Assembly: GCA_009692425.1 (NCBI GenBank)
Contig: SHZF01000009.1
Span: 1-48,213 of the forward strand
Source: Myxococcales bacterium
Lineage (GTDB): Bacteria; Myxococcota_A; UBA9042
DNA: 48,213 bases
Direction: 5' to 3'
Shown: in pieces, positions 1 to 48,213 of the stretch
Layout: the number at the start of each line of letters is the position of its first letter
Numbering within the stretch: the stretch's first letter is position 1
Notes under the pieces: model-generated
Told to the model about the DNA's origin: nothing
The model's database searches: none
What the model saw: only the letters and a program-made list of their open reading frames with translations
Program-made: the position numbers and the translations under genes

Positions 1-33
1 CAGCCTGAGCGCAATGAGCCGTGGGCGCGCTGA
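1..33 (+). CDS. 3' end of a gene running in from the left, possibly rpmC (ribosomal protein L29)
   Basis: The first 30 bases read as an open frame ending in TGA at 31-33 (last residues NEPWAR). In spc-type clusters rpmC lies directly before rpsQ, so this could be the L29 tail, but ten residues are too few to identify it. The call rests on position only. Confidence 0.3.
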   Translation, partial: QPERNEPWAR

Positions 34-63
34 CCGAAGCACGCCAGGCTCCAGGAGACTGAG

Positions 64-495
64 ATGAGCGACGAAAACCAGACAGCCGAAGATACGATGC
101 CCGCGCCGCCGGCGGCCCCGCCGATTCCCGGGACCCCGGCATCTGCAGAAGCTGTGGCGACATCCGAAGCTTCGACCGAACTCGGGCCGCAGGACGCCAC
201 GCCCCCCGACATGACGTTCACGGGCGACGCCGCCGATGCGGCCAGCCGCCACCGCCGGACGATGACCGGCACAGTCATTTCCACGAAGATGGACAAGACG
301 GCGGTCGTCTCGGTGCAGCGCGTCTTCCTGCACCCGAAGTACCGCAAATACGTGCGGCGCCGGAAGCACTACATGGCCCACGACGAGCACGGCGCCTGCC
401 AACTTGGCGACTTCGTGCTGATCGAGGAGTGCCGGCCGATGTCGAAGCACAAGCACTGGCGCTTCAAGCAGATGGTCCGCCGCAAGGCAGGCTGA
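64..495 (+). CDS. rpsQ: 30S ribosomal protein S17 with long N-terminal extension
   Basis: S17 binds 16S rRNA early in 30S assembly. The S17 core starts near residue 66 (MTGTVISTKMDKTAVVSV) and ends with the basic tail of the family. The protein has 143 residues against about 85 normally; the first 65 or so are an Ala/Pro/Glu/Thr-rich segment that looks disordered. The ATG at 64 has a good AGGAG site at 53-57, so the extension is probably translated. An internal ATG near residue 66 would give a standard-length protein. First intact gene of the cluster. Confidence 0.95.
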   Translation: MSDENQTAEDTMPAPPAAPPIPGTPASAEAVATSEASTELGPQDATPPDMTFTGDAADAASRHRRTMTGTVISTKMDKTAVVSVQRVFLHPKYRKYVRRRKHYMAHDEHGACQLGDFVLIEECRPMSKHKHWRFKQMVRRKAG

Positions 496-576
496 ACGAA
501 TCGCCGCAACGGCCAGAAGGCTGTGCGCTAGACAGTGACGCGCCCGGGTTCGCGCCCGGCAAGTGAGGGGAGCGCC

Positions 577-945
577 ATGATACAGCAGGAGACTTACCTG
601 ACCGTCGCCGACAATTCGGGGGCCAAGCAGCTGCGCTGCATTAAGGTGCTGGGCGGTTCGAAGCGCAAGTACGCGTCGTTGGGCGACATCATCGTCTGTT
701 CGGTGCGCGAGGCGCTGCCCAAGTCCAAGGTCAAGAAGGGCGACGTGGTCAAGGCCGTGATCGTCCGCACGACGAAGGAAGTGGGCCGCGAGGACGGGTC
801 GTACATCAAGTTCGACGGCAACGCGGCGGTCGTCATCAACAACCAGAAGGAGCCGGTGGGTACCCGCATCTTCGGGCCGGTCGCGCGCGAACTGCGGGCG
901 AAGCGGTTCATGAAGATTGTGTCGCTGGCGCCCGAGGTCCTGTAG
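577..945 (+). CDS. rplN: 50S ribosomal protein L14
   Basis: L14 sits at the subunit interface. Starting at the ATG at 577 the protein is 122 residues, the canonical length, beginning [25 protein letters not shown] ribosome-binding site lies about 6 bases upstream. An upstream in-frame start at 535 would add 14 untypical residues and is not used. A 15-base tandem duplication starts inside the last codons and runs past the stop. Confidence 0.98.
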
Positions 946-959
946 CCCGAGGTCCCGTC
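930..959 (+). repeat. 15-bp tandem duplication across the rplN stop codon
   Basis: Bases 930-944 and 945-959 match at 13 of 15 positions. The first copy encodes the C-terminus of L14 and part of its stop; the second is in the gap before rplX. One of several such duplications in the cluster. Confidence 0.8.
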
Positions 960-990
960 ACCGTACGGGTCGAACGCGAGAGGGAAGGTC

Positions 991-1317
991 ATGAAAAAGA
1001 TTCGCAAAGGCGACCTCGTCGTGGTGCTGGCCGGCAAGGACCGCACCAAGCAGGGCAAGATCCTGCGCGTCGTCGATGGCGACAAGGTGATCGTGGAGAA
1101 GCTCAATGTGGTGAAGCGCCACATCAAGCCGCGAGCCGGCAAGCAGGGCGGCATCGAGGAGCGGGAAGCGCCGCTGCCGATGTCGAAGGTCGCGCTCGTC
1201 AGCCCGACGACCGGCAAAGGCGTGCGCGTCGGCTTCCAGTTCGTCGATGACGGCACGGGTGGCCAGAAGAAGGTGCGCGTCGTCCACAAGACGGGAGAAG
1301 TGCTCGACCCGGTGTGA
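991..1317 (+). CDS. rplX: 50S ribosomal protein L24
   Basis: L24 initiates 50S assembly by binding the 5' region of 23S rRNA. The N-terminus MKKIRKGDLVVVLAGKDRTK is the KOW motif, followed by GKILRV and the VEKLNVVKRHIKP strand typical of L24. Length 108 residues, close to the usual 103. An AGGGAAGG site precedes the ATG. Confidence 0.97.
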   Translation: MKKIRKGDLVVVLAGKDRTKQGKILRVVDGDKVIVEKLNVVKRHIKPRAGKQGGIEEREAPLPMSKVALVSPTTGKGVRVGFQFVDDGTGGQKKVRVVHKTGEVLDPV

Positions 1318-1382
1318 ACCGGTGACGGCGAGCCAGCGCGACGAAGAGCCCACGCAACAGCGAGCGGGCAAAAGGAACGAAG

Positions 1383-1925
1383 ATGAAGCCGCGGATGCGC
1401 GAAAAATACGAAAGCCAAGTCGCCAAGGCGCTGCAGTCGGAGTTCTCCTACAAGAATCCCATGCAGGTGCCGCGCGTCCAGAAGGTTGTGATCAACTTCG
1501 GGCTGGGGGAAGCGACCCAGAACCCGAAAGTCATCGACAAGGCGGTCGAACAGATGACGGCGTTGTCCGGGCAGAAGCCCGTCGTGACGCGGGCCCGCAA
1601 GTCGATCGCGAACTTCAAGCTGCGCGAGAACGTGCCCATCGGCGTCAAGGTGACCCTGCGTGCGCAGCGCATGTGGGAGTTCCTCGACCGCCTGATTTCG
1701 GCCGCGCTGCCCCGGGTGCGCGACTTCCGCGGCGTCAACGCCAAGGGCTTCGATGGCCGGGGCAACTTCACGCTCGGCATCAAAGAGCAGATCATCTTCC
1801 CGGAAATCAACTACGACACGGTCGACAAAGTCCGCGGCATGAACGTGACGGTGTGCACGTCGGCCAAGACCGATGCCGAGGCCCGTGCCCTGCTCGCCCA
1901 CCTGGGCATGCCGTTCCGCAAGTAG
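1383..1925 (+). CDS. rplE: 50S ribosomal protein L5
   Basis: L5 binds 5S rRNA and contacts P-site tRNA. The 180 residues match the family length of 179. Recognisable blocks are [14 protein letters not shown], the TGQKPV-like [21 protein letters not shown], and the C-terminal half with [30 protein letters not shown] sequence precedes the ATG. Confidence 0.98.
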
Positions 1926-1943
1926 CGCAAAAGGATCATAGAG

Positions 1944-2129
1944 ATGGCGACGACATCGCAAATCCAGAAGTCGATCAAAAAGCCGAAGTTCGCGGTGCGG
2001 CACCGCAACCGCTGCAAGGTGTGCGGCCGGCCGCGCGGCTACCTGCGCAAGTTCGCGCTGTGCCGCATCTGCCTGCGCATGCTCGCCGTCCGCGGCGAAC
2101 TGCCCGGTGTGACGAAGGCCTCCTGGTAG
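1944..2129 (+). CDS. rpsN: 30S ribosomal protein S14, zinc-binding (C+) type
   Basis: A 61-residue S14 of the short type. Two CxxC pairs (RCKVCGRP and LCRIC) form the zinc ribbon of the C+ paralogue; the long zinc-free form lacks them. It ends with LPGVTKASW, typical of the family. It acts in 30S head assembly. A ribosome-binding AGGATC sits before the ATG. Confidence 0.97.
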
Positions 2130-2202
2130 GGGCGTTTTCCCGCATCGAATTCAAGGTCCCGACGACCGGCGCGCCACGTGTGCGCCCCAAGGAAAGGCAG
2201 CC

Positions 2203-2601
2203 ATGCCGACGACAGACCCCATTGCCGACTTCCTCACCCGCGTGCGCAACGCGCTGATGGCCCGCCACGCGCAGGTCAAGGTGCCGGCGTCGAACATCAT
2301 CAAGTCGATTGCGAACATCCTGCACGAAGAGGGCTACGTCGACGACGTGACCGAAGCGCAGGATACGCCCCAGGGCTCGCTGCAGATCAAGCTGCGCTAC
2401 TGTGCCGATCGCAGTGCTGCCATCACCGGGATCCGCCGCGAGTCGCGTCCTGGCCAGCGCCGCTACGTGCCGGTAACCGAGATTCCGCGGGTCAAAAACG
2501 GCATGGGCATCGCGATCCTGTCGACGTCGAACGGCGTGATGACGGGTGCGCGGGCTCGGCAGTCGAACGTCGGCGGCGAACTGATCTGCACGGTGTGGTA
2601 G
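2203..2601 (+). CDS. rpsH: 30S ribosomal protein S8
   Basis: S8 binds helix 21 of 16S rRNA and in E. coli represses the spc operon. The 132-residue protein starts MPTTDPIADFLTRVRNA and ends with VGGELICTVW, the conserved S8 C-terminus; the SNGVMTGARARQ segment is the RNA-binding loop. An AAGGAAAGG site precedes the ATG. Confidence 0.98.
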   Translation: MPTTDPIADFLTRVRNALMARHAQVKVPASNIIKSIANILHEEGYVDDVTEAQDTPQGSLQIKLRYCADRSAAITGIRRESRPGQRRYVPVTEIPRVKNGMGIAILSTSNGVMTGARARQSNVGGELICTVW

Positions 2602-2650
2602 GCGCCGAGGCCGGGATTGCCGGTGACCGCGCCCGAACGAGGGAATTTCC

Positions 2651-3235
2651 ATGGATATGAACGCAGCAAAAACCGGCAACGTGGTGTCACGCGTGGGCAA
2701 GGCGCCCGTCGCTCTGCCGGCCAAGGTGTCGGTTGCCGTCACGGGCAAGCTCGTCACCGTCAAGGGTCCGCTCGGCACGCTCGAGCGCATCTTCGAGGGG
2801 GTCACGTTCGAGCAGAAGGACGGCAACCTGCTGGTCCATCCGACCGAATCGACGCGCACCGGCAAGGCCATGCACGGCCTCGGCCGCAACCTCGTGCGCA
2901 ACATGGTCCAGGGCGTCACGGTCGGCTACAAGCGCGAACTTGACGTCATCGGCGTCGGCTTTCGCGTCGAGGCGGTCGGGCAGGCGCTGAAGTTCAGCAT
3001 TGGCTTTTCGCATCCGGTGCTGTTCCCGCTGCCTGCGGCCGTGACGTGCAAGATCGAGAAGCTGACGCACCTCGAGCTGTCGTCGATCGACAAGGAACTG
3101 CTGGGCCAGGTCGCCGCGAACATCCGTGGCCTGCGCAAGCCGGAGCCGTACAAGGGCAAGGGCATCCGCTACACGGCCGAGAAGGTGCGCCAGAAGGCGG
3201 GCAAGTCGGGCGGCAAGGGCGCCAAGAAGAAGTAG
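2651..3235 (+). CDS. rplF: 50S ribosomal protein L6
   Basis: L6 lies near the factor-binding site of the 50S. The usual SRVGKxP start appears at residues 13-18 (SRVGKAPVALPAKVSV), so there is a 12-residue N-terminal extension and a Lys/Gly-rich C-terminal tail; total 194 residues against about 178. The motif EPYKGKGIRY near the end is diagnostic. Two ATG codons (2651 and 2657) are both placed behind GAGGGAA; the first is taken. Confidence 0.97.
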   Translation: MDMNAAKTGNVVSRVGKAPVALPAKVSVAVTGKLVTVKGPLGTLERIFEGVTFEQKDGNLLVHPTESTRTGKAMHGLGRNLVRNMVQGVTVGYKRELDVIGVGFRVEAVGQALKFSIGFSHPVLFPLPAAVTCKIEKLTHLELSSIDKELLGQVAANIRGLRKPEPYKGKGIRYTAEKVRQKAGKSGGKGAKKK

Positions 3236-3308
3236 CCGACCCGCGCTTCGATCCGGCACCCCATCGCCGGGCTTTCGGAACGCGGTTGTGCGAGCAGCGT
3301 ACGTCGAT

Positions 3309-3337
3309 TTCTGGGCGTCAGGACCTGACATCCAGAA
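3309..3337 (+). promoter_or_regulatory. stem-loop in the leader of rplR
   Basis: The arms TTCTGG (3309-3314) and CCAGAA (3332-3337) enclose a second TCAG/CTGA stem with loop GAC, separated by a 3x3 internal loop. It ends about 21 bases before the rplR ATG, just upstream of the GGGAGAGAGG ribosome-binding site. A role in translational control or transcript processing is inferred from position only. Confidence 0.45.
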
Positions 3338-3358
3338 GAACTGGGAGAGAGGCAGACC

Positions 3359-3838
3359 ATGCTGGGCAAGATCAAGATTTCGCCGCGCGAGCACCGCAAA
3401 AACCGCCTGCGCTTCACGATTCGGGGCACCGCCGAGCGGCCGCGCATGAACGTGTTCCGCTCCGCCAAGCACATCTATGTGCAGATCATCGACGACGATG
3501 CGGGCGCCACGCTCGCGGCCGCCTCGACGATTGAGTTGGAGTTGCGCCAGTTCGAAGGCAACAAGACCGCCGCTGCCGAAGCCGTCGGTCGCCTCGCTGC
3601 GGAGCGTGCGCTGGCCAAGGGCATCAAGAAGCTCGTGTTCGACCGCGCCGGCTACATCTACACCGGGCGCGTCGCGGCCGTGTCGAAGCGCGCGCACGAA
3701 CTCGGCCTGCTGACGCGCGCGGGAGTTGGCGCGGCCGAGGCCGGAACCGACGCCGGAACCGAAGCGGACGAAGTGGCAGACGCGAATGCCGACGCCGGTG
3801 GCCCCGACGCTGCCGCCGCGACCGAAACTGCGGGTTGA
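3359..3838 (+). CDS. rplR: 50S ribosomal protein L18 with acidic C-terminal tail
   Basis: L18 binds 5S rRNA. The core (residues 1-118) has [33 protein letters not shown] and the [12 protein letters not shown] block. The normal end is near residue 118; another 41 residues rich in Ala, Asp, Glu and Gly follow (159 in total). This acidic tail is unusual for an rRNA-binding protein and resembles the Asp/Ala linkers of lipoproteins elsewhere in the window. The 123-base gap before the gene holds a stem-loop. Confidence 0.95.
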
Positions 3839-3935
3839 TCCACCGCTTCAACTAGAGCGACCGTAGCAACAGCAGAAACCGGGGCATTGGGCGCACCCAC
3901 AAGAACCGCCCGAGCCCACGCAGGAGACGACCGTC

Positions 3936-4490
3936 ATGGCAGCAGATCACACGAGGTCCCAGGGCAATCGCGACAACCGCGGACCCCGCCGCGACCGCCC
4001 CGAGGCCGAGCGCGACGAGATGGAGGCCGCGACGATCGCGATCAATCGCACGGCCAAGGTCGTCAAGGGCGGCCGGCGCTTCTCGTTCAGCGCGCTGGTC
4101 GTGGTGGGCGATGGCAAGGGCTCCGTCGGGGTCGGCATGGGCAAGGCGTCCGAAGTGCCGGAGGCCGTGCGCAAGGCGACCGAGCAGGCCAAGAAGGGGA
4201 TGTTCCAGGTGCCCGTGAAGAAAGGCACGATCCCCCACGACGTCATCGGCCACTACGGCGCAGGCGAAGTGCTGCTGCGGCCGGCTTCGCGCGGTACCGG
4301 TGTCATCGCCGGTGGTGCCGTGCGCGCCGTGCTCGAGCAGGCCGGTGTCCACGACGTTGTCACCAAGTGCCTCGGCAGCAACAACCCGCACAATGTCGTG
4401 CGCGCCACCGTCGATGCGCTCAAGCAACTGCGCACCCAGGAGCAGGTCAGCCTGCGCCGGGGCAAGCCGGTCGAGCACCTGCGCGCCTAA
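3936..4490 (+). CDS. rpsE: 30S ribosomal protein S5
   Basis: S5 is a 30S protein involved in decoding accuracy and mRNA helicase activity. The 184-residue protein has a hydrophilic charged N-terminal extension of about 30 residues before the S5 double-stranded RNA-binding domain ([20 protein letters not shown]), then the C-terminal domain with [29 protein letters not shown] site precedes the ATG. The 97 bases upstream hold no gene. Confidence 0.97.
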
Positions 4491-4524
4491 CCGCTGCGGC
4501 GCCGCTCGACGAGGCAATGAGCCC

Positions 4525-4553
4525 TTGTCGCGTAGCGTGCTGGTCCCTATACT
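4525..4553 (+). promoter_or_regulatory. sigma70-like promoter before rplO
   Basis: TTGTCG (4525-4530) and TATACT (4548-4553) are separated by exactly 17 bases, a good match to the -35/-10 consensus in an otherwise GC-rich gap. Transcription would start near 4560 and give a leader of about 180 bases before rplO. It sits where rpmD would normally be. Confidence 0.65.
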
Positions 4554-4657
4554 CTTGCGCCCCGCGTTGGGCGTGGGAAGAAGTTCCCGCCCGGTCCGGC
4601 GAGTCCCCGCCTGGCCCAGTACCCGGCCGGCCCAGTCCCGGCCAGGCCCGCGCAGCC

Positions 4658-4714
4658 GCAGATAGACCGCGGAACTGCAGATAGACCGCGGAGCTGCAGA
4701 TAGACCGCGGACCC
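4658..4714 (+). repeat. three tandem 19-bp repeats in the rplO leader
   Basis: Units at 4658-4676, 4677-4695 and 4696-4714 share the sequence GCAGATAGACCGCGGA followed by ACT, GCT or CCC. They lie between the promoter at 4525 and the rplO ribosome-binding site. Each unit contains CCGCGG. No open frame is apparent in the 247-base gap. Confidence 0.9.
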
Positions 4715-4737
4715 GCTGACAGACTTTGGAGTCAAAG

Positions 4738-5205
4738 ATGAACGAGTTGAGCAACCTGCGACCCCCGCGTGGTGCCACGAAGACGCGCAAGCGCCTCGGA
4801 CGTGGCGTCGGCTCCGGCCTCGGCAAGACGTCCGGTCGCGGCCACAAGGGTCAGTTGGCGCGCAAGAGCCCCGACGTCGGCACCGGCTTCGAGGGCGGCC
4901 AGATGCCGATCCAGCGCCGCCTGCCGAAGATCGGCTTCACGAACATCTTCGCGCTCAAGTGGGCGTCGGTGAACGTGGGCGCACTCGCGGTGTTCGAGGC
5001 CGGCTCGCGCATCGACGAGACGACCCTGCGCGCCGCTCGCCTGGTGCGGGGCCGCTTCGACGCCATCAAGGTGCTCGGCGACGGAGAGATCGACCGCGCG
5101 CTCACCATCGTGGCGCACCAGTTCAGCAAGACCGCCGAGGACAAGATCACGGCGGCCGGCGGCACGCTGGACAAACTGCCGAAGCCCAGGTCGACAACCG
5201 CGTAG
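4738..5205 (+). CDS. rplO: 50S ribosomal protein L15
   Basis: L15 is a late 50S assembly protein. The N-terminal Gly/Arg-rich segment is diagnostic: RKRLGRGVGSGLGKTSGRGHKGQ, then FEGGQMPIQRRLPKIGF. The ATG at 4738 follows TTGGAG at 4726-4731 with good spacing; the TTG at 4726 lies in that site and is rejected as a start. 155 residues. First gene after the internal promoter and tandem repeats, with secY downstream. Confidence 0.97.
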   Translation: MNELSNLRPPRGATKTRKRLGRGVGSGLGKTSGRGHKGQLARKSPDVGTGFEGGQMPIQRRLPKIGFTNIFALKWASVNVGALAVFEAGSRIDETTLRAARLVRGRFDAIKVLGDGEIDRALTIVAHQFSKTAEDKITAAGGTLDKLPKPRSTTA

Positions 5206-5217
5206 AGCGCCCGCGCG

Positions 5218-5243
5218 CGTCCCCGTGTCCCGTCCCCGTGCCC
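5218..5243 (+). repeat. 13-bp tandem duplication between rplO and secY
   Basis: CGTCCCCGTGTCC (5218-5230) is followed at once by CGTCCCCGTGCCC (5231-5243), 12 of 13 identical. It is in the 74-base gap before secY. Confidence 0.7.
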
Positions 5244-5279
5244 TCGTAGCGGTCGCGCTGCCACCCGCCGGAGCCCTTC

Positions 5280-6620
5280 GTGTTCAAGGCCCTCGAAAAC
5301 ATCTTCAAGATCCCGGAGCTGACCAAGCGCATCGCCTTCAGCGTCGCGATGCTTGCCGTCTACCGCATCGGCGTGTTCATCACGGTGCCCGGCGTCGATC
5401 GCCAGGTGATGGCCGACTATTTGAACTCGTCGGACGGGGGCGGCGGCCTTGTGGGCATGATCAACCTGTTTTCGGGCGGTGCGCTGGAAAACATCTCGAT
5501 CTTCGCGCTCGGCATCATGCCGTACATCTCTGCCAGCATCATCTTGCAACTTTTGACCGTTGTCGTGCCGACCGTCGAGCGGCTGAACAAGGAAGGCGAG
5601 GCCGGTCGGCGCAAAATCAACCAGTGGACGCGCTACGGCACCGTCCTGCTCTCCTTTGTGCAGGGCATGGGCCTGGCGATCTGGTTGGAGAGCTTGAATC
5701 AGCAGACCGCGGCGGGCGCGGCTGGCGGCGGCATGTCGGGCTGGGGATTCCGCCTGATGTGTGTGCTGTCGCTGACGACCGGGACCGTGTTCATCATGTG
5801 GCTCGGCGAGCAGATCACCGAGCGCGGCATCGGCAACGGCATCTCGCTTATCATCTACGCCGGCATCGTGGCGCAGCTGCCGCAGGCGCTGCAGCAGACG
5901 TGGTCGCTGTTCCAGAACGGGCAGCTCTCGATCCCGGTGCTTGCCGTCATCGGCATGCTGATCGTGGGGGTCATCGGCGCCATCGTCTACTTCGAGCGCG
6001 CCCAGCGCCGCATCCCCGTGCAGTACGCCAAGCGAGTCGTCGGCCGCACGATGGTGCAGGGTGCGGCGTCGTACCTGCCGCTGAAGGTCAACTCGTCGGG
6101 CGTCATTCCGCCCATCTTCGCGTCTTCGATCCTGATGTTCCCGGCAACGCTGTCGAACTTCGTTCCCAACAGCGAGGCAATGGCGGCGGTCGTCAACAGC
6201 CTCAACCCCGGCGGCATGCTCTACAACATCGCGTACGTCGGCTTGATCGTGTTTTTCTGCTACTTCTACACCGCTGTCACGTTCAATGCGGTCGATGTCG
6301 CCGACAACCTGAAGAAGTCCGGTGGGTTCGTGCCCGGTGTCCGTGCTGGCAAGAAAACGGCCGAGTACATCGACACCGTGCTGTCGCGCATCACCTTTGG
6401 CGGCGCGCTCTACATCAGCACCGTATGCGTGTTGCCGACGATGCTTCAGACCAGCATGAACGTGCCCTTCCAATTTGGCGGCACGGCGCTGCTGATCGTG
6501 GTCGGCGTCGCGATCGACACGGCGCAGCAGATCGAGAGTCACCTGATCACGCACAGCTATGAAGGGTTCGGCGGGGGCAAGGGCCCGCGCATTCGCGGTC
6601 GCCGGGCGGTGACCGAATGA
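5280..6620 (+). CDS. secY: preprotein translocase subunit SecY
   Basis: SecY forms the protein-conducting channel of the inner membrane with SecE and SecG. The 446-residue protein starts at GTG 5280 behind a GGAG site and has about ten hydrophobic segments. Family signatures: [24 protein letters not shown] at the first helix, [27 protein letters not shown], and the cytoplasmic loop [20 protein letters not shown]. The stop codon overlaps the adk start (ATGA), implying translational coupling. Confidence 0.98.
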
Positions 6621-7321
6621 GTTCAGGTCCCGCTGGAAACCGCGCGTCGGCAGGGAGTGCGGCGAATCGCATCGTACTTCTCGGTGGACCGGGGGCTGGC
6701 AAGGGGACGGTGGCCAAGGCGCTCATCGATCGTTTCGGCCTGCAGCACCTGTCGACGGGAGACATGTTGCGTGCGGCCGTTGCAGCGGGCACCGAACTCG
6801 GCAAGCTCGCCCAAGGCTTCATGTCCCAAGGCGCGCTCGTGCCCGACGACGTGATGGTGAAGCTCCTTTCCGAGCGCGTCCAGCAGGCCGACTGCCGCCT
6901 GGCCGACGGCACGCCACGGTTCTTGCTCGACGGCTTTCCCCGCACGTTGCCCCAGGCGGCTGCCCTTGATCGAGAGGGGTTGTCGCCCGATCTGGTCGTG
7001 TTTCTCGACGTGCCCGACGAGATCATCGTGCGGCGGTTGGTGGGTCGGCGCACCTGCCCGCAATGCGGCAATCCTCACCACGTCGAATTCGCCCCGCCTG
7101 TGCAAGACGGCCTGTGCGACCGTTGCGGTACGCGTCTCGTGCACCGACCCGACGACACGGAAGGCGCCATCCGCCGGCGCCTTGACGCCTTTCACGCGCA
7201 GACGGGCCCGCTCGTCGAGCGCTATGCCCATGTGCTCGCGCATATCGACGGCAACCAACCGCCCGAGACCGTGCAGAAGTCGGTCTCGACCACGTTGCGC
7301 TCCCATGGCGTGGTCGGCTGA
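6617..7321 (+). CDS. adk: adenylate kinase with zinc-type lid
   Basis: Catalyses ATP + AMP = 2 ADP in the cytoplasm. Walker [10 protein letters not shown] at residues 23-31, the AMP-binding HLSTGDMLR, and FLLDGFPRT are clear. The lid holds CPQCGNPHH and later CDRCGTRL, four cysteines that bind structural zinc in the long-form enzyme. 234 residues; about 16 residues precede the usual start. The ATG overlaps the secY stop. The map gene that often follows is missing. Confidence 0.97.
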
Positions 7322-7424
7322 GCGCACAAAAGACCTCCCGGAATTTCCGAGTCCCCTTTCCCCACGCGGAATCCCGCCCGCGCACCGCAGCGGTACTGGC
7401 CAGATGGAGCCCACAAGGAACTGG

Positions 7425-7643
7425 ATGTCGAAGGACGACGCGATTGAAGTCGAAGGTACGGTGCTCGAACCGCTGCCCAACGCAATGTTCCGGGTGCAGC
7501 TCGAGAACGGCTTGAAGGTGCTGGCCCACGTGTCTGGCAAGATGCGCATGCACTTCATCCGCATCCTGCCGGGAGATCGCGTCAAGGTGGCGCTGAGCCC
7601 CTATGATCTGACACGCGGGCGAATCACCTATCGTGCCAAGTAG
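7425..7643 (+). CDS. infA: translation initiation factor IF-1
   Basis: IF-1 is an OB-fold protein that occupies the 30S A site during initiation. From the ATG at 7425 the protein is 72 residues, the canonical length, starting [20 protein letters not shown] and ending [15 protein letters not shown]. An AAGGA site is 6 bases upstream; the ATG at 7404 would add seven untypical residues and lacks such a site. Confidence 0.97.
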
Positions 7644-7727
7644 CTGACAACGCATCGATCTGGCGATTGTCCAGTGCCGATGCGACCACTTTGCGGCACT
7701 GCCGCCTGCGAAACCGACGATTAGGCC

Positions 7728-7756
7728 TTGGCGAAGGCCGGAAACCTGTGTAGAGT
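7728..7756 (+). promoter_or_regulatory. sigma70-like promoter before rpmJ and the alpha-operon genes
   Basis: TTGGCG (7728-7733), 17 bases, TAGAGT (7751-7756), in the 210-base gap between infA and rpmJ. It is positioned to drive rpmJ-rpsM-rpsK-rpsD-rpoA-rplQ. The leader to the rpmJ ATG would be about 90 bases. Confidence 0.6.
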
Positions 7757-7853
7757 TTCGCCCCCTCCGACGCGCAAGCGCTGGAGCCGAACGCAGCCGC
7801 TTCGACCTCCGCCTCTGGGCGTGGACCCGAAAGAGGCGTGAGGAAGGATAGCC

Positions 7854-7967
7854 ATGAAAGTGCGTGCCTCCGTCAAACCCATCTGCGACCTCTGCCGCGT
7901 GATCAAGCGCGCCGGCGTTGTTCGCGTCATCTGTACGAACCCCAAGCACAAACAGCGTCAGGGCTGA
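7854..7967 (+). CDS. rpmJ: 50S ribosomal protein L36, zinc-binding (C+) type
   Basis: A 37-residue protein starting [20 protein letters not shown]11, C14, C27 and the later His ([11 protein letters not shown]) form the zinc ribbon of C+ L36. An AGGAAGGA site precedes the ATG. It stabilises 23S rRNA in the large subunit. Confidence 0.97.
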
Positions 7968-7969
7968 GC

Positions 7970-8041
7970 CCAGCGCAGCGCACGGTCAAACCCTGCGCAG
8001 CGTACGACCAAGTCCGCCGCCGCGTACGACAAGGAGTCCTC
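7970..8041 (+). repeat. degenerate tandem repeat of about 22-24 bp between rpmJ and rpsM
   Basis: Three related segments built on GCGCAGCGyACGrycAA follow each other: the first two agree at about 13 of 17 core positions and the third keeps CGCGTACGACAAGG. This is the segment where S4-mediated alpha-operon control acts in E. coli; no comparable pseudoknot was recognised. Confidence 0.4.
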
Positions 8042-8422
8042 ATGGCCCGCATCGCAGGTGTCGATCTCCCGCGCAACAAGCGCATCGAGATCGCGTTGCG
8101 CTACATTTATGGCGTCGGCGCGAAAACGGCCGTCGCGGTGTGCAACAAGGCAGGCATTCCGCTCGGCAAGAAGTCCGACGAACTGTCCGAGACCGACATC
8201 GTGCGCATCCGCGATGTGCTGGAAAACCAGTACAAGATCGAGGGCGACCTGCGCCGTCAGATCGCGATGGACATCAAGCGTTTGATGGACCTCGGCTGCT
8301 ATCGCGGCCTGCGCCACCGCAAGGGCCTGCCCTGCCGCGGCCAGCGCACGCATACGAATGCCCGCACCCGCAAGGGTCCGCGCCGCGCGGCGGTCAAGAA
8401 GAAGGAAGTGGGCAAGAAGTAG
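8042..8422 (+). CDS. rpsM: 30S ribosomal protein S13
   Basis: S13 in the 30S head contacts S19, 16S rRNA and the P-site t[29 protein letters not shown] opens the protein, and [27 protein letters not shown] is the conserved basic C-terminal region. 126 residues. An AAGGAGTCC site lies before the ATG. Confidence 0.98.
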
Positions 8423-8485
8423 CCCCCTCAATCGCATGGCTCTCCAGCCGTGCTGCGTCGGTGACGGCGCTTGGACAGGAACGAC

Positions 8486-8902
8486 ATGGCAACGGCACCC
8501 GCCGCAGCAGGCAAGGGCTCGGCCACCGCGCGTGGCAAGAAGCGCGTCAAGAAGAACATCCAGTCTGGCGTCGTGCACGTCAGCTCGACGTTCAACAACA
8601 CGATCGTCACGATCACAGACGTGTCGGGCAACGTGGTCGCGTGGTCGAGTTGTGGTCGGCGCGGCTTCAAAGGCTCGCGCAAGTCGACACCGTTTGCGGC
8701 CCAGATGGCGGCCGAAGATGCGGTGCGGCGGGCGCAGGAACATGGCGTGAAGTCGGTGCATGTGCTCGTCAAGGGCCCCGGCACTGGCCGCGAGGCGGCA
8801 CTGCGTGCGCTGGGCAACGCGGGGCTGCGGATCACGACGATCCGCGACGTGACGCCCATCCCCCACAACGGATGCCGGCCGCCGAAGCGCCGCCGCGTCT
8901 AA
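8486..8902 (+). CDS. rpsK: 30S ribosomal protein S11
   Basis: S11 lies on the platform of the 30S. Conserved blocks: [54 protein letters not shown] and the basic end CRPPKRRRV. 138 residues from the ATG at 8486, preceded by AGGAACG. The last codons are part of a 25-base tandem repeat that continues into the gap. Confidence 0.98.
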
Positions 8903-8960
8903 CAGGCGAGAGCGCCGCCGCGCCGAACTGGCGAGAGCGCCGTCGCGTCCAACTGGCTAG
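8886..8960 (+). repeat. three tandem 25-bp repeats across the rpsK stop codon
   Basis: Units at 8886-8910, 8911-8935 and 8936-8960. The first encodes the last residues of S11 plus its TAA; the next two have lost the TAA and fill most of the gap to rpsD. Mismatches between units are few. Confidence 0.9.
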
Positions 8961-8976
8961 AGAAGGCAACAAAGAC

Positions 8977-9606
8977 ATGGCTCGTTATACCGGACCCGTT
9001 TGCCGCCTGTGCCGCCGCGAAGGGCTCAAGCTCTTCCTCAAGGGCGAGCGCTGCTACACCGACAAGTGCGCCGTTGAAAAGCGCGCGTACATTCCCGGCC
9101 AGCACGGCCAGGCCCGCCACAGCAAGGTGTCGGAGTACGGCAAGCAGTTGCGCGAGAAGCAGAAGGTCAAGCGCATCTATGGCTTGGTCGAGAAGCAGTT
9201 CCGCGGCTACTACGTTCTGGCGGCGCGCAAGGAAGGCGTCACGGGCGAGAACCTGTTGCGCTACCTAGAGCGTCGGCTCGACAACACCGTGTTTCGGCTC
9301 GGGTTCGCCGCCAGCCGTTCGGAAGCGCGCCTGCTCGTGCGCCACCGCCACATCCTGGTCAACGGCCAGCGCACTGACATTCCGTCGCTGCTGGTCAAGG
9401 CGGGCGACGTCGTCGAGATCATCGAGGCGTCGCGTCAGAACGGCCGCGTGCTGGAGTCTCTCGAGGCGGTCGATCGCCGCGGCGTGCCGGCGTGGCTGCA
9501 GTTGGACAAGAAGGGCCTCAAGGGCCTCGTGCAGACCCTGCCGGTCCGCTCGGACATCACGATGCCGATCGAGGAGCACCTGATCGTTGAATTGTATTCG
9601 AAGTAA
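8977..9606 (+). CDS. rpsD: 30S ribosomal protein S4, zinc-finger type
   Basis: S4 nucleates 30S assembly and in E. coli regulates the alpha operon. The N-terminal domain has CRLCRREG and later CYTDKC, the four-cysteine zinc finger of the C+ type. It continues YIPGQHG and the S4 RNA-binding fold ([22 protein letters not shown]), ending LIVELYSK. 209 residues, the usual length. Confidence 0.98.
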
Positions 9607-9632
9607 TCGGGAATTGTACACGAAGTAATCGC
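9589..9632 (+). repeat. 22-bp tandem duplication across the rpsD stop codon
   Basis: 9589-9610 and 9611-9632 match at 19 of 22 positions. The first copy encodes the last residues of S4 and the TAA; the second copy repeats them, including a second TAA, just after the gene. Confidence 0.85.
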
Positions 9633-9689
9633 CAGCCATTGCCGTCGCACACAGCGTGTGAGCGGACGCAGGTTGGCGCAGGAGAGGCC

Positions 9690-10793
9690 ATGCAGCGCAA
9701 TTGGAAGAACCTCATTCGCCCGAAGGCGCTCGAGGTCGTGGAACTCACCGAAACGTACGGCAAGTTCTCGATCGAGCCGCTGGAGCGGGGTTACGGCACC
9801 ACTCTCGGCAACAGCCTGCGCCGGGTGCTGCTCGCGAGCATCCGTGGGGCGGCGATCACGGGAGTGCGCATGGCGGCACTCGGCCGCGTGGTGCGCGAAG
9901 ACGACAACGGCAAGGGCAAGACCCAGCGTCGCATGGTCGAGCAGATGCACACGGCGCTGCATGAGTTCCAGGCGCTGCCCGACGTCGTCGAAGACGTGGC
10001 GGAGATCGTGTTGAACCTCAAAGAGGTCAACCTGCGCATGGAAGGCGAGGGTCCCGAGTACATGGACCTCGTCGCTGAGGCGCCTGCGGGCGGCGCGCCC
10101 CTGCGCGTGACGGCGGGCATGTTGCAGACGCCGTCGTCGATCACCGTGCTGAACACGGACTTGCACCTCATGACGATCGAGCCCGGTGGCCGCGTCGAAA
10201 TGGCGCTGACCGTCAAGGAAGGCATGGGCTACGTGCCGGCGACGCGTGAGGCGGCCGAGGATGCGCCCGTGGACCTGCTGCCGATCGACGCAATCTTCGG
10301 GCCGGTTCGCCGCGTCAACTTCCGGGCCACCAACGCCCGTGTCGAGCAGCGCACCGACTACGACAAGCTGACGATCGAGGTATGGACCAACGGCGCGGTC
10401 GATCCGGAGACGGCCGTCGGTATCGCGGCGAAGATCCTGCGCGAGCAGTTCAAGGTCTTCGTGGCGTTCGAGGACGACGACGACTACGAGGGCGACGACG
10501 GACCGACGGCGATCGCGACCACCGAGCCGATGAACGAGAACCTGTGGAAGACGATCGATTCGCTTGAACTGTCCGTGCGCTCGGCGAACTGTCTGCAGAA
10601 CGCGAACCTGCGTTTCGTCGGTGAACTCGTGCAGAAGACCGAGGCGGAGATGCTGAAGACGAAGAACTTCGGCCGCAAGTCGCTGAAGGAAATCAAGGAC
10701 CTTCTCCAGGAGATGGGCCTCAGCCTCGGTATGTACCTCGACAGCTGGGACCCGGACAGCCCGCCGGAGTCGATGCAGCAGGCCCACAACTAA
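9690..10793 (+). CDS. rpoA: DNA-directed RNA polymerase subunit alpha
   Basis: The alpha dimer scaffolds RNA polymerase assembly and its C-terminal domain binds UP elements and activators. The NTD has [28 protein letters not shown]; the CTD has [43 protein letters not shown]. Length 367 against about 329-340. Much of the excess is an insert of some 25 residues (about 66-90, with [13 protein letters not shown]) before LHEF, and an acidic linker before the CTD. A GGAGAGG site precedes the ATG at 9690. Confidence 0.98.
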
Positions 10794-10848
10794 GGACGCT
10801 CGCAAGAGCTCGCGCAGGCGCTGGCAAGGACTCGGCAAGGAATTCGAC

Positions 10849-11199
10849 ATGCGTCATCTCAAAAGCGGCAACAAACTCAGTCGCGAAACCTCGCACCGGC
10901 GCTCCATGCTGCTGAACCTGTGCAAGTCGCTGATCCAGTATGAGGGGCTCACCACGACCGTCGCCAAGGCGAAGGAACTGCGCGGTTGGGTCGAGCCGAT
11001 GATTACAGCGGCGCGCGAAGACACCGTGCACCGGCGCCGGCTGGCGTTTGCCAAACTGCGGGACAATGGCCTTGTTGCCAAGCTGTTCACCGAGCTGGGA
11101 CCGCGCTTCGCATCGCGGCCGGGTGGCTATACGCGCACGCTGAAGCTCGGGCCGCGCCAGGGCGACGCCGCGTCGATGGCGCGCATCGAGTTCGTGTAG
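10849..11199 (+). CDS. rplQ: 50S ribosomal protein L17
   Basis: L17 is at the polypeptide exit side of the 50[30 protein letters not shown] is the diagnostic N-terminus; the C-terminus [18 protein letters not shown] matches the family. 116 residues. Last gene of the ribosomal cluster; the gap before it contains degenerate 11-base repeats with the core CGCAAG/GGCAAGG. Confidence 0.98.
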
Positions 11200-11220
11200 G
11201 CGATCGAGTTCGTGTAGGCG
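11185..11220 (+). repeat. perfect 18-bp tandem duplication across the rplQ stop codon
   Basis: ATCGAGTTCGTGTAGGCG occurs at 11185-11202 and again at 11203-11220 without a mismatch. The first copy encodes the last residues IEFV and TAG; the second duplicates them downstream. Confidence 0.95.
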
Positions 11221-11251
11221 ACCGCCGCCGCCCGTCCAGCCGCGTCCGGTC

Positions 11252-12928
11252 GTGAGCGCCACCGGCTCGCCCCGTCGATCGGGGGTTGTTGCAGTGGAAA
11301 CGGCAGCCCTGCGCAGTCCCTACTGGGCCGTGAGCATCGGCGCGCTGACGGGCGGGTTGCTCGCTCTCGCGTACCCCGGCTTCAATTTGTGGCCGCTCGC
11401 ATTCGTCGGCCTGGTGCCCCTGATCGCATGGATCGTGCGCGAGCGGCCGACGCCGCGGCACGCCCTGCTGGCTGGATGGGTGGCGGGCCTGGTGCTGCAC
11501 GCCGTCACGTTCCGTTGTCTGGCATTCACGGTGCGCGAGATGAGCGGCTTGCCGGACCCGGCCGGCGCGGCGGTCGTGGTGCTGTTCGCGGCGGCGCACG
11601 GGCTGCGCGAAGGCCTGTTCGCGCTGGCGGTCCGCGCCGTGCTGCCCGCCCGGCCGGCGCTCACCACGACGGCGGCGCTTGGGCAGGCCGCTGGCATCGC
11701 GGCGCTCTGGGTGGCGGCGGAGTACGCGCTGCCGGCGCTGTTCGAGTGGCACCTCGGCAACGCGCTGTGGGCGGCGCCGGCATGGATTCAACCAGCTGAC
11801 TTGATTGGAATCTGTGGCGTCAGCGGGCTGTGCGCGTGGACAGCGGCGCTGCTGGCCTTGCAGCGGGCACCCGTGCTGAAGGCCGGGCCTGGCCCGGGCG
11901 GCCTGCGCATCGTGCTCGCCGTGACCGTGCTGGCGTGGGGCGCGTATGGATTCTGGCGGCTCGCCGCGATCGACGCCGAGCCGAGCCGCTCCGTGTGGCG
12001 GGCGGCGCTGGTCCAGGCCGACGCGACGCTGGACGAGAAGCGTGCCGATGAATCGAGGCGCCGCGTGCCGATGTTGGAGCGTGCCGAAGCGATGACCCGC
12101 GAACTGGACCTGACGCGGACCGACCTCGTCATCTGGCCAGAAGGCGCGCTGCCGTTTTTCTGGGTACCCGATGCCGTCGCCGGGCCCGACGTGCTGCGCG
12201 AGCGCGGCCAGCCGACGCGGGCACCCGCGGTGTTGTTGGACCAGAAAACGCGGGTGCTCGGCCTAGTGCGCCACATCGGGCGACCGTTGTTGACCGGTTC
12301 GTTGCGCCAGCGCGATCGCCTGTGGCACCTGCCGACCCACAATTCTGCCCTGCTGGTGCATCCGGATGGCACCGTCCAGACCTACGACAAGCGCATCCTG
12401 CTGGCGTTCGGCGAGTACCTTCCGGGGGCCGAGTGGTTTCCGGCGTTGGCGGGCACGATCCCCGGCATTTCGACCTTCGACCGGGGCGTGGCATCCGGGC
12501 GCTTCGACGTCGCGGGGGCCCGGATTTTCGTGAACATTTGTTACGAGGCGCTGTTCCCCGCGTTCATGCGCCGGGAGGCGGGCGATGCCGACGTGCTGGT
12601 CAACTTGACCAACGACATCTGGTTCGGTACCGGTGCGGCGCCCGAACTGCACCTGATGGTCCAGCAGGCCCGCGCCGTCGAACTGCGCCGACCCCTGCTG
12701 CGCTCGACCAGCACGGGAATCACCGCCCACATCGACGCAGGCGGCGTGCTGCGGGCGCGCACGAAGCTGCACGAACGCCGCACCTTGCGCGCGGACGTGT
12801 CGCTGCGCGACCTCGACAGCCCCTATCGCCGCTGGGGCGACATCCCTGTGCAGGTGCTGACGGCTGGAGCACTGCTTTGGCTGGCCCGGCACGTCTGGCG
12901 CTCGCGCACCGCCGCCGTGAAAGCGTAG
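11252..12928 (+). CDS. lnt: apolipoprotein N-acyltransferase
   Basis: Lnt adds the third acyl chain to the N-terminal cysteine of lipoproteins in the inner membrane. About seven hydrophobic segments (residues 20-235) precede a periplasmic nitrilase-like domain. The catalytic triad is visible: E in WPEGALP, K in TYDKRILLAFGEYLP, C in NICYEALFP. A last hydrophobic segment ends the protein. 558 residues; GTG start at 11252. The window encodes at least five predicted lipoproteins that would be substrates. Confidence 0.93.
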   Translation: MSATGSPRRSGVVAVETAALRSPYWAVSIGALTGGLLALAYPGFNLWPLAFVGLVPLIAWIVRERPTPRHALLAGWVAGLVLHAVTFRCLAFTVREMSGLPDPAGAAVVVLFAAAHGLREGLFALAVRAVLPARPALTTTAALGQAAGIAALWVAAEYALPALFEWHLGNALWAAPAWIQPADLIGICGVSGLCAWTAALLALQRAPVLKAGPGPGGLRIVLAVTVLAWGAYGFWRLAAIDAEPSRSVWRAALVQADATLDEKRADESRRRVPMLERAEAMTRELDLTRTDLVIWPEGALPFFWVPDAVAGPDVLRERGQPTRAPAVLLDQKTRVLGLVRHIGRPLLTGSLRQRDRLWHLPTHNSALLVHPDGTVQTYDKRILLAFGEYLPGAEWFPALAGTIPGISTFDRGVASGRFDVAGARIFVNICYEALFPAFMRREAGDADVLVNLTNDIWFGTGAAPELHLMVQQARAVELRRPLLRSTSTGITAHIDAGGVLRARTKLHERRTLRADVSLRDLDSPYRRWGDIPVQVLTAGALLWLARHVWRSRTAAVKA

Positions 12929-13014
12929 CCACGTCGGGCTCGTGTGAGCGAGCGAATCCTGGACCACCGCAGACTCCGCACCTGTCCCTCTTTCTGCCCA
13001 CTCTGGAAACCGCC

Positions 13015-14178
13015 ATGACCCGCCCGCCCAAGAACCCGAAGCCCGCCCCCGCTGGGGAAGATGACGCCGCCGACGCAGCGCCGCTCCCCGGCGAACGCCT
13101 GCAGAAAGTGATCGCCCGCACCGGTCGCGCGTCGCGCCGCGCGGTCGAGGAACTGATTCGCGAGGGCCGCGTCGAAGTGAACGGCAAGACGGTGACCGAC
13201 ATGGGCCGGCGCGTGAACCTCGTCGACGACATCGTGCGAGTGGACGGCGAGCGCGTGCGCCTGCCAAATCGGCGCGTCGTCGTGCTGCTGAACAAGCCGA
13301 CCGGCTGCCTGTGTGCCGCTTCGGACCCGGAGAAGCGGCGGCTCGTGTACGCGTATGTGCCGAAGGGCGAGGGGCTTCGCACGATCGGGCGCCTCGACTA
13401 CAACACTGAGGGCGTGTTGCTGCTGACGAACGACGGCGACCTGGCGGAGCGGCTTGGCCATGCGCGCTACAGCGTGCAGCGCATCTACGACGCACGGGTG
13501 CGCGGGGTGCCGACTGCGGAAACGATCGCGACGATCGTGCGTGGCGTGCGGCTCGAAGACGGACCCGCGCGGGCCGAGCGCGCCGAAGTCGTCAAGGCGA
13601 CCGACAACAACGCCTGGGTGCGCCTCGAATTGACCGAGGGGCGCAATCGCGAGGTGCGGCGCTTGATGGAGCGCGTGGGTCACCCCGTCGTGCGCCTGCG
13701 CCGTGTTGCGTTTGCGGGCCTGACGGCGGCGGGGCTCAAGGTCGGGCAGTGGCGCACGCTTGACGACGGCGAGGTCGAGCAGTTGGCGGCGCGCGGCCAC
13801 GTCGGCTCGTTCACGTTGCCGCCGGACCCGCGGCGCAAGGCGCCTTCCCGCCCGGTACGGACGCTGCCCGCACCCGGTCGACCGGAGAAGCCGGGCCATG
13901 TGAAGGCGCGCAGCCCACGGCCAACCGGCACAGCTCCGCCGCGGGAACGCCCCGCAAGGGGTGCGAGCCGTCCTGCCAAGGGTGCGAGCCGTCCGGCCAA
14001 GGGTGCCAGCCGTCCTGCCAAGGGAGCCAGCCGTCCGGCGCAGGGTGCCAGCCGTCCGGCCAAGGGAGCCAGCCGTCCGGCGCAAGGTTCGAGCCGCCCT
14101 TCGGGTGGCCCGAGCCGCCCCGCGCGGGGTGGGTCCCGCAGCGGGCCGGGCCCGTCGCCGCGCGGAGGTCGCCGGTGA
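13015..14178 (+). CDS. rluB: RluB/RsuA-family rRNA pseudouridine synthase with heptad-repeat tail
   Basis: Converts a specific rRNA uridine to pseudouridine. An S4-like RNA-binding domain (ERLQKVIARTGRASRRAVEELI) is followed by the catalytic domain, with the active-site Asp in IGRLDYNTEGVLLLTNDG and the EGRNREVRRLMERVGHPVVRLRR block. Residues about 313-387 are about nine Gly-Ala-Ser-Arg-Pro-Ala-Lys type heptads, a basic low-complexity tail not needed for the fold. RluB rather than RsuA or RluE is by resemblance only. The stop overlaps the next GTG. Confidence 0.9.
   Translation: MTRPPKNPKPAPAGEDDAADAAPLPGERLQKVIARTGRASRRAVEELIREGRVEVNGKTVTDMGRRVNLVDDIVRVDGERVRLPNRRVVVLLNKPTGCLCAASDPEKRRLVYAYVPKGEGLRTIGRLDYNTEGVLLLTNDGDLAERLGHARYSVQRIYDARVRGVPTAETIATIVRGVRLEDGPARAERAEVVKATDNNAWVRLELTEGRNREVRRLMERVGHPVVRLRRVAFAGLTAAGLKVGQWRTLDDGEVEQLAARGHVGSFTLPPDPRRKAPSRPVRTLPAPGRPEKPGHVKARSPRPTGTAPPRERPARGASRPAKGASRPAKGASRPAKGASRPAQGASRPAKGASRPAQGSSRPSGGPSRPARGGSRSGPGPSPRGGRR
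13950..14140 (+). repeat. 21-bp coding tandem repeat in the rluB tail
   Basis: A 21-base unit encoding GASRPAK/GASRPAQ is repeated about nine times, decaying toward the 3' end (GSSRPSG, GPSRPAR). Copies differ mostly at third positions, which suggests expansion under protein-level constraint. Confidence 0.85.
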
Positions 14179-15281
14179 ACCCCGAACGGATTGCCTGCAT
14201 CGTCGGCGCGCGGCCCAACTTCATGAAGATGGCGCCGGTGCACGAGGCCCTGCGGCGGCGCGGTGCTGCGGTGCGCCTCGTGCACACGGGCCAGCACTAC
14301 GACGCGAAGATGAGCGCCGTGTTCTTCGACGACCTCGGCATGCCGCGCCCTGACGCCTTCCTCGGCGTGGGGTCGGGCAGCCACGCGGCCCAGACGGCGC
14401 GTGTCATGGAGCGCTTCGACGAAGACTGCGAGGCGTTCCAACCCGACCTCGTGCTGGTGGCGGGCGACGTGAATTCGACGCTGGCGTGCGCGATCGTTGC
14501 GTGCAAGCGGGGCGCGGCGGTAGGCCATGTCGAGGCGGGCCTGCGTTCGCGCGATTGGACGATGCCGGAGGAGATCAATCGCATCCTGACCGACCAGTGC
14601 TCCGACCTGCTGTTGACGCCCAGCGCCGATGGCGACGCAAACCTGCGCGCCGAGGGGATGGCAGCATGGCGCATCCGCCGGGTCGGCAACTGCATGATCG
14701 ACAGTGTGCGGGCCCACCTCGACCGTGCTCGGGGCCTTGGGACACCCGCGACGCTCGGCCTCGAGGTGCGCCGCTACGGCGTCGTCACCTTGCACCGACC
14801 GTCAAACGTCGATGACTTGCACCACCTCGCGACGCTGGTGGCGGCACTCGGCCAAGTGGCGGAGCGGCTGCCGCTGGTGTTCCCGATCCACCCCCGTACC
14901 CAGAAACGCATCGTCGATGCCGGGCTCGCCGTGCATCCAGACCTGCGGCTGATCGAGCCCTTGGGCTACCTCGAGTTCCTGGGCTTGCAGGCCGATGCGC
15001 TCGTGCTGCTGACGGATTCGGGCGGCATCCAGGAGGAATCCACCGCGCTCGGCGTGCCTTGCTTGACGCTGCGCGCCAACACCGAGCGGCCGATTACGGT
15101 CGTGGAGGGCACGAACACCCTGCTGGGCACCGACCCGGCATCGATCGGCCCGGCCGTCGAAGCCATCCTCGCGGGCGGCGGCAAGCGGGGCCGTGTGCCA
15201 GACCTGTGGGACGGGCATGCCGGTGAGCGCGTGGCGGACGTCGTGCTCGCCGGGTTTCGAACGCTGCGGGAGGCCGGGTGA
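14175..15281 (+). CDS. wecB: UDP-N-acetylglucosamine 2-epimerase (non-hydrolysing)
   Basis: Interconverts UDP-GlcNAc and UDP-ManNAc for surface polysaccharide synthesis. The start IACIVGARPNFMKMAPVHEAL, HTGQHYD, VEAGLRSRDWTMPEEINR, and the late LLTDSGGIQEESTALGVPCLTLR are diagnostic. 368 residues. The GTG start overlaps the rluB stop, and its own stop overlaps the next GTG, so these genes are translationally coupled. Confidence 0.94.
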   Translation: MNPERIACIVGARPNFMKMAPVHEALRRRGAAVRLVHTGQHYDAKMSAVFFDDLGMPRPDAFLGVGSGSHAAQTARVMERFDEDCEAFQPDLVLVAGDVNSTLACAIVACKRGAAVGHVEAGLRSRDWTMPEEINRILTDQCSDLLLTPSADGDANLRAEGMAAWRIRRVGNCMIDSVRAHLDRARGLGTPATLGLEVRRYGVVTLHRPSNVDDLHHLATLVAALGQVAERLPLVFPIHPRTQKRIVDAGLAVHPDLRLIEPLGYLEFLGLQADALVLLTDSGGIQEESTALGVPCLTLRANTERPITVVEGTNTLLGTDPASIGPAVEAILAGGGKRGRVPDLWDGHAGERVADVVLAGFRTLREAG

Positions 15282-16954
15282 GTGCAGTGGGGGCGCGCCG
15301 CGCGGGTGCCGTTGTGGTCGCCGTCACGCTGACGCTGGCCGCAGCGGGCGCGGCCTGGTGGGCGTGGGGCGGCGCGTCGGGTCGTCGGCCAGTCGTGCTG
15401 GCCGATTGGGTCCCCATCGATGCCGCGCCGGTTGTGTGGATCGACGAACTCGGGGCGACCATCGATGGCGCCGCCGCGTTGGCCCAGGCAGTCGCGGGCA
15501 CGGCCGGCCTGCTCGACGCAGCCGAAATTGCCGCCGGCCTCGACCTGCGCGACGCGGCGGCGGTCGGGCGCGCGGGCTTGCGGCTCGATGCCGGCGTCGT
15601 CGGCTTCGGCTGGCAGCAGGGCGAATGGCTGGTGGTGCCGGTCGAGGGCCGCGCGGGAGTCGAACACCTCGTCGGCGTCGTGCGACGGCGGGGCCACGCC
15701 GTGGTGGAGTTGCCATCCGCGCCCTCGCCGGCCCAGCTTGCCTACACGGTCGCCGACCGCGCCGATGCGACGCGCGAGGTCGGGTGGTTGTGGTGGGTTC
15801 CGCCGGTGCTGATCGGCCGCATCGGCGCCAGTGCGGCGGGTGCAGCGGGGGCCTCTACGTTCGCGGCGTGGCACAGCGCTCCCCGACGCACGGCGGCGTC
15901 GCTGACGGGGGCGCCGGGGCAACTCCACGCGCGGCTTCCCCTCGATTCGGCACAGCGCGCTGCCGCCCACCACGGCCTCGGTCCCTTGAATTTCTTGCTT
16001 GGTGCCGCGCTCGATCGACTCCACGGCCTCGAGGCAGACGCCCACGTCGGCCGTGACGGAGTCACCGTGACGGCGCGCCTCACTGCGGCGCCCGGGCAGT
16101 TGCAAGACGTCGCGGCCTACCACCAGGGCTTCGTCGCCGATGCGCCGGGGGAGACCCTTGACCTTGGCGACTTGCTTCCTGACGAGACGGTCGCTTTGGC
16201 TCGCGCGCGGCTGAATCCCGCGCTGCTGCAATGGTTGCCAGCCGCCGTGCGCGACGCAGTATGGCCTGCCAGCGCGCTCGAGCGCCTGCATCCGGCGCTG
16301 GTCGGAGTCGACGCGCGTCAGTTGCTCGACGAACTGGACGGCCAGGTCGCCTTCGCCTTACTGGGCATCGCCGACGCCGTGCCGCTCGACCCGCGCCAGT
16401 GGGCTGCATTGGCGCCGCGCCTGGCGCTGCGAGGTGCTGTCGCCGTCGCCTTCCGGCAACCCGAGGCCGCTGCTCGCTTCGTCGACCGCTGCCGATCGGC
16501 CCTTGACACGCATCCGGAGCGGCCCACAACGGTCGCCTTCGGCGCGTGGAACGGCCTGGCGGTGCCGGGCCCGACCGTGCCCTGGTGGCTGCTGCGCCGG
16601 GGTCGCGACGTCGTTCTCGTGTCGGGCGTTGACGCCCACGAAGACCTCGACCGGGTCGCGCGCGGCAAGTTCCCGTCTTTGGCCGCAGCGGCGGGCTCCG
16701 AACTGGCCCGCAGCGTCGTGCAAGGGACCGGGGCGTGGCTCGCCGGCCGCGTCGAGACGCCGCGCATCGCCCGGTCCTTGCGACGCCGCGGGATGCCCGA
16801 TTATGTCGTGCAGATGGTCGCTTCGCTGGGCGAAGGCACCGTTGCCGTCGCCCTGGGTCCCGACGCTGTGACGATCCACGCCGAAATCCGCCCCGGCACG
16901 ACCGCCGCCCAGCCGCAAGCCGCGCCGCCCGGAACCACGGCAGGCGCACCATGA
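15278..16954 (+). CDS. exported or membrane-anchored protein of unknown function
   Basis: Not assigned to a family. The 558-residue protein has one N-terminal hydrophobic segment (residues 10-30) that could be a signal anchor, then a long Ala/Val/Leu-rich soluble part with repeated beta-rich stretches (for example VAFALLGIADAVPLD). It loosely resembles DUF3352-type exported proteins. It overlaps wecB by 4 bases and the ABC ATPase by 4 bases, so it is likely co-expressed with the ABC exporter. No catalytic motif was found. Confidence 0.75.
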   Translation: MSAVGARRAGAVVVAVTLTLAAAGAAWWAWGGASGRRPVVLADWVPIDAAPVVWIDELGATIDGAAALAQAVAGTAGLLDAAEIAAGLDLRDAAAVGRAGLRLDAGVVGFGWQQGEWLVVPVEGRAGVEHLVGVVRRRGHAVVELPSAPSPAQLAYTVADRADATREVGWLWWVPPVLIGRIGASAAGAAGASTFAAWHSAPRRTAASLTGAPGQLHARLPLDSAQRAAAHHGLGPLNFLLGAALDRLHGLEADAHVGRDGVTVTARLTAAPGQLQDVAAYHQGFVADAPGETLDLGDLLPDETVALARARLNPALLQWLPAAVRDAVWPASALERLHPALVGVDARQLLDELDGQVAFALLGIADAVPLDPRQWAALAPRLALRGAVAVAFRQPEAAARFVDRCRSALDTHPERPTTVAFGAWNGLAVPGPTVPWWLLRRGRDVVLVSGVDAHEDLDRVARGKFPSLAAAAGSELARSVVQGTGAWLAGRVETPRIARSLRRRGMPDYVVQMVASLGEGTVAVALGPDAVTIHAEIRPGTTAAQPQAAPPGTTAGAP

Positions 16955-17697
16955 CGCCGCTGCCTGCGCTGCCCGCTGCCGTCGAACGCCCGGGCCCTGC
17001 CACGCGCGTCGTCGCGGCCCTGTCGGCCCGCGGATTGAAGCGCCGCTACCAGATCGACGGTCGCCCGGTCGATGCGCTCGCCGGCGTCGACATCGAGGTG
17101 CAGCCGGGCGAGTCGGTGGCCATCGTCGGCAAAAGCGGCGCGGGAAAGAGCACGCTGCTCAACCTGATCGGCGCACTCGATCGTGGCTACGAAGGCGAAC
17201 TCCGCGTGTTCGGCCGCGAACTGCGCACGCTCTCGGACGCGGAACTGGCGCGGTTTCGCAACCAGCAGATCGGCTTTGTGTTCCAGGCTTTCCACCTGTT
17301 GCCGCAGCTCAGCGTCGGTCGCAATGTGATGTTGCCTGCGGCCTTTGGCGGTGGGTTGACGGACGGCGAGGTCGAGACCCGAGCGCGTGCGCTGCTTGCC
17401 GAATTGGGGCTCAGCGACCGCTTCGACCAGAATCCCGCCCAGATGTCGGGCGGCGAGCGGCAACGGGTGGCCATCGCCCGCGCGCTGCTGCTCGAACCGC
17501 CGCTGCTCGTGTGCGACGAGCCGACGGGGTCGCTCGACGCGGAAACCGGGCGCCAGATCCTGGCCGTGCTCGCTGACGTGCGCGCCCGCCGCGGCACCAC
17601 GCTGCTGCTCGTCACCCACGACCCCGCCGTCGCCCGCAGTGCCGACCGCACGATCACGTTGGCGGGCGGCCGCAGCGCCGCGGGCGAGGCCGCATGA
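16951..17697 (+). CDS. ABC transporter ATP-binding protein, MacB/LolD type
   Basis: Cytoplasmic ATPase of a MacB/LolD-like transporter. Walker A GKSGAGKST, the Q-loop in FVFQAFHLLPQLSV, signature MSGGERQRVAIARALL, Walker B LLVCDEPTGSLD and the switch His in LLVTHD are all present, so it should be active. 248 residues. ATG 16951 overlaps the upstream stop, and its stop overlaps the permease ATG. LolD versus MacB cannot be settled by sequence alone. Confidence 0.92.
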   Translation: MTPLPALPAAVERPGPATRVVAALSARGLKRRYQIDGRPVDALAGVDIEVQPGESVAIVGKSGAGKSTLLNLIGALDRGYEGELRVFGRELRTLSDAELARFRNQQIGFVFQAFHLLPQLSVGRNVMLPAAFGGGLTDGEVETRARALLAELGLSDRFDQNPAQMSGGERQRVAIARALLLEPPLLVCDEPTGSLDAETGRQILAVLADVRARRGTTLLLVTHDPAVARSADRTITLAGGRSAAGEAA

Positions 17698-19391
17698 GGG
17701 TGCGCCGCCTCGTTGGCCTGATCGTAGCCAATCTCGCCACCCAGCGGCTGCGGGCCGCGTTGACCATCTTGGGCATCGTGGTGGGAACGGCGCTGCTCGT
17801 CTTCTTCATCGGCCTGGGCCAGGGCCTGCGCGAGCGCGTGCTGAACCGCATCTTTCCGGTCAACCAACTCGAACTCGAGCCGCGCGCCGTACAGGTGTTC
17901 GGCATCGAGCAGATCGCGTCCGACGTGCCGCTCGACGACGCGCGCATTGCCCAGGTGGCGCGGCTGCCCGGCGTGGTGCGGGCGTTCGGCAAGCAGAAAT
18001 CCGGCTTTCCCGCCCGGCTGTGGGGTGGCAAGGAACTCATCGGCTACAACCTGTTCACCGAAGCGTTTTTCGACGGCATGCCGGCCGTCGTCCTGCGCAG
18101 CGAACTGGACACCATCGAAGATGTCGCCGCCAAGCGCCGCGAGGCCGCCGCACGCACGGCGGCGCGCTGCGACGTGGACCTCGACTGCCTCGCGGGCCAA
18201 GGGTGCCGCGACGGGACCTGCGAACTCGTGGTGTGGGCCAGCCGGTTTCGCGACGACCTCGCCATCGTGCTGCCGTGTGCGGCGAGCGCAGACTGCGCCC
18301 AGGGGGTCGGCTGCCACGGCGGGCGCTGCGGCTCCGGTCATTCGGCGCTGCCCGCCGAGGCCGCGGCGCGCTGCCTGTTGCCCGAGTCTGCCGGCAACGG
18401 GCGCGGCTTGGAGTTCGACCGCGAAGTCGGCGTGTTGGCGCGGCCGTGCGACGCCCAAGGCGACTTCTGCCCCATCGCCGGGTCCGCGTGCCCGGCCGGA
18501 ACGTACTGTGCGGGCGACGACCCCGACACCGTACTCGGGTGGTGCGAGCCGCCGCTGCCGGCCGTGTTGAACCCTTTGCTGATCGAGGTCTTCAACTCCG
18601 ACATGGCGCGCTCGCTCGGCGCCGCGCCCTTGGCGAGCCTGCACGCGCTGTACGGCATCCGATTCCACGTCGCATTCGGCGACTCGTATTTCGCCAAGGA
18701 TGCCGCGCGCGACCGCCAGCAGGTCAAGCAGGCCGTCGTCGTCGGCTTCTCGCGCAAGGCGCCCGAACTCGGCGTCGCGCTGCCCCTTTCGCTCGTACGC
18801 GCCCTGAACGCCCGGTTTCGCAGCCAGGCCGCGGCCCAAGTGTACGACGCCGTGCTGATCGAGACGCTCAGCAACGAGCGGGTCCCCGAGGTGGTGGCGG
18901 GTGCCGAGAAGCTTGGCTTTCAACTGTCGCGCAAGTCGCGGGCGGCGCGCACCGTAGGCACCGTCGTGTTCGTGACGGCGCTGGCGCTGATCCTGCTCGC
19001 GTTCGTCGTGCTGCTCGTGGCAGCGGCGCAGATTGCCCAGACGTTCGCGCTGCTGGTGCACGAACGGCGCAGGGAGATTGCCGTCTTGCGCGCGCTCGGT
19101 GCCACGCGAGGGGCGGTTGCCTTTCTCGTGCTCGGCGAGGCAGCGGTGCTGGGCGTCAGCGGTGGCACACTCGGTGTCGCGCTGGCCCGGGCGGCGGCGG
19201 CCGGCGTCGATCTGGCGGCACGCGCGGCGCTAGCGGGGGTGCCGCTGCTGCCCGATGGGTTCTTCGCATTTCCGGTGTGGGCGGCGCCGTTGGGCGTTGC
19301 GGTCGGCATCGTGTTCTGTGTGGCGGGCGCCCTCGGTCCGGCGCGGCGGGCAGCGCAGATGGACCCGGCCGAGGTGCTGGCGCAGGGGTAG
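17694..19391 (+). CDS. ABC transporter permease (MacB/FtsX-like) with cysteine-rich periplasmic insert
   Basis: Pairs with the ATPase just upstream. A first helix (residues 10-40), a large periplasmic domain, and three C-terminal helices with the FtsX-type ERRREIAVLRALGATR loop give the MacB topology. Residues about 158-285 form an insert with 14 cysteines in spaced patterns (CDVDLDC, QGCRDGTC, CAASADC, CPAGTYC) like extracellular cysteine-rich repeats. The insert suggests binding of a partner or substrate outside the inner membrane, but this is an inference. Confidence 0.88.
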   Translation: MRVRRLVGLIVANLATQRLRAALTILGIVVGTALLVFFIGLGQGLRERVLNRIFPVNQLELEPRAVQVFGIEQIASDVPLDDARIAQVARLPGVVRAFGKQKSGFPARLWGGKELIGYNLFTEAFFDGMPAVVLRSELDTIEDVAAKRREAAARTAARCDVDLDCLAGQGCRDGTCELVVWASRFRDDLAIVLPCAASADCAQGVGCHGGRCGSGHSALPAEAAARCLLPESAGNGRGLEFDREVGVLARPCDAQGDFCPIAGSACPAGTYCAGDDPDTVLGWCEPPLPAVLNPLLIEVFNSDMARSLGAAPLASLHALYGIRFHVAFGDSYFAKDAARDRQQVKQAVVVGFSRKAPELGVALPLSLVRALNARFRSQAAAQVYDAVLIETLSNERVPEVVAGAEKLGFQLSRKSRAARTVGTVVFVTALALILLAFVVLLVAAAQIAQTFALLVHERRREIAVLRALGATRGAVAFLVLGEAAVLGVSGGTLGVALARAAAAGVDLAARAALAGVPLLPDGFFAFPVWAAPLGVAVGIVFCVAGALGPARRAAQMDPAEVLAQG

Positions 19392-19403
19392 GCCGACCCG
19401 GCG

Positions 19404-20081
19404 TCAGGATTCTGCAGCGCGCGGCACGGGCACCAGCCAGCCGAACACCGCCGTCGCCAGCGCGGCTCCAGCGACCTGGGCCAGGCCATACGCCGGCACG
19501 TCGGCGAGCCGGATACCGCAGTACGTGTCGGTCAAGGCCCGCGCCAACGTCAGGGCCGGATTGGCAAATGCACTCGATCCCGTGAACCAGTATGCCGCGG
19601 TGATGTACAGCCCGACGGCAACGGGCACGGCCTGCGGGCGCTGGCGGCCGATCGCGATGATGGCGCCCACCAGCCCGAACGTCGCCACGACTTCGGAGAA
19701 CCACATGTCGCCGCCAGAGCGCATGTGGCGCGAAGCATCGAGCCACGGCAGGCCGAACATCGTGTGCACCACGGCAATGCCCGCGATGCTGCCCGCGACT
19801 TGCGCGCCCACGTAAGCCAGCGCCTCGCGCAACGGCTGTTGGCGCAGCAGCAGCGCGGCCAGCGACACGACGGGGTTGAGGTGAGCGCCCGACACGCCGC
19901 CGAACATCCAGATCAGCACGACCAGCGCACAACCCGTGGCGACCGAGTTGATGAACAGCGTGATGGCGGCCGCATCTCCCGCGAGGTCCGATGCCAGGAT
20001 GCCGGAGCCCACAACAGCCACCACGAGCAGCAGCGTGCCGAGAAACTCCGCAGCGAGCTTGCGGGGCAGAGTAATGGTCAT
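19404..20081 (-). CDS. aquaporin (MIP family)
   Basis: Inner-membrane channel for water or small neutral solutes. 225 residues with six hydrophobic segments. The two signature loops are SGAHLNPVVS (NPV form of NPA) and SSAFANPALTLAR (NPA). The ATG at 20081 gives a standard start MTITLPRKLAAEFLGTLLLV. It lies 53 bases behind the GlmS-like gene on the same strand and is probably co-transcribed. The NPV variation in the first loop is unusual for the family. Confidence 0.92.
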   Translation of the reverse strand: MTITLPRKLAAEFLGTLLLVVAVVGSGILASDLAGDAAAITLFINSVATGCALVVLIWMFGGVSGAHLNPVVSLAALLLRQQPLREALAYVGAQVAGSIAGIAVVHTMFGLPWLDASRHMRSGGDMWFSEVVATFGLVGAIIAIGRQRPQAVPVAVGLYITAAYWFTGSSAFANPALTLARALTDTYCGIRLADVPAYGLAQVAGAALATAVFGWLVPVPRAAES

Positions 20082-20134
20082 GTGTGTCGAGTCCTTCGGT
20101 GCCGGCGCCACGCAGATCGGGTGTGCGAGTGCGC

Positions 20135-22714
20135 TCAATCGACGGTGATGGACTTCGACACGTTCTTGGGCACGTCCGGATGCACGCCGTGGTCGCGCAC
20201 GCCGAGCCCGTCGAGCCACGCCGCCTTCTTGCGGCTCATCGCCAACGCCAGCCTCTGCAGCGCGACCGTCGCCGAAAACACCGTCGCCAGGGTGTCTCCG
20301 GTGGGAGGCAGCGCGATGTACAGGCTGCGGTACGCCGGGTTGTCGGCGGGGGCCTTCTCCGCAGCCTGGCGCAGCGCGGGGTGGTCTTCTGCGATGACCA
20401 CGGTCATGGCCCCGCGAATCTTGTGTGTGTTGATCTGGCTGACCGTCAGGTTGATGTCGCGCACTTCGGGCCCCGTCACGTAGACGAGCGGGTAGTCCGC
20501 CCGCGCGGCTTGCAGTGCCAGTCCGAGTCCCGCCGCCGCCGCCGTGCCCGCAGCGTGGCCCGCCAGCCTCCCGTCCGGCCCAACCAACCAAAGCGCCGCG
20601 TCGGTCGGTGCAATGCCAAGCTTGCCCAGTGCCGCCAGCAGTGCGGCGACCTGCGCCGGTCCCCACACCGTGTTCCAGCCTAGGATGGTGTTCGGCCCGT
20701 GCTTGAACTCCGACGCCTCGTAGCCCTGCGTATGGTTGAGTACGACTTCGCGAATCTTGAGCGCTCCCTCTAGCGCCACGGCAATGACGCGGGTGGCGAG
20801 CAGGTGCATCGACGGGCAGGGGTACAGCAACTCGGCGGCGGCCTCGACCGCCGCTTCGGTCGTCCGCAGCGTCGTGGCGACGTGATCGGGCAACGCGGTG
20901 AAGCGCCGCCGGTGGTCGGACAACGCCTGCACGGCGCGGCCATCGCCTGACGCCGCCCGCCGCTCGCCTACACGCAGGGCCAGCCCATAGAACACCGCGA
21001 GCTGGTTCATGAAGCTCTTGGTCGCCGGCACCGCGACCTCGGGCCCGCAGCGCAGCGGCAGCACGAGGTCCGCCTTCTCCTGCGCCAGCGTTGAATTCAC
21101 GTTGTTGACCAGCACGACCCGCCGCACCGCGCGCCCGGATGCGAGCACGTCGTTGACCACGTCGATGAGGTCCTTTGTCTCGCCCGACTGGCTGACGGCC
21201 ACGAACACGTCGCCGTCCTTGAGGCTGTGCACGCACTGCGCGCGGAACTCGCCGGGCAGCAGCGGGATGACGGTGACGCCGGCGATCGCGTCGAAAAACA
21301 ATGCCGCAGCCTTGGCGGCGTGCCAACTCGTGCCGCAGCAGACGATGAAAATTCGGCCTCCCGCCCGGTCGGCGGCCGCCACGTCGTCGCAGAACCGCTC
21401 GACGGCGGCGCGAAAGGCCTCCAGTTCCTGCTCCTCGATCAGCACGTCGAGCAGGCGCACGACGAGCAGTTCGCCGGGACCCTCGGCTAGGGCGAGCAGA
21501 TCGGCGAGGAAGCCCGCCTCGGTCGACGCCAGCTTGCGCCGCAGCAGGTCGCGCTCGCCTTCGGTGCCGCGTCGCACCACTTCTTCTGGCAGGCTGCCGA
21601 GCAGCGTCTTGACTTCCGGTTCTGCGACCAGGGCGCGCCACGTCGCTGCGATGCGATCGTCGTCGATCTGCTCGCGCAGGAGTTCCCATCCGGACCACAG
21701 TACCGAGCGCGCGGTGGAGTCCTCGTCGCCGAGGTACGGCAGCAGGGTACGCGCGGCCAGGCTGCCGCCCTGGAACAGGCGCACGACGGCACGGCATGTT
21801 GCGACCTGGGCGGCGATCTCCTGCTCCATGAACGACGCAAACAAGGGCTGCAACGTGGTGTCTTCGGCCCGCAGGCGACTGCGCACGGGCTGGCGCGCGA
21901 TCGGTTCACCCGCCTCGACCCTGCGTGGGCCGTCGGGCGACGGGATGGTGCGGTCGGCCACACCGTACAGTTGCCAGGCACCATGGCCATCGAACTCGAC
22001 GAACTCGCCTTCGGCCATCGGGACCAGGATGCGGGTCAGCTTGAGCACGCTCGACAAGTCGGACGAAGCGATGCCGAAGCGACCCCCTGCGTCGTCGGCG
22101 CCGACGCCGAAATACAAGGACGACCCCGACTTTACGGCCCACGCGCAGCGGCTGACTGGATCGACGATCACCGCCGCGTAGGACCCCTGCAGGCGCCCCG
22201 CCGCATCGACGAGACTCGCCCGCATGAGTGCCCGCCGTGCCGTCGGATTGCGTTGCGCGCTGGCATCGAGGGAGCGCAGGCGGGCGGCAAACGCGTGCTC
22301 CACGGTGTGCACGACCATCTCACCGTCGTTGTCGCTGGCGACCGCGTGGCCTTCGCGCTCGAGCCAGGCCTTCAGCGCATCGCAGTTCGTCACGTTGCCG
22401 TTGTGCGCGCCGTACAGGTAGGTGTGGCAGCGCACGACGTGGGGCTGCGCGTTGGCCTCGTCGACCGCGCCGAACGTCGCCCAACGCACCTGGCCGCACA
22501 GCAACTGCCCGCCGAGTCCGACGATTCCGAGCGAGTGGATCATCGCCGATGGGGCGCCGACCCCCTTGCGCAGGTCGCACGCGTCGCCGTCGCCTTGCAG
22601 CACGGCACCCGTCGAGTCGTAGCCGCGGTACTCGAGCGTGCGCAGCAGTTCGCCGGCTATGCGGCCGAGGTCGGGCCGAGACCGTTCGTAGACGAGGCCG
22701 ATCACGCCGCACAT
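20135..22714 (-). CDS. GlmS-like glutamine amidotransferase / SIS-domain protein, enlarged
   Basis: Resembles glutamine-fructose-6-phosphate aminotransferase. The ATG at 22714 gives MCGVIG with Cys2 as the Ntn nucleophile; LEYRGYDSTG, VRWATFG, HNGNV and SDNDGE follow. Two SIS domains (IVCCGTSWHAA, VAVSQSGETKDL, ATKSFMNQL; then EFKHGPN) and the C-terminal DVPKNVSKSITVD match GlmS. It has 859 residues against about 610: some 115 residues of helical sequence lie between the two halves and the last SIS domain is also longer. His of HTRWATHG is replaced by Phe. Substrate may differ from GlmS. Confidence 0.85.
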   Translation of the reverse strand: MCGVIGLVYERSRPDLGRIAGELLRTLEYRGYDSTGAVLQGDGDACDLRKGVGAPSAMIHSLGIVGLGGQLLCGQVRWATFGAVDEANAQPHVVRCHTYLYGAHNGNVTNCDALKAWLEREGHAVASDNDGEMVVHTVEHAFAARLRSLDASAQRNPTARRALMRASLVDAAGRLQGSYAAVIVDPVSRCAWAVKSGSSLYFGVGADDAGGRFGIASSDLSSVLKLTRILVPMAEGEFVEFDGHGAWQLYGVADRTIPSPDGPRRVEAGEPIARQPVRSRLRAEDTTLQPLFASFMEQEIAAQVATCRAVVRLFQGGSLAARTLLPYLGDEDSTARSVLWSGWELLREQIDDDRIAATWRALVAEPEVKTLLGSLPEEVVRRGTEGERDLLRRKLASTEAGFLADLLALAEGPGELLVVRLLDVLIEEQELEAFRAAVERFCDDVAAADRAGGRIFIVCCGTSWHAAKAAALFFDAIAGVTVIPLLPGEFRAQCVHSLKDGDVFVAVSQSGETKDLIDVVNDVLASGRAVRRVVLVNNVNSTLAQEKADLVLPLRCGPEVAVPATKSFMNQLAVFYGLALRVGERRAASGDGRAVQALSDHRRRFTALPDHVATTLRTTEAAVEAAAELLYPCPSMHLLATRVIAVALEGALKIREVVLNHTQGYEASEFKHGPNTILGWNTVWGPAQVAALLAALGKLGIAPTDAALWLVGPDGRLAGHAAGTAAAAGLGLALQAARADYPLVYVTGPEVRDINLTVSQINTHKIRGAMTVVIAEDHPALRQAAEKAPADNPAYRSLYIALPPTGDTLATVFSATVALQRLALAMSRKKAAWLDGLGVRDHGVHPDVPKNVSKSITVD

Positions 22715-23015
22715 GCAAGCCGTCCGTCGCCGGCGCTCGCGGCCGGGACGGCGAGTCTGCGTGTACGCGCGGCGGATTGGCAAGGTCGTTCGTCGGCCCA
22801 AATCCACCACCCTAGAACCTCTCCGGGCCGTCGAGACGGATAAAAGCATAGGCAGAGTGAGGACTTGTGGATCGATAGGACATCAGGTCCATCGACCACC
22901 AAGCCCGGAGCGACAACGACGGAGGTGGGTCCGTATCGGCGGATCCGGGGGTACGGCACCGTTGACCCCGCATGATGCCCTGGCGCAGACTCCTTCCCCT
23001 CGCGCGGAGCGCTGC
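22715..23015. other. divergent intergenic region between the GlmS-like gene and eutC
   Basis: 301 bases without a convincing gene. The frame upstream of the eutC ATG is open but reads as Arg-rich noise. The stretch holds a strong inverted repeat (separate entry) and, toward the GlmS-like gene, a possible -10 element TATGCT on the minus strand at 22850-22845 with a poor -35. Confidence 0.7.
22867..22899. promoter_or_regulatory. 33-bp dyad in the divergent region before eutC
   Basis: GTGG-A-TCGAT-A-GGAC pairs with GTCCATCGACCAC: 13 base pairs broken only by two single bulged A residues, loop ATCAG. It overlaps the position expected for the -35 of the weak minus-strand promoter. It may be an operator for a dimeric regulator or an RNA hairpin in the eutC leader. 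Confidence 0.5.
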
Positions 23016-23981
23016 ATGGCCACCCCTGCCGACATCGACCGCATCGTCGCCGCCGTGTTGCGCGAGATGGGCCCGGCGTCTGTCGCCGCGCCTGCGGCTC
23101 CGGCCGTCCCCCACCGCCGCCCCGACCGCGACGACGTGGCCCCGCGCCGCGGCAGCACGGCGTGGCGCGAACGTGCTACTCTTGGTGCACCGCCCGAGCC
23201 TGCCCCGACGTCCGTGCAGTTCCGCAGCGCGCCGTCGGACGGGTCGCCCCAATTGCCCGGACTGGCGCGGCTCGCGTTCCCTGCCGGTCTCGCCCGACTG
23301 ACCGCGGCGACACCCGCTCGCCTCGGCATCGGCCGCGCCGGGCTGCGCACGCCAACCGACGTGTACCTGACGTTGCGCGGCGACCATGCCGTTGCGAAGG
23401 ACGCGGTCGCGAGCGTGCCGAAGCCGGGCTTCGTCGCCAGCCTGGGCGCGATCGAACTTCGCTCCCAGGCGCTGGATCTGCAGACCTTCCTGTTGCAACC
23501 GGACCTGGGCCGGCGGCTGGACACCCCGTCGCGCGTCAAACTGCTCGCCGAGGGCACGCACGGCGCCGACGTGCAGGTCATTTTCGCCGACGGCCTGTCC
23601 GCTTGGGCGGCCGAACACAATGCGGCGCTGCTTCCTGCGCTGCAAGCCGCTCTGGGGCAGGCGGGTTTCAGCGTCGGCAAGCCGATCTGGGTCCACCGCG
23701 GTCGCATCGCCGTCGCCGACGAGATCGGGGTGGAACTTGCTGCAAAGGCGACCCTCATCTGCCTCGGCGAACGGCCCGGACTCGGCACCGGCGATTCGCT
23801 TTCCATCTACCTCGCGTGGGGCCCGAAGCTGGGCCAGGACAACGCGGAGAAGAACTGTATTTCGAACGTGCGGCCCGCGGGTTTCTCGGTCGACGCCGCC
23901 GCGCGCCAGGCGGTCGACATCCTCACTCGCGCACGCAGCCACGGCCGCGGCGGGCTTGCCCTCGGACAAGCCGGTGCCTGA
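23016..23981 (+). CDS. eutC: ethanolamine ammonia-lyase small subunit EutC
   Basis: Small subunit of the adenosylcobalamin-dependent enzyme that splits ethanolamine to acetaldehyde and ammonia. Family motifs: RLGIGRAGLRTPTDVYLTLRGDHAVAKDAV, FLLQPDLGRRLD, ICLGERPGLGTGDSLSIYL and NCISNVRPAGF. Residues 1-19 (MATPADIDRIVAAVLREMG) form an amphipathic helix like the microcompartment encapsulation peptides of EutC, followed by a Pro/Ala-rich linker. 321 residues against about 295. The partner eutB is not next to it. Confidence 0.9.
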   Translation: MATPADIDRIVAAVLREMGPASVAAPAAPAVPHRRPDRDDVAPRRGSTAWRERATLGAPPEPAPTSVQFRSAPSDGSPQLPGLARLAFPAGLARLTAATPARLGIGRAGLRTPTDVYLTLRGDHAVAKDAVASVPKPGFVASLGAIELRSQALDLQTFLLQPDLGRRLDTPSRVKLLAEGTHGADVQVIFADGLSAWAAEHNAALLPALQAALGQAGFSVGKPIWVHRGRIAVADEIGVELAAKATLICLGERPGLGTGDSLSIYLAWGPKLGQDNAEKNCISNVRPAGFSVDAAARQAVDILTRARSHGRGGLALGQAGA

Positions 23982-24039
23982 ACCGACTCGGTGAGTTGAC
24001 CGCGCTCTTTCACCCGCCCCCTGCTCCCAGGAGCCGCCG

Positions 24040-24753
24040 ATGCCGCGCCCCCACTGGCTTGCCGCCGACCTCGTCGCCCTGCCGGCCAAACTGCTGTCGT
24101 GTCGGCTCATCCCCAACGCCGACGCCGCGTTGCTGGCGCGCTTGGGGGCACCGGCCGCACGCACCGCGTTGGGCCTCGTGACCTGCGACCAGGACGACTC
24201 GACGTATGCGGCGCTCGATCAGGCGACCAAGCACGCCGACGTCGAAATCGTGTACGCGAAAAGTTTCTACGCCGGCGCCGCGCACGCCTCAGGCCCCTTG
24301 TCGGGCGAAGTGCTCGGCGTGCTGGCCGGGCCGGATCCCGACGAGGTGCTCGAAGGCCTCGCCGCCTTCCGCCGCTACCTGGAGGAGTCTGCCTGCTTCT
24401 ACCAGGTGCCCGGGCCGGCGGGTGGCGCGCGCCCCGCGTTCTTTCCGCACGTGCTGGCCGAGACGGGCCGCTACCTGGCGCCGCTCGCGGGCATCGAGGT
24501 CGGCGCGCCGCTGGCATACCTGATCGCGCCGCCCGTCGAGTCGGTCGTCGCCGTCGATGCCGCGCTGAAGGCGGCCGACGTGCGACTGTGCCACTGGTTC
24601 GGCCCACCCACGGAGACGAACTTCGGGGGTGCGTACCTCGCTGGCGACCTCGCCGCGGTCGAAGCGGCGGCTGCGGCCTTTGCAGAAGCCGTCGCCGACG
24701 TGGCGCGCCGGCCGCTGGATGCTGCGCGGCGTGCGGCGGCGGCGCGTGGCTGA
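24040..24753 (+). CDS. eutL: ethanolamine utilisation microcompartment shell protein EutL
   Basis: EutL is a tandem-BMC-domain shell protein that forms pseudohexameric trimers with a gated pore. 237 residues against 219 in E. coli. Features: LVALPAKLLSCRLIPNADAALLARLG start, GLVTCDQDDSTYAALDQATKHADVEIVYAKSFYAG, SGEVLGVLAGPDPDEV, and the second domain with CHWFGPPTETNFGGAYLAGD. It follows eutC by 58 bases on the same strand, the order seen in eut operons. Confidence 0.92.
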   Translation: MPRPHWLAADLVALPAKLLSCRLIPNADAALLARLGAPAARTALGLVTCDQDDSTYAALDQATKHADVEIVYAKSFYAGAAHASGPLSGEVLGVLAGPDPDEVLEGLAAFRRYLEESACFYQVPGPAGGARPAFFPHVLAETGRYLAPLAGIEVGAPLAYLIAPPVESVVAVDAALKAADVRLCHWFGPPTETNFGGAYLAGDLAAVEAAAAAFAEAVADVARRPLDAARRAAAARG

Positions 24754-24768
24754 TTCACGTGAACTCGC

Positions 24769-24797
24769 TTGCCGGGTCGCGCCCGACTGCCTATGCT
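24769..24797 (+). promoter_or_regulatory. sigma70-like promoter before the lipoprotein gene
   Basis: TTGCCG (24769-24774), 17 bases, TATGCT (24792-24797), about 54 bases before the ATG at 24851 and after the eutL stop. Confidence 0.5.
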
Positions 24798-24850
24798 GCG
24801 CCCGGTTGGCGCGATCGGCACGAGAGACCGGCGTTTAGGAGCCACCCGCG

Positions 24851-25525
24851 ATGAAGCCTTCGACGGTCCTCTTGGTCGCGGCGCAGTTAGCCGCCTTGGT
24901 CGCCGGGTGCGCTACGCCCCTGCCTGCCGCGACGGGTGCCGCAGCGGGGGGCGGGGATGCGACGCTCGTCGCCAATGCGGACGCCGCCGTTTCCGATGCC
25001 AACACTCAGGACACGGCGGGAGGCGATTCCGCCAATCCCGGCGCGGCGAACCCGGACGCCGTGGCGAGTGACGCCAAGGCTGTCGATGTCCCGCCCCCAG
25101 CGGCTGACGCTGCGGCCGCGGATACGATCGTACCGGGCCCCGATGCCGCGCTGCCCGTCGATGCGGCCGAGCCGACCTGTGCCGCCAAGTTCGGCACGCC
25201 AACCGACAAGAAGGTTTCCACGAGCGGCATCTACACCGTCGAACTCGACGGCCCGCTTCAGGCCGCGCCCGGCACCCTACAGCCCTACCAGATTCGCGTC
25301 ACGGCGGGCGCTGCGGGCGAGGCCGTCGTGCAGCAGGCCATCTCAGTCACGTACATCCACACCCAGATGGGCCACGGCGGACTGAAGACGCCTTCGATCG
25401 AAGAACTCTGCAAGGGCATCTACAAGGTCAAGAATGTGCAACCGTCGATGGGCGGCACGTGGGCGCTCGGCTTCACGTTGGCGAAGTCGGACGTCGTGAA
25501 GTTCAGCATCATCGTCAAGAACTGA
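24851..25525 (+). CDS. lipoprotein with Asp/Ala linker and YtkA-like C-terminal domain
   Basis: Secreted lipoprotein: the signal peptide ends in the lipobox LVAGC with Cys20. Residues 30-110 are a low-complexity Asp/Ala/Gly/Pro linker that would hold the globular part away from the membrane. The C-terminal 110 residues are a beta-rich domain with THTQMGHGG-like spacing (TYIHTQMGHGGLKTPSIEEL) and GGTWALGFTLA, reminiscent of YtkA/FixH-like domains. Function unknown. Own promoter likely at 24769. Confidence 0.75.
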   Translation: MKPSTVLLVAAQLAALVAGCATPLPAATGAAAGGGDATLVANADAAVSDANTQDTAGGDSANPGAANPDAVASDAKAVDVPPPAADAAAADTIVPGPDAALPVDAAEPTCAAKFGTPTDKKVSTSGIYTVELDGPLQAAPGTLQPYQIRVTAGAAGEAVVQQAISVTYIHTQMGHGGLKTPSIEELCKGIYKVKNVQPSMGGTWALGFTLAKSDVVKFSIIVKN

Positions 25526-25568
25526 CCGGCCGGGCGGGCTTGGGACTTTTTTCGGACGGAGAGGCGGC

Positions 25569-26546
25569 GTGCGCAGGTTGTCCAGCGGCAAATGGCCGGC
25601 AGTGGGTCGCCCGCAGGAGCGCTGCGAGTGCACGCAACTCGTGTTCCCCGAACTCAACCTGACGATCGAGGGCGTTTCGGTCGCGGGCGTCGAGACGTGG
25701 CTGCGCATTCCCGAATGGGGGCTCGGAATCGACACCGGCCGCTCGCCCGACAGCATCGTGCGCTGCCGCCACATCGCGCTGACGCACGCGCACATGGACC
25801 ACGCCGGCGGGCTCGGGCAGATCCTCGCGCTGCGCAAGCTGTGGTCGCTCGGGCCTTGCACCGTCTACGCGCCCGCACCGTCTTGCGCCGATCTGGCGTC
25901 GGTCGTCTGCGCTTGGCAGCGCTTGCACGGCGTCGAGTTCGATTGGTCGCTCGTGCCGATGGAGTCGGGCTGCGAAGCCGACATCGGCGGCGGGCGGCGG
26001 TTGCGGGCGCTCGCCGCCGATCACGTCGTCCCGGCCCTGGGTTACGCCATTGTGAGCCACCCGCGCAAGCTCCGGCCCGAATTCGCCGGGCTCGACGGCG
26101 ATGCGCTGCGGCAGTTGCAGGAGCAAGGCACCGAGGTCACGGCGCCCCAGCGGCGCGTGCTGTTGGCGGCGTCGGGCGACACGCTGGCAGGTGCGCTGGA
26201 GCGATCCACGGAATTGCAGGAGGCCGACGTCCTGTTGCACGAGGCGACGTTCCTCGACGAGCGCCGCACCCGCGACGATGCCCACAAGGGCGGCCATACG
26301 CACCTCGATGAGTTGATCGAGCGCGCCCAGGGCATTCAGGCGCGCCACTTCGTGCCGTACCACGTGAGCCAGATCTACTCGGCCGACGAGGCCCGCCGCG
26401 TGCTGAGCCAGCGCATCCCGCCCGATCTGCTCAACCGCACGACGGCGCTGCTGCCCGGCGAACGGGTGGCACCGGCCGGGTATGCCGGCGATTGGAACAC
26501 GACGGGTCAGTTCCCCACGGTACGCCCGAGCGACCTGACGCGCTGA
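25569..26546 (+). CDS. RNase Z-like metallo-beta-lactamase-fold hydrolase
   Basis: MBL-fold metalloenzyme. The metal-binding motif THAHMDHAGG (HxHxDH) is near residue 73; later metal ligands are in LAADHVVPALGY, VLLAASGDT and HEATF, and the ending HFVPYHVSQIYS matches the ribonuclease Z/ElaC group. 325 residues, GTG start at 25569 behind GGACGGAGAGG. The N-terminal half lacks a clear exosite, so tRNA 3' processing is likely but not proven. Confidence 0.8.
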   Translation: MRRLSSGKWPAVGRPQERCECTQLVFPELNLTIEGVSVAGVETWLRIPEWGLGIDTGRSPDSIVRCRHIALTHAHMDHAGGLGQILALRKLWSLGPCTVYAPAPSCADLASVVCAWQRLHGVEFDWSLVPMESGCEADIGGGRRLRALAADHVVPALGYAIVSHPRKLRPEFAGLDGDALRQLQEQGTEVTAPQRRVLLAASGDTLAGALERSTELQEADVLLHEATFLDERRTRDDAHKGGHTHLDELIERAQGIQARHFVPYHVSQIYSADEARRVLSQRIPPDLLNRTTALLPGERVAPAGYAGDWNTTGQFPTVRPSDLTR

Positions 26547-26559
26547 GAACTGGCGGCGG

Positions 26560-27282
26560 TCATGGGCCCAGCCAGAACAGGTCGTAGCTTCCCTCGAAAT
26601 CGAAGTCTTCCGGCGCCTTGCGGTAGTGCGCGGTCAAGAAGGCGTCGATGGCGGCGAGGTCGAGAACCGTGCCCCGCCAGCGCCAGCGCCACGTCACGAC
26701 GGCGACGGCCGCGCCGAGGCCGGGGTATGGCGTCATGACCCAACGAAAGGCACCGCCGCTGGCGGCCGCGCGCGCCTTGGCCAACGCCCGCAGTTCGCAC
26801 ACCCGGAACGCGGGCGCGCACGGGTCGTACAGTAGCGCCACCCCGCCGTGCTCGAGGTTGTGCAGCCAGCGCTGCGGCGGCAGGTAGGCGTATTCGCCCC
26901 AGCGCGCCCACTGGCCGCGGTGCGGGCCCGACGCGGGGGGCGAGTCGGTGTACGTGATGACCTCGGGGAGGGCCACGTGCGTTCCGCCAAAGTCCGCGCG
27001 CTCGTCGATCGACGTCGCCGGTTCGGGCAGCGGTGCGGCGGACGTCAGCGGGCAACTCCAGTCGCTCAGATCGACTGCGACATCGGCAGGGCTCCAGGCC
27101 TTCGTGGCCGGCAACTGCGCGACCGGGGGCACCTTGCCGTGCAGCACGGCAAGCACGCCTTCCTTCGACGGGCACGCGACCAGCGGCACCGAACCCGGCG
27201 GCGGTGGCTGCGGTGCGTCATCGCCGGCGGCGCAACCCAGCGTCAGCGCCAGGACCGGAATCAACAAAATCGATGTGATCAC
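26560..27282 (-). CDS. DUF3105-like lipoprotein
   Basis: Starting at the GTG at 27282 the protein is MITSILLIPVLALTLGC with a lipobox Cys17, then about 220 exported residues. The motifs PPASGPHRGQWARWGEY, WLHNLEHGGVALLYDPC and WVMTPYPGL are those of DUF3105. The frame is also open upstream, so it is fused in frame to the end of the RND relic; the signal peptide argues that the lipoprotein is made separately. It converges on the MBL gene with a 13-base gap. Confidence 0.75.
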   Translation of the reverse strand: MITSILLIPVLALTLGCAAGDDAPQPPPPGSVPLVACPSKEGVLAVLHGKVPPVAQLPATKAWSPADVAVDLSDWSCPLTSAAPLPEPATSIDERADFGGTHVALPEVITYTDSPPASGPHRGQWARWGEYAYLPPQRWLHNLEHGGVALLYDPCAPAFRVCELRALAKARAAASGGAFRWVMTPYPGLGAAVAVVTWRWRWRGTVLDLAAIDAFLTAHYRKAPEDFDFEGSYDLFWLGP

Positions 27283-27289
27283 CGCCGAT

Positions 27290-27960
27290 TGGGTCAGGCG
27301 CCACTCCCACGCGCGCCATGCCACGTAGGCGACCGGAATGACCTCCAGCGTAAGGAACGTACTCGTCACGAGCCCACCCACCATCGGCGCCACGATGCGC
27401 TTCATCACTTCGGCTCCCGTGCCATCGGCCCACAAAAGTGGCGCCATGCCGACCCACACCGCGGTGGGCAACCCGCAGTCGAGTGCCGGCAACAGCCACA
27501 CCGAACCGACGAGCACGAACGGCACCGACCCCATCACCAGAGCCGACTGCTAGATGTTGCCGAAATTTGCGCACAACAACAGAAAAGATCAGCAACAGCG
27601 TGACCGGCACCACCAGGAGCATGCGTGCTTCCATCTTCTCCGTCAGTTCGTACTGGCGGCTGATCAGATGGTCCGCCTCCATGCGGATGCGGCCGCGCAC
27701 GAAAATGCGCAGCAGCGCGGGCGCCAGCGTGATGGCCAGCAAGGCCTCGAACGCCATCGCAAACGTCTTCGTGAACGCCAGCGGTGCGAACAGCCGGTAG
27801 GCCTGGCCCTGCAGCGCGAACACGGGCAGGAAGCTCACGACGAGCAGGAGCCGCGAAAAAAACAGCGGCCGGCCCATGCCCGACGCGGCTTCGAGGATCG
27901 CGGCGACCCGTTGCTTCGACGTGTAGCCGGGAGCCAGTCGCTCGATGCGCTTGACACGGC
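27290..27960 (-). pseudogene. relic of a CusA/CzcA-type heavy-metal RND efflux pump
   Basis: Three blocks of CusA-like sequence remain. First, VKRIERLAPGYTSKQ to LRIFVRGRIRMEADH (27960 to about 27660), including FFSRLLLVVSFLPVFAL and LAFTKTFAM. Second, QYELTEKMEARMLLVVPVTLLLIF (to about 27590). Third, after a frameshift and an in-frame stop, MGSVPFVLVGSVWLL joined to VGMAPLLWADGTGAEVMKRIVAPMVGG. About 340 residues are missing between blocks 1 and 2 and about 60 inside block 3; the whole N-terminal half is gone. It cannot make a pump. Confidence 0.85.
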
Positions 27961-28010
27961 GCCGACTCCCGTCGAACGTAGCGGCGCGGCGCCGTACGCC
28001 CGCAGCTCCC

Positions 28011-28093
28011 GCCGGAGTGGTGAAATGGTAGACGCGGCGGACTCAAAATCCGCTGGGCTTACGCCCATGAGGGTTCAAGTCCCTCCTCCGGCA
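28011..28093 (+). tRNA. tRNA-Leu (anticodon CAA)
   Basis: Acceptor stem GCCGGAG pairs with CTCCGGC, discriminator A at 28093. The anticodon stem GCGGA/TCCGC closes a CTCAAAA loop, giving anticodon CAA for UUG. The long variable arm (TGGGCTTACGCCCA) is that of a class II tRNA, and GGGTTCAAGTCCC is the T arm. The 3' CCA is not encoded. Confidence 0.95.
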
Positions 28094-28132
28094 CTCTCGC
28101 CAGCGCCGGCCATACGCCAGGCTCTCCACGTC

Positions 28133-29419
28133 GTGCTGGCCTGCACGGTGCTGGCGCTGGCGGCTTGGCCGTGCGTCGTCGACGCCCAACCGGGAGCGCC
28201 GGTGGGACCGGTTGCCGTTGCGCCGCCCTTCGAACCGGCGCCGCCCGCACCGTGGCAAACGCTCGACGCAGAACTCCGGTTTCGCGCCTCGCGCTCCGCT
28301 AACCTGTCGAACTTGCTCGCCGGGCTGGATTCCTTTCGGCGCGGCGTCTTCCACCGCACGCGGCTCGGGGCCACGTTCGACCGCGGCGAACTGACCGCGC
28401 GCCTGCAGTTGCAAGCGTCGGCTGCGCTCGGCGACGCAGGTCCCGGTGAAGCGCCGCTGCCCGTCGGCTTGCAACAGGGCGCCGTGCGCTGGAAGGTGGC
28501 GTGGCCGGCAGCGCTCGAACTGGAGGCTGGGCGGATGGCGCTCGACTACGGCGTCGGCCGCCAGGTGGGGCGCTATGATTTTCACGACAGCGGCAACGCC
28601 TTCGACGGCATTCGCCTGCGCTACACGATCGGGTCCGTGCTGGCCGCCGACGCACTCGTCGTGAAGATTCGCCGCAACAGCGCCCAGCCGGAACACGAGC
28701 GCAACCTGACCGGCATCTACCTGACGACCGTGCCGACCGAGGTGCTGCGCGCCGACCTGTACTTCCTGTACCTCGCCGATGGCACGGCCAAGGAGCGTGC
28801 CCAGATCCTGACCATGGGCGCCCGCATCGACTGGCAGGTCGCGCGCGCCCTGCGGCTCGAATCCGAAGTCGCCGTGCAGGTGGGTGACCTTCAGGGCGAG
28901 GGCCGCACGCCGCCGCGTGACCACCTCGCGAGCATGGCAGCGGGCCAGATCGTGGGCGTGCAGACGCTCGGGATTCCCCTTTCGCTCCGCATGCACGGTC
29001 AATTCTACTCGGGCGATTCGGCACCGAAGGACCCGACCAGCAGCGGTTGGCGGCCGCTGTACCCGTCGCTGGACGAGCACATGGGGCTGCTGCAGGTCGT
29101 CGGACAGAACAACGTGCTGCAGGCCGGCGTCGGCGTGGGCGCGCAGCCCGCCGCCACGCTGCGTATCGATCTCGACGGGCGGTGGACGGCGGCGCGCACG
29201 GGGGCGCCGTTGCCGGGTTTCGGCCAGCAGATTGTAGCGGGCGACGGCTCCTGGCTCGGCTTGGGACTCGAACTCGATGGGCGCGCGCGGTGGCAGGTCC
29301 ATGCGGCGGCGGAACTCGCACTGATCGGCGGCATGTTCCGGCCCAGCGTCGCTGCGCGGCCCGTGATCGGACCAGATGTTGCATGGCAGGCCTTCGTCCA
29401 GTGGACAAGCCGCTTCTGA
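28133..29419 (+). CDS. outer-membrane beta-barrel protein, alginate-export/porin-like
   Basis: Probable outer-membrane channel. A signal peptide (VLACTVLALAAWPCVVDAQ) precedes alternating beta-strand sequence to a C-terminal aromatic residue (VQWTSRF), typical of barrels. LELEAGRMALDYGVGRQVG and NAFDGIRLRY match the alginate-export family core. The start is uncertain: the frame is open from well upstream, and the only ATG (28067) lies inside tRNA-Leu; the GTG at 28133 is chosen because it avoids the tRNA, at the cost of a short N-region. About 428 residues. Confidence 0.7.
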   Translation: MLACTVLALAAWPCVVDAQPGAPVGPVAVAPPFEPAPPAPWQTLDAELRFRASRSANLSNLLAGLDSFRRGVFHRTRLGATFDRGELTARLQLQASAALGDAGPGEAPLPVGLQQGAVRWKVAWPAALELEAGRMALDYGVGRQVGRYDFHDSGNAFDGIRLRYTIGSVLAADALVVKIRRNSAQPEHERNLTGIYLTTVPTEVLRADLYFLYLADGTAKERAQILTMGARIDWQVARALRLESEVAVQVGDLQGEGRTPPRDHLASMAAGQIVGVQTLGIPLSLRMHGQFYSGDSAPKDPTSSGWRPLYPSLDEHMGLLQVVGQNNVLQAGVGVGAQPAATLRIDLDGRWTAARTGAPLPGFGQQIVAGDGSWLGLGLELDGRARWQVHAAAELALIGGMFRPSVAARPVIGPDVAWQAFVQWTSRF

Positions 29420-29430
29420 TCGCGTAGCTT
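29402..29430 (+). promoter_or_regulatory. possible promoter before the PP2C-cNMP gene
   Basis: TGGACA (29402-29407), 17 bases, TAGCTT (29425-29430), overlapping the 3' end of the porin-like gene and 56 bases before the ATG at 29486. The -10 is weak. Confidence 0.35.
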
Positions 29431-29485
29431 CCCGCGCCCTTGCGGTCCCGCCGGGCCGCCACGCGATTGGCCGCTGGAGTCCCCC

Positions 29486-30715
29486 ATGCAGGTGCTGTAC
29501 GCTGGCCGTTCCGATGTGGGCGTCGTCCGCAACCAGAACGAAGACAACCTCTTGCTCGACCCGGGCCTGCGCCTGTTCGCCGTGTGCGACGGTGTTGGTG
29601 GTCGGGTGGGCGGTGCAGAGGCGAGCCGGATCGCGGTCGAGCAGATCGCTGCGGGCGTCGCGCGGCACCGCAAGCTGATCAACGATTTCGTCGAGGGCAA
29701 CGGCCACGTGGTGCGCCGCGATGTGGGTTACGTGCTCGAGCAGGCCATCAGCGACGCGTCGGGCAAGATTCGCCAAGCCGCCCAGCAGAACCCGCACCTG
29801 GCGGGCATGGCGACGACTGCGGCCGCCGTCCTCGTCGCCGGCAACCACGCGTTCGTGGCCCACGTGGGCGACTCCCGCGTCTACCTGGCGCGGCACGGCA
29901 CGCTGCATCCGCTGACCGAAGACCACAGCTTGCTCAACGACCTGCGGCGGCGTGGCCGGGTGCCCGACCAGGGCAGCATTGACCAAGTCTACCACGAGGC
30001 GCTGACCCGGGCGCTCGGCGTGCTGGATTCAGCCCGCGTCGATTTGCTCGATCTTGAGTTGATTTCGGGCGATCGCTTCGTGTTGTGCACCGACGGTGTG
30101 CACCACGTGCTCGGCGACGATGACATGCAGGCGATCGCGCCGCGCGGCGACGTCCACGAGGTGGCGAACGAACTGATCGAAGCGACGCTGCAGCGCGGAG
30201 CGCCCGACAACTGCACCGCCATTGTACTCGATGTGCGCGACGATGCCGCGGCGGACCGGGCCGAGCGCGTGCGGCGGCGTCTCGAAGCGCTGCAGGGCGT
30301 CTCGATGTTCCGCTACCTGCCGTTCGCCGACCTCATGCGGGTGGCAGGCATTGCGAAAGAGCGTCAGGTGCCGGTCGGCATCGACGTGTTCCACGAGGGC
30401 GAGTTCGGCGAGAGCCTCTACATCATCCTCGACGGCAAGGCTGCGGTCCTGAAAAGCGACGTCGAGATCGCGACCCTCGTAGCCGGCGCGCACTTCGGCG
30501 AGATGAGCCTGATCGAGCGGGCGCCGCGGACGGCCACGGTGCGCGCCCAAACGCCGCTCGACATGGTCATCATCGAGCGCGACAGCTTCTTCTCGCTGCT
30601 CGCCGAGGAAGCCACAGCCGTCAAGCTGCTGTGGGGCCTGGTGCGCATGTTGAATGCGCGCCTCAAGAACACGTCGGACGAACTGACCTCTCTCAAGGTC
30701 GGGAAGCCCGGGTGA
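29486..30715 (+). CDS. PP2C-family serine/threonine phosphatase fused to a cyclic-nucleotide-binding domain
   Basis: Residues 1-250 are PP2C: GVVRNQNEDN, FAVCDGVGGRVGG, MATTAAAVLVA, VAHVGDSRVYLAR, LTEDHSLLND, VLCTDGV and PDNCTAIVLDV cover the metal-binding acidic residues. Residues 280-400 are a cNMP-binding domain with FGESLYIILDG and the phosphate-binding cassette HFGEMSLIERAPRTATV, which keeps the Glu and Arg used for cAMP/cGMP. The enzyme probably dephosphorylates Ser/Thr-kinase targets under nucleotide control. It ends overlapping the next gene (TGATG). Confidence 0.9.
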   Translation: MQVLYAGRSDVGVVRNQNEDNLLLDPGLRLFAVCDGVGGRVGGAEASRIAVEQIAAGVARHRKLINDFVEGNGHVVRRDVGYVLEQAISDASGKIRQAAQQNPHLAGMATTAAAVLVAGNHAFVAHVGDSRVYLARHGTLHPLTEDHSLLNDLRRRGRVPDQGSIDQVYHEALTRALGVLDSARVDLLDLELISGDRFVLCTDGVHHVLGDDDMQAIAPRGDVHEVANELIEATLQRGAPDNCTAIVLDVRDDAAADRAERVRRRLEALQGVSMFRYLPFADLMRVAGIAKERQVPVGIDVFHEGEFGESLYIILDGKAAVLKSDVEIATLVAGAHFGEMSLIERAPRTATVRAQTPLDMVIIERDSFFSLLAEEATAVKLLWGLVRMLNARLKNTSDELTSLKVGKPG

Positions 30716-31455
30716 TGCGCACCCCCGTTCGGTTCGGAGCCTGTCTCGTGGGCCCGGCGGGCCCGGCGCTCGTGGGCGCCGCGCTTCTGGCCGCCTGCAC
30801 GCCGCCAGACCCGCCACCGCCCCGGCCGCTGCCCGTCAAGGCCGCCGCCGCCGCTGCTGCCACGGACGACCCGCAGGCGCGGCACCGCGATCGGCAGGAC
30901 GGCCTCCAGGGCGGCAAGCTCGTTTTCGAGGAGACCTTTGAGCGCAACGAATTGGGCGCCGACTGGGTCGCGAAACAGCCCGGTGAGTGGTCCATCGAGG
31001 GTGGCCTGCTCAAGGCGACGCCGGTGCCGAACGAGGACCTGCGCAACCGTGGGCTCTGGTTGGCAAAGCCGCTGCCGAAGAATGTGCGGATCGTGTTTCA
31101 GGCGCGTTCGTTGTCCGTGGTCGGCGACACGAAGTGCGAAGTGTTCGCGACCGAGCCGAAGCACGAGACCGGCTACTCGGTGATCATGGGCGGCTGGAAC
31201 AACACGATCAACACGATCGCACGCCGCGGTGAGCACGAAACGGCACGCGTGGTGCAGGCCGAGCACGTTCCCGTCGAGCGTGGCCGCACGTACACGTGGA
31301 CGATCGTGCGCTCCGATGCCGCCGTGCGCTGGTACGTGGACGGGCGCTTCATGATTGCGTACGACGATCAGGACCCCGTGGCCGGCGTCTGGTTCGGCTT
31401 CAACAACTGGGCGACCGACGTCCGGTTCGACAACCTGAGGGTCTTCGAGCTGTAG
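30715..31455 (+). CDS. lipoprotein with a LamG/concanavalin-like beta-sandwich
   Basis: The signal peptide ends with the lipobox LLAAC (Cys28), followed by a Pro/Ala-rich linker. The rest resembles a single carbohydrate-binding-type beta-sandwich: LVFEETFERNELGADWVAK, WSIEGGLLKATP, and the last strand GFNNWATDVRFDNLRVFEL, like DUF1961/DUF1080-type domains. 246 residues. It overlaps the PP2C-cNMP stop by one base, so it is co-translated with a signalling phosphatase. Ligand unknown. Confidence 0.7.
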   Translation: MRTPVRFGACLVGPAGPALVGAALLAACTPPDPPPPRPLPVKAAAAAAATDDPQARHRDRQDGLQGGKLVFEETFERNELGADWVAKQPGEWSIEGGLLKATPVPNEDLRNRGLWLAKPLPKNVRIVFQARSLSVVGDTKCEVFATEPKHETGYSVIMGGWNNTINTIARRGEHETARVVQAEHVPVERGRTYTWTIVRSDAAVRWYVDGRFMIAYDDQDPVAGVWFGFNNWATDVRFDNLRVFEL

Positions 31456-31469
31456 CGCCGTCGGTGGGA

Positions 31470-31499
31470 TTGACGCTGCGGCAGTACGCTGGCTAATTT
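31470..31499 (+). promoter_or_regulatory. sigma70-like promoter before the second PP2C gene
   Basis: TTGACG (31470-31475), 18 bases, TAATTT (31494-31499), 86 bases before the GTG at 31585. The gap also repeats a GGTCTTTCTG motif (31532 and 31552). Confidence 0.5.
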
Positions 31500-31584
31500 C
31501 CACCCTCGGCGCGCGCCGGGGTCGCCAGAGAGCGGTCTTTCTGTTTCGGCGCGGTCTTTCTGGTCGAAGCCGCAGGGGGTCAGG

Positions 31585-32358
31585 GTGCCCATTCGCGTGA
31601 CAGCAGAGGGCGAGACGAACGTGGGCCGCAAGCGCGCCCACAATGAGGACAATTACCTCATGTTCCCCGAACGCCACCTGTTCGTCGTCGCCGACGGCAT
31701 GGGCGGGCACGCGTGCGGCGAGGTGGCGAGCGCGATGGTCGTCGAAGCGATGCGCGACTATTTCGGCCGGGCGTGGAACGACCCCGACGCGACGTGGCCC
31801 GGGCGCGAGGAGCGCAACCGTTCCGCCAGCGAGAACATGCTCAACGCCGGCATCCGCTGGTGCAACTACTCGATTTGGGAGAAGGGACACGCCGACACGA
31901 AGTTCAAGAACATGGGCACCACCGTCGTCGCGCTCCACGTCGATGACGATCACGTCAACGTCGCCCACGTCGGCGACTCGCGCGTGTACCGGTTTCGCGC
32001 GGGCAACCTCCATCAGGTCACCGAAGATCACAGCTTGCTAAATGATTACAAGAAGATGGCTGTGCTGACTCCTGAAGAGGAAGCGAACTTTCCGCACAAG
32101 AACATCATCGTGCGGGCGTGCGGCCTCAAGGACAACGTGCTCGTCGATGTCCAGAAGGAAAGACCGGAGCCCGGCGACATCTACATCCTGTGTTCGGACG
32201 GGCTGTCGGGCGAGGTACCGGACCCGCAGATTCGCGACATCATGGATCGCGAAAAGGCCGACCTGAAGGCGATGGTGGCCAAGTTGGTCCAGACCGCGTG
32301 CGAGAACGGCGGCAAGGACAACGTGACGTGCATCGCGGTGCGGATCGAAGCTCTATAG
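31585..32358 (+). CDS. PP2C-family serine/threonine phosphatase
   Basis: A single-domain PP2C of 257 residues. VGRKRAHNEDNYL, LFVVADGMGGHACGEVAS, GTTVVALHV, VAHVGDSRVYRFR, VTEDHSLLNDY, ILCSDGLSGEV and GKDNVTCIAVRI include all the expected metal-site acidic residues. GTG start behind AGGGGG. It does not carry the nucleotide-binding domain of its neighbour. Probably reverses Ser/Thr-kinase phosphorylation; the kinase is not in the window. Confidence 0.92.
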   Translation: MPIRVTAEGETNVGRKRAHNEDNYLMFPERHLFVVADGMGGHACGEVASAMVVEAMRDYFGRAWNDPDATWPGREERNRSASENMLNAGIRWCNYSIWEKGHADTKFKNMGTTVVALHVDDDHVNVAHVGDSRVYRFRAGNLHQVTEDHSLLNDYKKMAVLTPEEEANFPHKNIIVRACGLKDNVLVDVQKERPEPGDIYILCSDGLSGEVPDPQIRDIMDREKADLKAMVAKLVQTACENGGKDNVTCIAVRIEAL

Positions 32359-32420
32359 CCCGCGCGGGGAAGCACGCCAGTCGGTGCTGTAGCCCAGATC
32401 CACCACCCCAAGACGGCGCG

Positions 32421-33176
32421 TCAGGCCGCCCGGGCACGCACGTTGTTCAGTCGGCTGACAATGTGGAAGCGCAACTGCCGGCGCCACCAATGCCAGTCGT
32501 GCGCGACGTCGGTGCCCCAGATGTCGGCCCAATACGGCACGCCAGATTCTTTGAACGCCAGCGCGAGCTTGCGCGTCTCGGCAAGGCAATTGCCTTCAAA
32601 ATTGCCCTGGCCGCACACGAGCGTGACGTGCGTCAGCCGCCGGATGCGCTCGATGTGTTCGCCGTTCAGGTTCCACGCGTAGGCGAGCGGGTTCGAATAG
32701 TAGACATCCTCATCATCGTGGCCGTTGAGGAAGAAGCGCGCCTCGTAGCGGCCCGACAGGCCGACCACCTGGGGAAACAGGTGCGGATACTTCAGCGCGA
32801 AGTTCACTGCGTACATGGCGCCGACGCTGGCGCCGAGCGTCAAAATGTCGCGACGGCCCGTTTCGTGGTGGATGCGCGGCACGAGTTCCTCGGTCACGAA
32901 CTGCTCGTACGCGGCGTGGCGACGCACGCGAATGCGCGGCGATCGGTCGTAGTTCGTCCATGTCTCGGCAACGTTCGTCTCGGGCACGTAGAGGCGCACG
33001 AGGCCGGCGTCGAGCACGTCTTGCAGTGCTTCGACCGCACCGTGCATCTGCCATTCGTGCGCGTAGCCACCCGCGGTCGGGATGCCGAGGACGGGTCGAC
33101 CAGCGTACCCGTACGTCCACATGTGCATGTTGCGGCCCATGGCGGCCGACGGGAACCAATCGTGACGGGCGTGCAT
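32421..33176 (-). CDS. esterase of the Fes/esterase D-like alpha/beta-hydrolase family
   Basis: Cytoplasmic alpha/beta-hydrolase. The nucleophile elbow is GASVG in ILTLGASVGAMYAVNFAL; an acid in the ERIRRLTHVTLVCGQGNFEG region and a late His in DVAHDWHWWRRQL are candidates for the rest of the triad. The opening MHARHDWFPSAAMGRNMHMWTYG and PRIRVRRHAAYEQFVTEELVPRI are typical of PF00756-type esterases. 251 residues from the ATG at 33176; the open frame extends further but reads as noise. Substrate unknown. Confidence 0.78.
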   Translation of the reverse strand: MHARHDWFPSAAMGRNMHMWTYGYAGRPVLGIPTAGGYAHEWQMHGAVEALQDVLDAGLVRLYVPETNVAETWTNYDRSPRIRVRRHAAYEQFVTEELVPRIHHETGRRDILTLGASVGAMYAVNFALKYPHLFPQVVGLSGRYEARFFLNGHDDEDVYYSNPLAYAWNLNGEHIERIRRLTHVTLVCGQGNFEGNCLAETRKLALAFKESGVPYWADIWGTDVAHDWHWWRRQLRFHIVSRLNNVRARAA

Positions 33177-33262
33177 GCGACCTGGACGGCAGGCGCCGGC
33201 GTGCGGGCCGGGTCGCCACATGGTGCGGGGTCGGGCGGGCGCCGGTCAAGCGATTGCGCAGT

Positions 33263-33439
33263 CCCCGATCCGCCGCCTTCGGCGCAGATCTGCGTTGTCG
33301 CTGTGGAATCGGCGTTCGAAGTGCCGGGTGTACGTCTTCACGTCGATTCCTTGCTCCGCCTTGTCGAGCGCAAGCGAGCCAACCGGCAACGCGCATCCGA
33401 ATTCGGCGGCCGGGGATGGGAGTCGGTGGTGGATCCTGG
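33263..33439. repeat. dispersed repeat, copy A (177 bp)
   Basis: Closely matches 46950-47101 over its whole length apart from a 25-base insertion at about 33365-33389. Shared landmarks: CCGCCGCCTTCGGCG (a small hairpin), GCGTTCGAAGTGCC, GATTCCTTGCTCCGCCTTG and GAATTCGGCGGCCGGGGATG. It fills most of the 325-base gap between the divergent esterase and lipoprotein genes; no gene is seen in that gap. Confidence 0.85.
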
Positions 33440-33501
33440 CAGTGGCGCGCACGACGCGGGGCGTGGACAATGGCCGCGGCGGGCGACGACCGGAGAAGCG
33501 C

Positions 33502-34452
33502 ATGGCGCGGCAAATGCACGATTGGCGGTGGTTCTATAGCGCCATGCTGGCGGTGACGGCGTACAGCTGCGGTGCCGATGACGCAGGACCTCCGCACGAG
33601 TCGGCGTGCTCGGACGGCGCGGACAATGACCGCGATGGCCACTTCGACTGCCAGGACCCGGATTGTGCGACGGCCTGCGCCGCCAGCGCTGCGGTGCCGG
33701 ACACGGGCCGGATCGGTGACGCAGGGGGAGGCAGCGACGTGTTGCCAACCGCCGAGGCCGGTGTCGTGGCCGAAGCTGGTTCCGGTGACAGCCGAGACGG
33801 GCCGGATGCCGCAATCGGGCCCACCGACCTTGCCGCTGCCGACGTCCCGACTGCCGACGCGCCCGCCCTGGAGGACGTTCCCGTGGCCGCCGACATCCCT
33901 CCCAAGAACCAGCCACCCAACTGCGCGATCGTGACACCCAAGGCCAACGCCACGGGCTGGTTCGACGAGGACTTCTTTTTCGCGGCGACCGCGACCGACC
34001 CCGAAGATGGGCCACTGCCGGCGTCGGCGGTACAGTGGCAGAGCACACTCAAGCCGTTGATTGCCATTGGTAACAACAAGTCTCACCCATTGCAGCCCGA
34101 TGGCGTCCACCAGGTGACCTGTACCGCACAGGATTCGGCCGGTCTCGTCGGCACCTCCGCGCCAGTCAGCGTTACGGTCAAGTCGCCGCACGCCGCGATC
34201 TGGCACCCGGCGAACAACGAGACGCGGGCTGTCGGCGTGCCGATCCCGTTCAAGGGCAACGCCAAAGACCTGCAGGACGGGACTTTGGTCGGCGCGGCCC
34301 TGCAGTGGTCGAGCGACCTCGAAGGCCCGTTTGGCACTGGCGTCGAGTTCAGCAAGGCGCTGAACAAGGTCGGCACGCACACGATCACGCTGAAGGTCAC
34401 GGACAAGGGCGGCACGCAGGACATGGCGAGCATCCTGCTGGTCGTGAAGTAA
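33502..34452 (+). CDS. surface lipoprotein-like protein with calcium-binding-type motif and Asp/Ala linker
   Basis: Signal peptide to about Cys23 (AVTAYSC, a non-canonical lipobox), then CSDGADNDRDGHFDCQDPDC, an Asp-rich Cys motif common in myxobacterial surface proteins. Residues 60-135 are an Asp/Ala/Val linker. The C-terminal 180 residues hold two Ig/PKD-like beta domains (NCAIVTPKANATGWFDEDFFFAATATDPEDG; AAIWHPANNETRAVG...FKGNAKDLQDG). 316 residues, ATG 33502 behind GGAGAAG. Adhesive or structural role is inferred. Confidence 0.75.
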   Translation: MARQMHDWRWFYSAMLAVTAYSCGADDAGPPHESACSDGADNDRDGHFDCQDPDCATACAASAAVPDTGRIGDAGGGSDVLPTAEAGVVAEAGSGDSRDGPDAAIGPTDLAAADVPTADAPALEDVPVAADIPPKNQPPNCAIVTPKANATGWFDEDFFFAATATDPEDGPLPASAVQWQSTLKPLIAIGNNKSHPLQPDGVHQVTCTAQDSAGLVGTSAPVSVTVKSPHAAIWHPANNETRAVGVPIPFKGNAKDLQDGTLVGAALQWSSDLEGPFGTGVEFSKALNKVGTHTITLKVTDKGGTQDMASILLVVK

Positions 34453-34526
34453 TACCAAATCCGTTGAATTCGGCTCGGTGCTTGCTCGCCCGCGATCCCG
34501 CGATCCGATTCTGCCGGCTTTGGTAT
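34452..34526. terminator. 75-bp imperfect palindrome between convergent genes
   Basis: ATACCAAA (34452-34459) pairs with TTTGGTAT (34519-34526), and inside them CCG, GAAT and CGG blocks pair with CGG, ATTC and CCG. It fills the gap between the 3' ends of two convergent lipoprotein genes, so a bidirectional terminator is likely. The sharp ends could also mark a small non-autonomous element. Confidence 0.5.
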
Positions 34527-34534
34527 GACGGTCG

Positions 34535-35827
34535 CTACGGCTTGGTCTTGCACGCCGCGAACTGCTGGATCCACTTCAACGAATCGACGTAGCTCGGGTC
34601 CGCCTTGTTCTTGTACTTCTGGCCCCCGCCGTGTGACGTGCCGCCCGCCGACGCCAGATGCAGCGGCTTGAGCAAGAACAGGCTATCGACCGGATTGGCA
34701 ATGTTGATCGTCGGCTTGCCGGGCAGGCCGGGCAGGCCGAGCACGTTGTACATCGTGTAGATGGCGCCACCCTCCCCGGCGTCGGCGTGCAGCCAGCCCG
34801 GCGCCTGCGACTTGGCGTAGTCCTTGCCGTAGGGCGCGTGGCAGTGGCTGCAGCGGTCGCGCCACTTGTAGATGAGGGCGCCGAACGACGCGACCAGCGC
34901 CGTTTCATCGCAGCCGCCGAGCATGGGCTTGTCCAGCGCAGGCTTGGGCTGGGAGCCCGCGCCGCACGGGTCTGCGATCGCGCCGCACACCGGCCCCTGG
35001 CATTGCGCGCTCCACTTGATCCACTCGAGGAACGCGCCGTGCTCAGCCTGCTGCACGTCGGTCGTGATGAGTTCACTTTGCGGCTTGGCCTTGGCGATCC
35101 ACGCGAGCACCTGGCTCTGCGCCGGATTCGCAAAGTCGACCATGCCCTTCGACGCCATGCACGCCATCGACTTGCATGGGGTGTCTTGCACGAACATGCC
35201 GAGGTCCACGCCCGACAGGTGGCACTGGTTGCACGTCGTCGGCTGGCCCTTGGTGACCAATGGCTTGATTTTCTTCTCGAACAGGTCAGACAGCGCGGTC
35301 GACTTGCACGCGAGCGGCGGTCCCATGTCGGGTTGGGCGTCGGGGGCCGTGGGTACATCCTTCGCGACGGCCGTATCTTGCGCGACGGCCCCATCTTGCG
35401 CGACGGCCCCATCTTGCGCGACGGCCCCATCTTGCGCGGCAAGCGAGTCGGCAGGCGCGGCGACGTCCGGGGAAGCCGCGGCATCGGGCACCGCAGCGGC
35501 GTCCGGGGCTGGGCCGGCACTGTCACCTGCAGCCACGTCGGCTTGTGCGGCGGTGTCCGGCGACGGCAGTGTGTCGGGCCCCCGTGCCGTTGCATCGGCC
35601 GACGTGCGGGCGCCGGCGTCGGCAGCGGCGCTGGCATCCGGCGCGGCCGCGGCCGTACAGACCGGCGCCCCCTTGCAGCCTGCGTCGGCACAGTCCGCAT
35701 TGCCGTCGCCGTCCTGATCGACGCCGTCGCTGCACTCGCCGGGTGCATCGCCCTCGTAGGTGTCGTCAGCGCAGGCCGCCAGCGCCATGCTCCCGGCACA
35801 CCAGATGGCCCAAGCCTTGCCCCGCAT
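34535..35827 (-). CDS. lipoprotein with two c-type haem motifs and Asp/Ala linker
   Basis: Lipobox MALAAC (Cys19), then CSDGVDQDGDGNADCADAGC, then a long Asp/Ala/Pro linker (residues 55-165) with the hexapeptide AQDGAV repeated. The C-terminal 260 residues contain CNQCH (about 199-203) and CSHCH (about 324-328), so two covalent c-type haems are expected, plus further cysteines. 430 residues. An exported electron-transfer or redox-sensing protein, possibly surface-exposed; partner unknown. Confidence 0.8.
   Translation of the reverse strand: MRGKAWAIWCAGSMALAACADDTYEGDAPGECSDGVDQDGDGNADCADAGCKGAPVCTAAAAPDASAAADAGARTSADATARGPDTLPSPDTAAQADVAAGDSAGPAPDAAAVPDAAASPDVAAPADSLAAQDGAVAQDGAVAQDGAVAQDTAVAKDVPTAPDAQPDMGPPLACKSTALSDLFEKKIKPLVTKGQPTTCNQCHLSGVDLGMFVQDTPCKSMACMASKGMVDFANPAQSQVLAWIAKAKPQSELITTDVQQAEHGAFLEWIKWSAQCQGPVCGAIADPCGAGSQPKPALDKPMLGGCDETALVASFGALIYKWRDRCSHCHAPYGKDYAKSQAPGWLHADAGEGGAIYTMYNVLGLPGLPGKPTINIANPVDSLFLLKPLHLASAGGTSHGGGQKYKNKADPSYVDSLKWIQQFAACKTKP
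35366..35437. repeat. 18-bp coding tandem repeat in the haem-lipoprotein linker
   Basis: The plus-strand unit GCGACGGCCCCATCTTGC is repeated three times almost exactly, with a diverged fourth at the left (GCGACGGCCGTATCTTGC). On the coding (minus) strand it encodes AQDGAV/AQDTAV. It lies in the spacer between the Cys motif and the haem domain. Confidence 0.85.
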
Positions 35828-36014
35828 GATGATCCCCTCCGGCTCTGTGCGCTGCCGGCCTGTCCGGGTCCGGAGCGTAGCGGTTCAGGTGCGACCCCTC
35901 CACTGTGATTGCGCAAGAGCGGCTCAAGTATGACACCCGGCCGCGCCGGTTGACACCTCACCGTGCCGCCCCGAGCATCGGCAGCCCGACGCACCCGGCG
36001 GCTGCGGTGAACCG

Positions 36015-36881
36015 ATGGACCCCGTGCTGCACGATCTCGTCGACCTGCTCGCTCTCGAGCGCGTGGACCGCGATCTCTACCGCGGCCGCAGCCAGGACCT
36101 CGGCTGGGGCGCGATTTTCGGCGGCCAGGTGCTCGGCCAGGCGCTGTCGGCGGCGGCGCAAACGGTCGACGCCCAGCGCCCGGTCCACTCGCTGCACGCG
36201 TACTTCTTGAAGGCCGGCGACTTGCACCAGCCCATCGTCTACCACGTCGACCGCATCCGCGACGGCCACAGCTTCGCGACCCGGCGGGTGGTCGCGATGC
36301 AGGAGGGGACGGCCATCTTCAGCTTGTCGGCGAGCTTCCAGGTCGTCGAAACTGGCTACTCACACCAGGACACTCGGCCCGACGTGCCGGGGCCCGAGGG
36401 GCTGCTGTCAGAGCGTGAACTGGGTGCCCGCCTCGGCGACCGCGTGCCCGATGCCCTGCGCGCTCTCGCCACCGCGCCGCGGCCCATCGAACTGCGGCCG
36501 GTCGTGCCGCGCAATCCGCTCCAGCCGCGTGTGTCGGCACCCATCCGCCATGTGTGGCTGCGCGCTGTGGATCGCCTGCCCGACAACGACGTGCTGCACC
36601 GCTACCTGCTGGCCTATGCGTCGGATTTCTCGCTGCTCGGCACGAGCCTCGATCCACACGGCGTGTCGTGGCTGAGCCCGGGGATGCACATCGCGAGCCT
36701 CGACCACGCGATGTGGTTCCACCGGCCGTTTCGGCTCGACGAGTGGCTGCTCTACGCGATCGACAGCCCGTCGGCGAGCGGCGCACGCGGACTGGTGCGC
36801 GGGCGGTTTTTCGACGCGGCCGGCACGCTGGTGGCGAGCGCGATGCAGGAAGGGCTGATTCGGCTGCGGGCGCCCGCCTGA
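36015..36881 (+). CDS. tesB: acyl-CoA thioesterase II (TesB)
   Basis: Hydrolyses acyl-CoA to free fatty acid and CoA. The double hot-dog sequence matches TesB: GGQVLGQALSAAAQTV, HSLHAYFLKAGDLHQPIVYHVDRIRDGHSFATRRV, then YASDFSLLGTSL, HIASLDHAMWFHRPFRLDEWLLY and the final ASAMQEGLIRL. The Asp, Thr/Ser and Gln of the active site are in place. 288 residues, the usual length. Stands alone between divergent and convergent neighbours. Confidence 0.94.
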   Translation: MDPVLHDLVDLLALERVDRDLYRGRSQDLGWGAIFGGQVLGQALSAAAQTVDAQRPVHSLHAYFLKAGDLHQPIVYHVDRIRDGHSFATRRVVAMQEGTAIFSLSASFQVVETGYSHQDTRPDVPGPEGLLSERELGARLGDRVPDALRALATAPRPIELRPVVPRNPLQPRVSAPIRHVWLRAVDRLPDNDVLHRYLLAYASDFSLLGTSLDPHGVSWLSPGMHIASLDHAMWFHRPFRLDEWLLYAIDSPSASGARGLVRGRFFDAAGTLVASAMQEGLIRLRAPA

Positions 36882-36894
36882 TTCGAAGCCGGCC

Positions 36895-36915
36895 TGACCC
36901 AAGCCCGCTTGGTCA
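36895..36915. terminator. hairpin between convergent tesB and cysNC
   Basis: TGACC-C-AAGC, loop CC, GCTTGGTCA: nine base pairs with one bulged C. It overlaps the cysNC stop codon and lies 14 bases past the tesB stop. There is no U-tract, so a rho-independent role is uncertain. Confidence 0.4.
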
Positions 36916-38703
36916 GATGCCTGCGCCGGGGCTGACGACTCGCGGCGCGCCGAACAAGCCGCGTTCCCCCAACCAGGCGACGATGCGCGCCACGGCACCT
37001 TCGACCGCGTCGGGCCCCGTGACCTCGATGCGCGCATCCGGCAGTGGTGACGCCTGCCACTCGGCGTGCGGGCCGGCGGGCAGCACCAGTTCGACCTCCA
37101 GCACGTCGCCGCTGCCGCCGCGGCGGCGCAGTTCTGCGCGCTCGAGCGGATCCGGCATGTCCACGTCGGCGATGAGGACCACGCCCGCGCTCATGAATGC
37201 GCCGAGCAGGAACGACAGGGGCTCCCGGCCAGCGTTCGGACCGGCGCTGCAGATGCCGTTCGCGTGCCCGTTATCGACCACGAAGGCCTGCACCCCGCGC
37301 TGGAACAGGCGCGCCTCGAGCGCCCGCGCCACCGCCGTCCGCAGTTCCCCGGGCGGCGCGGCCAACCAGAGCACCGCCGACTTGTGCCCGTTCTGGGCCT
37401 CGCGCGCGGCCCGATCCACCTGGCGCAACGGCTCGCCGGCACCTGCGTCGGGTTGCTCGCGGGCCACCATGCCGGCCGCCACCGTCGCGTTCGTCAGCGG
37501 ATCGATCAGGATGAACGCACCCGTGCGGCGCTGGTCCCGGTACGCGTCCAGGTAGAGCGGCTGCGCGACAGTCACCTGCAACCGGCCGATTTCGTTTAGT
37601 TGCAGGCAGTCGGCGGGCACCTCGGCGAGCGAGTTCACATCGACGCGGTGGCGCACCCGGGTCACGCGGCCGCGCACGCTGCGGGTGGTGTGCTTGACCA
37701 CGTAGGGCCGACTCGGGTCGAGCGGTTCGTTCGCCATCCACACGACGTCGGCGTCGAACGTCGTGCGCACCCACGGCAGCGCGTCCGCATGGACCAGCAT
37801 GTCGCCGCGGCTGACGTCGATCTCGTCGGCCAGCAACAGCGTCACCGAGCGCGGGGCGCCGGCCGCTTCGAGGTCGCCGTCGTACGTGTGGATGCGCGCC
37901 ACGGTGCTGCGCGTGCCCGCCGGCAGGCACACGACGGCATCGCCCCGGCGCACGACGCCCGACGCGATCTGGCCGGCGAACCCGCGGAAATCGAGGTCCG
38001 GCCGCACGACGTACTGCACGGGGAACCGCAGGGCGCCGGGCCCTTCATCGCCCGCCACATCGACGGCCTCCAGGTGCTCGAGCAGGCTCGGGCCGCGGTA
38101 CCACGGCATGTTGACGGAGCGATCGACCACGTTGTCGCCGAGCAACGCCGACAGCGGAATCCAGGTGGCCTCGCGCGTGTCCGCACCGCTGCCGAAGCCC
38201 AACTGGGCCACGAACGGCGCGAAGTCGGCCCGGATGCGGTCCCACACGCCCTCATCGAAGCCCACCAGGTCCATCTTGTTGACCGCGATGACGACGTGCG
38301 GAATGCCGAGCAGGCTCGCGATGAACGTGTGGCGCCGCGACTGCACGAGCGCGCCGTAGCGGGCGTCGATGAGCACGATGGCGAGGTGGGCGGTCGAGGC
38401 GCCGGTCGCCATGTTGCGCGTGTACTGCTCGTGGCCGGGCGTGTCGGCGATGATGAACTTGCGGCGCGGCGTGCTGAAGTAGCGGTACGCGACGTCGATC
38501 GTGATGCCCTGCTCGCGTTCGGCGCGCAGTCCGTCGGTCAGCAGCGACAGGTCGATGCCTTGGGACGCCCGATTGACCTTGGAGCGCGCGACGGCCTCCA
38601 ACTGGTCCTCGAACACATTTTTGGAGTCGTAGAGAAGCCGACCGATCAAGGTGGACTTGCCGTCATCGACGGAGCCGGCCGTACTGAAGCGCAGGAGGTC
38701 CAA
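36913..38703 (-). CDS. cysN: sulfate adenylyltransferase GTPase subunit CysN fused to a degenerate APS-kinase-like domain
   Basis: CysN drives ATP sulfurylase by GTP hydrolysis. GTPase motifs are intact: GSVDDGKST (10-18), DTPGHEQYTRNMATGAS, NKMD. Two beta-barrel domains follow. The region from about residue 440 aligns in position with CysC, but its P-loop reads WLAAPPGELRTAVA where GLSGAGKST is expected, and the DGD(N/S)VR motif reads VDNGHANGI. So the kinase half is probably inactive. 596 residues; TTG start at 38703, 21 bases after cysD. Confidence 0.9.
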   Translation of the reverse strand: MDLLRFSTAGSVDDGKSTLIGRLLYDSKNVFEDQLEAVARSKVNRASQGIDLSLLTDGLRAEREQGITIDVAYRYFSTPRRKFIIADTPGHEQYTRNMATGASTAHLAIVLIDARYGALVQSRRHTFIASLLGIPHVVIAVNKMDLVGFDEGVWDRIRADFAPFVAQLGFGSGADTREATWIPLSALLGDNVVDRSVNMPWYRGPSLLEHLEAVDVAGDEGPGALRFPVQYVVRPDLDFRGFAGQIASGVVRRGDAVVCLPAGTRSTVARIHTYDGDLEAAGAPRSVTLLLADEIDVSRGDMLVHADALPWVRTTFDADVVWMANEPLDPSRPYVVKHTTRSVRGRVTRVRHRVDVNSLAEVPADCLQLNEIGRLQVTVAQPLYLDAYRDQRRTGAFILIDPLTNATVAAGMVAREQPDAGAGEPLRQVDRAAREAQNGHKSAVLWLAAPPGELRTAVARALEARLFQRGVQAFVVDNGHANGICSAGPNAGREPLSFLLGAFMSAGVVLIADVDMPDPLERAELRRRGGSGDVLEVELVLPAGPHAEWQASPLPDARIEVTGPDAVEGAVARIVAWLGERGLFGAPRVVSPGAGI

Positions 38704-38724
38704 GGGTTCCTCGGCAACGTCGGC

Positions 38725-39657
38725 CTAGAAGTAGCCGGCTTTCTTGCGATCTTCCATCGACGCCTCGCTCACCTGATCATCGACGCGGGTGGCACCGCGC
38801 TCGGTGATGCGGGTGACGGCGGTCTCTTCGATGATGGAGGTGGGGGTCGCCGCATCGCTCAGCACGCACGCCGTGCACGACATGTCGCCGACCGTCCGAA
38901 AACGCACGGTGCGCGCGACGATTGTCTCGCCCGGCAGCGGCTGGAGCAGGTGGCTGACGGGCAACACGAGGCCGCCGCGCAAGATGACCGGCCGCTCGTG
39001 GGCAAAGTAGATGCTGGGGATCGCGAGCTTTTCCTGGCCGATGTACATCCAGATGTCGAGTTCGGTCCAGTTCGAGATCGGGAACACGCGCACCTGCTCG
39101 CCGGGCTGGATGCGCCCGTTGTACAGGCTCCACAACTCGGGCCGCTGGTTCTTCGGGTCCCACTGCCCGTGGGCGTCGCGAAACGAGAAGATGCGCTCCT
39201 TGGCGCGCGCCTTCTCCTCGTCGCGGCGGGCGCCCCCGAACACGGCGTCGAACTTGAATTCGGCGATCGCGTCGAGCAGCGTCGTGGTCTGCATGCGGTT
39301 GCGGCTGTTGTCTTGCCCGGGGCGCTCGACGATGCGGCCCGAGCGGATGCTGTCTTCGACCGAGCGCACGATGAGCCGCTCGCCCAGTTCGGCGGCGCGG
39401 AAGTCTCGAAACGCGACGACTTCTGGAAAGTTGTGCTCGGTGTCGATGTGCATCAACGGGAACGGGAAGCGGCCCGGCCGAAACGCCTTCTCCGCCAGCC
39501 GCAGCATCACGATGCTGTCTTTGCCGCCGGAGAAAAGCAGGCACGGGCGCTCGAATTCGGCAGCCGCCTCGCGCAGGATGTGGATGCTTTCGGCCTCCAG
39601 CGCTTCGAGCTGCGAGAGCGGCGGAGGATCGGCGACGGCGGCGGCGGTGACAGGCAC
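38725..39657 (-). CDS. cysD: sulfate adenylyltransferase subunit CysD
   Basis: Catalytic subunit of ATP sulfurylase (ATP + sulfate to APS + PPi). The PP-loop motif LLFSGGKDSIVMLRLAEKAF, then PLMHIDTEHNFPEVVAFRD, GGARRDEEKARAKERIFSFRD and NWTELDIWMYI, ending MEDRKKAGYF, are all canonical. With the GTG at 39657 the protein is 310 residues (302 in E. coli); no ATG is available near the start. Upstream of cysN in the same operon. Confidence 0.95.
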   Translation of the reverse strand: MPVTAAAVADPPPLSQLEALEAESIHILREAAAEFERPCLLFSGGKDSIVMLRLAEKAFRPGRFPFPLMHIDTEHNFPEVVAFRDFRAAELGERLIVRSVEDSIRSGRIVERPGQDNSRNRMQTTTLLDAIAEFKFDAVFGGARRDEEKARAKERIFSFRDAHGQWDPKNQRPELWSLYNGRIQPGEQVRVFPISNWTELDIWMYIGQEKLAIPSIYFAHERPVILRGGLVLPVSHLLQPLPGETIVARTVRFRTVGDMSCTACVLSDAATPTSIIEETAVTRITERGATRVDDQVSEASMEDRKKAGYF

Positions 39658-39786
39658 GGCGGGGCACAGCGGGCGAGGGCCCGCGCGGGCGCGCAGGATG
39701 CACAAGGTAGGCGGGATCGTCCAGCGCGCGGCGTGTTGCAGCGAATCCCCTAGAATCGGATCCCCAAGCCGGGCAAGCTTGCTGCC

Positions 39787-40782
39787 ATGGACTTCGCAAC
39801 TCCCGCAGCGGCCGTTCTCGCCCTGGTGCCCGCCGCCCCACGTTGGACCCGCCGTCGCAAGCTCGCCGTGCTGCCTGTGACGGCAAGCTCGATCGCGCTG
39901 TTCCGCCTCGGCGAGCAGTGCAACAACAAGTGCCCGATGTGCTCGAATTCGGGCCGTCCCGAGGCGTGGTTCCAGAAGACGGACGACCTGCTGCGGCGCG
40001 CCGACTACCTCCACCAGCGTGGCCTGCGGCGCGTGGTGCTGACTGGCGGCGAGCCGACGATCCACCCCGGCTTCTGGGACGTCGTGGCCCGGGTCAATGC
40101 GCACGGCATGCGCTGGGACATCAACACGAACGGTCGCAGCTTCGCCGACCCCGTCTTCGCCGAACGCGCGGCGGCCGCGGGCCTGTTGCGCGCCATCGTG
40201 TCGCTGCACTCCCACGAGCCGGCGGCGTCGATGGTGATCTCCGGCGTCAACGCCCGCGGCCACGACGAAATCATTGCCGGCATCGCCGAACTCGCGCGCG
40301 CCGGTGTGCCCCTGTTGCTGAACTGCGTGCTGGCGCGCCAGAACCTCGCGCACCTCGAAGCCTACGTCGCGTTCTGCCGCCGACTGGCGCCCGACGCAGT
40401 GCTCAAGTTCTGCTTCCCGACCACGACCGGCAAGGGCGGTGGGTGGGAGGGCATTCACCTCCAGTACGCCGAAGTGCAGCCCGTCGTGCGGGCCATCGGT
40501 GCGCGCTGCGCCGAACTGGGCGTGGGCGTCACGTTCGAGGCCCTGCCCGCGTGCGTGGTCGGCGACGCCAGCGCGCGCAACCTGTCGCGCTCGGGATTCG
40601 GCGAGACCCATTACCTCGACGACGTTTCTGGCGACCGGCTCTACTCGATCGGGCACATCGAAGCGGAACTGTCGTGCTATCCACCCGCCTGCGCCGACTG
40701 CCGGGCGCGCGCATCGTGTCCCGGCATCGGTGTCGACTACGCGACGCGGTTGGCAGCCGGCGAACTCGTCCCATTCCCCTGA
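39787..40782 (+). CDS. radical SAM protein with C-terminal cysteine cluster
   Basis: The CNNKCPMC motif (C45, C49, C52) binds the SAM-cleaving [4Fe-4S] cluster. GGEPTIHPGF and NTNGR are standard radical SAM strands. The C-terminus has CYPPACADCRARASCPGIG, a SPASM-like cluster that could bind a second iron-sulfur centre, as in peptide-modifying or other maturation enzymes. 331 residues. Divergent from cysD with 129 bases between. The reaction is not known. Its 3' end overlaps the convergent neighbour by 46 bases. Confidence 0.85.
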   Translation: MDFATPAAAVLALVPAAPRWTRRRKLAVLPVTASSIALFRLGEQCNNKCPMCSNSGRPEAWFQKTDDLLRRADYLHQRGLRRVVLTGGEPTIHPGFWDVVARVNAHGMRWDINTNGRSFADPVFAERAAAAGLLRAIVSLHSHEPAASMVISGVNARGHDEIIAGIAELARAGVPLLLNCVLARQNLAHLEAYVAFCRRLAPDAVLKFCFPTTTGKGGGWEGIHLQYAEVQPVVRAIGARCAELGVGVTFEALPACVVGDASARNLSRSGFGETHYLDDVSGDRLYSIGHIEAELSCYPPACADCRARASCPGIGVDYATRLAAGELVPFP

Positions 40783-41723
40783 CGTGCCACCCGCCGTCGC
40801 TGCCACCAGACGATGCTGCCGAGGGCGCCAAGCGTCCACAGCACGCCCGCACCCCCGGCGCGCAGTGGCCGGCCGCGCGGCTGGCCCAGCGGCACGGCCA
40901 TGCACTGGGCCTCGACCTCGGTCGCCGGCGTCTCGCACAACTGGCGAAACGGCGTCGTGCGGTAGATTTCACAGGCACAGTCGGCCGCCGCAGTATCGAG
41001 TGCGGCCACGAGTTGCGTGCCGGGCTTGAAGTTGGCTGCGAGGATGCTCAACGCATTGTCCGTCTTGCCGACGTTGAGCAGGTGCCCGACCTCGCGCAGC
41101 AGCACCGCGCCCAACGAATACTGGGCGTCATTGCACTTGTCGAGGCAGTAGACGTAGCCGTTGTCGCGCACGACGAGGTCGGCATCGATCAGCCTGCCGC
41201 GATCCAGCGGCGTGTAGATGACCGCCGACACGACCTTGCTGCCCATCGGCCAGTCGACCTCGTTGCGAATGAGCGCCAGTTGGACACTGCCCTTTTCCGT
41301 GCCCGGGCACTTGTCCGCCGGCCCCGTCTGCTTGCCGTCCTTGACGCACGACGCGTAGGTGGCCTTCGCCTTGAAGCCATCGTACCGAAACGCGAGACCG
41401 AGCGGATTGGCGGGGCAGGGCACCGGCCCACAGCCGGCGGCGGTAGGGGCCATGCAGGACGTGCACGTAACCGATTGCCACGCGGCGAACGCCTGCTGGG
41501 CCGCGGCCTCAAATGCGGCGTTGGGGATGCTCGTCGGCGTTTCGCCCGGCGCCCAGATCGACCACGGCACTTCGGCATCGTACCACCGATAGCAGTGGCC
41601 TTCGGGCGTGCGGCGGCTGCACTCGCATGTCTGCGCGGCCGCGGGTCGCACGGTGGCGACGAGGCCGAACCCCGCAAAAAGGACCAAGGCCGCAGCGACC
41701 AACTCGCGCGGGAGGCGCGTCAT
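40737..41723 (-). CDS. exported matrixin-like protein with a degenerate zinc motif
   Basis: Signal peptide MTRLPRELVAAALVLFAGFG...AAAQ from the ATG at 41723. The body has a Cys-rich start and the segment LGAVLLREVGHLLNVGKTDN, which lines up with the matrixin motif HExGHxxGxxH, but the first His is Arg and the last is Lys. The C-terminus is a hydrophobic helix plus a basic RRRVARQG tail, like a membrane-retention or sorting signal. About 328 residues. Probably catalytically dead; role unknown. Confidence 0.65.
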   Translation of the reverse strand: MTRLPRELVAAALVLFAGFGLVATVRPAAAQTCECSRRTPEGHCYRWYDAEVPWSIWAPGETPTSIPNAAFEAAAQQAFAAWQSVTCTSCMAPTAAGCGPVPCPANPLGLAFRYDGFKAKATYASCVKDGKQTGPADKCPGTEKGSVQLALIRNEVDWPMGSKVVSAVIYTPLDRGRLIDADLVVRDNGYVYCLDKCNDAQYSLGAVLLREVGHLLNVGKTDNALSILAANFKPGTQLVAALDTAAADCACEIYRTTPFRQLCETPATEVEAQCMAVPLGQPRGRPLRAGGAGVLWTLGALGSIVWWQRRRVARQGNGTSSPAANRVA

Positions 41724-42019
41724 GATGCGCGGGGGCGAGGTCGGCGCAGGCGCATGGGCGAGCATGGACGGACCCCAAGGGAGCGGCTGAAGCCGCCCTG
41801 CTACGTTCCCTGCCGGGTGCCGCGCTCAGGGTCAGCGGTGCCCGCAGCCTGACGGTGACGATAGCGGCAGGCGCGCACCGGAACAAGCGAAAGATTGCGG
41901 CTTCGCGGCGGCTCGCCGTGGCGCGCGGGAAGCGAACTTGTCCCGCAATGGCCGACGCTCCTGCCGTGGCGCGTCGCCGGCCCATGCGGTAGAAGGAGCG
42001 CGCCGCGTCGTGCGGCACC

Positions 42020-43768
42020 ATGCAATCGACCATGATGGGTGAATGGCTGCCGCGCAGCGCGATCTGGCCCGCCGTCTCCGGCGAATGGCTGCTGGCCGAG
42101 CGCGACGATTGGCTGGCGCTGGCGAAGCCACCCGGCATCGCCTGTCCGCCGGGGCCGGAACGGCATGACCCGACGGGCGTTCGCAACGATGTCGCGGCAC
42201 GCCTGCGCATGCACTGGCGCGGTGCCGTCGGGGTGGACCCGGCGACCGCCCTGCATGTCATGTTTGACGCCTTGGATGGCGGAGTGGGCGCCGGGCCCGA
42301 TGCGGGGCTGACGGCCTCGGGCGTCGTCATCGTCGCGCGCCGCCCCGACGTGGCCGACGAGATGACGCGCGCCGAGTTGCAAGGTCGCGTGCGCTTGACG
42401 ACCGTGGTCGGCGTGGCGGGCTGGCCGCGCGATGTGCCCGCGGAACGTGTCCGCCTCGACGGGATCTCGACGCAACTGCTCGCGCTGGGGATGCGCATCG
42501 CCGCGGTGCGAGCCGTCGGTCGCCGGGCGCTCCTGACCTTGCACCACGCCTCGGGCCGTGGGCTCGACGTGGCGACGGAACTGGAGCGACTCGGCCTGTC
42601 GATTGCCGCACCGCGCGCCGAAGGGCTCGACGTACCGCCCGATGGCAGCGCTGCCCCGGTGTTGCGCCGCATCGTGCACCGCCTCGCGGTCGACATGCCC
42701 GCCGCCACCGTCGAAGCGCCCCTGCCGGCCGAGGCCCAGCGCTGGCTCGCCGCCGATTCCGAAGAGCCGTTCGACGACCGCCTCGATGGCGCCCTGCGCC
42801 GCCGCTTCGTCCTGGGCCACAGCGACGACACCGACGCCTATCGGCTCATCGATGGCACGCTCGACGACGTCAGCATCGATCGCTACGGCCCGGACCTCGT
42901 GCTGTCGAGCCACGTCGAGTTCCGCGAGCACGCCGGCGCCCACGTGGTGGCGCGCCTGACTGCCCAAGCGACGCAGATCGCGCGGCACGTCGGCGAACGA
43001 CTCGAGGCCCGTGCGGTGTACCTGAAACTCCGCCCGCGCCAGGCCAACGTCGTCGCGGACGCTGTGGCGGCCGGGCTCGCTCCCGAAGAGCCCGTGTTCG
43101 GCAGCCCGCCCTTGCCCGACCCGCTCGCGCCGGAAGGGGGCGCACTGGTCGTCGAGCGTGGCCTGCGCTTTCGGGTGAGGCTGGGTGGTGGCCTGGGCAC
43201 TGGCATCTACCTCGACCAGCGCGACAACCGTGCGTGGGTGCGCGAACACGCGGCGGGGCGGCGCGTGCTCAACACCTTTGCCTACACGTGCGCGTTCTCC
43301 GTTGCGGCGGCGGCGGGCGGCGCGCTGCGCACCGTCAGCATCGATGCCGGTGCCCCGATGCTCGCCGAAGGCCGCGGAAACCTTGAGCTCAATGGCCACA
43401 TCGACAGCGACCGGCACGACCTCATCCGCGGCGACGTGTTCCAGTGGCTGCCCAAGCTGGCGCGCCGCGGCGACCGCTTCGACCTGCTGATCCTCGACCC
43501 GCCGAGCTACAGCCGCGTCAAAGGGCGGCGGTTTTCGGCAGAGCGCGACTACGGGCACCTCGTGGCATCGGCCCTGGCACTCGTGGCTCCGGGCGGGCTG
43601 CTGCTGGCGTGCACGAATTGCGCTGCGGTCGATCGCCGCCGCTTTCACCAGATGGTCCTCGACGGCGCGAGCCTGGCCGGTCGGCGCGTGGCCTCGATCG
43701 CGCACCGCCCGACGCCGCTCGATCACCCGGGTGGCCGCATGAAGTCGCTCGTCCTGATGGTGGACTGA
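42020..43768 (+). CDS. RlmI/RlmK-type 23S rRNA methyltransferase fused to an RluA-like pseudouridine synthase domain
   Basis: Residues about 20-235 resemble an RluA-type synthase (LLAERDDWLALAKPPGIACP; TASGVVIVARRPD), but the catalytic RLDxxTSG is not intact (HVMFDALDGGVGAGPDAGLTASG). Residues 270-582 are a SAM-dependent rRNA m5C methyltransferase of the RlmI type: KLRPRQANV, GIYLDQRDNR, VLNTFAYTCAFSVAAAAGG, ILDPPSYSR. 582 residues. The methyltransferase is likely active; the synthase half may serve only to bind RNA. Confidence 0.82.
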   Translation: MQSTMMGEWLPRSAIWPAVSGEWLLAERDDWLALAKPPGIACPPGPERHDPTGVRNDVAARLRMHWRGAVGVDPATALHVMFDALDGGVGAGPDAGLTASGVVIVARRPDVADEMTRAELQGRVRLTTVVGVAGWPRDVPAERVRLDGISTQLLALGMRIAAVRAVGRRALLTLHHASGRGLDVATELERLGLSIAAPRAEGLDVPPDGSAAPVLRRIVHRLAVDMPAATVEAPLPAEAQRWLAADSEEPFDDRLDGALRRRFVLGHSDDTDAYRLIDGTLDDVSIDRYGPDLVLSSHVEFREHAGAHVVARLTAQATQIARHVGERLEARAVYLKLRPRQANVVADAVAAGLAPEEPVFGSPPLPDPLAPEGGALVVERGLRFRVRLGGGLGTGIYLDQRDNRAWVREHAAGRRVLNTFAYTCAFSVAAAAGGALRTVSIDAGAPMLAEGRGNLELNGHIDSDRHDLIRGDVFQWLPKLARRGDRFDLLILDPPSYSRVKGRRFSAERDYGHLVASALALVAPGGLLLACTNCAAVDRRRFHQMVLDGASLAGRRVASIAHRPTPLDHPGGRMKSLVLMVD

Positions 43769-43772
43769 AGCC

Positions 43773-45536
43773 ATGGCGCCTTTCGATGTGCGGCGCCGGC
43801 TGGTTAGCGTGCTGGGCGGGCCGCGCGCGCCCTGGCTCGCGGTCGTGGCTGCGGCGGCGCTCACCCTGCCCGGGCTCGGCGCCGGCTACATGGTCGACGA
43901 CCACATCCACCTCGCCGCCGTGGCGGGTCGGCTGCCTACGCATCCGGGCGTGCACGATCTGTACGACTTCGCCGACGGCACGCCAGAACGACTCGCCGAC
44001 CAGATGGACTTCGCGTACCCGTGGTGGACGGCGCCGGGGCTCAAGCTGCGCTTCTTCCGGCCGCTGTCGAGCCTGTTCACTTGGGTCGACTTCGCCGTGC
44101 TCGAAGGGCTGCCGTGGGCGGCCCACCTCGTGTCGCTGCTGTGGTACCTCGCTATGGTGCTCGGGGTCGGCGTCTTGTTGCGGCGCACGGTGGGTGGCTA
44201 CGCGGCGGGCCTGGCGGCGCTGCTCTACGCGGTCGACGACGCCCACTGGATGCCCGCAGTCTGGCTCGCCAATCGCAACGCCTTGGTGTCCGCGGCGCCC
44301 GCCCTGTGGGGCCTGATCGCGTGGCTGCGCTGGCGCGAGGACGGCTGGCGCCCCGGATTCCCGCTGGCCCTGCTCGGCTTCGTGACCGGACTGCTCGGCG
44401 GCGAGACGGCGGTCGGCGTGTTCGCCCTGGTGGCAGCGTATGAACTCCTCGGCGCGGTCGAGCCGTTTTCGCTGCTCCAGAGGCTGCGGCGGCTCCTGCC
44501 GATGCTGGTGCTGGGCGCCATCTACATCGCCACCTACAAGTTCTTGGGCTACGGGTCGTCCCAGTCCGGCGCGTATGTGGACCCGACGGGCGAGCCGTGG
44601 GCCTTTGTCGTGGCGGCTGCGGCGCGCGTGCCGGCGTTGGCGGGGGCGGCGTTGCTGGGCCTGCCCGTCGATCTGTGGGTGCTCGACGACTGGACGCGGC
44701 CGCCGCTGATCCTGGGTGGGCTGCTGGCCCTGTACCTGTTCTGGCGCTGGGTACCGCGCGCGCTGGCCACGGCGGCGCCGGCGCAACGCCGTCACACGCG
44801 CTGGCTCCTTGCGGGTGGCTTTCTCGCCTTGCTGCCGATGGCGGCGACGTTCCCGTCGAGCCGCGTGCTTACGGTGCCGTCCCTGGCCGGTACCCTCGCC
44901 GTGGCACTTGTGTTGGTGGGAGGTGCGGCGGCGAGTCCGGCATCGGCGGGGGCCCGCGGCTGGCTCATCTTCATCCACGGCATCGTCGCGCCTGTGGTGT
45001 TTGTCGCCGGCTCGCTGTGGGTGCCGGTCATTCAGGCGCGCTTCGACAAGCTGCTGCGTTCGCCCGCCATCGCCGCAGCGGCGGACCGCACCGTCATCGT
45101 ACCCGCGCCGCCGGACCCGTTCGTCGGCTTTTATGCGCCCGTCGTGCTGGCAGCCCTCGACATGCCGCGGCCGCGGCGCTGGTGGGGGCTGTCGATGGCG
45201 CTGCATCCGTGCACGCTCCACCGCACCGCGGGCGATACCGTCGAACTCGAAGTCCATGGTGGCGCGATGGTCCGCACCGACATCGAACGCCTGCTGCGCT
45301 CGGGCCGCCTGCCGTTCGCAGTCGGCGACAATGTTCGGCTGCGCGGGATGCAGGCCACGGTGCGCGCCGTCGACGACGGCTGGCCGACGCGGGTGGCGTT
45401 CCAGTTCCGCGGCGGCGTGGAGCAGCCAGGTCTGGTGTGGTTACGCTGGCAAGACGGGGAGTTGCGGCCGCTGGTGCTGCCGGCGGTGGGCGGGTCGGTG
45501 CGGCTGGAGCGGGAGGTGGGGGTGGTTGGAATCTGA
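43773..45536 (+). CDS. polytopic membrane protein, GT-C glycosyltransferase-like
   Basis: 587 residues with about ten hydrophobic segments in the first 430, then a soluble C-terminal domain of beta type. The first extracytoplasmic loop has an acidic pair in GYMVDDH (D42, D43, H44), as in GT-C enzymes that use lipid-linked sugars. No full family signature was recognised. It follows the methyltransferase by four bases, so it is probably co-transcribed. Sugar donor and acceptor unknown. Confidence 0.7.
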   Translation: MAPFDVRRRLVSVLGGPRAPWLAVVAAAALTLPGLGAGYMVDDHIHLAAVAGRLPTHPGVHDLYDFADGTPERLADQMDFAYPWWTAPGLKLRFFRPLSSLFTWVDFAVLEGLPWAAHLVSLLWYLAMVLGVGVLLRRTVGGYAAGLAALLYAVDDAHWMPAVWLANRNALVSAAPALWGLIAWLRWREDGWRPGFPLALLGFVTGLLGGETAVGVFALVAAYELLGAVEPFSLLQRLRRLLPMLVLGAIYIATYKFLGYGSSQSGAYVDPTGEPWAFVVAAAARVPALAGAALLGLPVDLWVLDDWTRPPLILGGLLALYLFWRWVPRALATAAPAQRRHTRWLLAGGFLALLPMAATFPSSRVLTVPSLAGTLAVALVLVGGAAASPASAGARGWLIFIHGIVAPVVFVAGSLWVPVIQARFDKLLRSPAIAAAADRTVIVPAPPDPFVGFYAPVVLAALDMPRPRRWWGLSMALHPCTLHRTAGDTVELEVHGGAMVRTDIERLLRSGRLPFAVGDNVRLRGMQATVRAVDDGWPTRVAFQFRGGVEQPGLVWLRWQDGELRPLVLPAVGGSVRLEREVGVVGI

Positions 45537-45567
45537 CGGTGTGCGCCGCCCATTGCGTCTGGCGCGC

Positions 45568-46869
45568 CTACTGCCCCGGCCCCGACGACGCCATCGGTGT
45601 GCTCCGCAACCACTCCCCCAGCGGCCCCGGCTCCAGCCGCCACAGCCCGTCGCCGACCTGGACGAAAAGCGGCACGCCGAGCACGCGCTCGCACGCAAAC
45701 TCCCGGTCCTTCAGGCCGCTAACGCCATCGACCAGCTTGGCGCACCCGGGCACGGTAAACGCCGCCTCGCCCGCCTTGCCCGGCTCGACCGAAGCCACAA
45801 GCTTGGCCGCGACGTGGACCAGGCGCCCGGGCTCGATGCCGAGCTTGCGCGCATCTGGCGCGAGGAAGGCGGACGTGAACTTCTCCACCCGCGTCTCGGG
45901 CGGCAAGGCGAGCGCTGCATCGAAGTCGGCCTGGGGTTGGTCGATGCCACCGGCGACAGCGACCTCGATGCCGACCTGCACCGCCCGAAAAGTAGACAGA
46001 TAACGATACCGGCACGCCGCGCCGTCGCGCACCTGGTCATCGACGCCGGTCGCCTTGGCCCACTGCCAGAATCGGTCGGCACGCGGCTTGCTGCGCAGCG
46101 CGTGCTGCACCTTCGCTTCGGTGCGGGCACACGTCAGCTCGGGAATCTCAAGCACCGCGTCGAACACCCCGAGTTCGTCGCCGCGCACCACGTTCGGCCG
46201 CGCCAGCACGACGGTCTGGAGGTTGCGCGGGTGCCGGTCGATGTAGCCCTGCAGGTGCCGGATCACGAGTCCACGGTCCGCAGGCGGCAGGTCGTGCAGC
46301 GAGTCGATGAGCAACACCCACCGCGCCGTGTCGAGGAGAGCGCGCAGTTCCCCCTGCTTGGCAGGGTCCGGGACGCCGAGGCGCTGCGCAATGGCCTCAG
46401 CGACGGGGTCATCGCCTTCCTTCGCCGCCTTGACCCGTGCCGCGAACTCGGGATTGCCCTCGATACGCAAGATCGGCCGGGTGCGGCACAGTGACGCCTC
46501 CATCGTGTCCGCAAAGCGCGTCGTGCCGAGGCCTGCGAGCGCCGTGATCAGGACCAATTGGACCGTCCGTTGCTCCAATGCGGCGAAGAACTGCGCCTCG
46601 GGCAACGGCGGCTCGTCGGGTGCCGGGGCCCCCCCCTGCCAGCGGTGCACGGTCAGTTCGGGCGGCAGGTACTCGCGCAACTGGAGCTGCGCCTCGTGCT
46701 CCACACTGACTGCGGAGCACCAGACGCCACCGGCACGCACGGGCGTGTCGTCGAGGTACTGCAACAGCAACTGCTCGTTGGCGGCAGCGCACGCGCTGCC
46801 CGCCGTCACGGAAACGGCGACGATGGCGAGAGCCCGCACAATCGGCGCGAACAACTTCGGGAGCAACAT
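45568..46869 (-). CDS. exported protein resembling a NACHT-type NTPase with a broken P-loop
   Basis: The ATG at 46869 gives a signal peptide (MLLPKLFAPIVRALAIVAVS...SACAAA). Residues 105-216 line up by eye with a NACHT/STAND core: VQLVLITALAGLGTTRFAD at the Walker A position (no GKS/T), WVLLIDSLHDLPPADRG as Walker B, and TVVLARPNVV as the downstream strand with Arg. 433 residues; the C-terminal half is not recognised. An exported protein could not use ATP normally, so a decayed or repurposed fold is likely. Confidence 0.6.
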   Translation of the reverse strand: MLLPKLFAPIVRALAIVAVSVTAGSACAAANEQLLLQYLDDTPVRAGGVWCSAVSVEHEAQLQLREYLPPELTVHRWQGGAPAPDEPPLPEAQFFAALEQRTVQLVLITALAGLGTTRFADTMEASLCRTRPILRIEGNPEFAARVKAAKEGDDPVAEAIAQRLGVPDPAKQGELRALLDTARWVLLIDSLHDLPPADRGLVIRHLQGYIDRHPRNLQTVVLARPNVVRGDELGVFDAVLEIPELTCARTEAKVQHALRSKPRADRFWQWAKATGVDDQVRDGAACRYRYLSTFRAVQVGIEVAVAGGIDQPQADFDAALALPPETRVEKFTSAFLAPDARKLGIEPGRLVHVAAKLVASVEPGKAGEAAFTVPGCAKLVDGVSGLKDREFACERVLGVPLFVQVGDGLWRLEPGPLGEWLRSTPMASSGPGQ

Positions 46870-46909
46870 GGAGCCCTCGCTCAGCCAACACGTTGGCGAA
46901 TCGGCGCGA

Positions 46910-46938
46910 AGGCTATTCGGGCTGCCTCGGTGCGGCAA
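46910..46938 (-). promoter_or_regulatory. sigma70-like promoter for the exported NACHT-like gene
   Basis: On the minus strand, TTGCCG (46938-46933), 17 bases, TAGCCT (46915-46910), 41 bases before the ATG at 46869. It lies just outside the end of repeat copy B. Confidence 0.45.
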
Positions 46939-46949
46939 GGGCACGTCGC

Positions 46950-47101
46950 CCCCGATTCGCCGCCTTCGGCGCAGCTCTACGTTTTCGCTGCGGAATCTGC
47001 GTTCGAAGTGCCCGGGGTGGGTCTTCACGCCGATTCCTTGCTCCGCCTTGATCTGCATCCGAATTCGGCGGCCGGGGATGGGAGTCGGTGGTGGATTCTG
47101 G
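46950..47101. repeat. dispersed repeat, copy B (152 bp)
   Basis: Second copy of the element at 33263-33439, lacking its 25-base insertion. Both copies begin at CCCCGAT and end at GGTGGAT-TCTGG or GGTGGATCCTGG. Copy B lies between the NACHT-like gene and the broken Cys-rich gene. Confidence 0.85.
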
Positions 47102-47112
47102 TCGCGCTGGCG

Positions 47113-47405
47113 TCACAACGGCAGGTCCTTCTCGCAAATCCCGCCAAAGCACTTCGGGTAGCACTTCTGCAGGAAGCCGCACGTGTACGCGGGCCCGCAG
47201 ATCAGGCCGTCCAACAAGGGGGGAAGTTGCAGCCGAGCTTCGTGCTGCAAGCGCCGGACGAGCACGACTTGCCGTCGAGCACCGCCGCCGTCCGTCGCTC
47301 CGGAAACATCGCTGGAGCCACCGATGCCGCCGGTCGCCGTGCCATCGACGGCAATCGTATCCGATGGCGCGAAACTCTCGATGAGTCTCCGAATTCCCTT
47401 GCATA
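47113..47405 (-). pseudogene. frameshifted cysteine-rich secreted protein
   Basis: Three consecutive segments in different minus-strand frames read as one protein: LIESFAPSDTIAVDGTATGG then GGSSDVSGATDGGG (a lipoprotein-type linker), then DGKSCSSGACSTKLGCNFPP, then LLDGLICGPAYTCGFLQKC and YPKCFGGICEKDLPL, ending in TGA at 47113. The second shift falls on a run of six C (plus-strand G at 47218-47223). No start codon or signal peptide is visible, so the 5' end is also lost. Sequencing error in the C-run is possible for one shift. Confidence 0.5.
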
Positions 47406-47416
47406 TTTGCGCTATT

Positions 47417-48208
47417 CTATGACACGGCGATCCCCTCCATCATGTGCCACATGCCCGGCCGGCGCTGCCAGGCGAGCATCCGGCATCGATGGCCCGGCGC
47501 CAGCCCGTGGGTCAGGTGATCCGCCCACGCCGCTCCTCCTGGCCACGCCGTTCGCACCAGTGCATTCGTTTCGAGCGGCATGGCGAGGTCAAGCCGCGCA
47601 AAGGCCGGGGCCGCCGCAGCCGAGACCCGGTCGTGCAAGCTGGCCCACGCGCGCCCGGCAAGGTGGCCGGCCAGCGCCTCCTTCCAGCGCCGGAACGTGT
47701 CGGCTTCCTGCAAGGCGCCGCTCCGATCCTCCGTCGCCACCGCGCGCGGCCACAGGCCCACGAACTGGCCGAGCACGCCAGACCACAGAACGGCCGCGCC
47801 GGGGTGATCGGAAAACAGGCGCGCAAGGTTGTCGCGCCACGGCAACGGCCCCTCTGGCGTCAGGTAGTCCTCGACGCTCCATGCCACGTTGGCAGTCGGA
47901 AAGCGGCGCCGGAAAAGCCACGCGGCGGCCGGGTCCGGGTCGATGCACGTCACCTGCTCGAAGCGGGCGAGGAATGGCGCGTCGAGGTGCCACCCCGCGC
48001 TCGCGCCGACAATGACGAGGTGGCTCGCGGCCGGTTGCCACTCCGCCAGGAACGCGGCGGCCTCGCGCGAATACGATGCCCACAGCGTGTTGCGGTGGCG
48101 CCACGCGGCCAGGTGGTAGCGCACGCCGCCCGCGCAGTTGAACGCGCCATTCCAGGCGGCCCACGGCGATCGGTGGCGTTGCCTTTTGCTCGCTTCCGGT
48201 TCGGCCAT
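47417..48208 (-). CDS. SAM-methyltransferase-like protein of unknown function
   Basis: 263 residues starting MAEPEASKRQRHRSPWAAWNG. The segment SHLVIVGASAGWHLDAPFLARFEQVTCIDPDPAAAWLFRRRF looks like the glycine-rich loop and acidic strand end of a Rossmann-like SAM-binding domain; LLWSGVLGQ-like sequence follows. No catalytic DPPY or similar motif is visible. The gene starts 6 bases from the window end, so promoter and upstream neighbour are unknown. Confidence 0.65.
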   Translation of the reverse strand: MAEPEASKRQRHRSPWAAWNGAFNCAGGVRYHLAAWRHRNTLWASYSREAAAFLAEWQPAASHLVIVGASAGWHLDAPFLARFEQVTCIDPDPAAAWLFRRRFPTANVAWSVEDYLTPEGPLPWRDNLARLFSDHPGAAVLWSGVLGQFVGLWPRAVATEDRSGALQEADTFRRWKEALAGHLAGRAWASLHDRVSAAAAPAFARLDLAMPLETNALVRTAWPGGAAWADHLTHGLAPGHRCRMLAWQRRPGMWHMMEGIAVS

Positions 48209-48213
48209 GCGGC

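What the first reader, a model, noticed from the sequence alone, without database searches (positions are those of the whole stretch)
930..11220. Recurrent tandem duplications at gene ends across the ribosomal-protein cluster
Short tandem repeats lie in or across the intercistronic junctions: rplN (2x15), rpsE-rplO (3x19), rplO-secY (2x13), rpmJ-rpsM (about 3x22, degenerate), rpsK (3x25), rpsD (2x22), rpoA-rplQ (about 11-base, degenerate) and rplQ (2x18, perfect). At rplN, rpsK, rpsD and rplQ the first unit includes the last codons and the stop, so the gap downstream is made of copies of the gene's own 3' end. They are at different stages of decay. This looks like a recurring mutational process that lengthens spacers in a highly expressed operon; I know of no description of it.
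Basis: partly seen in the sequence, partly recalled or inferred. Interest (0 to 1): 0.75.

Follow-up and report, generated by a model that had tools for sequence, protein, structure and literature searches.

The report
Tandem duplications in ribosomal-gene spacers
Short stretches of DNA have been copied side by side in several gaps between ribosomal-protein genes of this uncultured myxobacterium-like genome; the copies are real, but the same thing happens at a lower rate in other gaps of this genome, so ordinary DNA copying slips tolerated outside genes explain most of it.

Summary
The repeats are real. Of 19 junctions in the window's ribosomal cluster, 6 carry a tandem array that shuffles almost never match (P<=0.002); rplO-secY and rpoA-rplQ are marginal (about 0.03). 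Four of the 6 include the gene's stop.

The same test finds arrays at 24 of 409 other junctions sampled in this genome, 18 of 276 cluster junctions of 18 family relatives and 16 of 1093 in 80 outgroup loci. Units show no common motif, differ between genomes, and fold no better than shuffles. Arrays inside called genes have periods divisible by 3 (75 of 75). This fits genome-wide tandem duplication filtered by selection.

A special gene-end process is not shown: outside the discovery cluster 6 of 24 arrays include a stop, against 3.2-3.6 or 7.3-8.0 expected under two random-placement models. The cluster's excess (6/19 versus 24/409, P=0.001) is post hoc; a scan of the sample gives P=0.046; 0 of 10 junctions in four other highly expressed loci carry one (small sample). 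Probably intergenic minisatellites of an ordinary kind.

The parts
930..958 (+). 2 x 15 tandem duplication carrying the last codons and stop of rplN
   Evidence: P=0.002; not reported by TRF at score 30
4648..4724 (+). about 4 x 19 array inside the rpsE-rplO spacer, downstream of a promoter-like site
   Evidence: (TRF score 105), P=0.001
4525..4553 (+). sigma-70-like promoter match in the rpsE-rplO spacer (consensus match only)
   Evidence: 2 sites found in 1-11400, 0.9 expected in shuffles
5218..5243 (+). 2 x 13 repeat, rplO-secY; marginal
   Evidence: P=0.034, not significant for 19 tests
7969..8030 (+). about 3 x 22 degenerate array, rpmJ-rpsM spacer, begins just after the rpmJ stop
   Evidence: P=0.001
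8886..8962 (+). 3 x 25 array carrying the last codons and stop of rpsK
   Evidence: (score 112), P=0.001
9589..9631 (+). 2 x 22 duplication carrying the last codons and stop of rpsD
   Evidence: (score 72), P=0.001
10797..10834 (+). degenerate repeat (best period 22), rpoA-rplQ; marginal
   Evidence: P=0.032
11185..11221 (+). 2 x 18 perfect duplication carrying the last codons and stop of rplQ
   Evidence: (100% matches, score 74), P=0.001

Best explanation
These are independent short tandem duplications (units of about 10 to 35 bases) produced across the whole genome by ordinary copying errors, most simply replication slippage or another short-homology duplication. Selection removes most that break a gene, so they survive in spacers, across stop codons (where the protein is unchanged because the first copy keeps the real end) and, inside genes, when the unit is a multiple of three. 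Each array then decays by point mutation. When the spacer is shorter than or about as long as the unit, as at rpsK (inferred original spacer 24 bases, unit 25), the unit can hardly avoid the stop. Shown: reality of the arrays, arrays elsewhere in the genome, different arrays in relatives, lack of a common motif, the frame filter inside genes. Inferred: slippage as the molecular step, and neutrality.
For: Arrays beyond shuffles at 24 of 409 non-cluster junctions, with 0 of 428 in shuffled junctions. 141 arrays in an 842-kb sample versus 3, 8 and 7 in three shuffles of it. All 75 arrays wholly inside called genes have periods divisible by 3, against 15 of 30 other arrays. 18 of 276 cluster junctions in 18 relatives carry arrays with other units (by eye), 10 of them at junctions that have none in the window; one includes a stop (L142 rpoA) and one a start (L141 rpoA). 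Array pairs sharing a 9-mer: 13, against a mean of 28 for random spacer pieces. No folding signal in six arrays: z from -1.24 to +1.55. Stop inclusion outside the cluster: 6 of 24 observed, 7.3-8.0 expected if placed at random in the same inferred original spacers, 3.2-3.6 if placed at random over all tested spacers (P 0.09-0.14). 0 of 10 junctions in loci around rpoB, rpsC and two elongation-factor genes have an array.
Against: In the discovery cluster 4 of 6 arrays include the stop: P=0.004-0.006 over all spacers, 0.04-0.12 within the same spacers. A first model over 30 arrays, weighted by spacer length and including the cluster, gave 7 observed against 2.1 expected (P=0.002). The cluster rate exceeds the rest of the genome (6/19 versus 24/409, P=0.001; 3.5 versus 0.52 per spacer kb, P=0.0006; scan P=0.046) and the relatives' clusters (3.3 versus 0.64 per kb, P=0.006). 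An array beside the EF-Tu-like gene (L244) was left out of the junction test because its spacer exceeds 400 bases. In six pairs of relatives 0 of 106 spacer gaps of 10 bases or more looked like tandem copies; these spacers are too diverged for that test to be decisive, but no duplication event was seen directly. Units of 8 of 30 arrays, mostly short ones, have near-copies elsewhere in the sample (no chance control). The frame filter may be partly an effect of my gene caller, which needs open frames.
Confidence: 0.75

Rival explanations
1. A duplication process tied to gene 3' ends or to heavy transcription (for example collisions of replication with transcription, or termination-linked breaks) recurrently copies the ends of ribosomal genes and lengthens their spacers.
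For: Cluster 6 of 19 versus 24 of 409 elsewhere (P=0.001; per base P=0.0006); 4 of 6 include the stop (P=0.004-0.006); family cluster junctions 18/276 versus outgroup 16/1093 (P=1.7e-5; per base P=0.006).
Against: The cluster was chosen because of the repeats; scan P=0.046 in a sample of about a sixth of the genome. No significant stop excess outside it. 0 of 10 junctions in four other highly expressed loci (small, and one array beside an EF-Tu-like gene was outside the test). In relatives, cluster junctions (18/276, 18 genomes) do not differ significantly from other junctions (9/244, 8 genomes; P=0.17), and only 1 of the 18 arrays includes a stop.
Confidence: 0.1
2. The arrays are regulatory: repeated protein- or ribosome-binding sites or leader elements controlling the downstream ribosomal genes.
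For: The rpsE-rplO array lies between a promoter-like site and rplO. Direct repeats inside ribosomal-protein operons have been proposed as translational control sites in Beggiatoaceae (PMC4679880; abstract and section 16 read).
Against: No common motif among the arrays and other units in relatives (by eye); no folding signal; no Rfam match there at gathering scores; promoter-like sites 2 versus 0.9 expected.
Confidence: 0.06
3. Lineage-specific rise in the rate of short tandem duplication in this genome and some relatives (G017, G007), through a change in replication or repair.
For: Arrays per intergenic kb: 0.43 here, 0.81 and 0.54 in G017 and G007, 0 to 0.35 in 14 other genomes; G000 24/409 versus outgroup 9/376 (P=0.02).
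Against: The excess is only about 2.5-fold, samples of other genomes are small (63 to 121 kb), and other junctions of the eight relatives do not exceed outgroups (9/244 versus 9/376, P=0.46). MutS family matches in 9 of 9 and Ku in 0 of 9 genomes, so neither explains a difference; other repair genes were not searched.
Confidence: 0.3
4. Assembly artefact of a metagenome bin.
For: The genome is a 137-contig assembly and no reads can be checked.
Against: In five of the six confirmed arrays the copies differ from each other, and all span at most 77 bases, which reads normally cover (inference).
Confidence: 0.03

Closest known systems
Bacterial intergenic minisatellites / VNTR loci
   Same: Head-to-tail units in spacers, locus-specific; PMC2884548 (passages read) names minisatellites as the smallest kind of variable segment in bacterial genomes.
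   Different: Here mostly 2 to 4 imperfect copies, four of six across a stop codon; copy-number variation within a species could not be tested.
Short-homology illegitimate recombination / replication slippage
   Same: Proposed in PMC2884548 (passage read) for variable segments flanked by repeats mostly under 30 bp.
   Different: The duplication step itself is inferred here, not seen.
TAACTGA direct repeats of Beggiatoaceae (PMC4679880)
   Same: Intergenic direct repeats, some inside ribosomal-protein operons (abstract and section 16 read).
   Different: There one fixed heptamer recurs, mostly just upstream of start codons; here each array has its own unit.

Membership tests
Intergenic minisatellite (tandem repeat locus) | Head-to-tail copies of a unit of roughly 10 bases or more, beyond chance | tested here: met
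   6 of 19 junctions, P<=0.002; TRF
Intergenic minisatellite (tandem repeat locus) | Unit specific to the locus, no dispersed family | tested here: met
   13 array pairs share a 9-mer versus a mean of 28 for random spacer pieces; units of 8 of 30 arrays have near-copies elsewhere, mostly short units, without a chance control
Intergenic minisatellite (tandem repeat locus) | Copy number varies between strains | not testable with these tools
   No genome of the same genus among the 35 relatives returned
Duplication process specific to gene 3' ends | Arrays include stops more often than random placement | tested here: inconclusive
   Outside the cluster 6 of 24, expected 3.2-8.0 depending on the model; in the cluster 4 of 6, P 0.004-0.12
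Duplication process of highly expressed operons | Excess in other highly expressed operons | tested here: inconclusive
   0 of 10 junctions around rpoB, rpsC and two elongation-factor genes; small sample, and one array beside the EF-Tu-like gene (L244) lies in a spacer over 400 bases and was not counted
Dispersed mobile or regulatory repeat (REP, SDR, TAACTGA type) | Common unit at many places | tested here: not met

The most novel reading that the evidence does not exclude
In this lineage a transcription- or termination-linked process preferentially duplicates the 3' ends of ribosomal genes, so that spacers are built from copies of the upstream gene's own tail and then decay beyond recognition.
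Probability: 0.08. Interest if true: 0.6.

Novelty: new member of a known kind. Interest (0 to 1): 0.3.

Why it matters
Where spacers come from in compact genomes is seldom visible. Here fresh-looking, ageing and nearly erased tandem copies can be seen side by side in one operon, including copies of gene tails with their stops. It shows that tandem duplication feeds spacer sequence even in a ribosomal operon, but in a way that ordinary slippage plus selection can explain, and detectable copies cover only part of the spacer length.

Tried and rejected
Close-pair alignment to see single duplication events: 0 of 106 gaps of 10 bases or more were tandem, but the closest pair used is 92.7% identical in rpoA and its spacers no longer align well. 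Shared motif among arrays: a first null (tiled shuffled units) suggested sharing (13 pairs versus 3.0, 0 of 200 shuffles as high); I judged it unfair because tiled copies hold fewer distinct words, and against real spacer pieces there is less sharing than expected (13 versus 28); two window arrays (7969 and 8886) do share GC-rich 9-mers. DNA-repair gene differences: MutS in 9 of 9, Ku in 0 of 9, uninformative. RNA structure and Rfam (only a tRNA at 28011-28093): nothing at the arrays. The Fisher test of stop inclusion, 10/30 in this genome versus 1/34 elsewhere (P=0.002), mixes unlike sets, because this genome's set contains convergent gene pairs with two stops and the other sets do not; I do not rely on it, though it goes against my reading. 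differ for outgroup stops and starts (0 and 0 versus 1 and 1) because assumed a 94-base spacer after rplQ and a looser edge rule. The outgroup set probably holds one contig twice (L056 and L160, contig length 87837 in both) and several Nannocystis genomes, so its loci are not all independent. Non-cluster junctions with spacers under 10 or over 400 bases, cluster junctions over 500, and junctions with N were dropped. Literature: eight searches; in the rows listed (8 to 20 per search, often a small part of the papers found) I saw no account of duplicated gene tails building spacers in bacterial ribosomal operons; only open-licence papers are held.
Full report
What was checked. The window is contig 67 of a 4.94-Mb, 137-contig assembly, 96% complete. 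The closest named relatives of its rpoA come from uncultured bins (L041, a Myxococcales bin, 81% identity; L042, 71%), so it is a Myxococcota lineage. None of the 35 relatives returned is of the same genus. Ten proteins of the cluster match their Pfam ribosomal or RNA-polymerase families. The remaining gene names, including the gene after rplQ, are recognised by eye.

The repeats are real. I then scored each of 19 junctions for its best short-lag self-match and compared it with 1000 dinucleotide shuffles. Six reach P<=0.002: rplN, rpsE-rplO, rpmJ-rpsM, rpsK, rpsD and rplQ. Three lie near 0.03 (rpsQ-rplN, rplO-secY, rpoA-rplQ) and ten lie at 0.077 or above. Four of the six include the gene's stop.

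They are not confined to this cluster. The same test gives 24 of 409 other junctions in an 842-kb sample of this genome, and 0 of 428 when each junction is shuffled once. A different detector finds 141 arrays in the sample against 3, 8 and 7 in three shuffles. Inside called genes every array has a period divisible by three (75 of 75), against 15 of 30 arrays that are not wholly inside genes. That is the mark of a process that acts everywhere and of selection that keeps what does no harm. My gene caller needs open frames, so the figure is somewhat flattered.

Relatives have arrays of their own. In 18 relatives of the family 18 of 276 cluster junctions carry an array; 8 lie at junctions that also have one in the window, 10 at others, and by eye none has the window's unit. 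One includes a stop (L142, rpoA) and one a start codon with a Shine-Dalgarno-like stretch (L141, rpoA). In 80 outgroup loci the count is 16 of 1093. The family exceeds the outgroup per junction (P=1.7e-5) and per spacer base (0.64 versus 0.23 per kb, P=0.006). Its spacers are also longer (median 91 versus 24 bases). At non-cluster junctions the eight sampled relatives do not exceed the outgroups (9/244 versus 9/376, P=0.46). Array density per intergenic kb is high here (0.43) and in G017 (0.81) and G007 (0.54), and 0 to 0.35 in 14 others, from small samples.

Is the gene end special? A unit of 15 to 25 bases in a spacer of 24 to 80 bases often cannot avoid the stop. If each array is placed at random in its own inferred original spacer, 1.6 to 2.3 stop-including arrays are expected in the cluster (4 seen, P 0.04-0.12) and 7.3 to 8.0 elsewhere (6 seen). 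If arrays are placed at random over all tested spacers, 0.8-0.9 are expected in the cluster (4 seen, P 0.004-0.006) and 3.2-3.6 elsewhere (6 seen, P 0.09-0.14). An earlier, cruder model gave P=0.002 for 7 of 30 with the cluster included. The significant excess thus rests on the cluster in which it was first noticed; a mild preference of up to about twofold remains possible.

Is the ribosomal operon special? Cluster 6/19 against 24/409 gives P=0.001, and 3.5 against 0.52 arrays per spacer kb gives P=0.0006, but the cluster was picked for its repeats. A permutation scan for any 19 consecutive junctions in the sample gives P=0.046, and the sample is a sixth of the genome. Ten junctions in four short loci around rpoB, rpsC and two elongation-factor genes (EF-G-like and EF-Tu-like by length) have none, a small sample; an array beside the EF-Tu-like gene (L244 2160-2237) lies in a spacer too long for the test. 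In relatives, cluster junctions do not differ significantly from others (18/276 versus 9/244, P=0.17), while the window's cluster exceeds theirs per base (3.3 versus 0.64 per kb, P=0.006).

Function? The arrays have no common motif, fold no better than shuffles (z -1.24 to +1.55), match no Rfam family at gathering scores, and relatives have other units. The rpsE-rplO array lies downstream of one promoter-like site, the only hint of a role. A published case of direct repeats within ribosomal operons has one fixed heptamer (PMC4679880, abstract and section 16 read), unlike this.

Conclusion. Most likely ordinary intergenic minisatellite-like duplications, unusually dense in one operon. No direct duplication event could be seen between relatives, so slippage is an inference from form, supported by general knowledge and by PMC2884548 (passages read).

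Noticed in passing
window 4490-4738 and 22 genomes of the family: Ribosomal protein L30 (rpmD, PF00327) has no match in this genome or in the other 21 genomes of its family searched (some incomplete), while 7 of 14 other genomes of the class have it.
   Followed up: partly
window 13959-14087: Six in-frame 21-base repeats near the 3' end of a gene (pseudouridine-synthase-like by eye), giving a repeated Ser-Arg-Pro-Ala-Lys-Gly-Ala-like tail.
   Followed up: no
window 35363-35438: Four nearly identical 18-base repeats inside a called gene.
   Followed up: no
L141 rpsD-rpoA junction; L174 19564-19623: Mirror-image cases: duplications that include the start codon, in L141 with a Shine-Dalgarno-like stretch resembling the gene's own first codons.
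   Followed up: partly
L157 (G017) ribosomal cluster: A relative with five arrays in ribosomal spacers, none across a stop, and the highest intergenic array density of the 17 genomes sampled.
   Followed up: partly

What the first reader, a model, noticed from the sequence alone, without database searches (positions are those of the whole stretch)
23016..24753. eutC-eutL pair without adjacent eutB
EutC needs EutB for activity, and eut loci normally have eutB directly before eutC. Here the upstream gene is the divergent GlmS-like one. EutC keeps an encapsulation-type N-terminal helix and EutL is complete, so a microcompartment is likely. Either eutB lies elsewhere, or this is a split or remodelled compartment.
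Basis: partly seen in the sequence, partly recalled or inferred. Interest (0 to 1): 0.65.

Follow-up and report, generated by a model that had tools for sequence, protein, structure and literature searches.

The report
Ethanolamine module split across the genome
An uncultured myxobacterium keeps the two halves of its ethanolamine-splitting enzyme in different parts of the genome, one half next to a pore protein for a protein-shelled compartment of the Haliangium type; related bacteria keep these genes together, so this is an inherited rearrangement of a known add-on and not a broken system.

Summary
Window 23016-23981 encodes EutC and 24040-24753 encodes EutL, with no eutB beside them. The genome has exactly one eutB (contig C96, mid-contig, intact, catalytic residues conserved) and one eutC, so the pair is not a duplicate.

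The compartment is a Haliangium ochraceum (HO)-type microcompartment scattered over the genome. A shell/aldehyde-dehydrogenase operon lies on C48. Two vertex proteins plus a class II aldolase lie on C80. A lone BMC-T lies on C87. A deoxyribose-phosphate aldolase with an encapsulation-type helix lies on C5.

EutC/EutL is therefore half of an "EUT module", already described as an HO/SPU satellite (PMC8217296), but split here. In related genomes eutB-eutC-eutL is usually contiguous (57 of 75 testable loci). In the window's family eutB is detached in one well-supported 14-genome clade, and separation recurs at least three more times in Myxococcota. eutC-eutL stays together (70 of 76), under purifying selection. 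The reactivase EutA was not found in any of 53 genomes searched.

Best reading: EutC carries EutB into an HO-type shell, EutL gates entry, and acetaldehyde from ethanolamine and probably deoxyribose-5-phosphate meets one aldehyde dehydrogenase. The parts list and the split are shown; encapsulation, assembly and flux are inferred.

The parts
23016..23981 (+). eutC: light chain of ethanolamine ammonia-lyase (321 aa)
   Evidence: Pfam PF05985 E=4e-64; aligned to PDB 3any/3abo light chain; only copy in the genome
23016..23075 (+). N-terminal amphipathic helix of EutC (aa 1-20), encapsulation-peptide-like
   Evidence: MATPADIDRIVAAVLREMGP; similar helix in relatives' EutC and in the genome's AldDH and DeoC; hydrophobic moment 6th of 82 N-termini. 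Encapsulation itself not tested
24040..24753 (+). eutL: BMC-T shell protein of EutL type (237 aa)
   Evidence: two BMC domains; TIGR04502 E=2.7e-84; matches PDB EutL chains
25602..26546 (+). metallo-beta-lactamase-fold (RNase Z-like) protein that follows eutL in 9 of 10 genomes with a detached eutB; link to ethanolamine unproven
   Evidence: Lactamase_B_2 E=1e-13; conserved neighbour
24851..25525 (+). putative lipoprotein between eutL and the MBL-fold gene; not conserved in relatives
   Evidence: no Pfam or NCBIfam hit; unmatched in relatives
20135..22714 (-). divergent GlmS-like gene occupying the place where eutB would be; context only
   Evidence: SIS and GATase domains; not conserved next to eutC in relatives

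Best explanation
eutC-eutL is one half of a detached EUT module serving a Haliangium (HO)-type microcompartment. Proposed working: EutB (C96) and EutC (window) form the B12-dependent ethanolamine ammonia-lyase; EutC's N-terminal helix carries the complex into the HO-type shell (C48, C80, C87); EutL inserts in that shell as a gated pore for ethanolamine and/or cobalamin; acetaldehyde is oxidised to acetyl-CoA by the C48 aldehyde dehydrogenase. An EP-bearing DeoC (C5) would feed acetaldehyde from deoxyribose-5-phosphate into the same dehydrogenase. In the ancestor eutB-eutC-eutL was one cluster; eutB was separated once in the window's lineage and the arrangement has been inherited. Shown: gene content, single copies, helix-like N-termini, conservation, phylogeny. 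Inferred: encapsulation, EutL insertion in this shell, acetaldehyde flux, substrate.
For: Single intact eutB elsewhere, with R160, Q162, N193, E287, D362 of E. coli EAL conserved (residue roles from own knowledge). Shell parts match solved H. ochraceum shell proteins best or near best: HO-5816, HO-5815, the 5v74 vertex protein, 5v76. AldDH with N-terminal EP-like helix in the shell operon. BMC-P pair plus class II aldolase on C80, the type I HO satellite described in PMC8217296. DeoC with EP-like helix; DeoC beside eutB in G003. EUT module near DeoC-type genes and/or BMC-Tdp in L108, L164, L172. Split clade 14/14 at 100/100; EutC+EutL tree groups 12 of the split genomes at 100/100. dN/dS 0.07-0.11. 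B12 adenosyltransferase present.
Against: No experiment. No phosphotransacylase of PduL type, no EutA, and no dedicated ethanolamine permease above cut-off, so cofactor recycling, reactivation and uptake rest on unidentified proteins. Some relatives have the HO-type shell without the EUT genes (G001, G011, G015) and one has eutBC without BMC-domain hits (G032), so the two are not strictly coupled.
Confidence: 0.72

Rival explanations
1. Vestigial remnant: the ethanolamine system is decaying and the separated genes are leftovers.
For: Three family members have eutB without eutC (G003, G017, G019), and EutA is missing throughout.
Against: Intact frames with dN/dS 0.07-0.11 for eutB, eutC and eutL in five species of one genus; catalytic residues kept; eutC-eutL retained together in 70 of 76 loci. 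eutB-only genomes are 81-92% complete, so missing eutC may be assembly loss.
Confidence: 0.08
2. Cytosolic lyase: EutBC works outside any compartment for nitrogen, as in Acinetobacter, and EutL serves the HO-type shell for another purpose.
For: Acinetobacter EutBC works without metabolosome or EutA (PMC9426561); G032 has eutBC without BMC-domain hits.
Against: EutC has an EP-like helix resembling that of the compartment AldDH and of DeoC; eutL stays adjacent to eutC even when eutB leaves.
Confidence: 0.17
3. Assembly or binning artefact: eutB really adjoins eutC in the organism, or one contig is foreign.
For: The genome is a draft in 137 contigs.
Against: eutC has 22 kb of upstream contig and eutB about 21 kb and 11 kb of flank; the same separation by contig in 13 genomes of the family, several with 7-10 kb of eutB-free upstream sequence; both trees place G000 inside the same family clade.
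Confidence: 0.03

Closest known systems
EUT-module satellite locus of HO/SPU3/SPU6 microcompartments (Sutter et al. 2021, PMC8217296)
   Same: ethanolamine lyase subunit with a EutL-type BMC-T encoded away from the main shell locus
   Different: here the module is itself divided: eutB sits alone elsewhere, and EutA was not found in the genome or its class relatives
HO-type I BMC of Haliangium ochraceum
   Same: BMC-H, two BMC-Tdp and a BMC-P with H. ochraceum structures as best or near-best PDB hits; two BMC-P plus an aldolase as a satellite; a lone BMC-Tdp
   Different: adds EutB/EutC/EutL; AldDH relationship to HO not tested by tree
EUT1/EUT2 ethanolamine metabolosomes (Salmonella, Enterococcus)
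   Same: EutB, EutC with N-terminal EP-like helix, EutL, EutM-like BMC-H, AldDH
   Different: no single operon, no EutA, no PduL-type PTAC found; has BMC-Tdp and a BMC-P triplet; regulator, EutS/K and EutG/T not searched for
Acinetobacter baumannii EutBC (PMC9426561)
   Same: ethanolamine lyase without EutA
   Different: there no BMC genes are involved; here a shell set and EutL are present

Membership tests
HO-type I BMC | BMC-P triplet | tested here: met
   three PF03319 proteins, one on C48 and two on C80
HO-type I BMC | satellite with two BMC-P and an aldolase | tested here: met
   C80 pair followed by PF00596 aldolase
HO-type I BMC | HO-like BMC-Tdp and BMC-H | tested here: met
   best or near-best PDB hits 5v74/HO-5816, 5v76, 5djb/HO-5815
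HO-type I BMC | AldDH of the HO/SPU5/SPU7 branch | not tested
   only its N-terminal EP-like helix and PRK15398 membership were seen
EUT module (satellite) | EutL-type BMC-T together with lyase genes | tested here: met
   eutC-eutL adjacent in window
EUT module (satellite) | EutB and EutC in one locus | tested here: not met
   eutB on C96
EUT module (satellite) | EutA present | tested here: not met
   PF06277 hit in G000 is FtsA-like (FtsA by own reading of the sequence); true EutA finds only three Bacillota loci
Ethanolamine ammonia-lyase | both subunits present, EutB with catalytic residues | tested here: met
Ethanolamine ammonia-lyase | ethanolamine deamination with AdoCbl | not testable with these tools
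   needs assay; PduO-type adenosyltransferase present
EutL family | EutL model scores | tested here: inconclusive
   PRK15405 above cut-off, TIGR04502 281.9 against 300
EUT1/EUT2/EUT3 main-locus metabolosome | lyase genes inside the main shell locus | tested here: not met
   C48 operon lacks eutB and eutC

The most novel reading that the evidence does not exclude
Separation of eutB from eutC-eutL is adaptive: by controlling EutC and EutL together and EutB apart, the cell decides whether the lyase is active and encapsulated, plugging ethanolamine into a general acetaldehyde compartment on demand. This would explain why the same split arose repeatedly.
Probability: 0.12. Interest if true: 0.65.

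Novelty: new variant of a known kind. Interest (0 to 1): 0.42.

Why it matters
The Haliangium-type shell is the main structural model for microcompartments, yet PMC8217296 calls its function enigmatic. This lineage supplies EP-like cargo candidates (EutC and DeoC, both making acetaldehyde by known chemistry) beside a full HO-type parts list, making the acetaldehyde hypothesis directly testable. The recurrent split also shows that obligate enzyme partners can stay under purifying selection while encoded far apart, so operon-based searches miss such modules.

Tried and rejected
Second complete eut operon: one EutB and one EutC in the genome. EutA hits of PF06277: the own-genome hit is FtsA. Cobalamin riboswitch or other Rfam RNA near eutC or near the other loci: none. 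PduL phosphotransacylase: absent from the genome. Conserved upstream neighbour of eutC: none; the divergent GlmS-like gene is private to this genome among those compared. Conserved eutB neighbourhood across genera: none, only within genus g6 and partly g8. Literature searches for a published eutB/eutC split or Myxococcota EUT module found nothing beyond PMC8217296.

Full report
What is in the window. The ORF starting at ATG 23016 and ending at 23981 is EutC (Pfam E=4e-64); the ORF 24040-24753 is EutL (TIGR04502 E=2.7e-84, slightly under its cut-off; PRK15405 above its cut-off) and aligns over its length to solved EutL chains. EutC begins MATPADIDRIVAAVLREMGP, an amphipathic helix of the encapsulation-peptide kind (6th of 82 N-termini by hydrophobic moment). 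No eutB is present in the 22 kb upstream; the neighbour is a divergent GlmS-like gene.

Where the rest is. The genome (4.94 Mb, 137 contigs, 96% complete) holds one EutB, at C96:21461-22762, 469 aa, intact. It aligns end to end with E. coli and Listeria EutB, and the E. coli positions R160, Q162, N193, E287 and D362 are all kept (their catalytic roles are from own knowledge). It holds one EutC, the window's. The other BMC genes are on C48: an operon BMC-Tdp, BMC-H (EutM-like), BMC-P, aldehyde dehydrogenase with N-terminal helix MMDEARIQAIVAEVVKRLGDG, and PduT-like BMC-T. C87 carries a lone BMC-Tdp. C80 carries two more BMC-P followed by a class II aldolase.

Which compartment. BMC-H, both BMC-Tdp and BMC-P have H. 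ochraceum structures (HO-5815, HO-5816, 5v74, 5v76) as best or near-best PDB hits (that 5v76 is an H. ochraceum chain is own knowledge). A BMC-P triplet with two of them beside an aldolase in a satellite is the published mark of type I HO BMCs (PMC8217296). So the shell is HO-type, not a classical EUT shell. The same paper describes EUT modules (EutA/B/C plus EutL) as satellites of HO and SPU types, proposed to add ethanolamine as a second substrate. The window holds half of such a module.

How unusual is the split. In 53 genomes (own, family, class and one other of the phylum), 22 have eutB and eutC on the same contig and 13 on different contigs, all 13 in the window's family. Of 80 named loci fetched with an EutC alignment, 75 are testable: 57 have eutB directly upstream, 4 have it 1.8-8.1 kb away, and 14 have none in the available upstream sequence (2.5 kb or more). 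These 80 overlap in part with the 53 genomes. EutB was found in 18 of 19 genomes looked up through such loci. EutL follows EutC directly in 70 of 76. On an 86-sequence EutB tree the label 'separate' needs four changes, all forced by well-supported branches; the window's clade of 14 has 100/100 support. One of the 14 (G019) could not be tested for adjacency because eutB is near a contig end, and three (G003, G017, G019) have no eutC found. The EutC+EutL tree groups 12 split genomes at 100/100 and places G012 (58% complete) apart, which may be a further event. Around the ten eutC loci compared, only eutC, eutL and a metallo-beta-lactamase-fold gene are widely shared; eutB neighbourhoods differ between genera. 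dN/dS is about 0.07 (EutB), 0.09 (EutC) and 0.11 (EutL) within one genus (dS is high, so values are rough). These facts argue for functional, inherited genes.

Missing parts. EutA is not found: the PF06277 hits are short matches, and the one inspected, in the own genome, is FtsA by its sequence; a true EutA finds only three Bacillota loci among those fetched. Precedent exists for an EutA-independent lyase (PMC9426561). No PduL phosphotransacylase and no ethanolamine permease above cut-off; a PduO-type adenosyltransferase is present. EutH, EutG and other phosphotransacetylases were not searched.

Second acetaldehyde source. The genome encodes a DeoC on C5 that begins MAQDREFEALVSTIADRVRAEL, a helix like those of EutC and AldDH, followed by a linker and a CKAGKGECTGCGW motif. 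Family members share it. In G003 DeoC and eutB are divergent neighbours. In L108, L164 and L172 an EUT module lies near DeoC-type genes and/or BMC-Tdp. This supports, but does not prove, an acetaldehyde-centred compartment fed by ethanolamine and deoxyribose-5-phosphate, close to the suggestion made for HO and SPU BMCs in PMC8217296.

Verdict. Real, correctly read by the first stage, and best explained as a variant of a described kind: an EUT-module satellite of an HO-type BMC that has itself been split. What is new here, as far as the searched library shows, is the detachment of eutB, its inheritance through a family, its recurrence, the absence of EutA, and the pairing with EP-bearing DeoC in the same genome. 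Encapsulation, co-assembly and flux remain inferences.

Noticed in passing
L237:5890-7203 (G000:C5): DeoC with an EP-like N-terminal helix, His-rich linker and conserved CKAGKGECTGCGW...RRP motif before the aldolase domain; possible metal site, role unknown.
   Followed up: partly
L084, L086, L082, L041 (EutC of genus g8): EutC N-termini with a second, later EP-like helix in tandem (for example LQALIAAIVQQVLED ... LEQMITEIAQELWSQ).
   Followed up: no
window 25602-26546: RNase Z-like MBL-fold gene conserved downstream of eutL in 9 of 10 genomes with detached eutB.
   Followed up: partly
window 20135-22714: GlmS-like protein of 860 aa with SIS and GATase domains, well under glmS model cut-offs, with long extra sequence.
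   Followed up: no
L010:12192-19499: Very long Cys-rich repeat protein (DGNxCT-type repeats) downstream of eutB; related repeat proteins occur near several other eutB loci.
   Followed up: no
G003, G017, G019: eutB but no eutC found, in genomes 81-92% complete; incompleteness or true loss not resolved.
   Followed up: no
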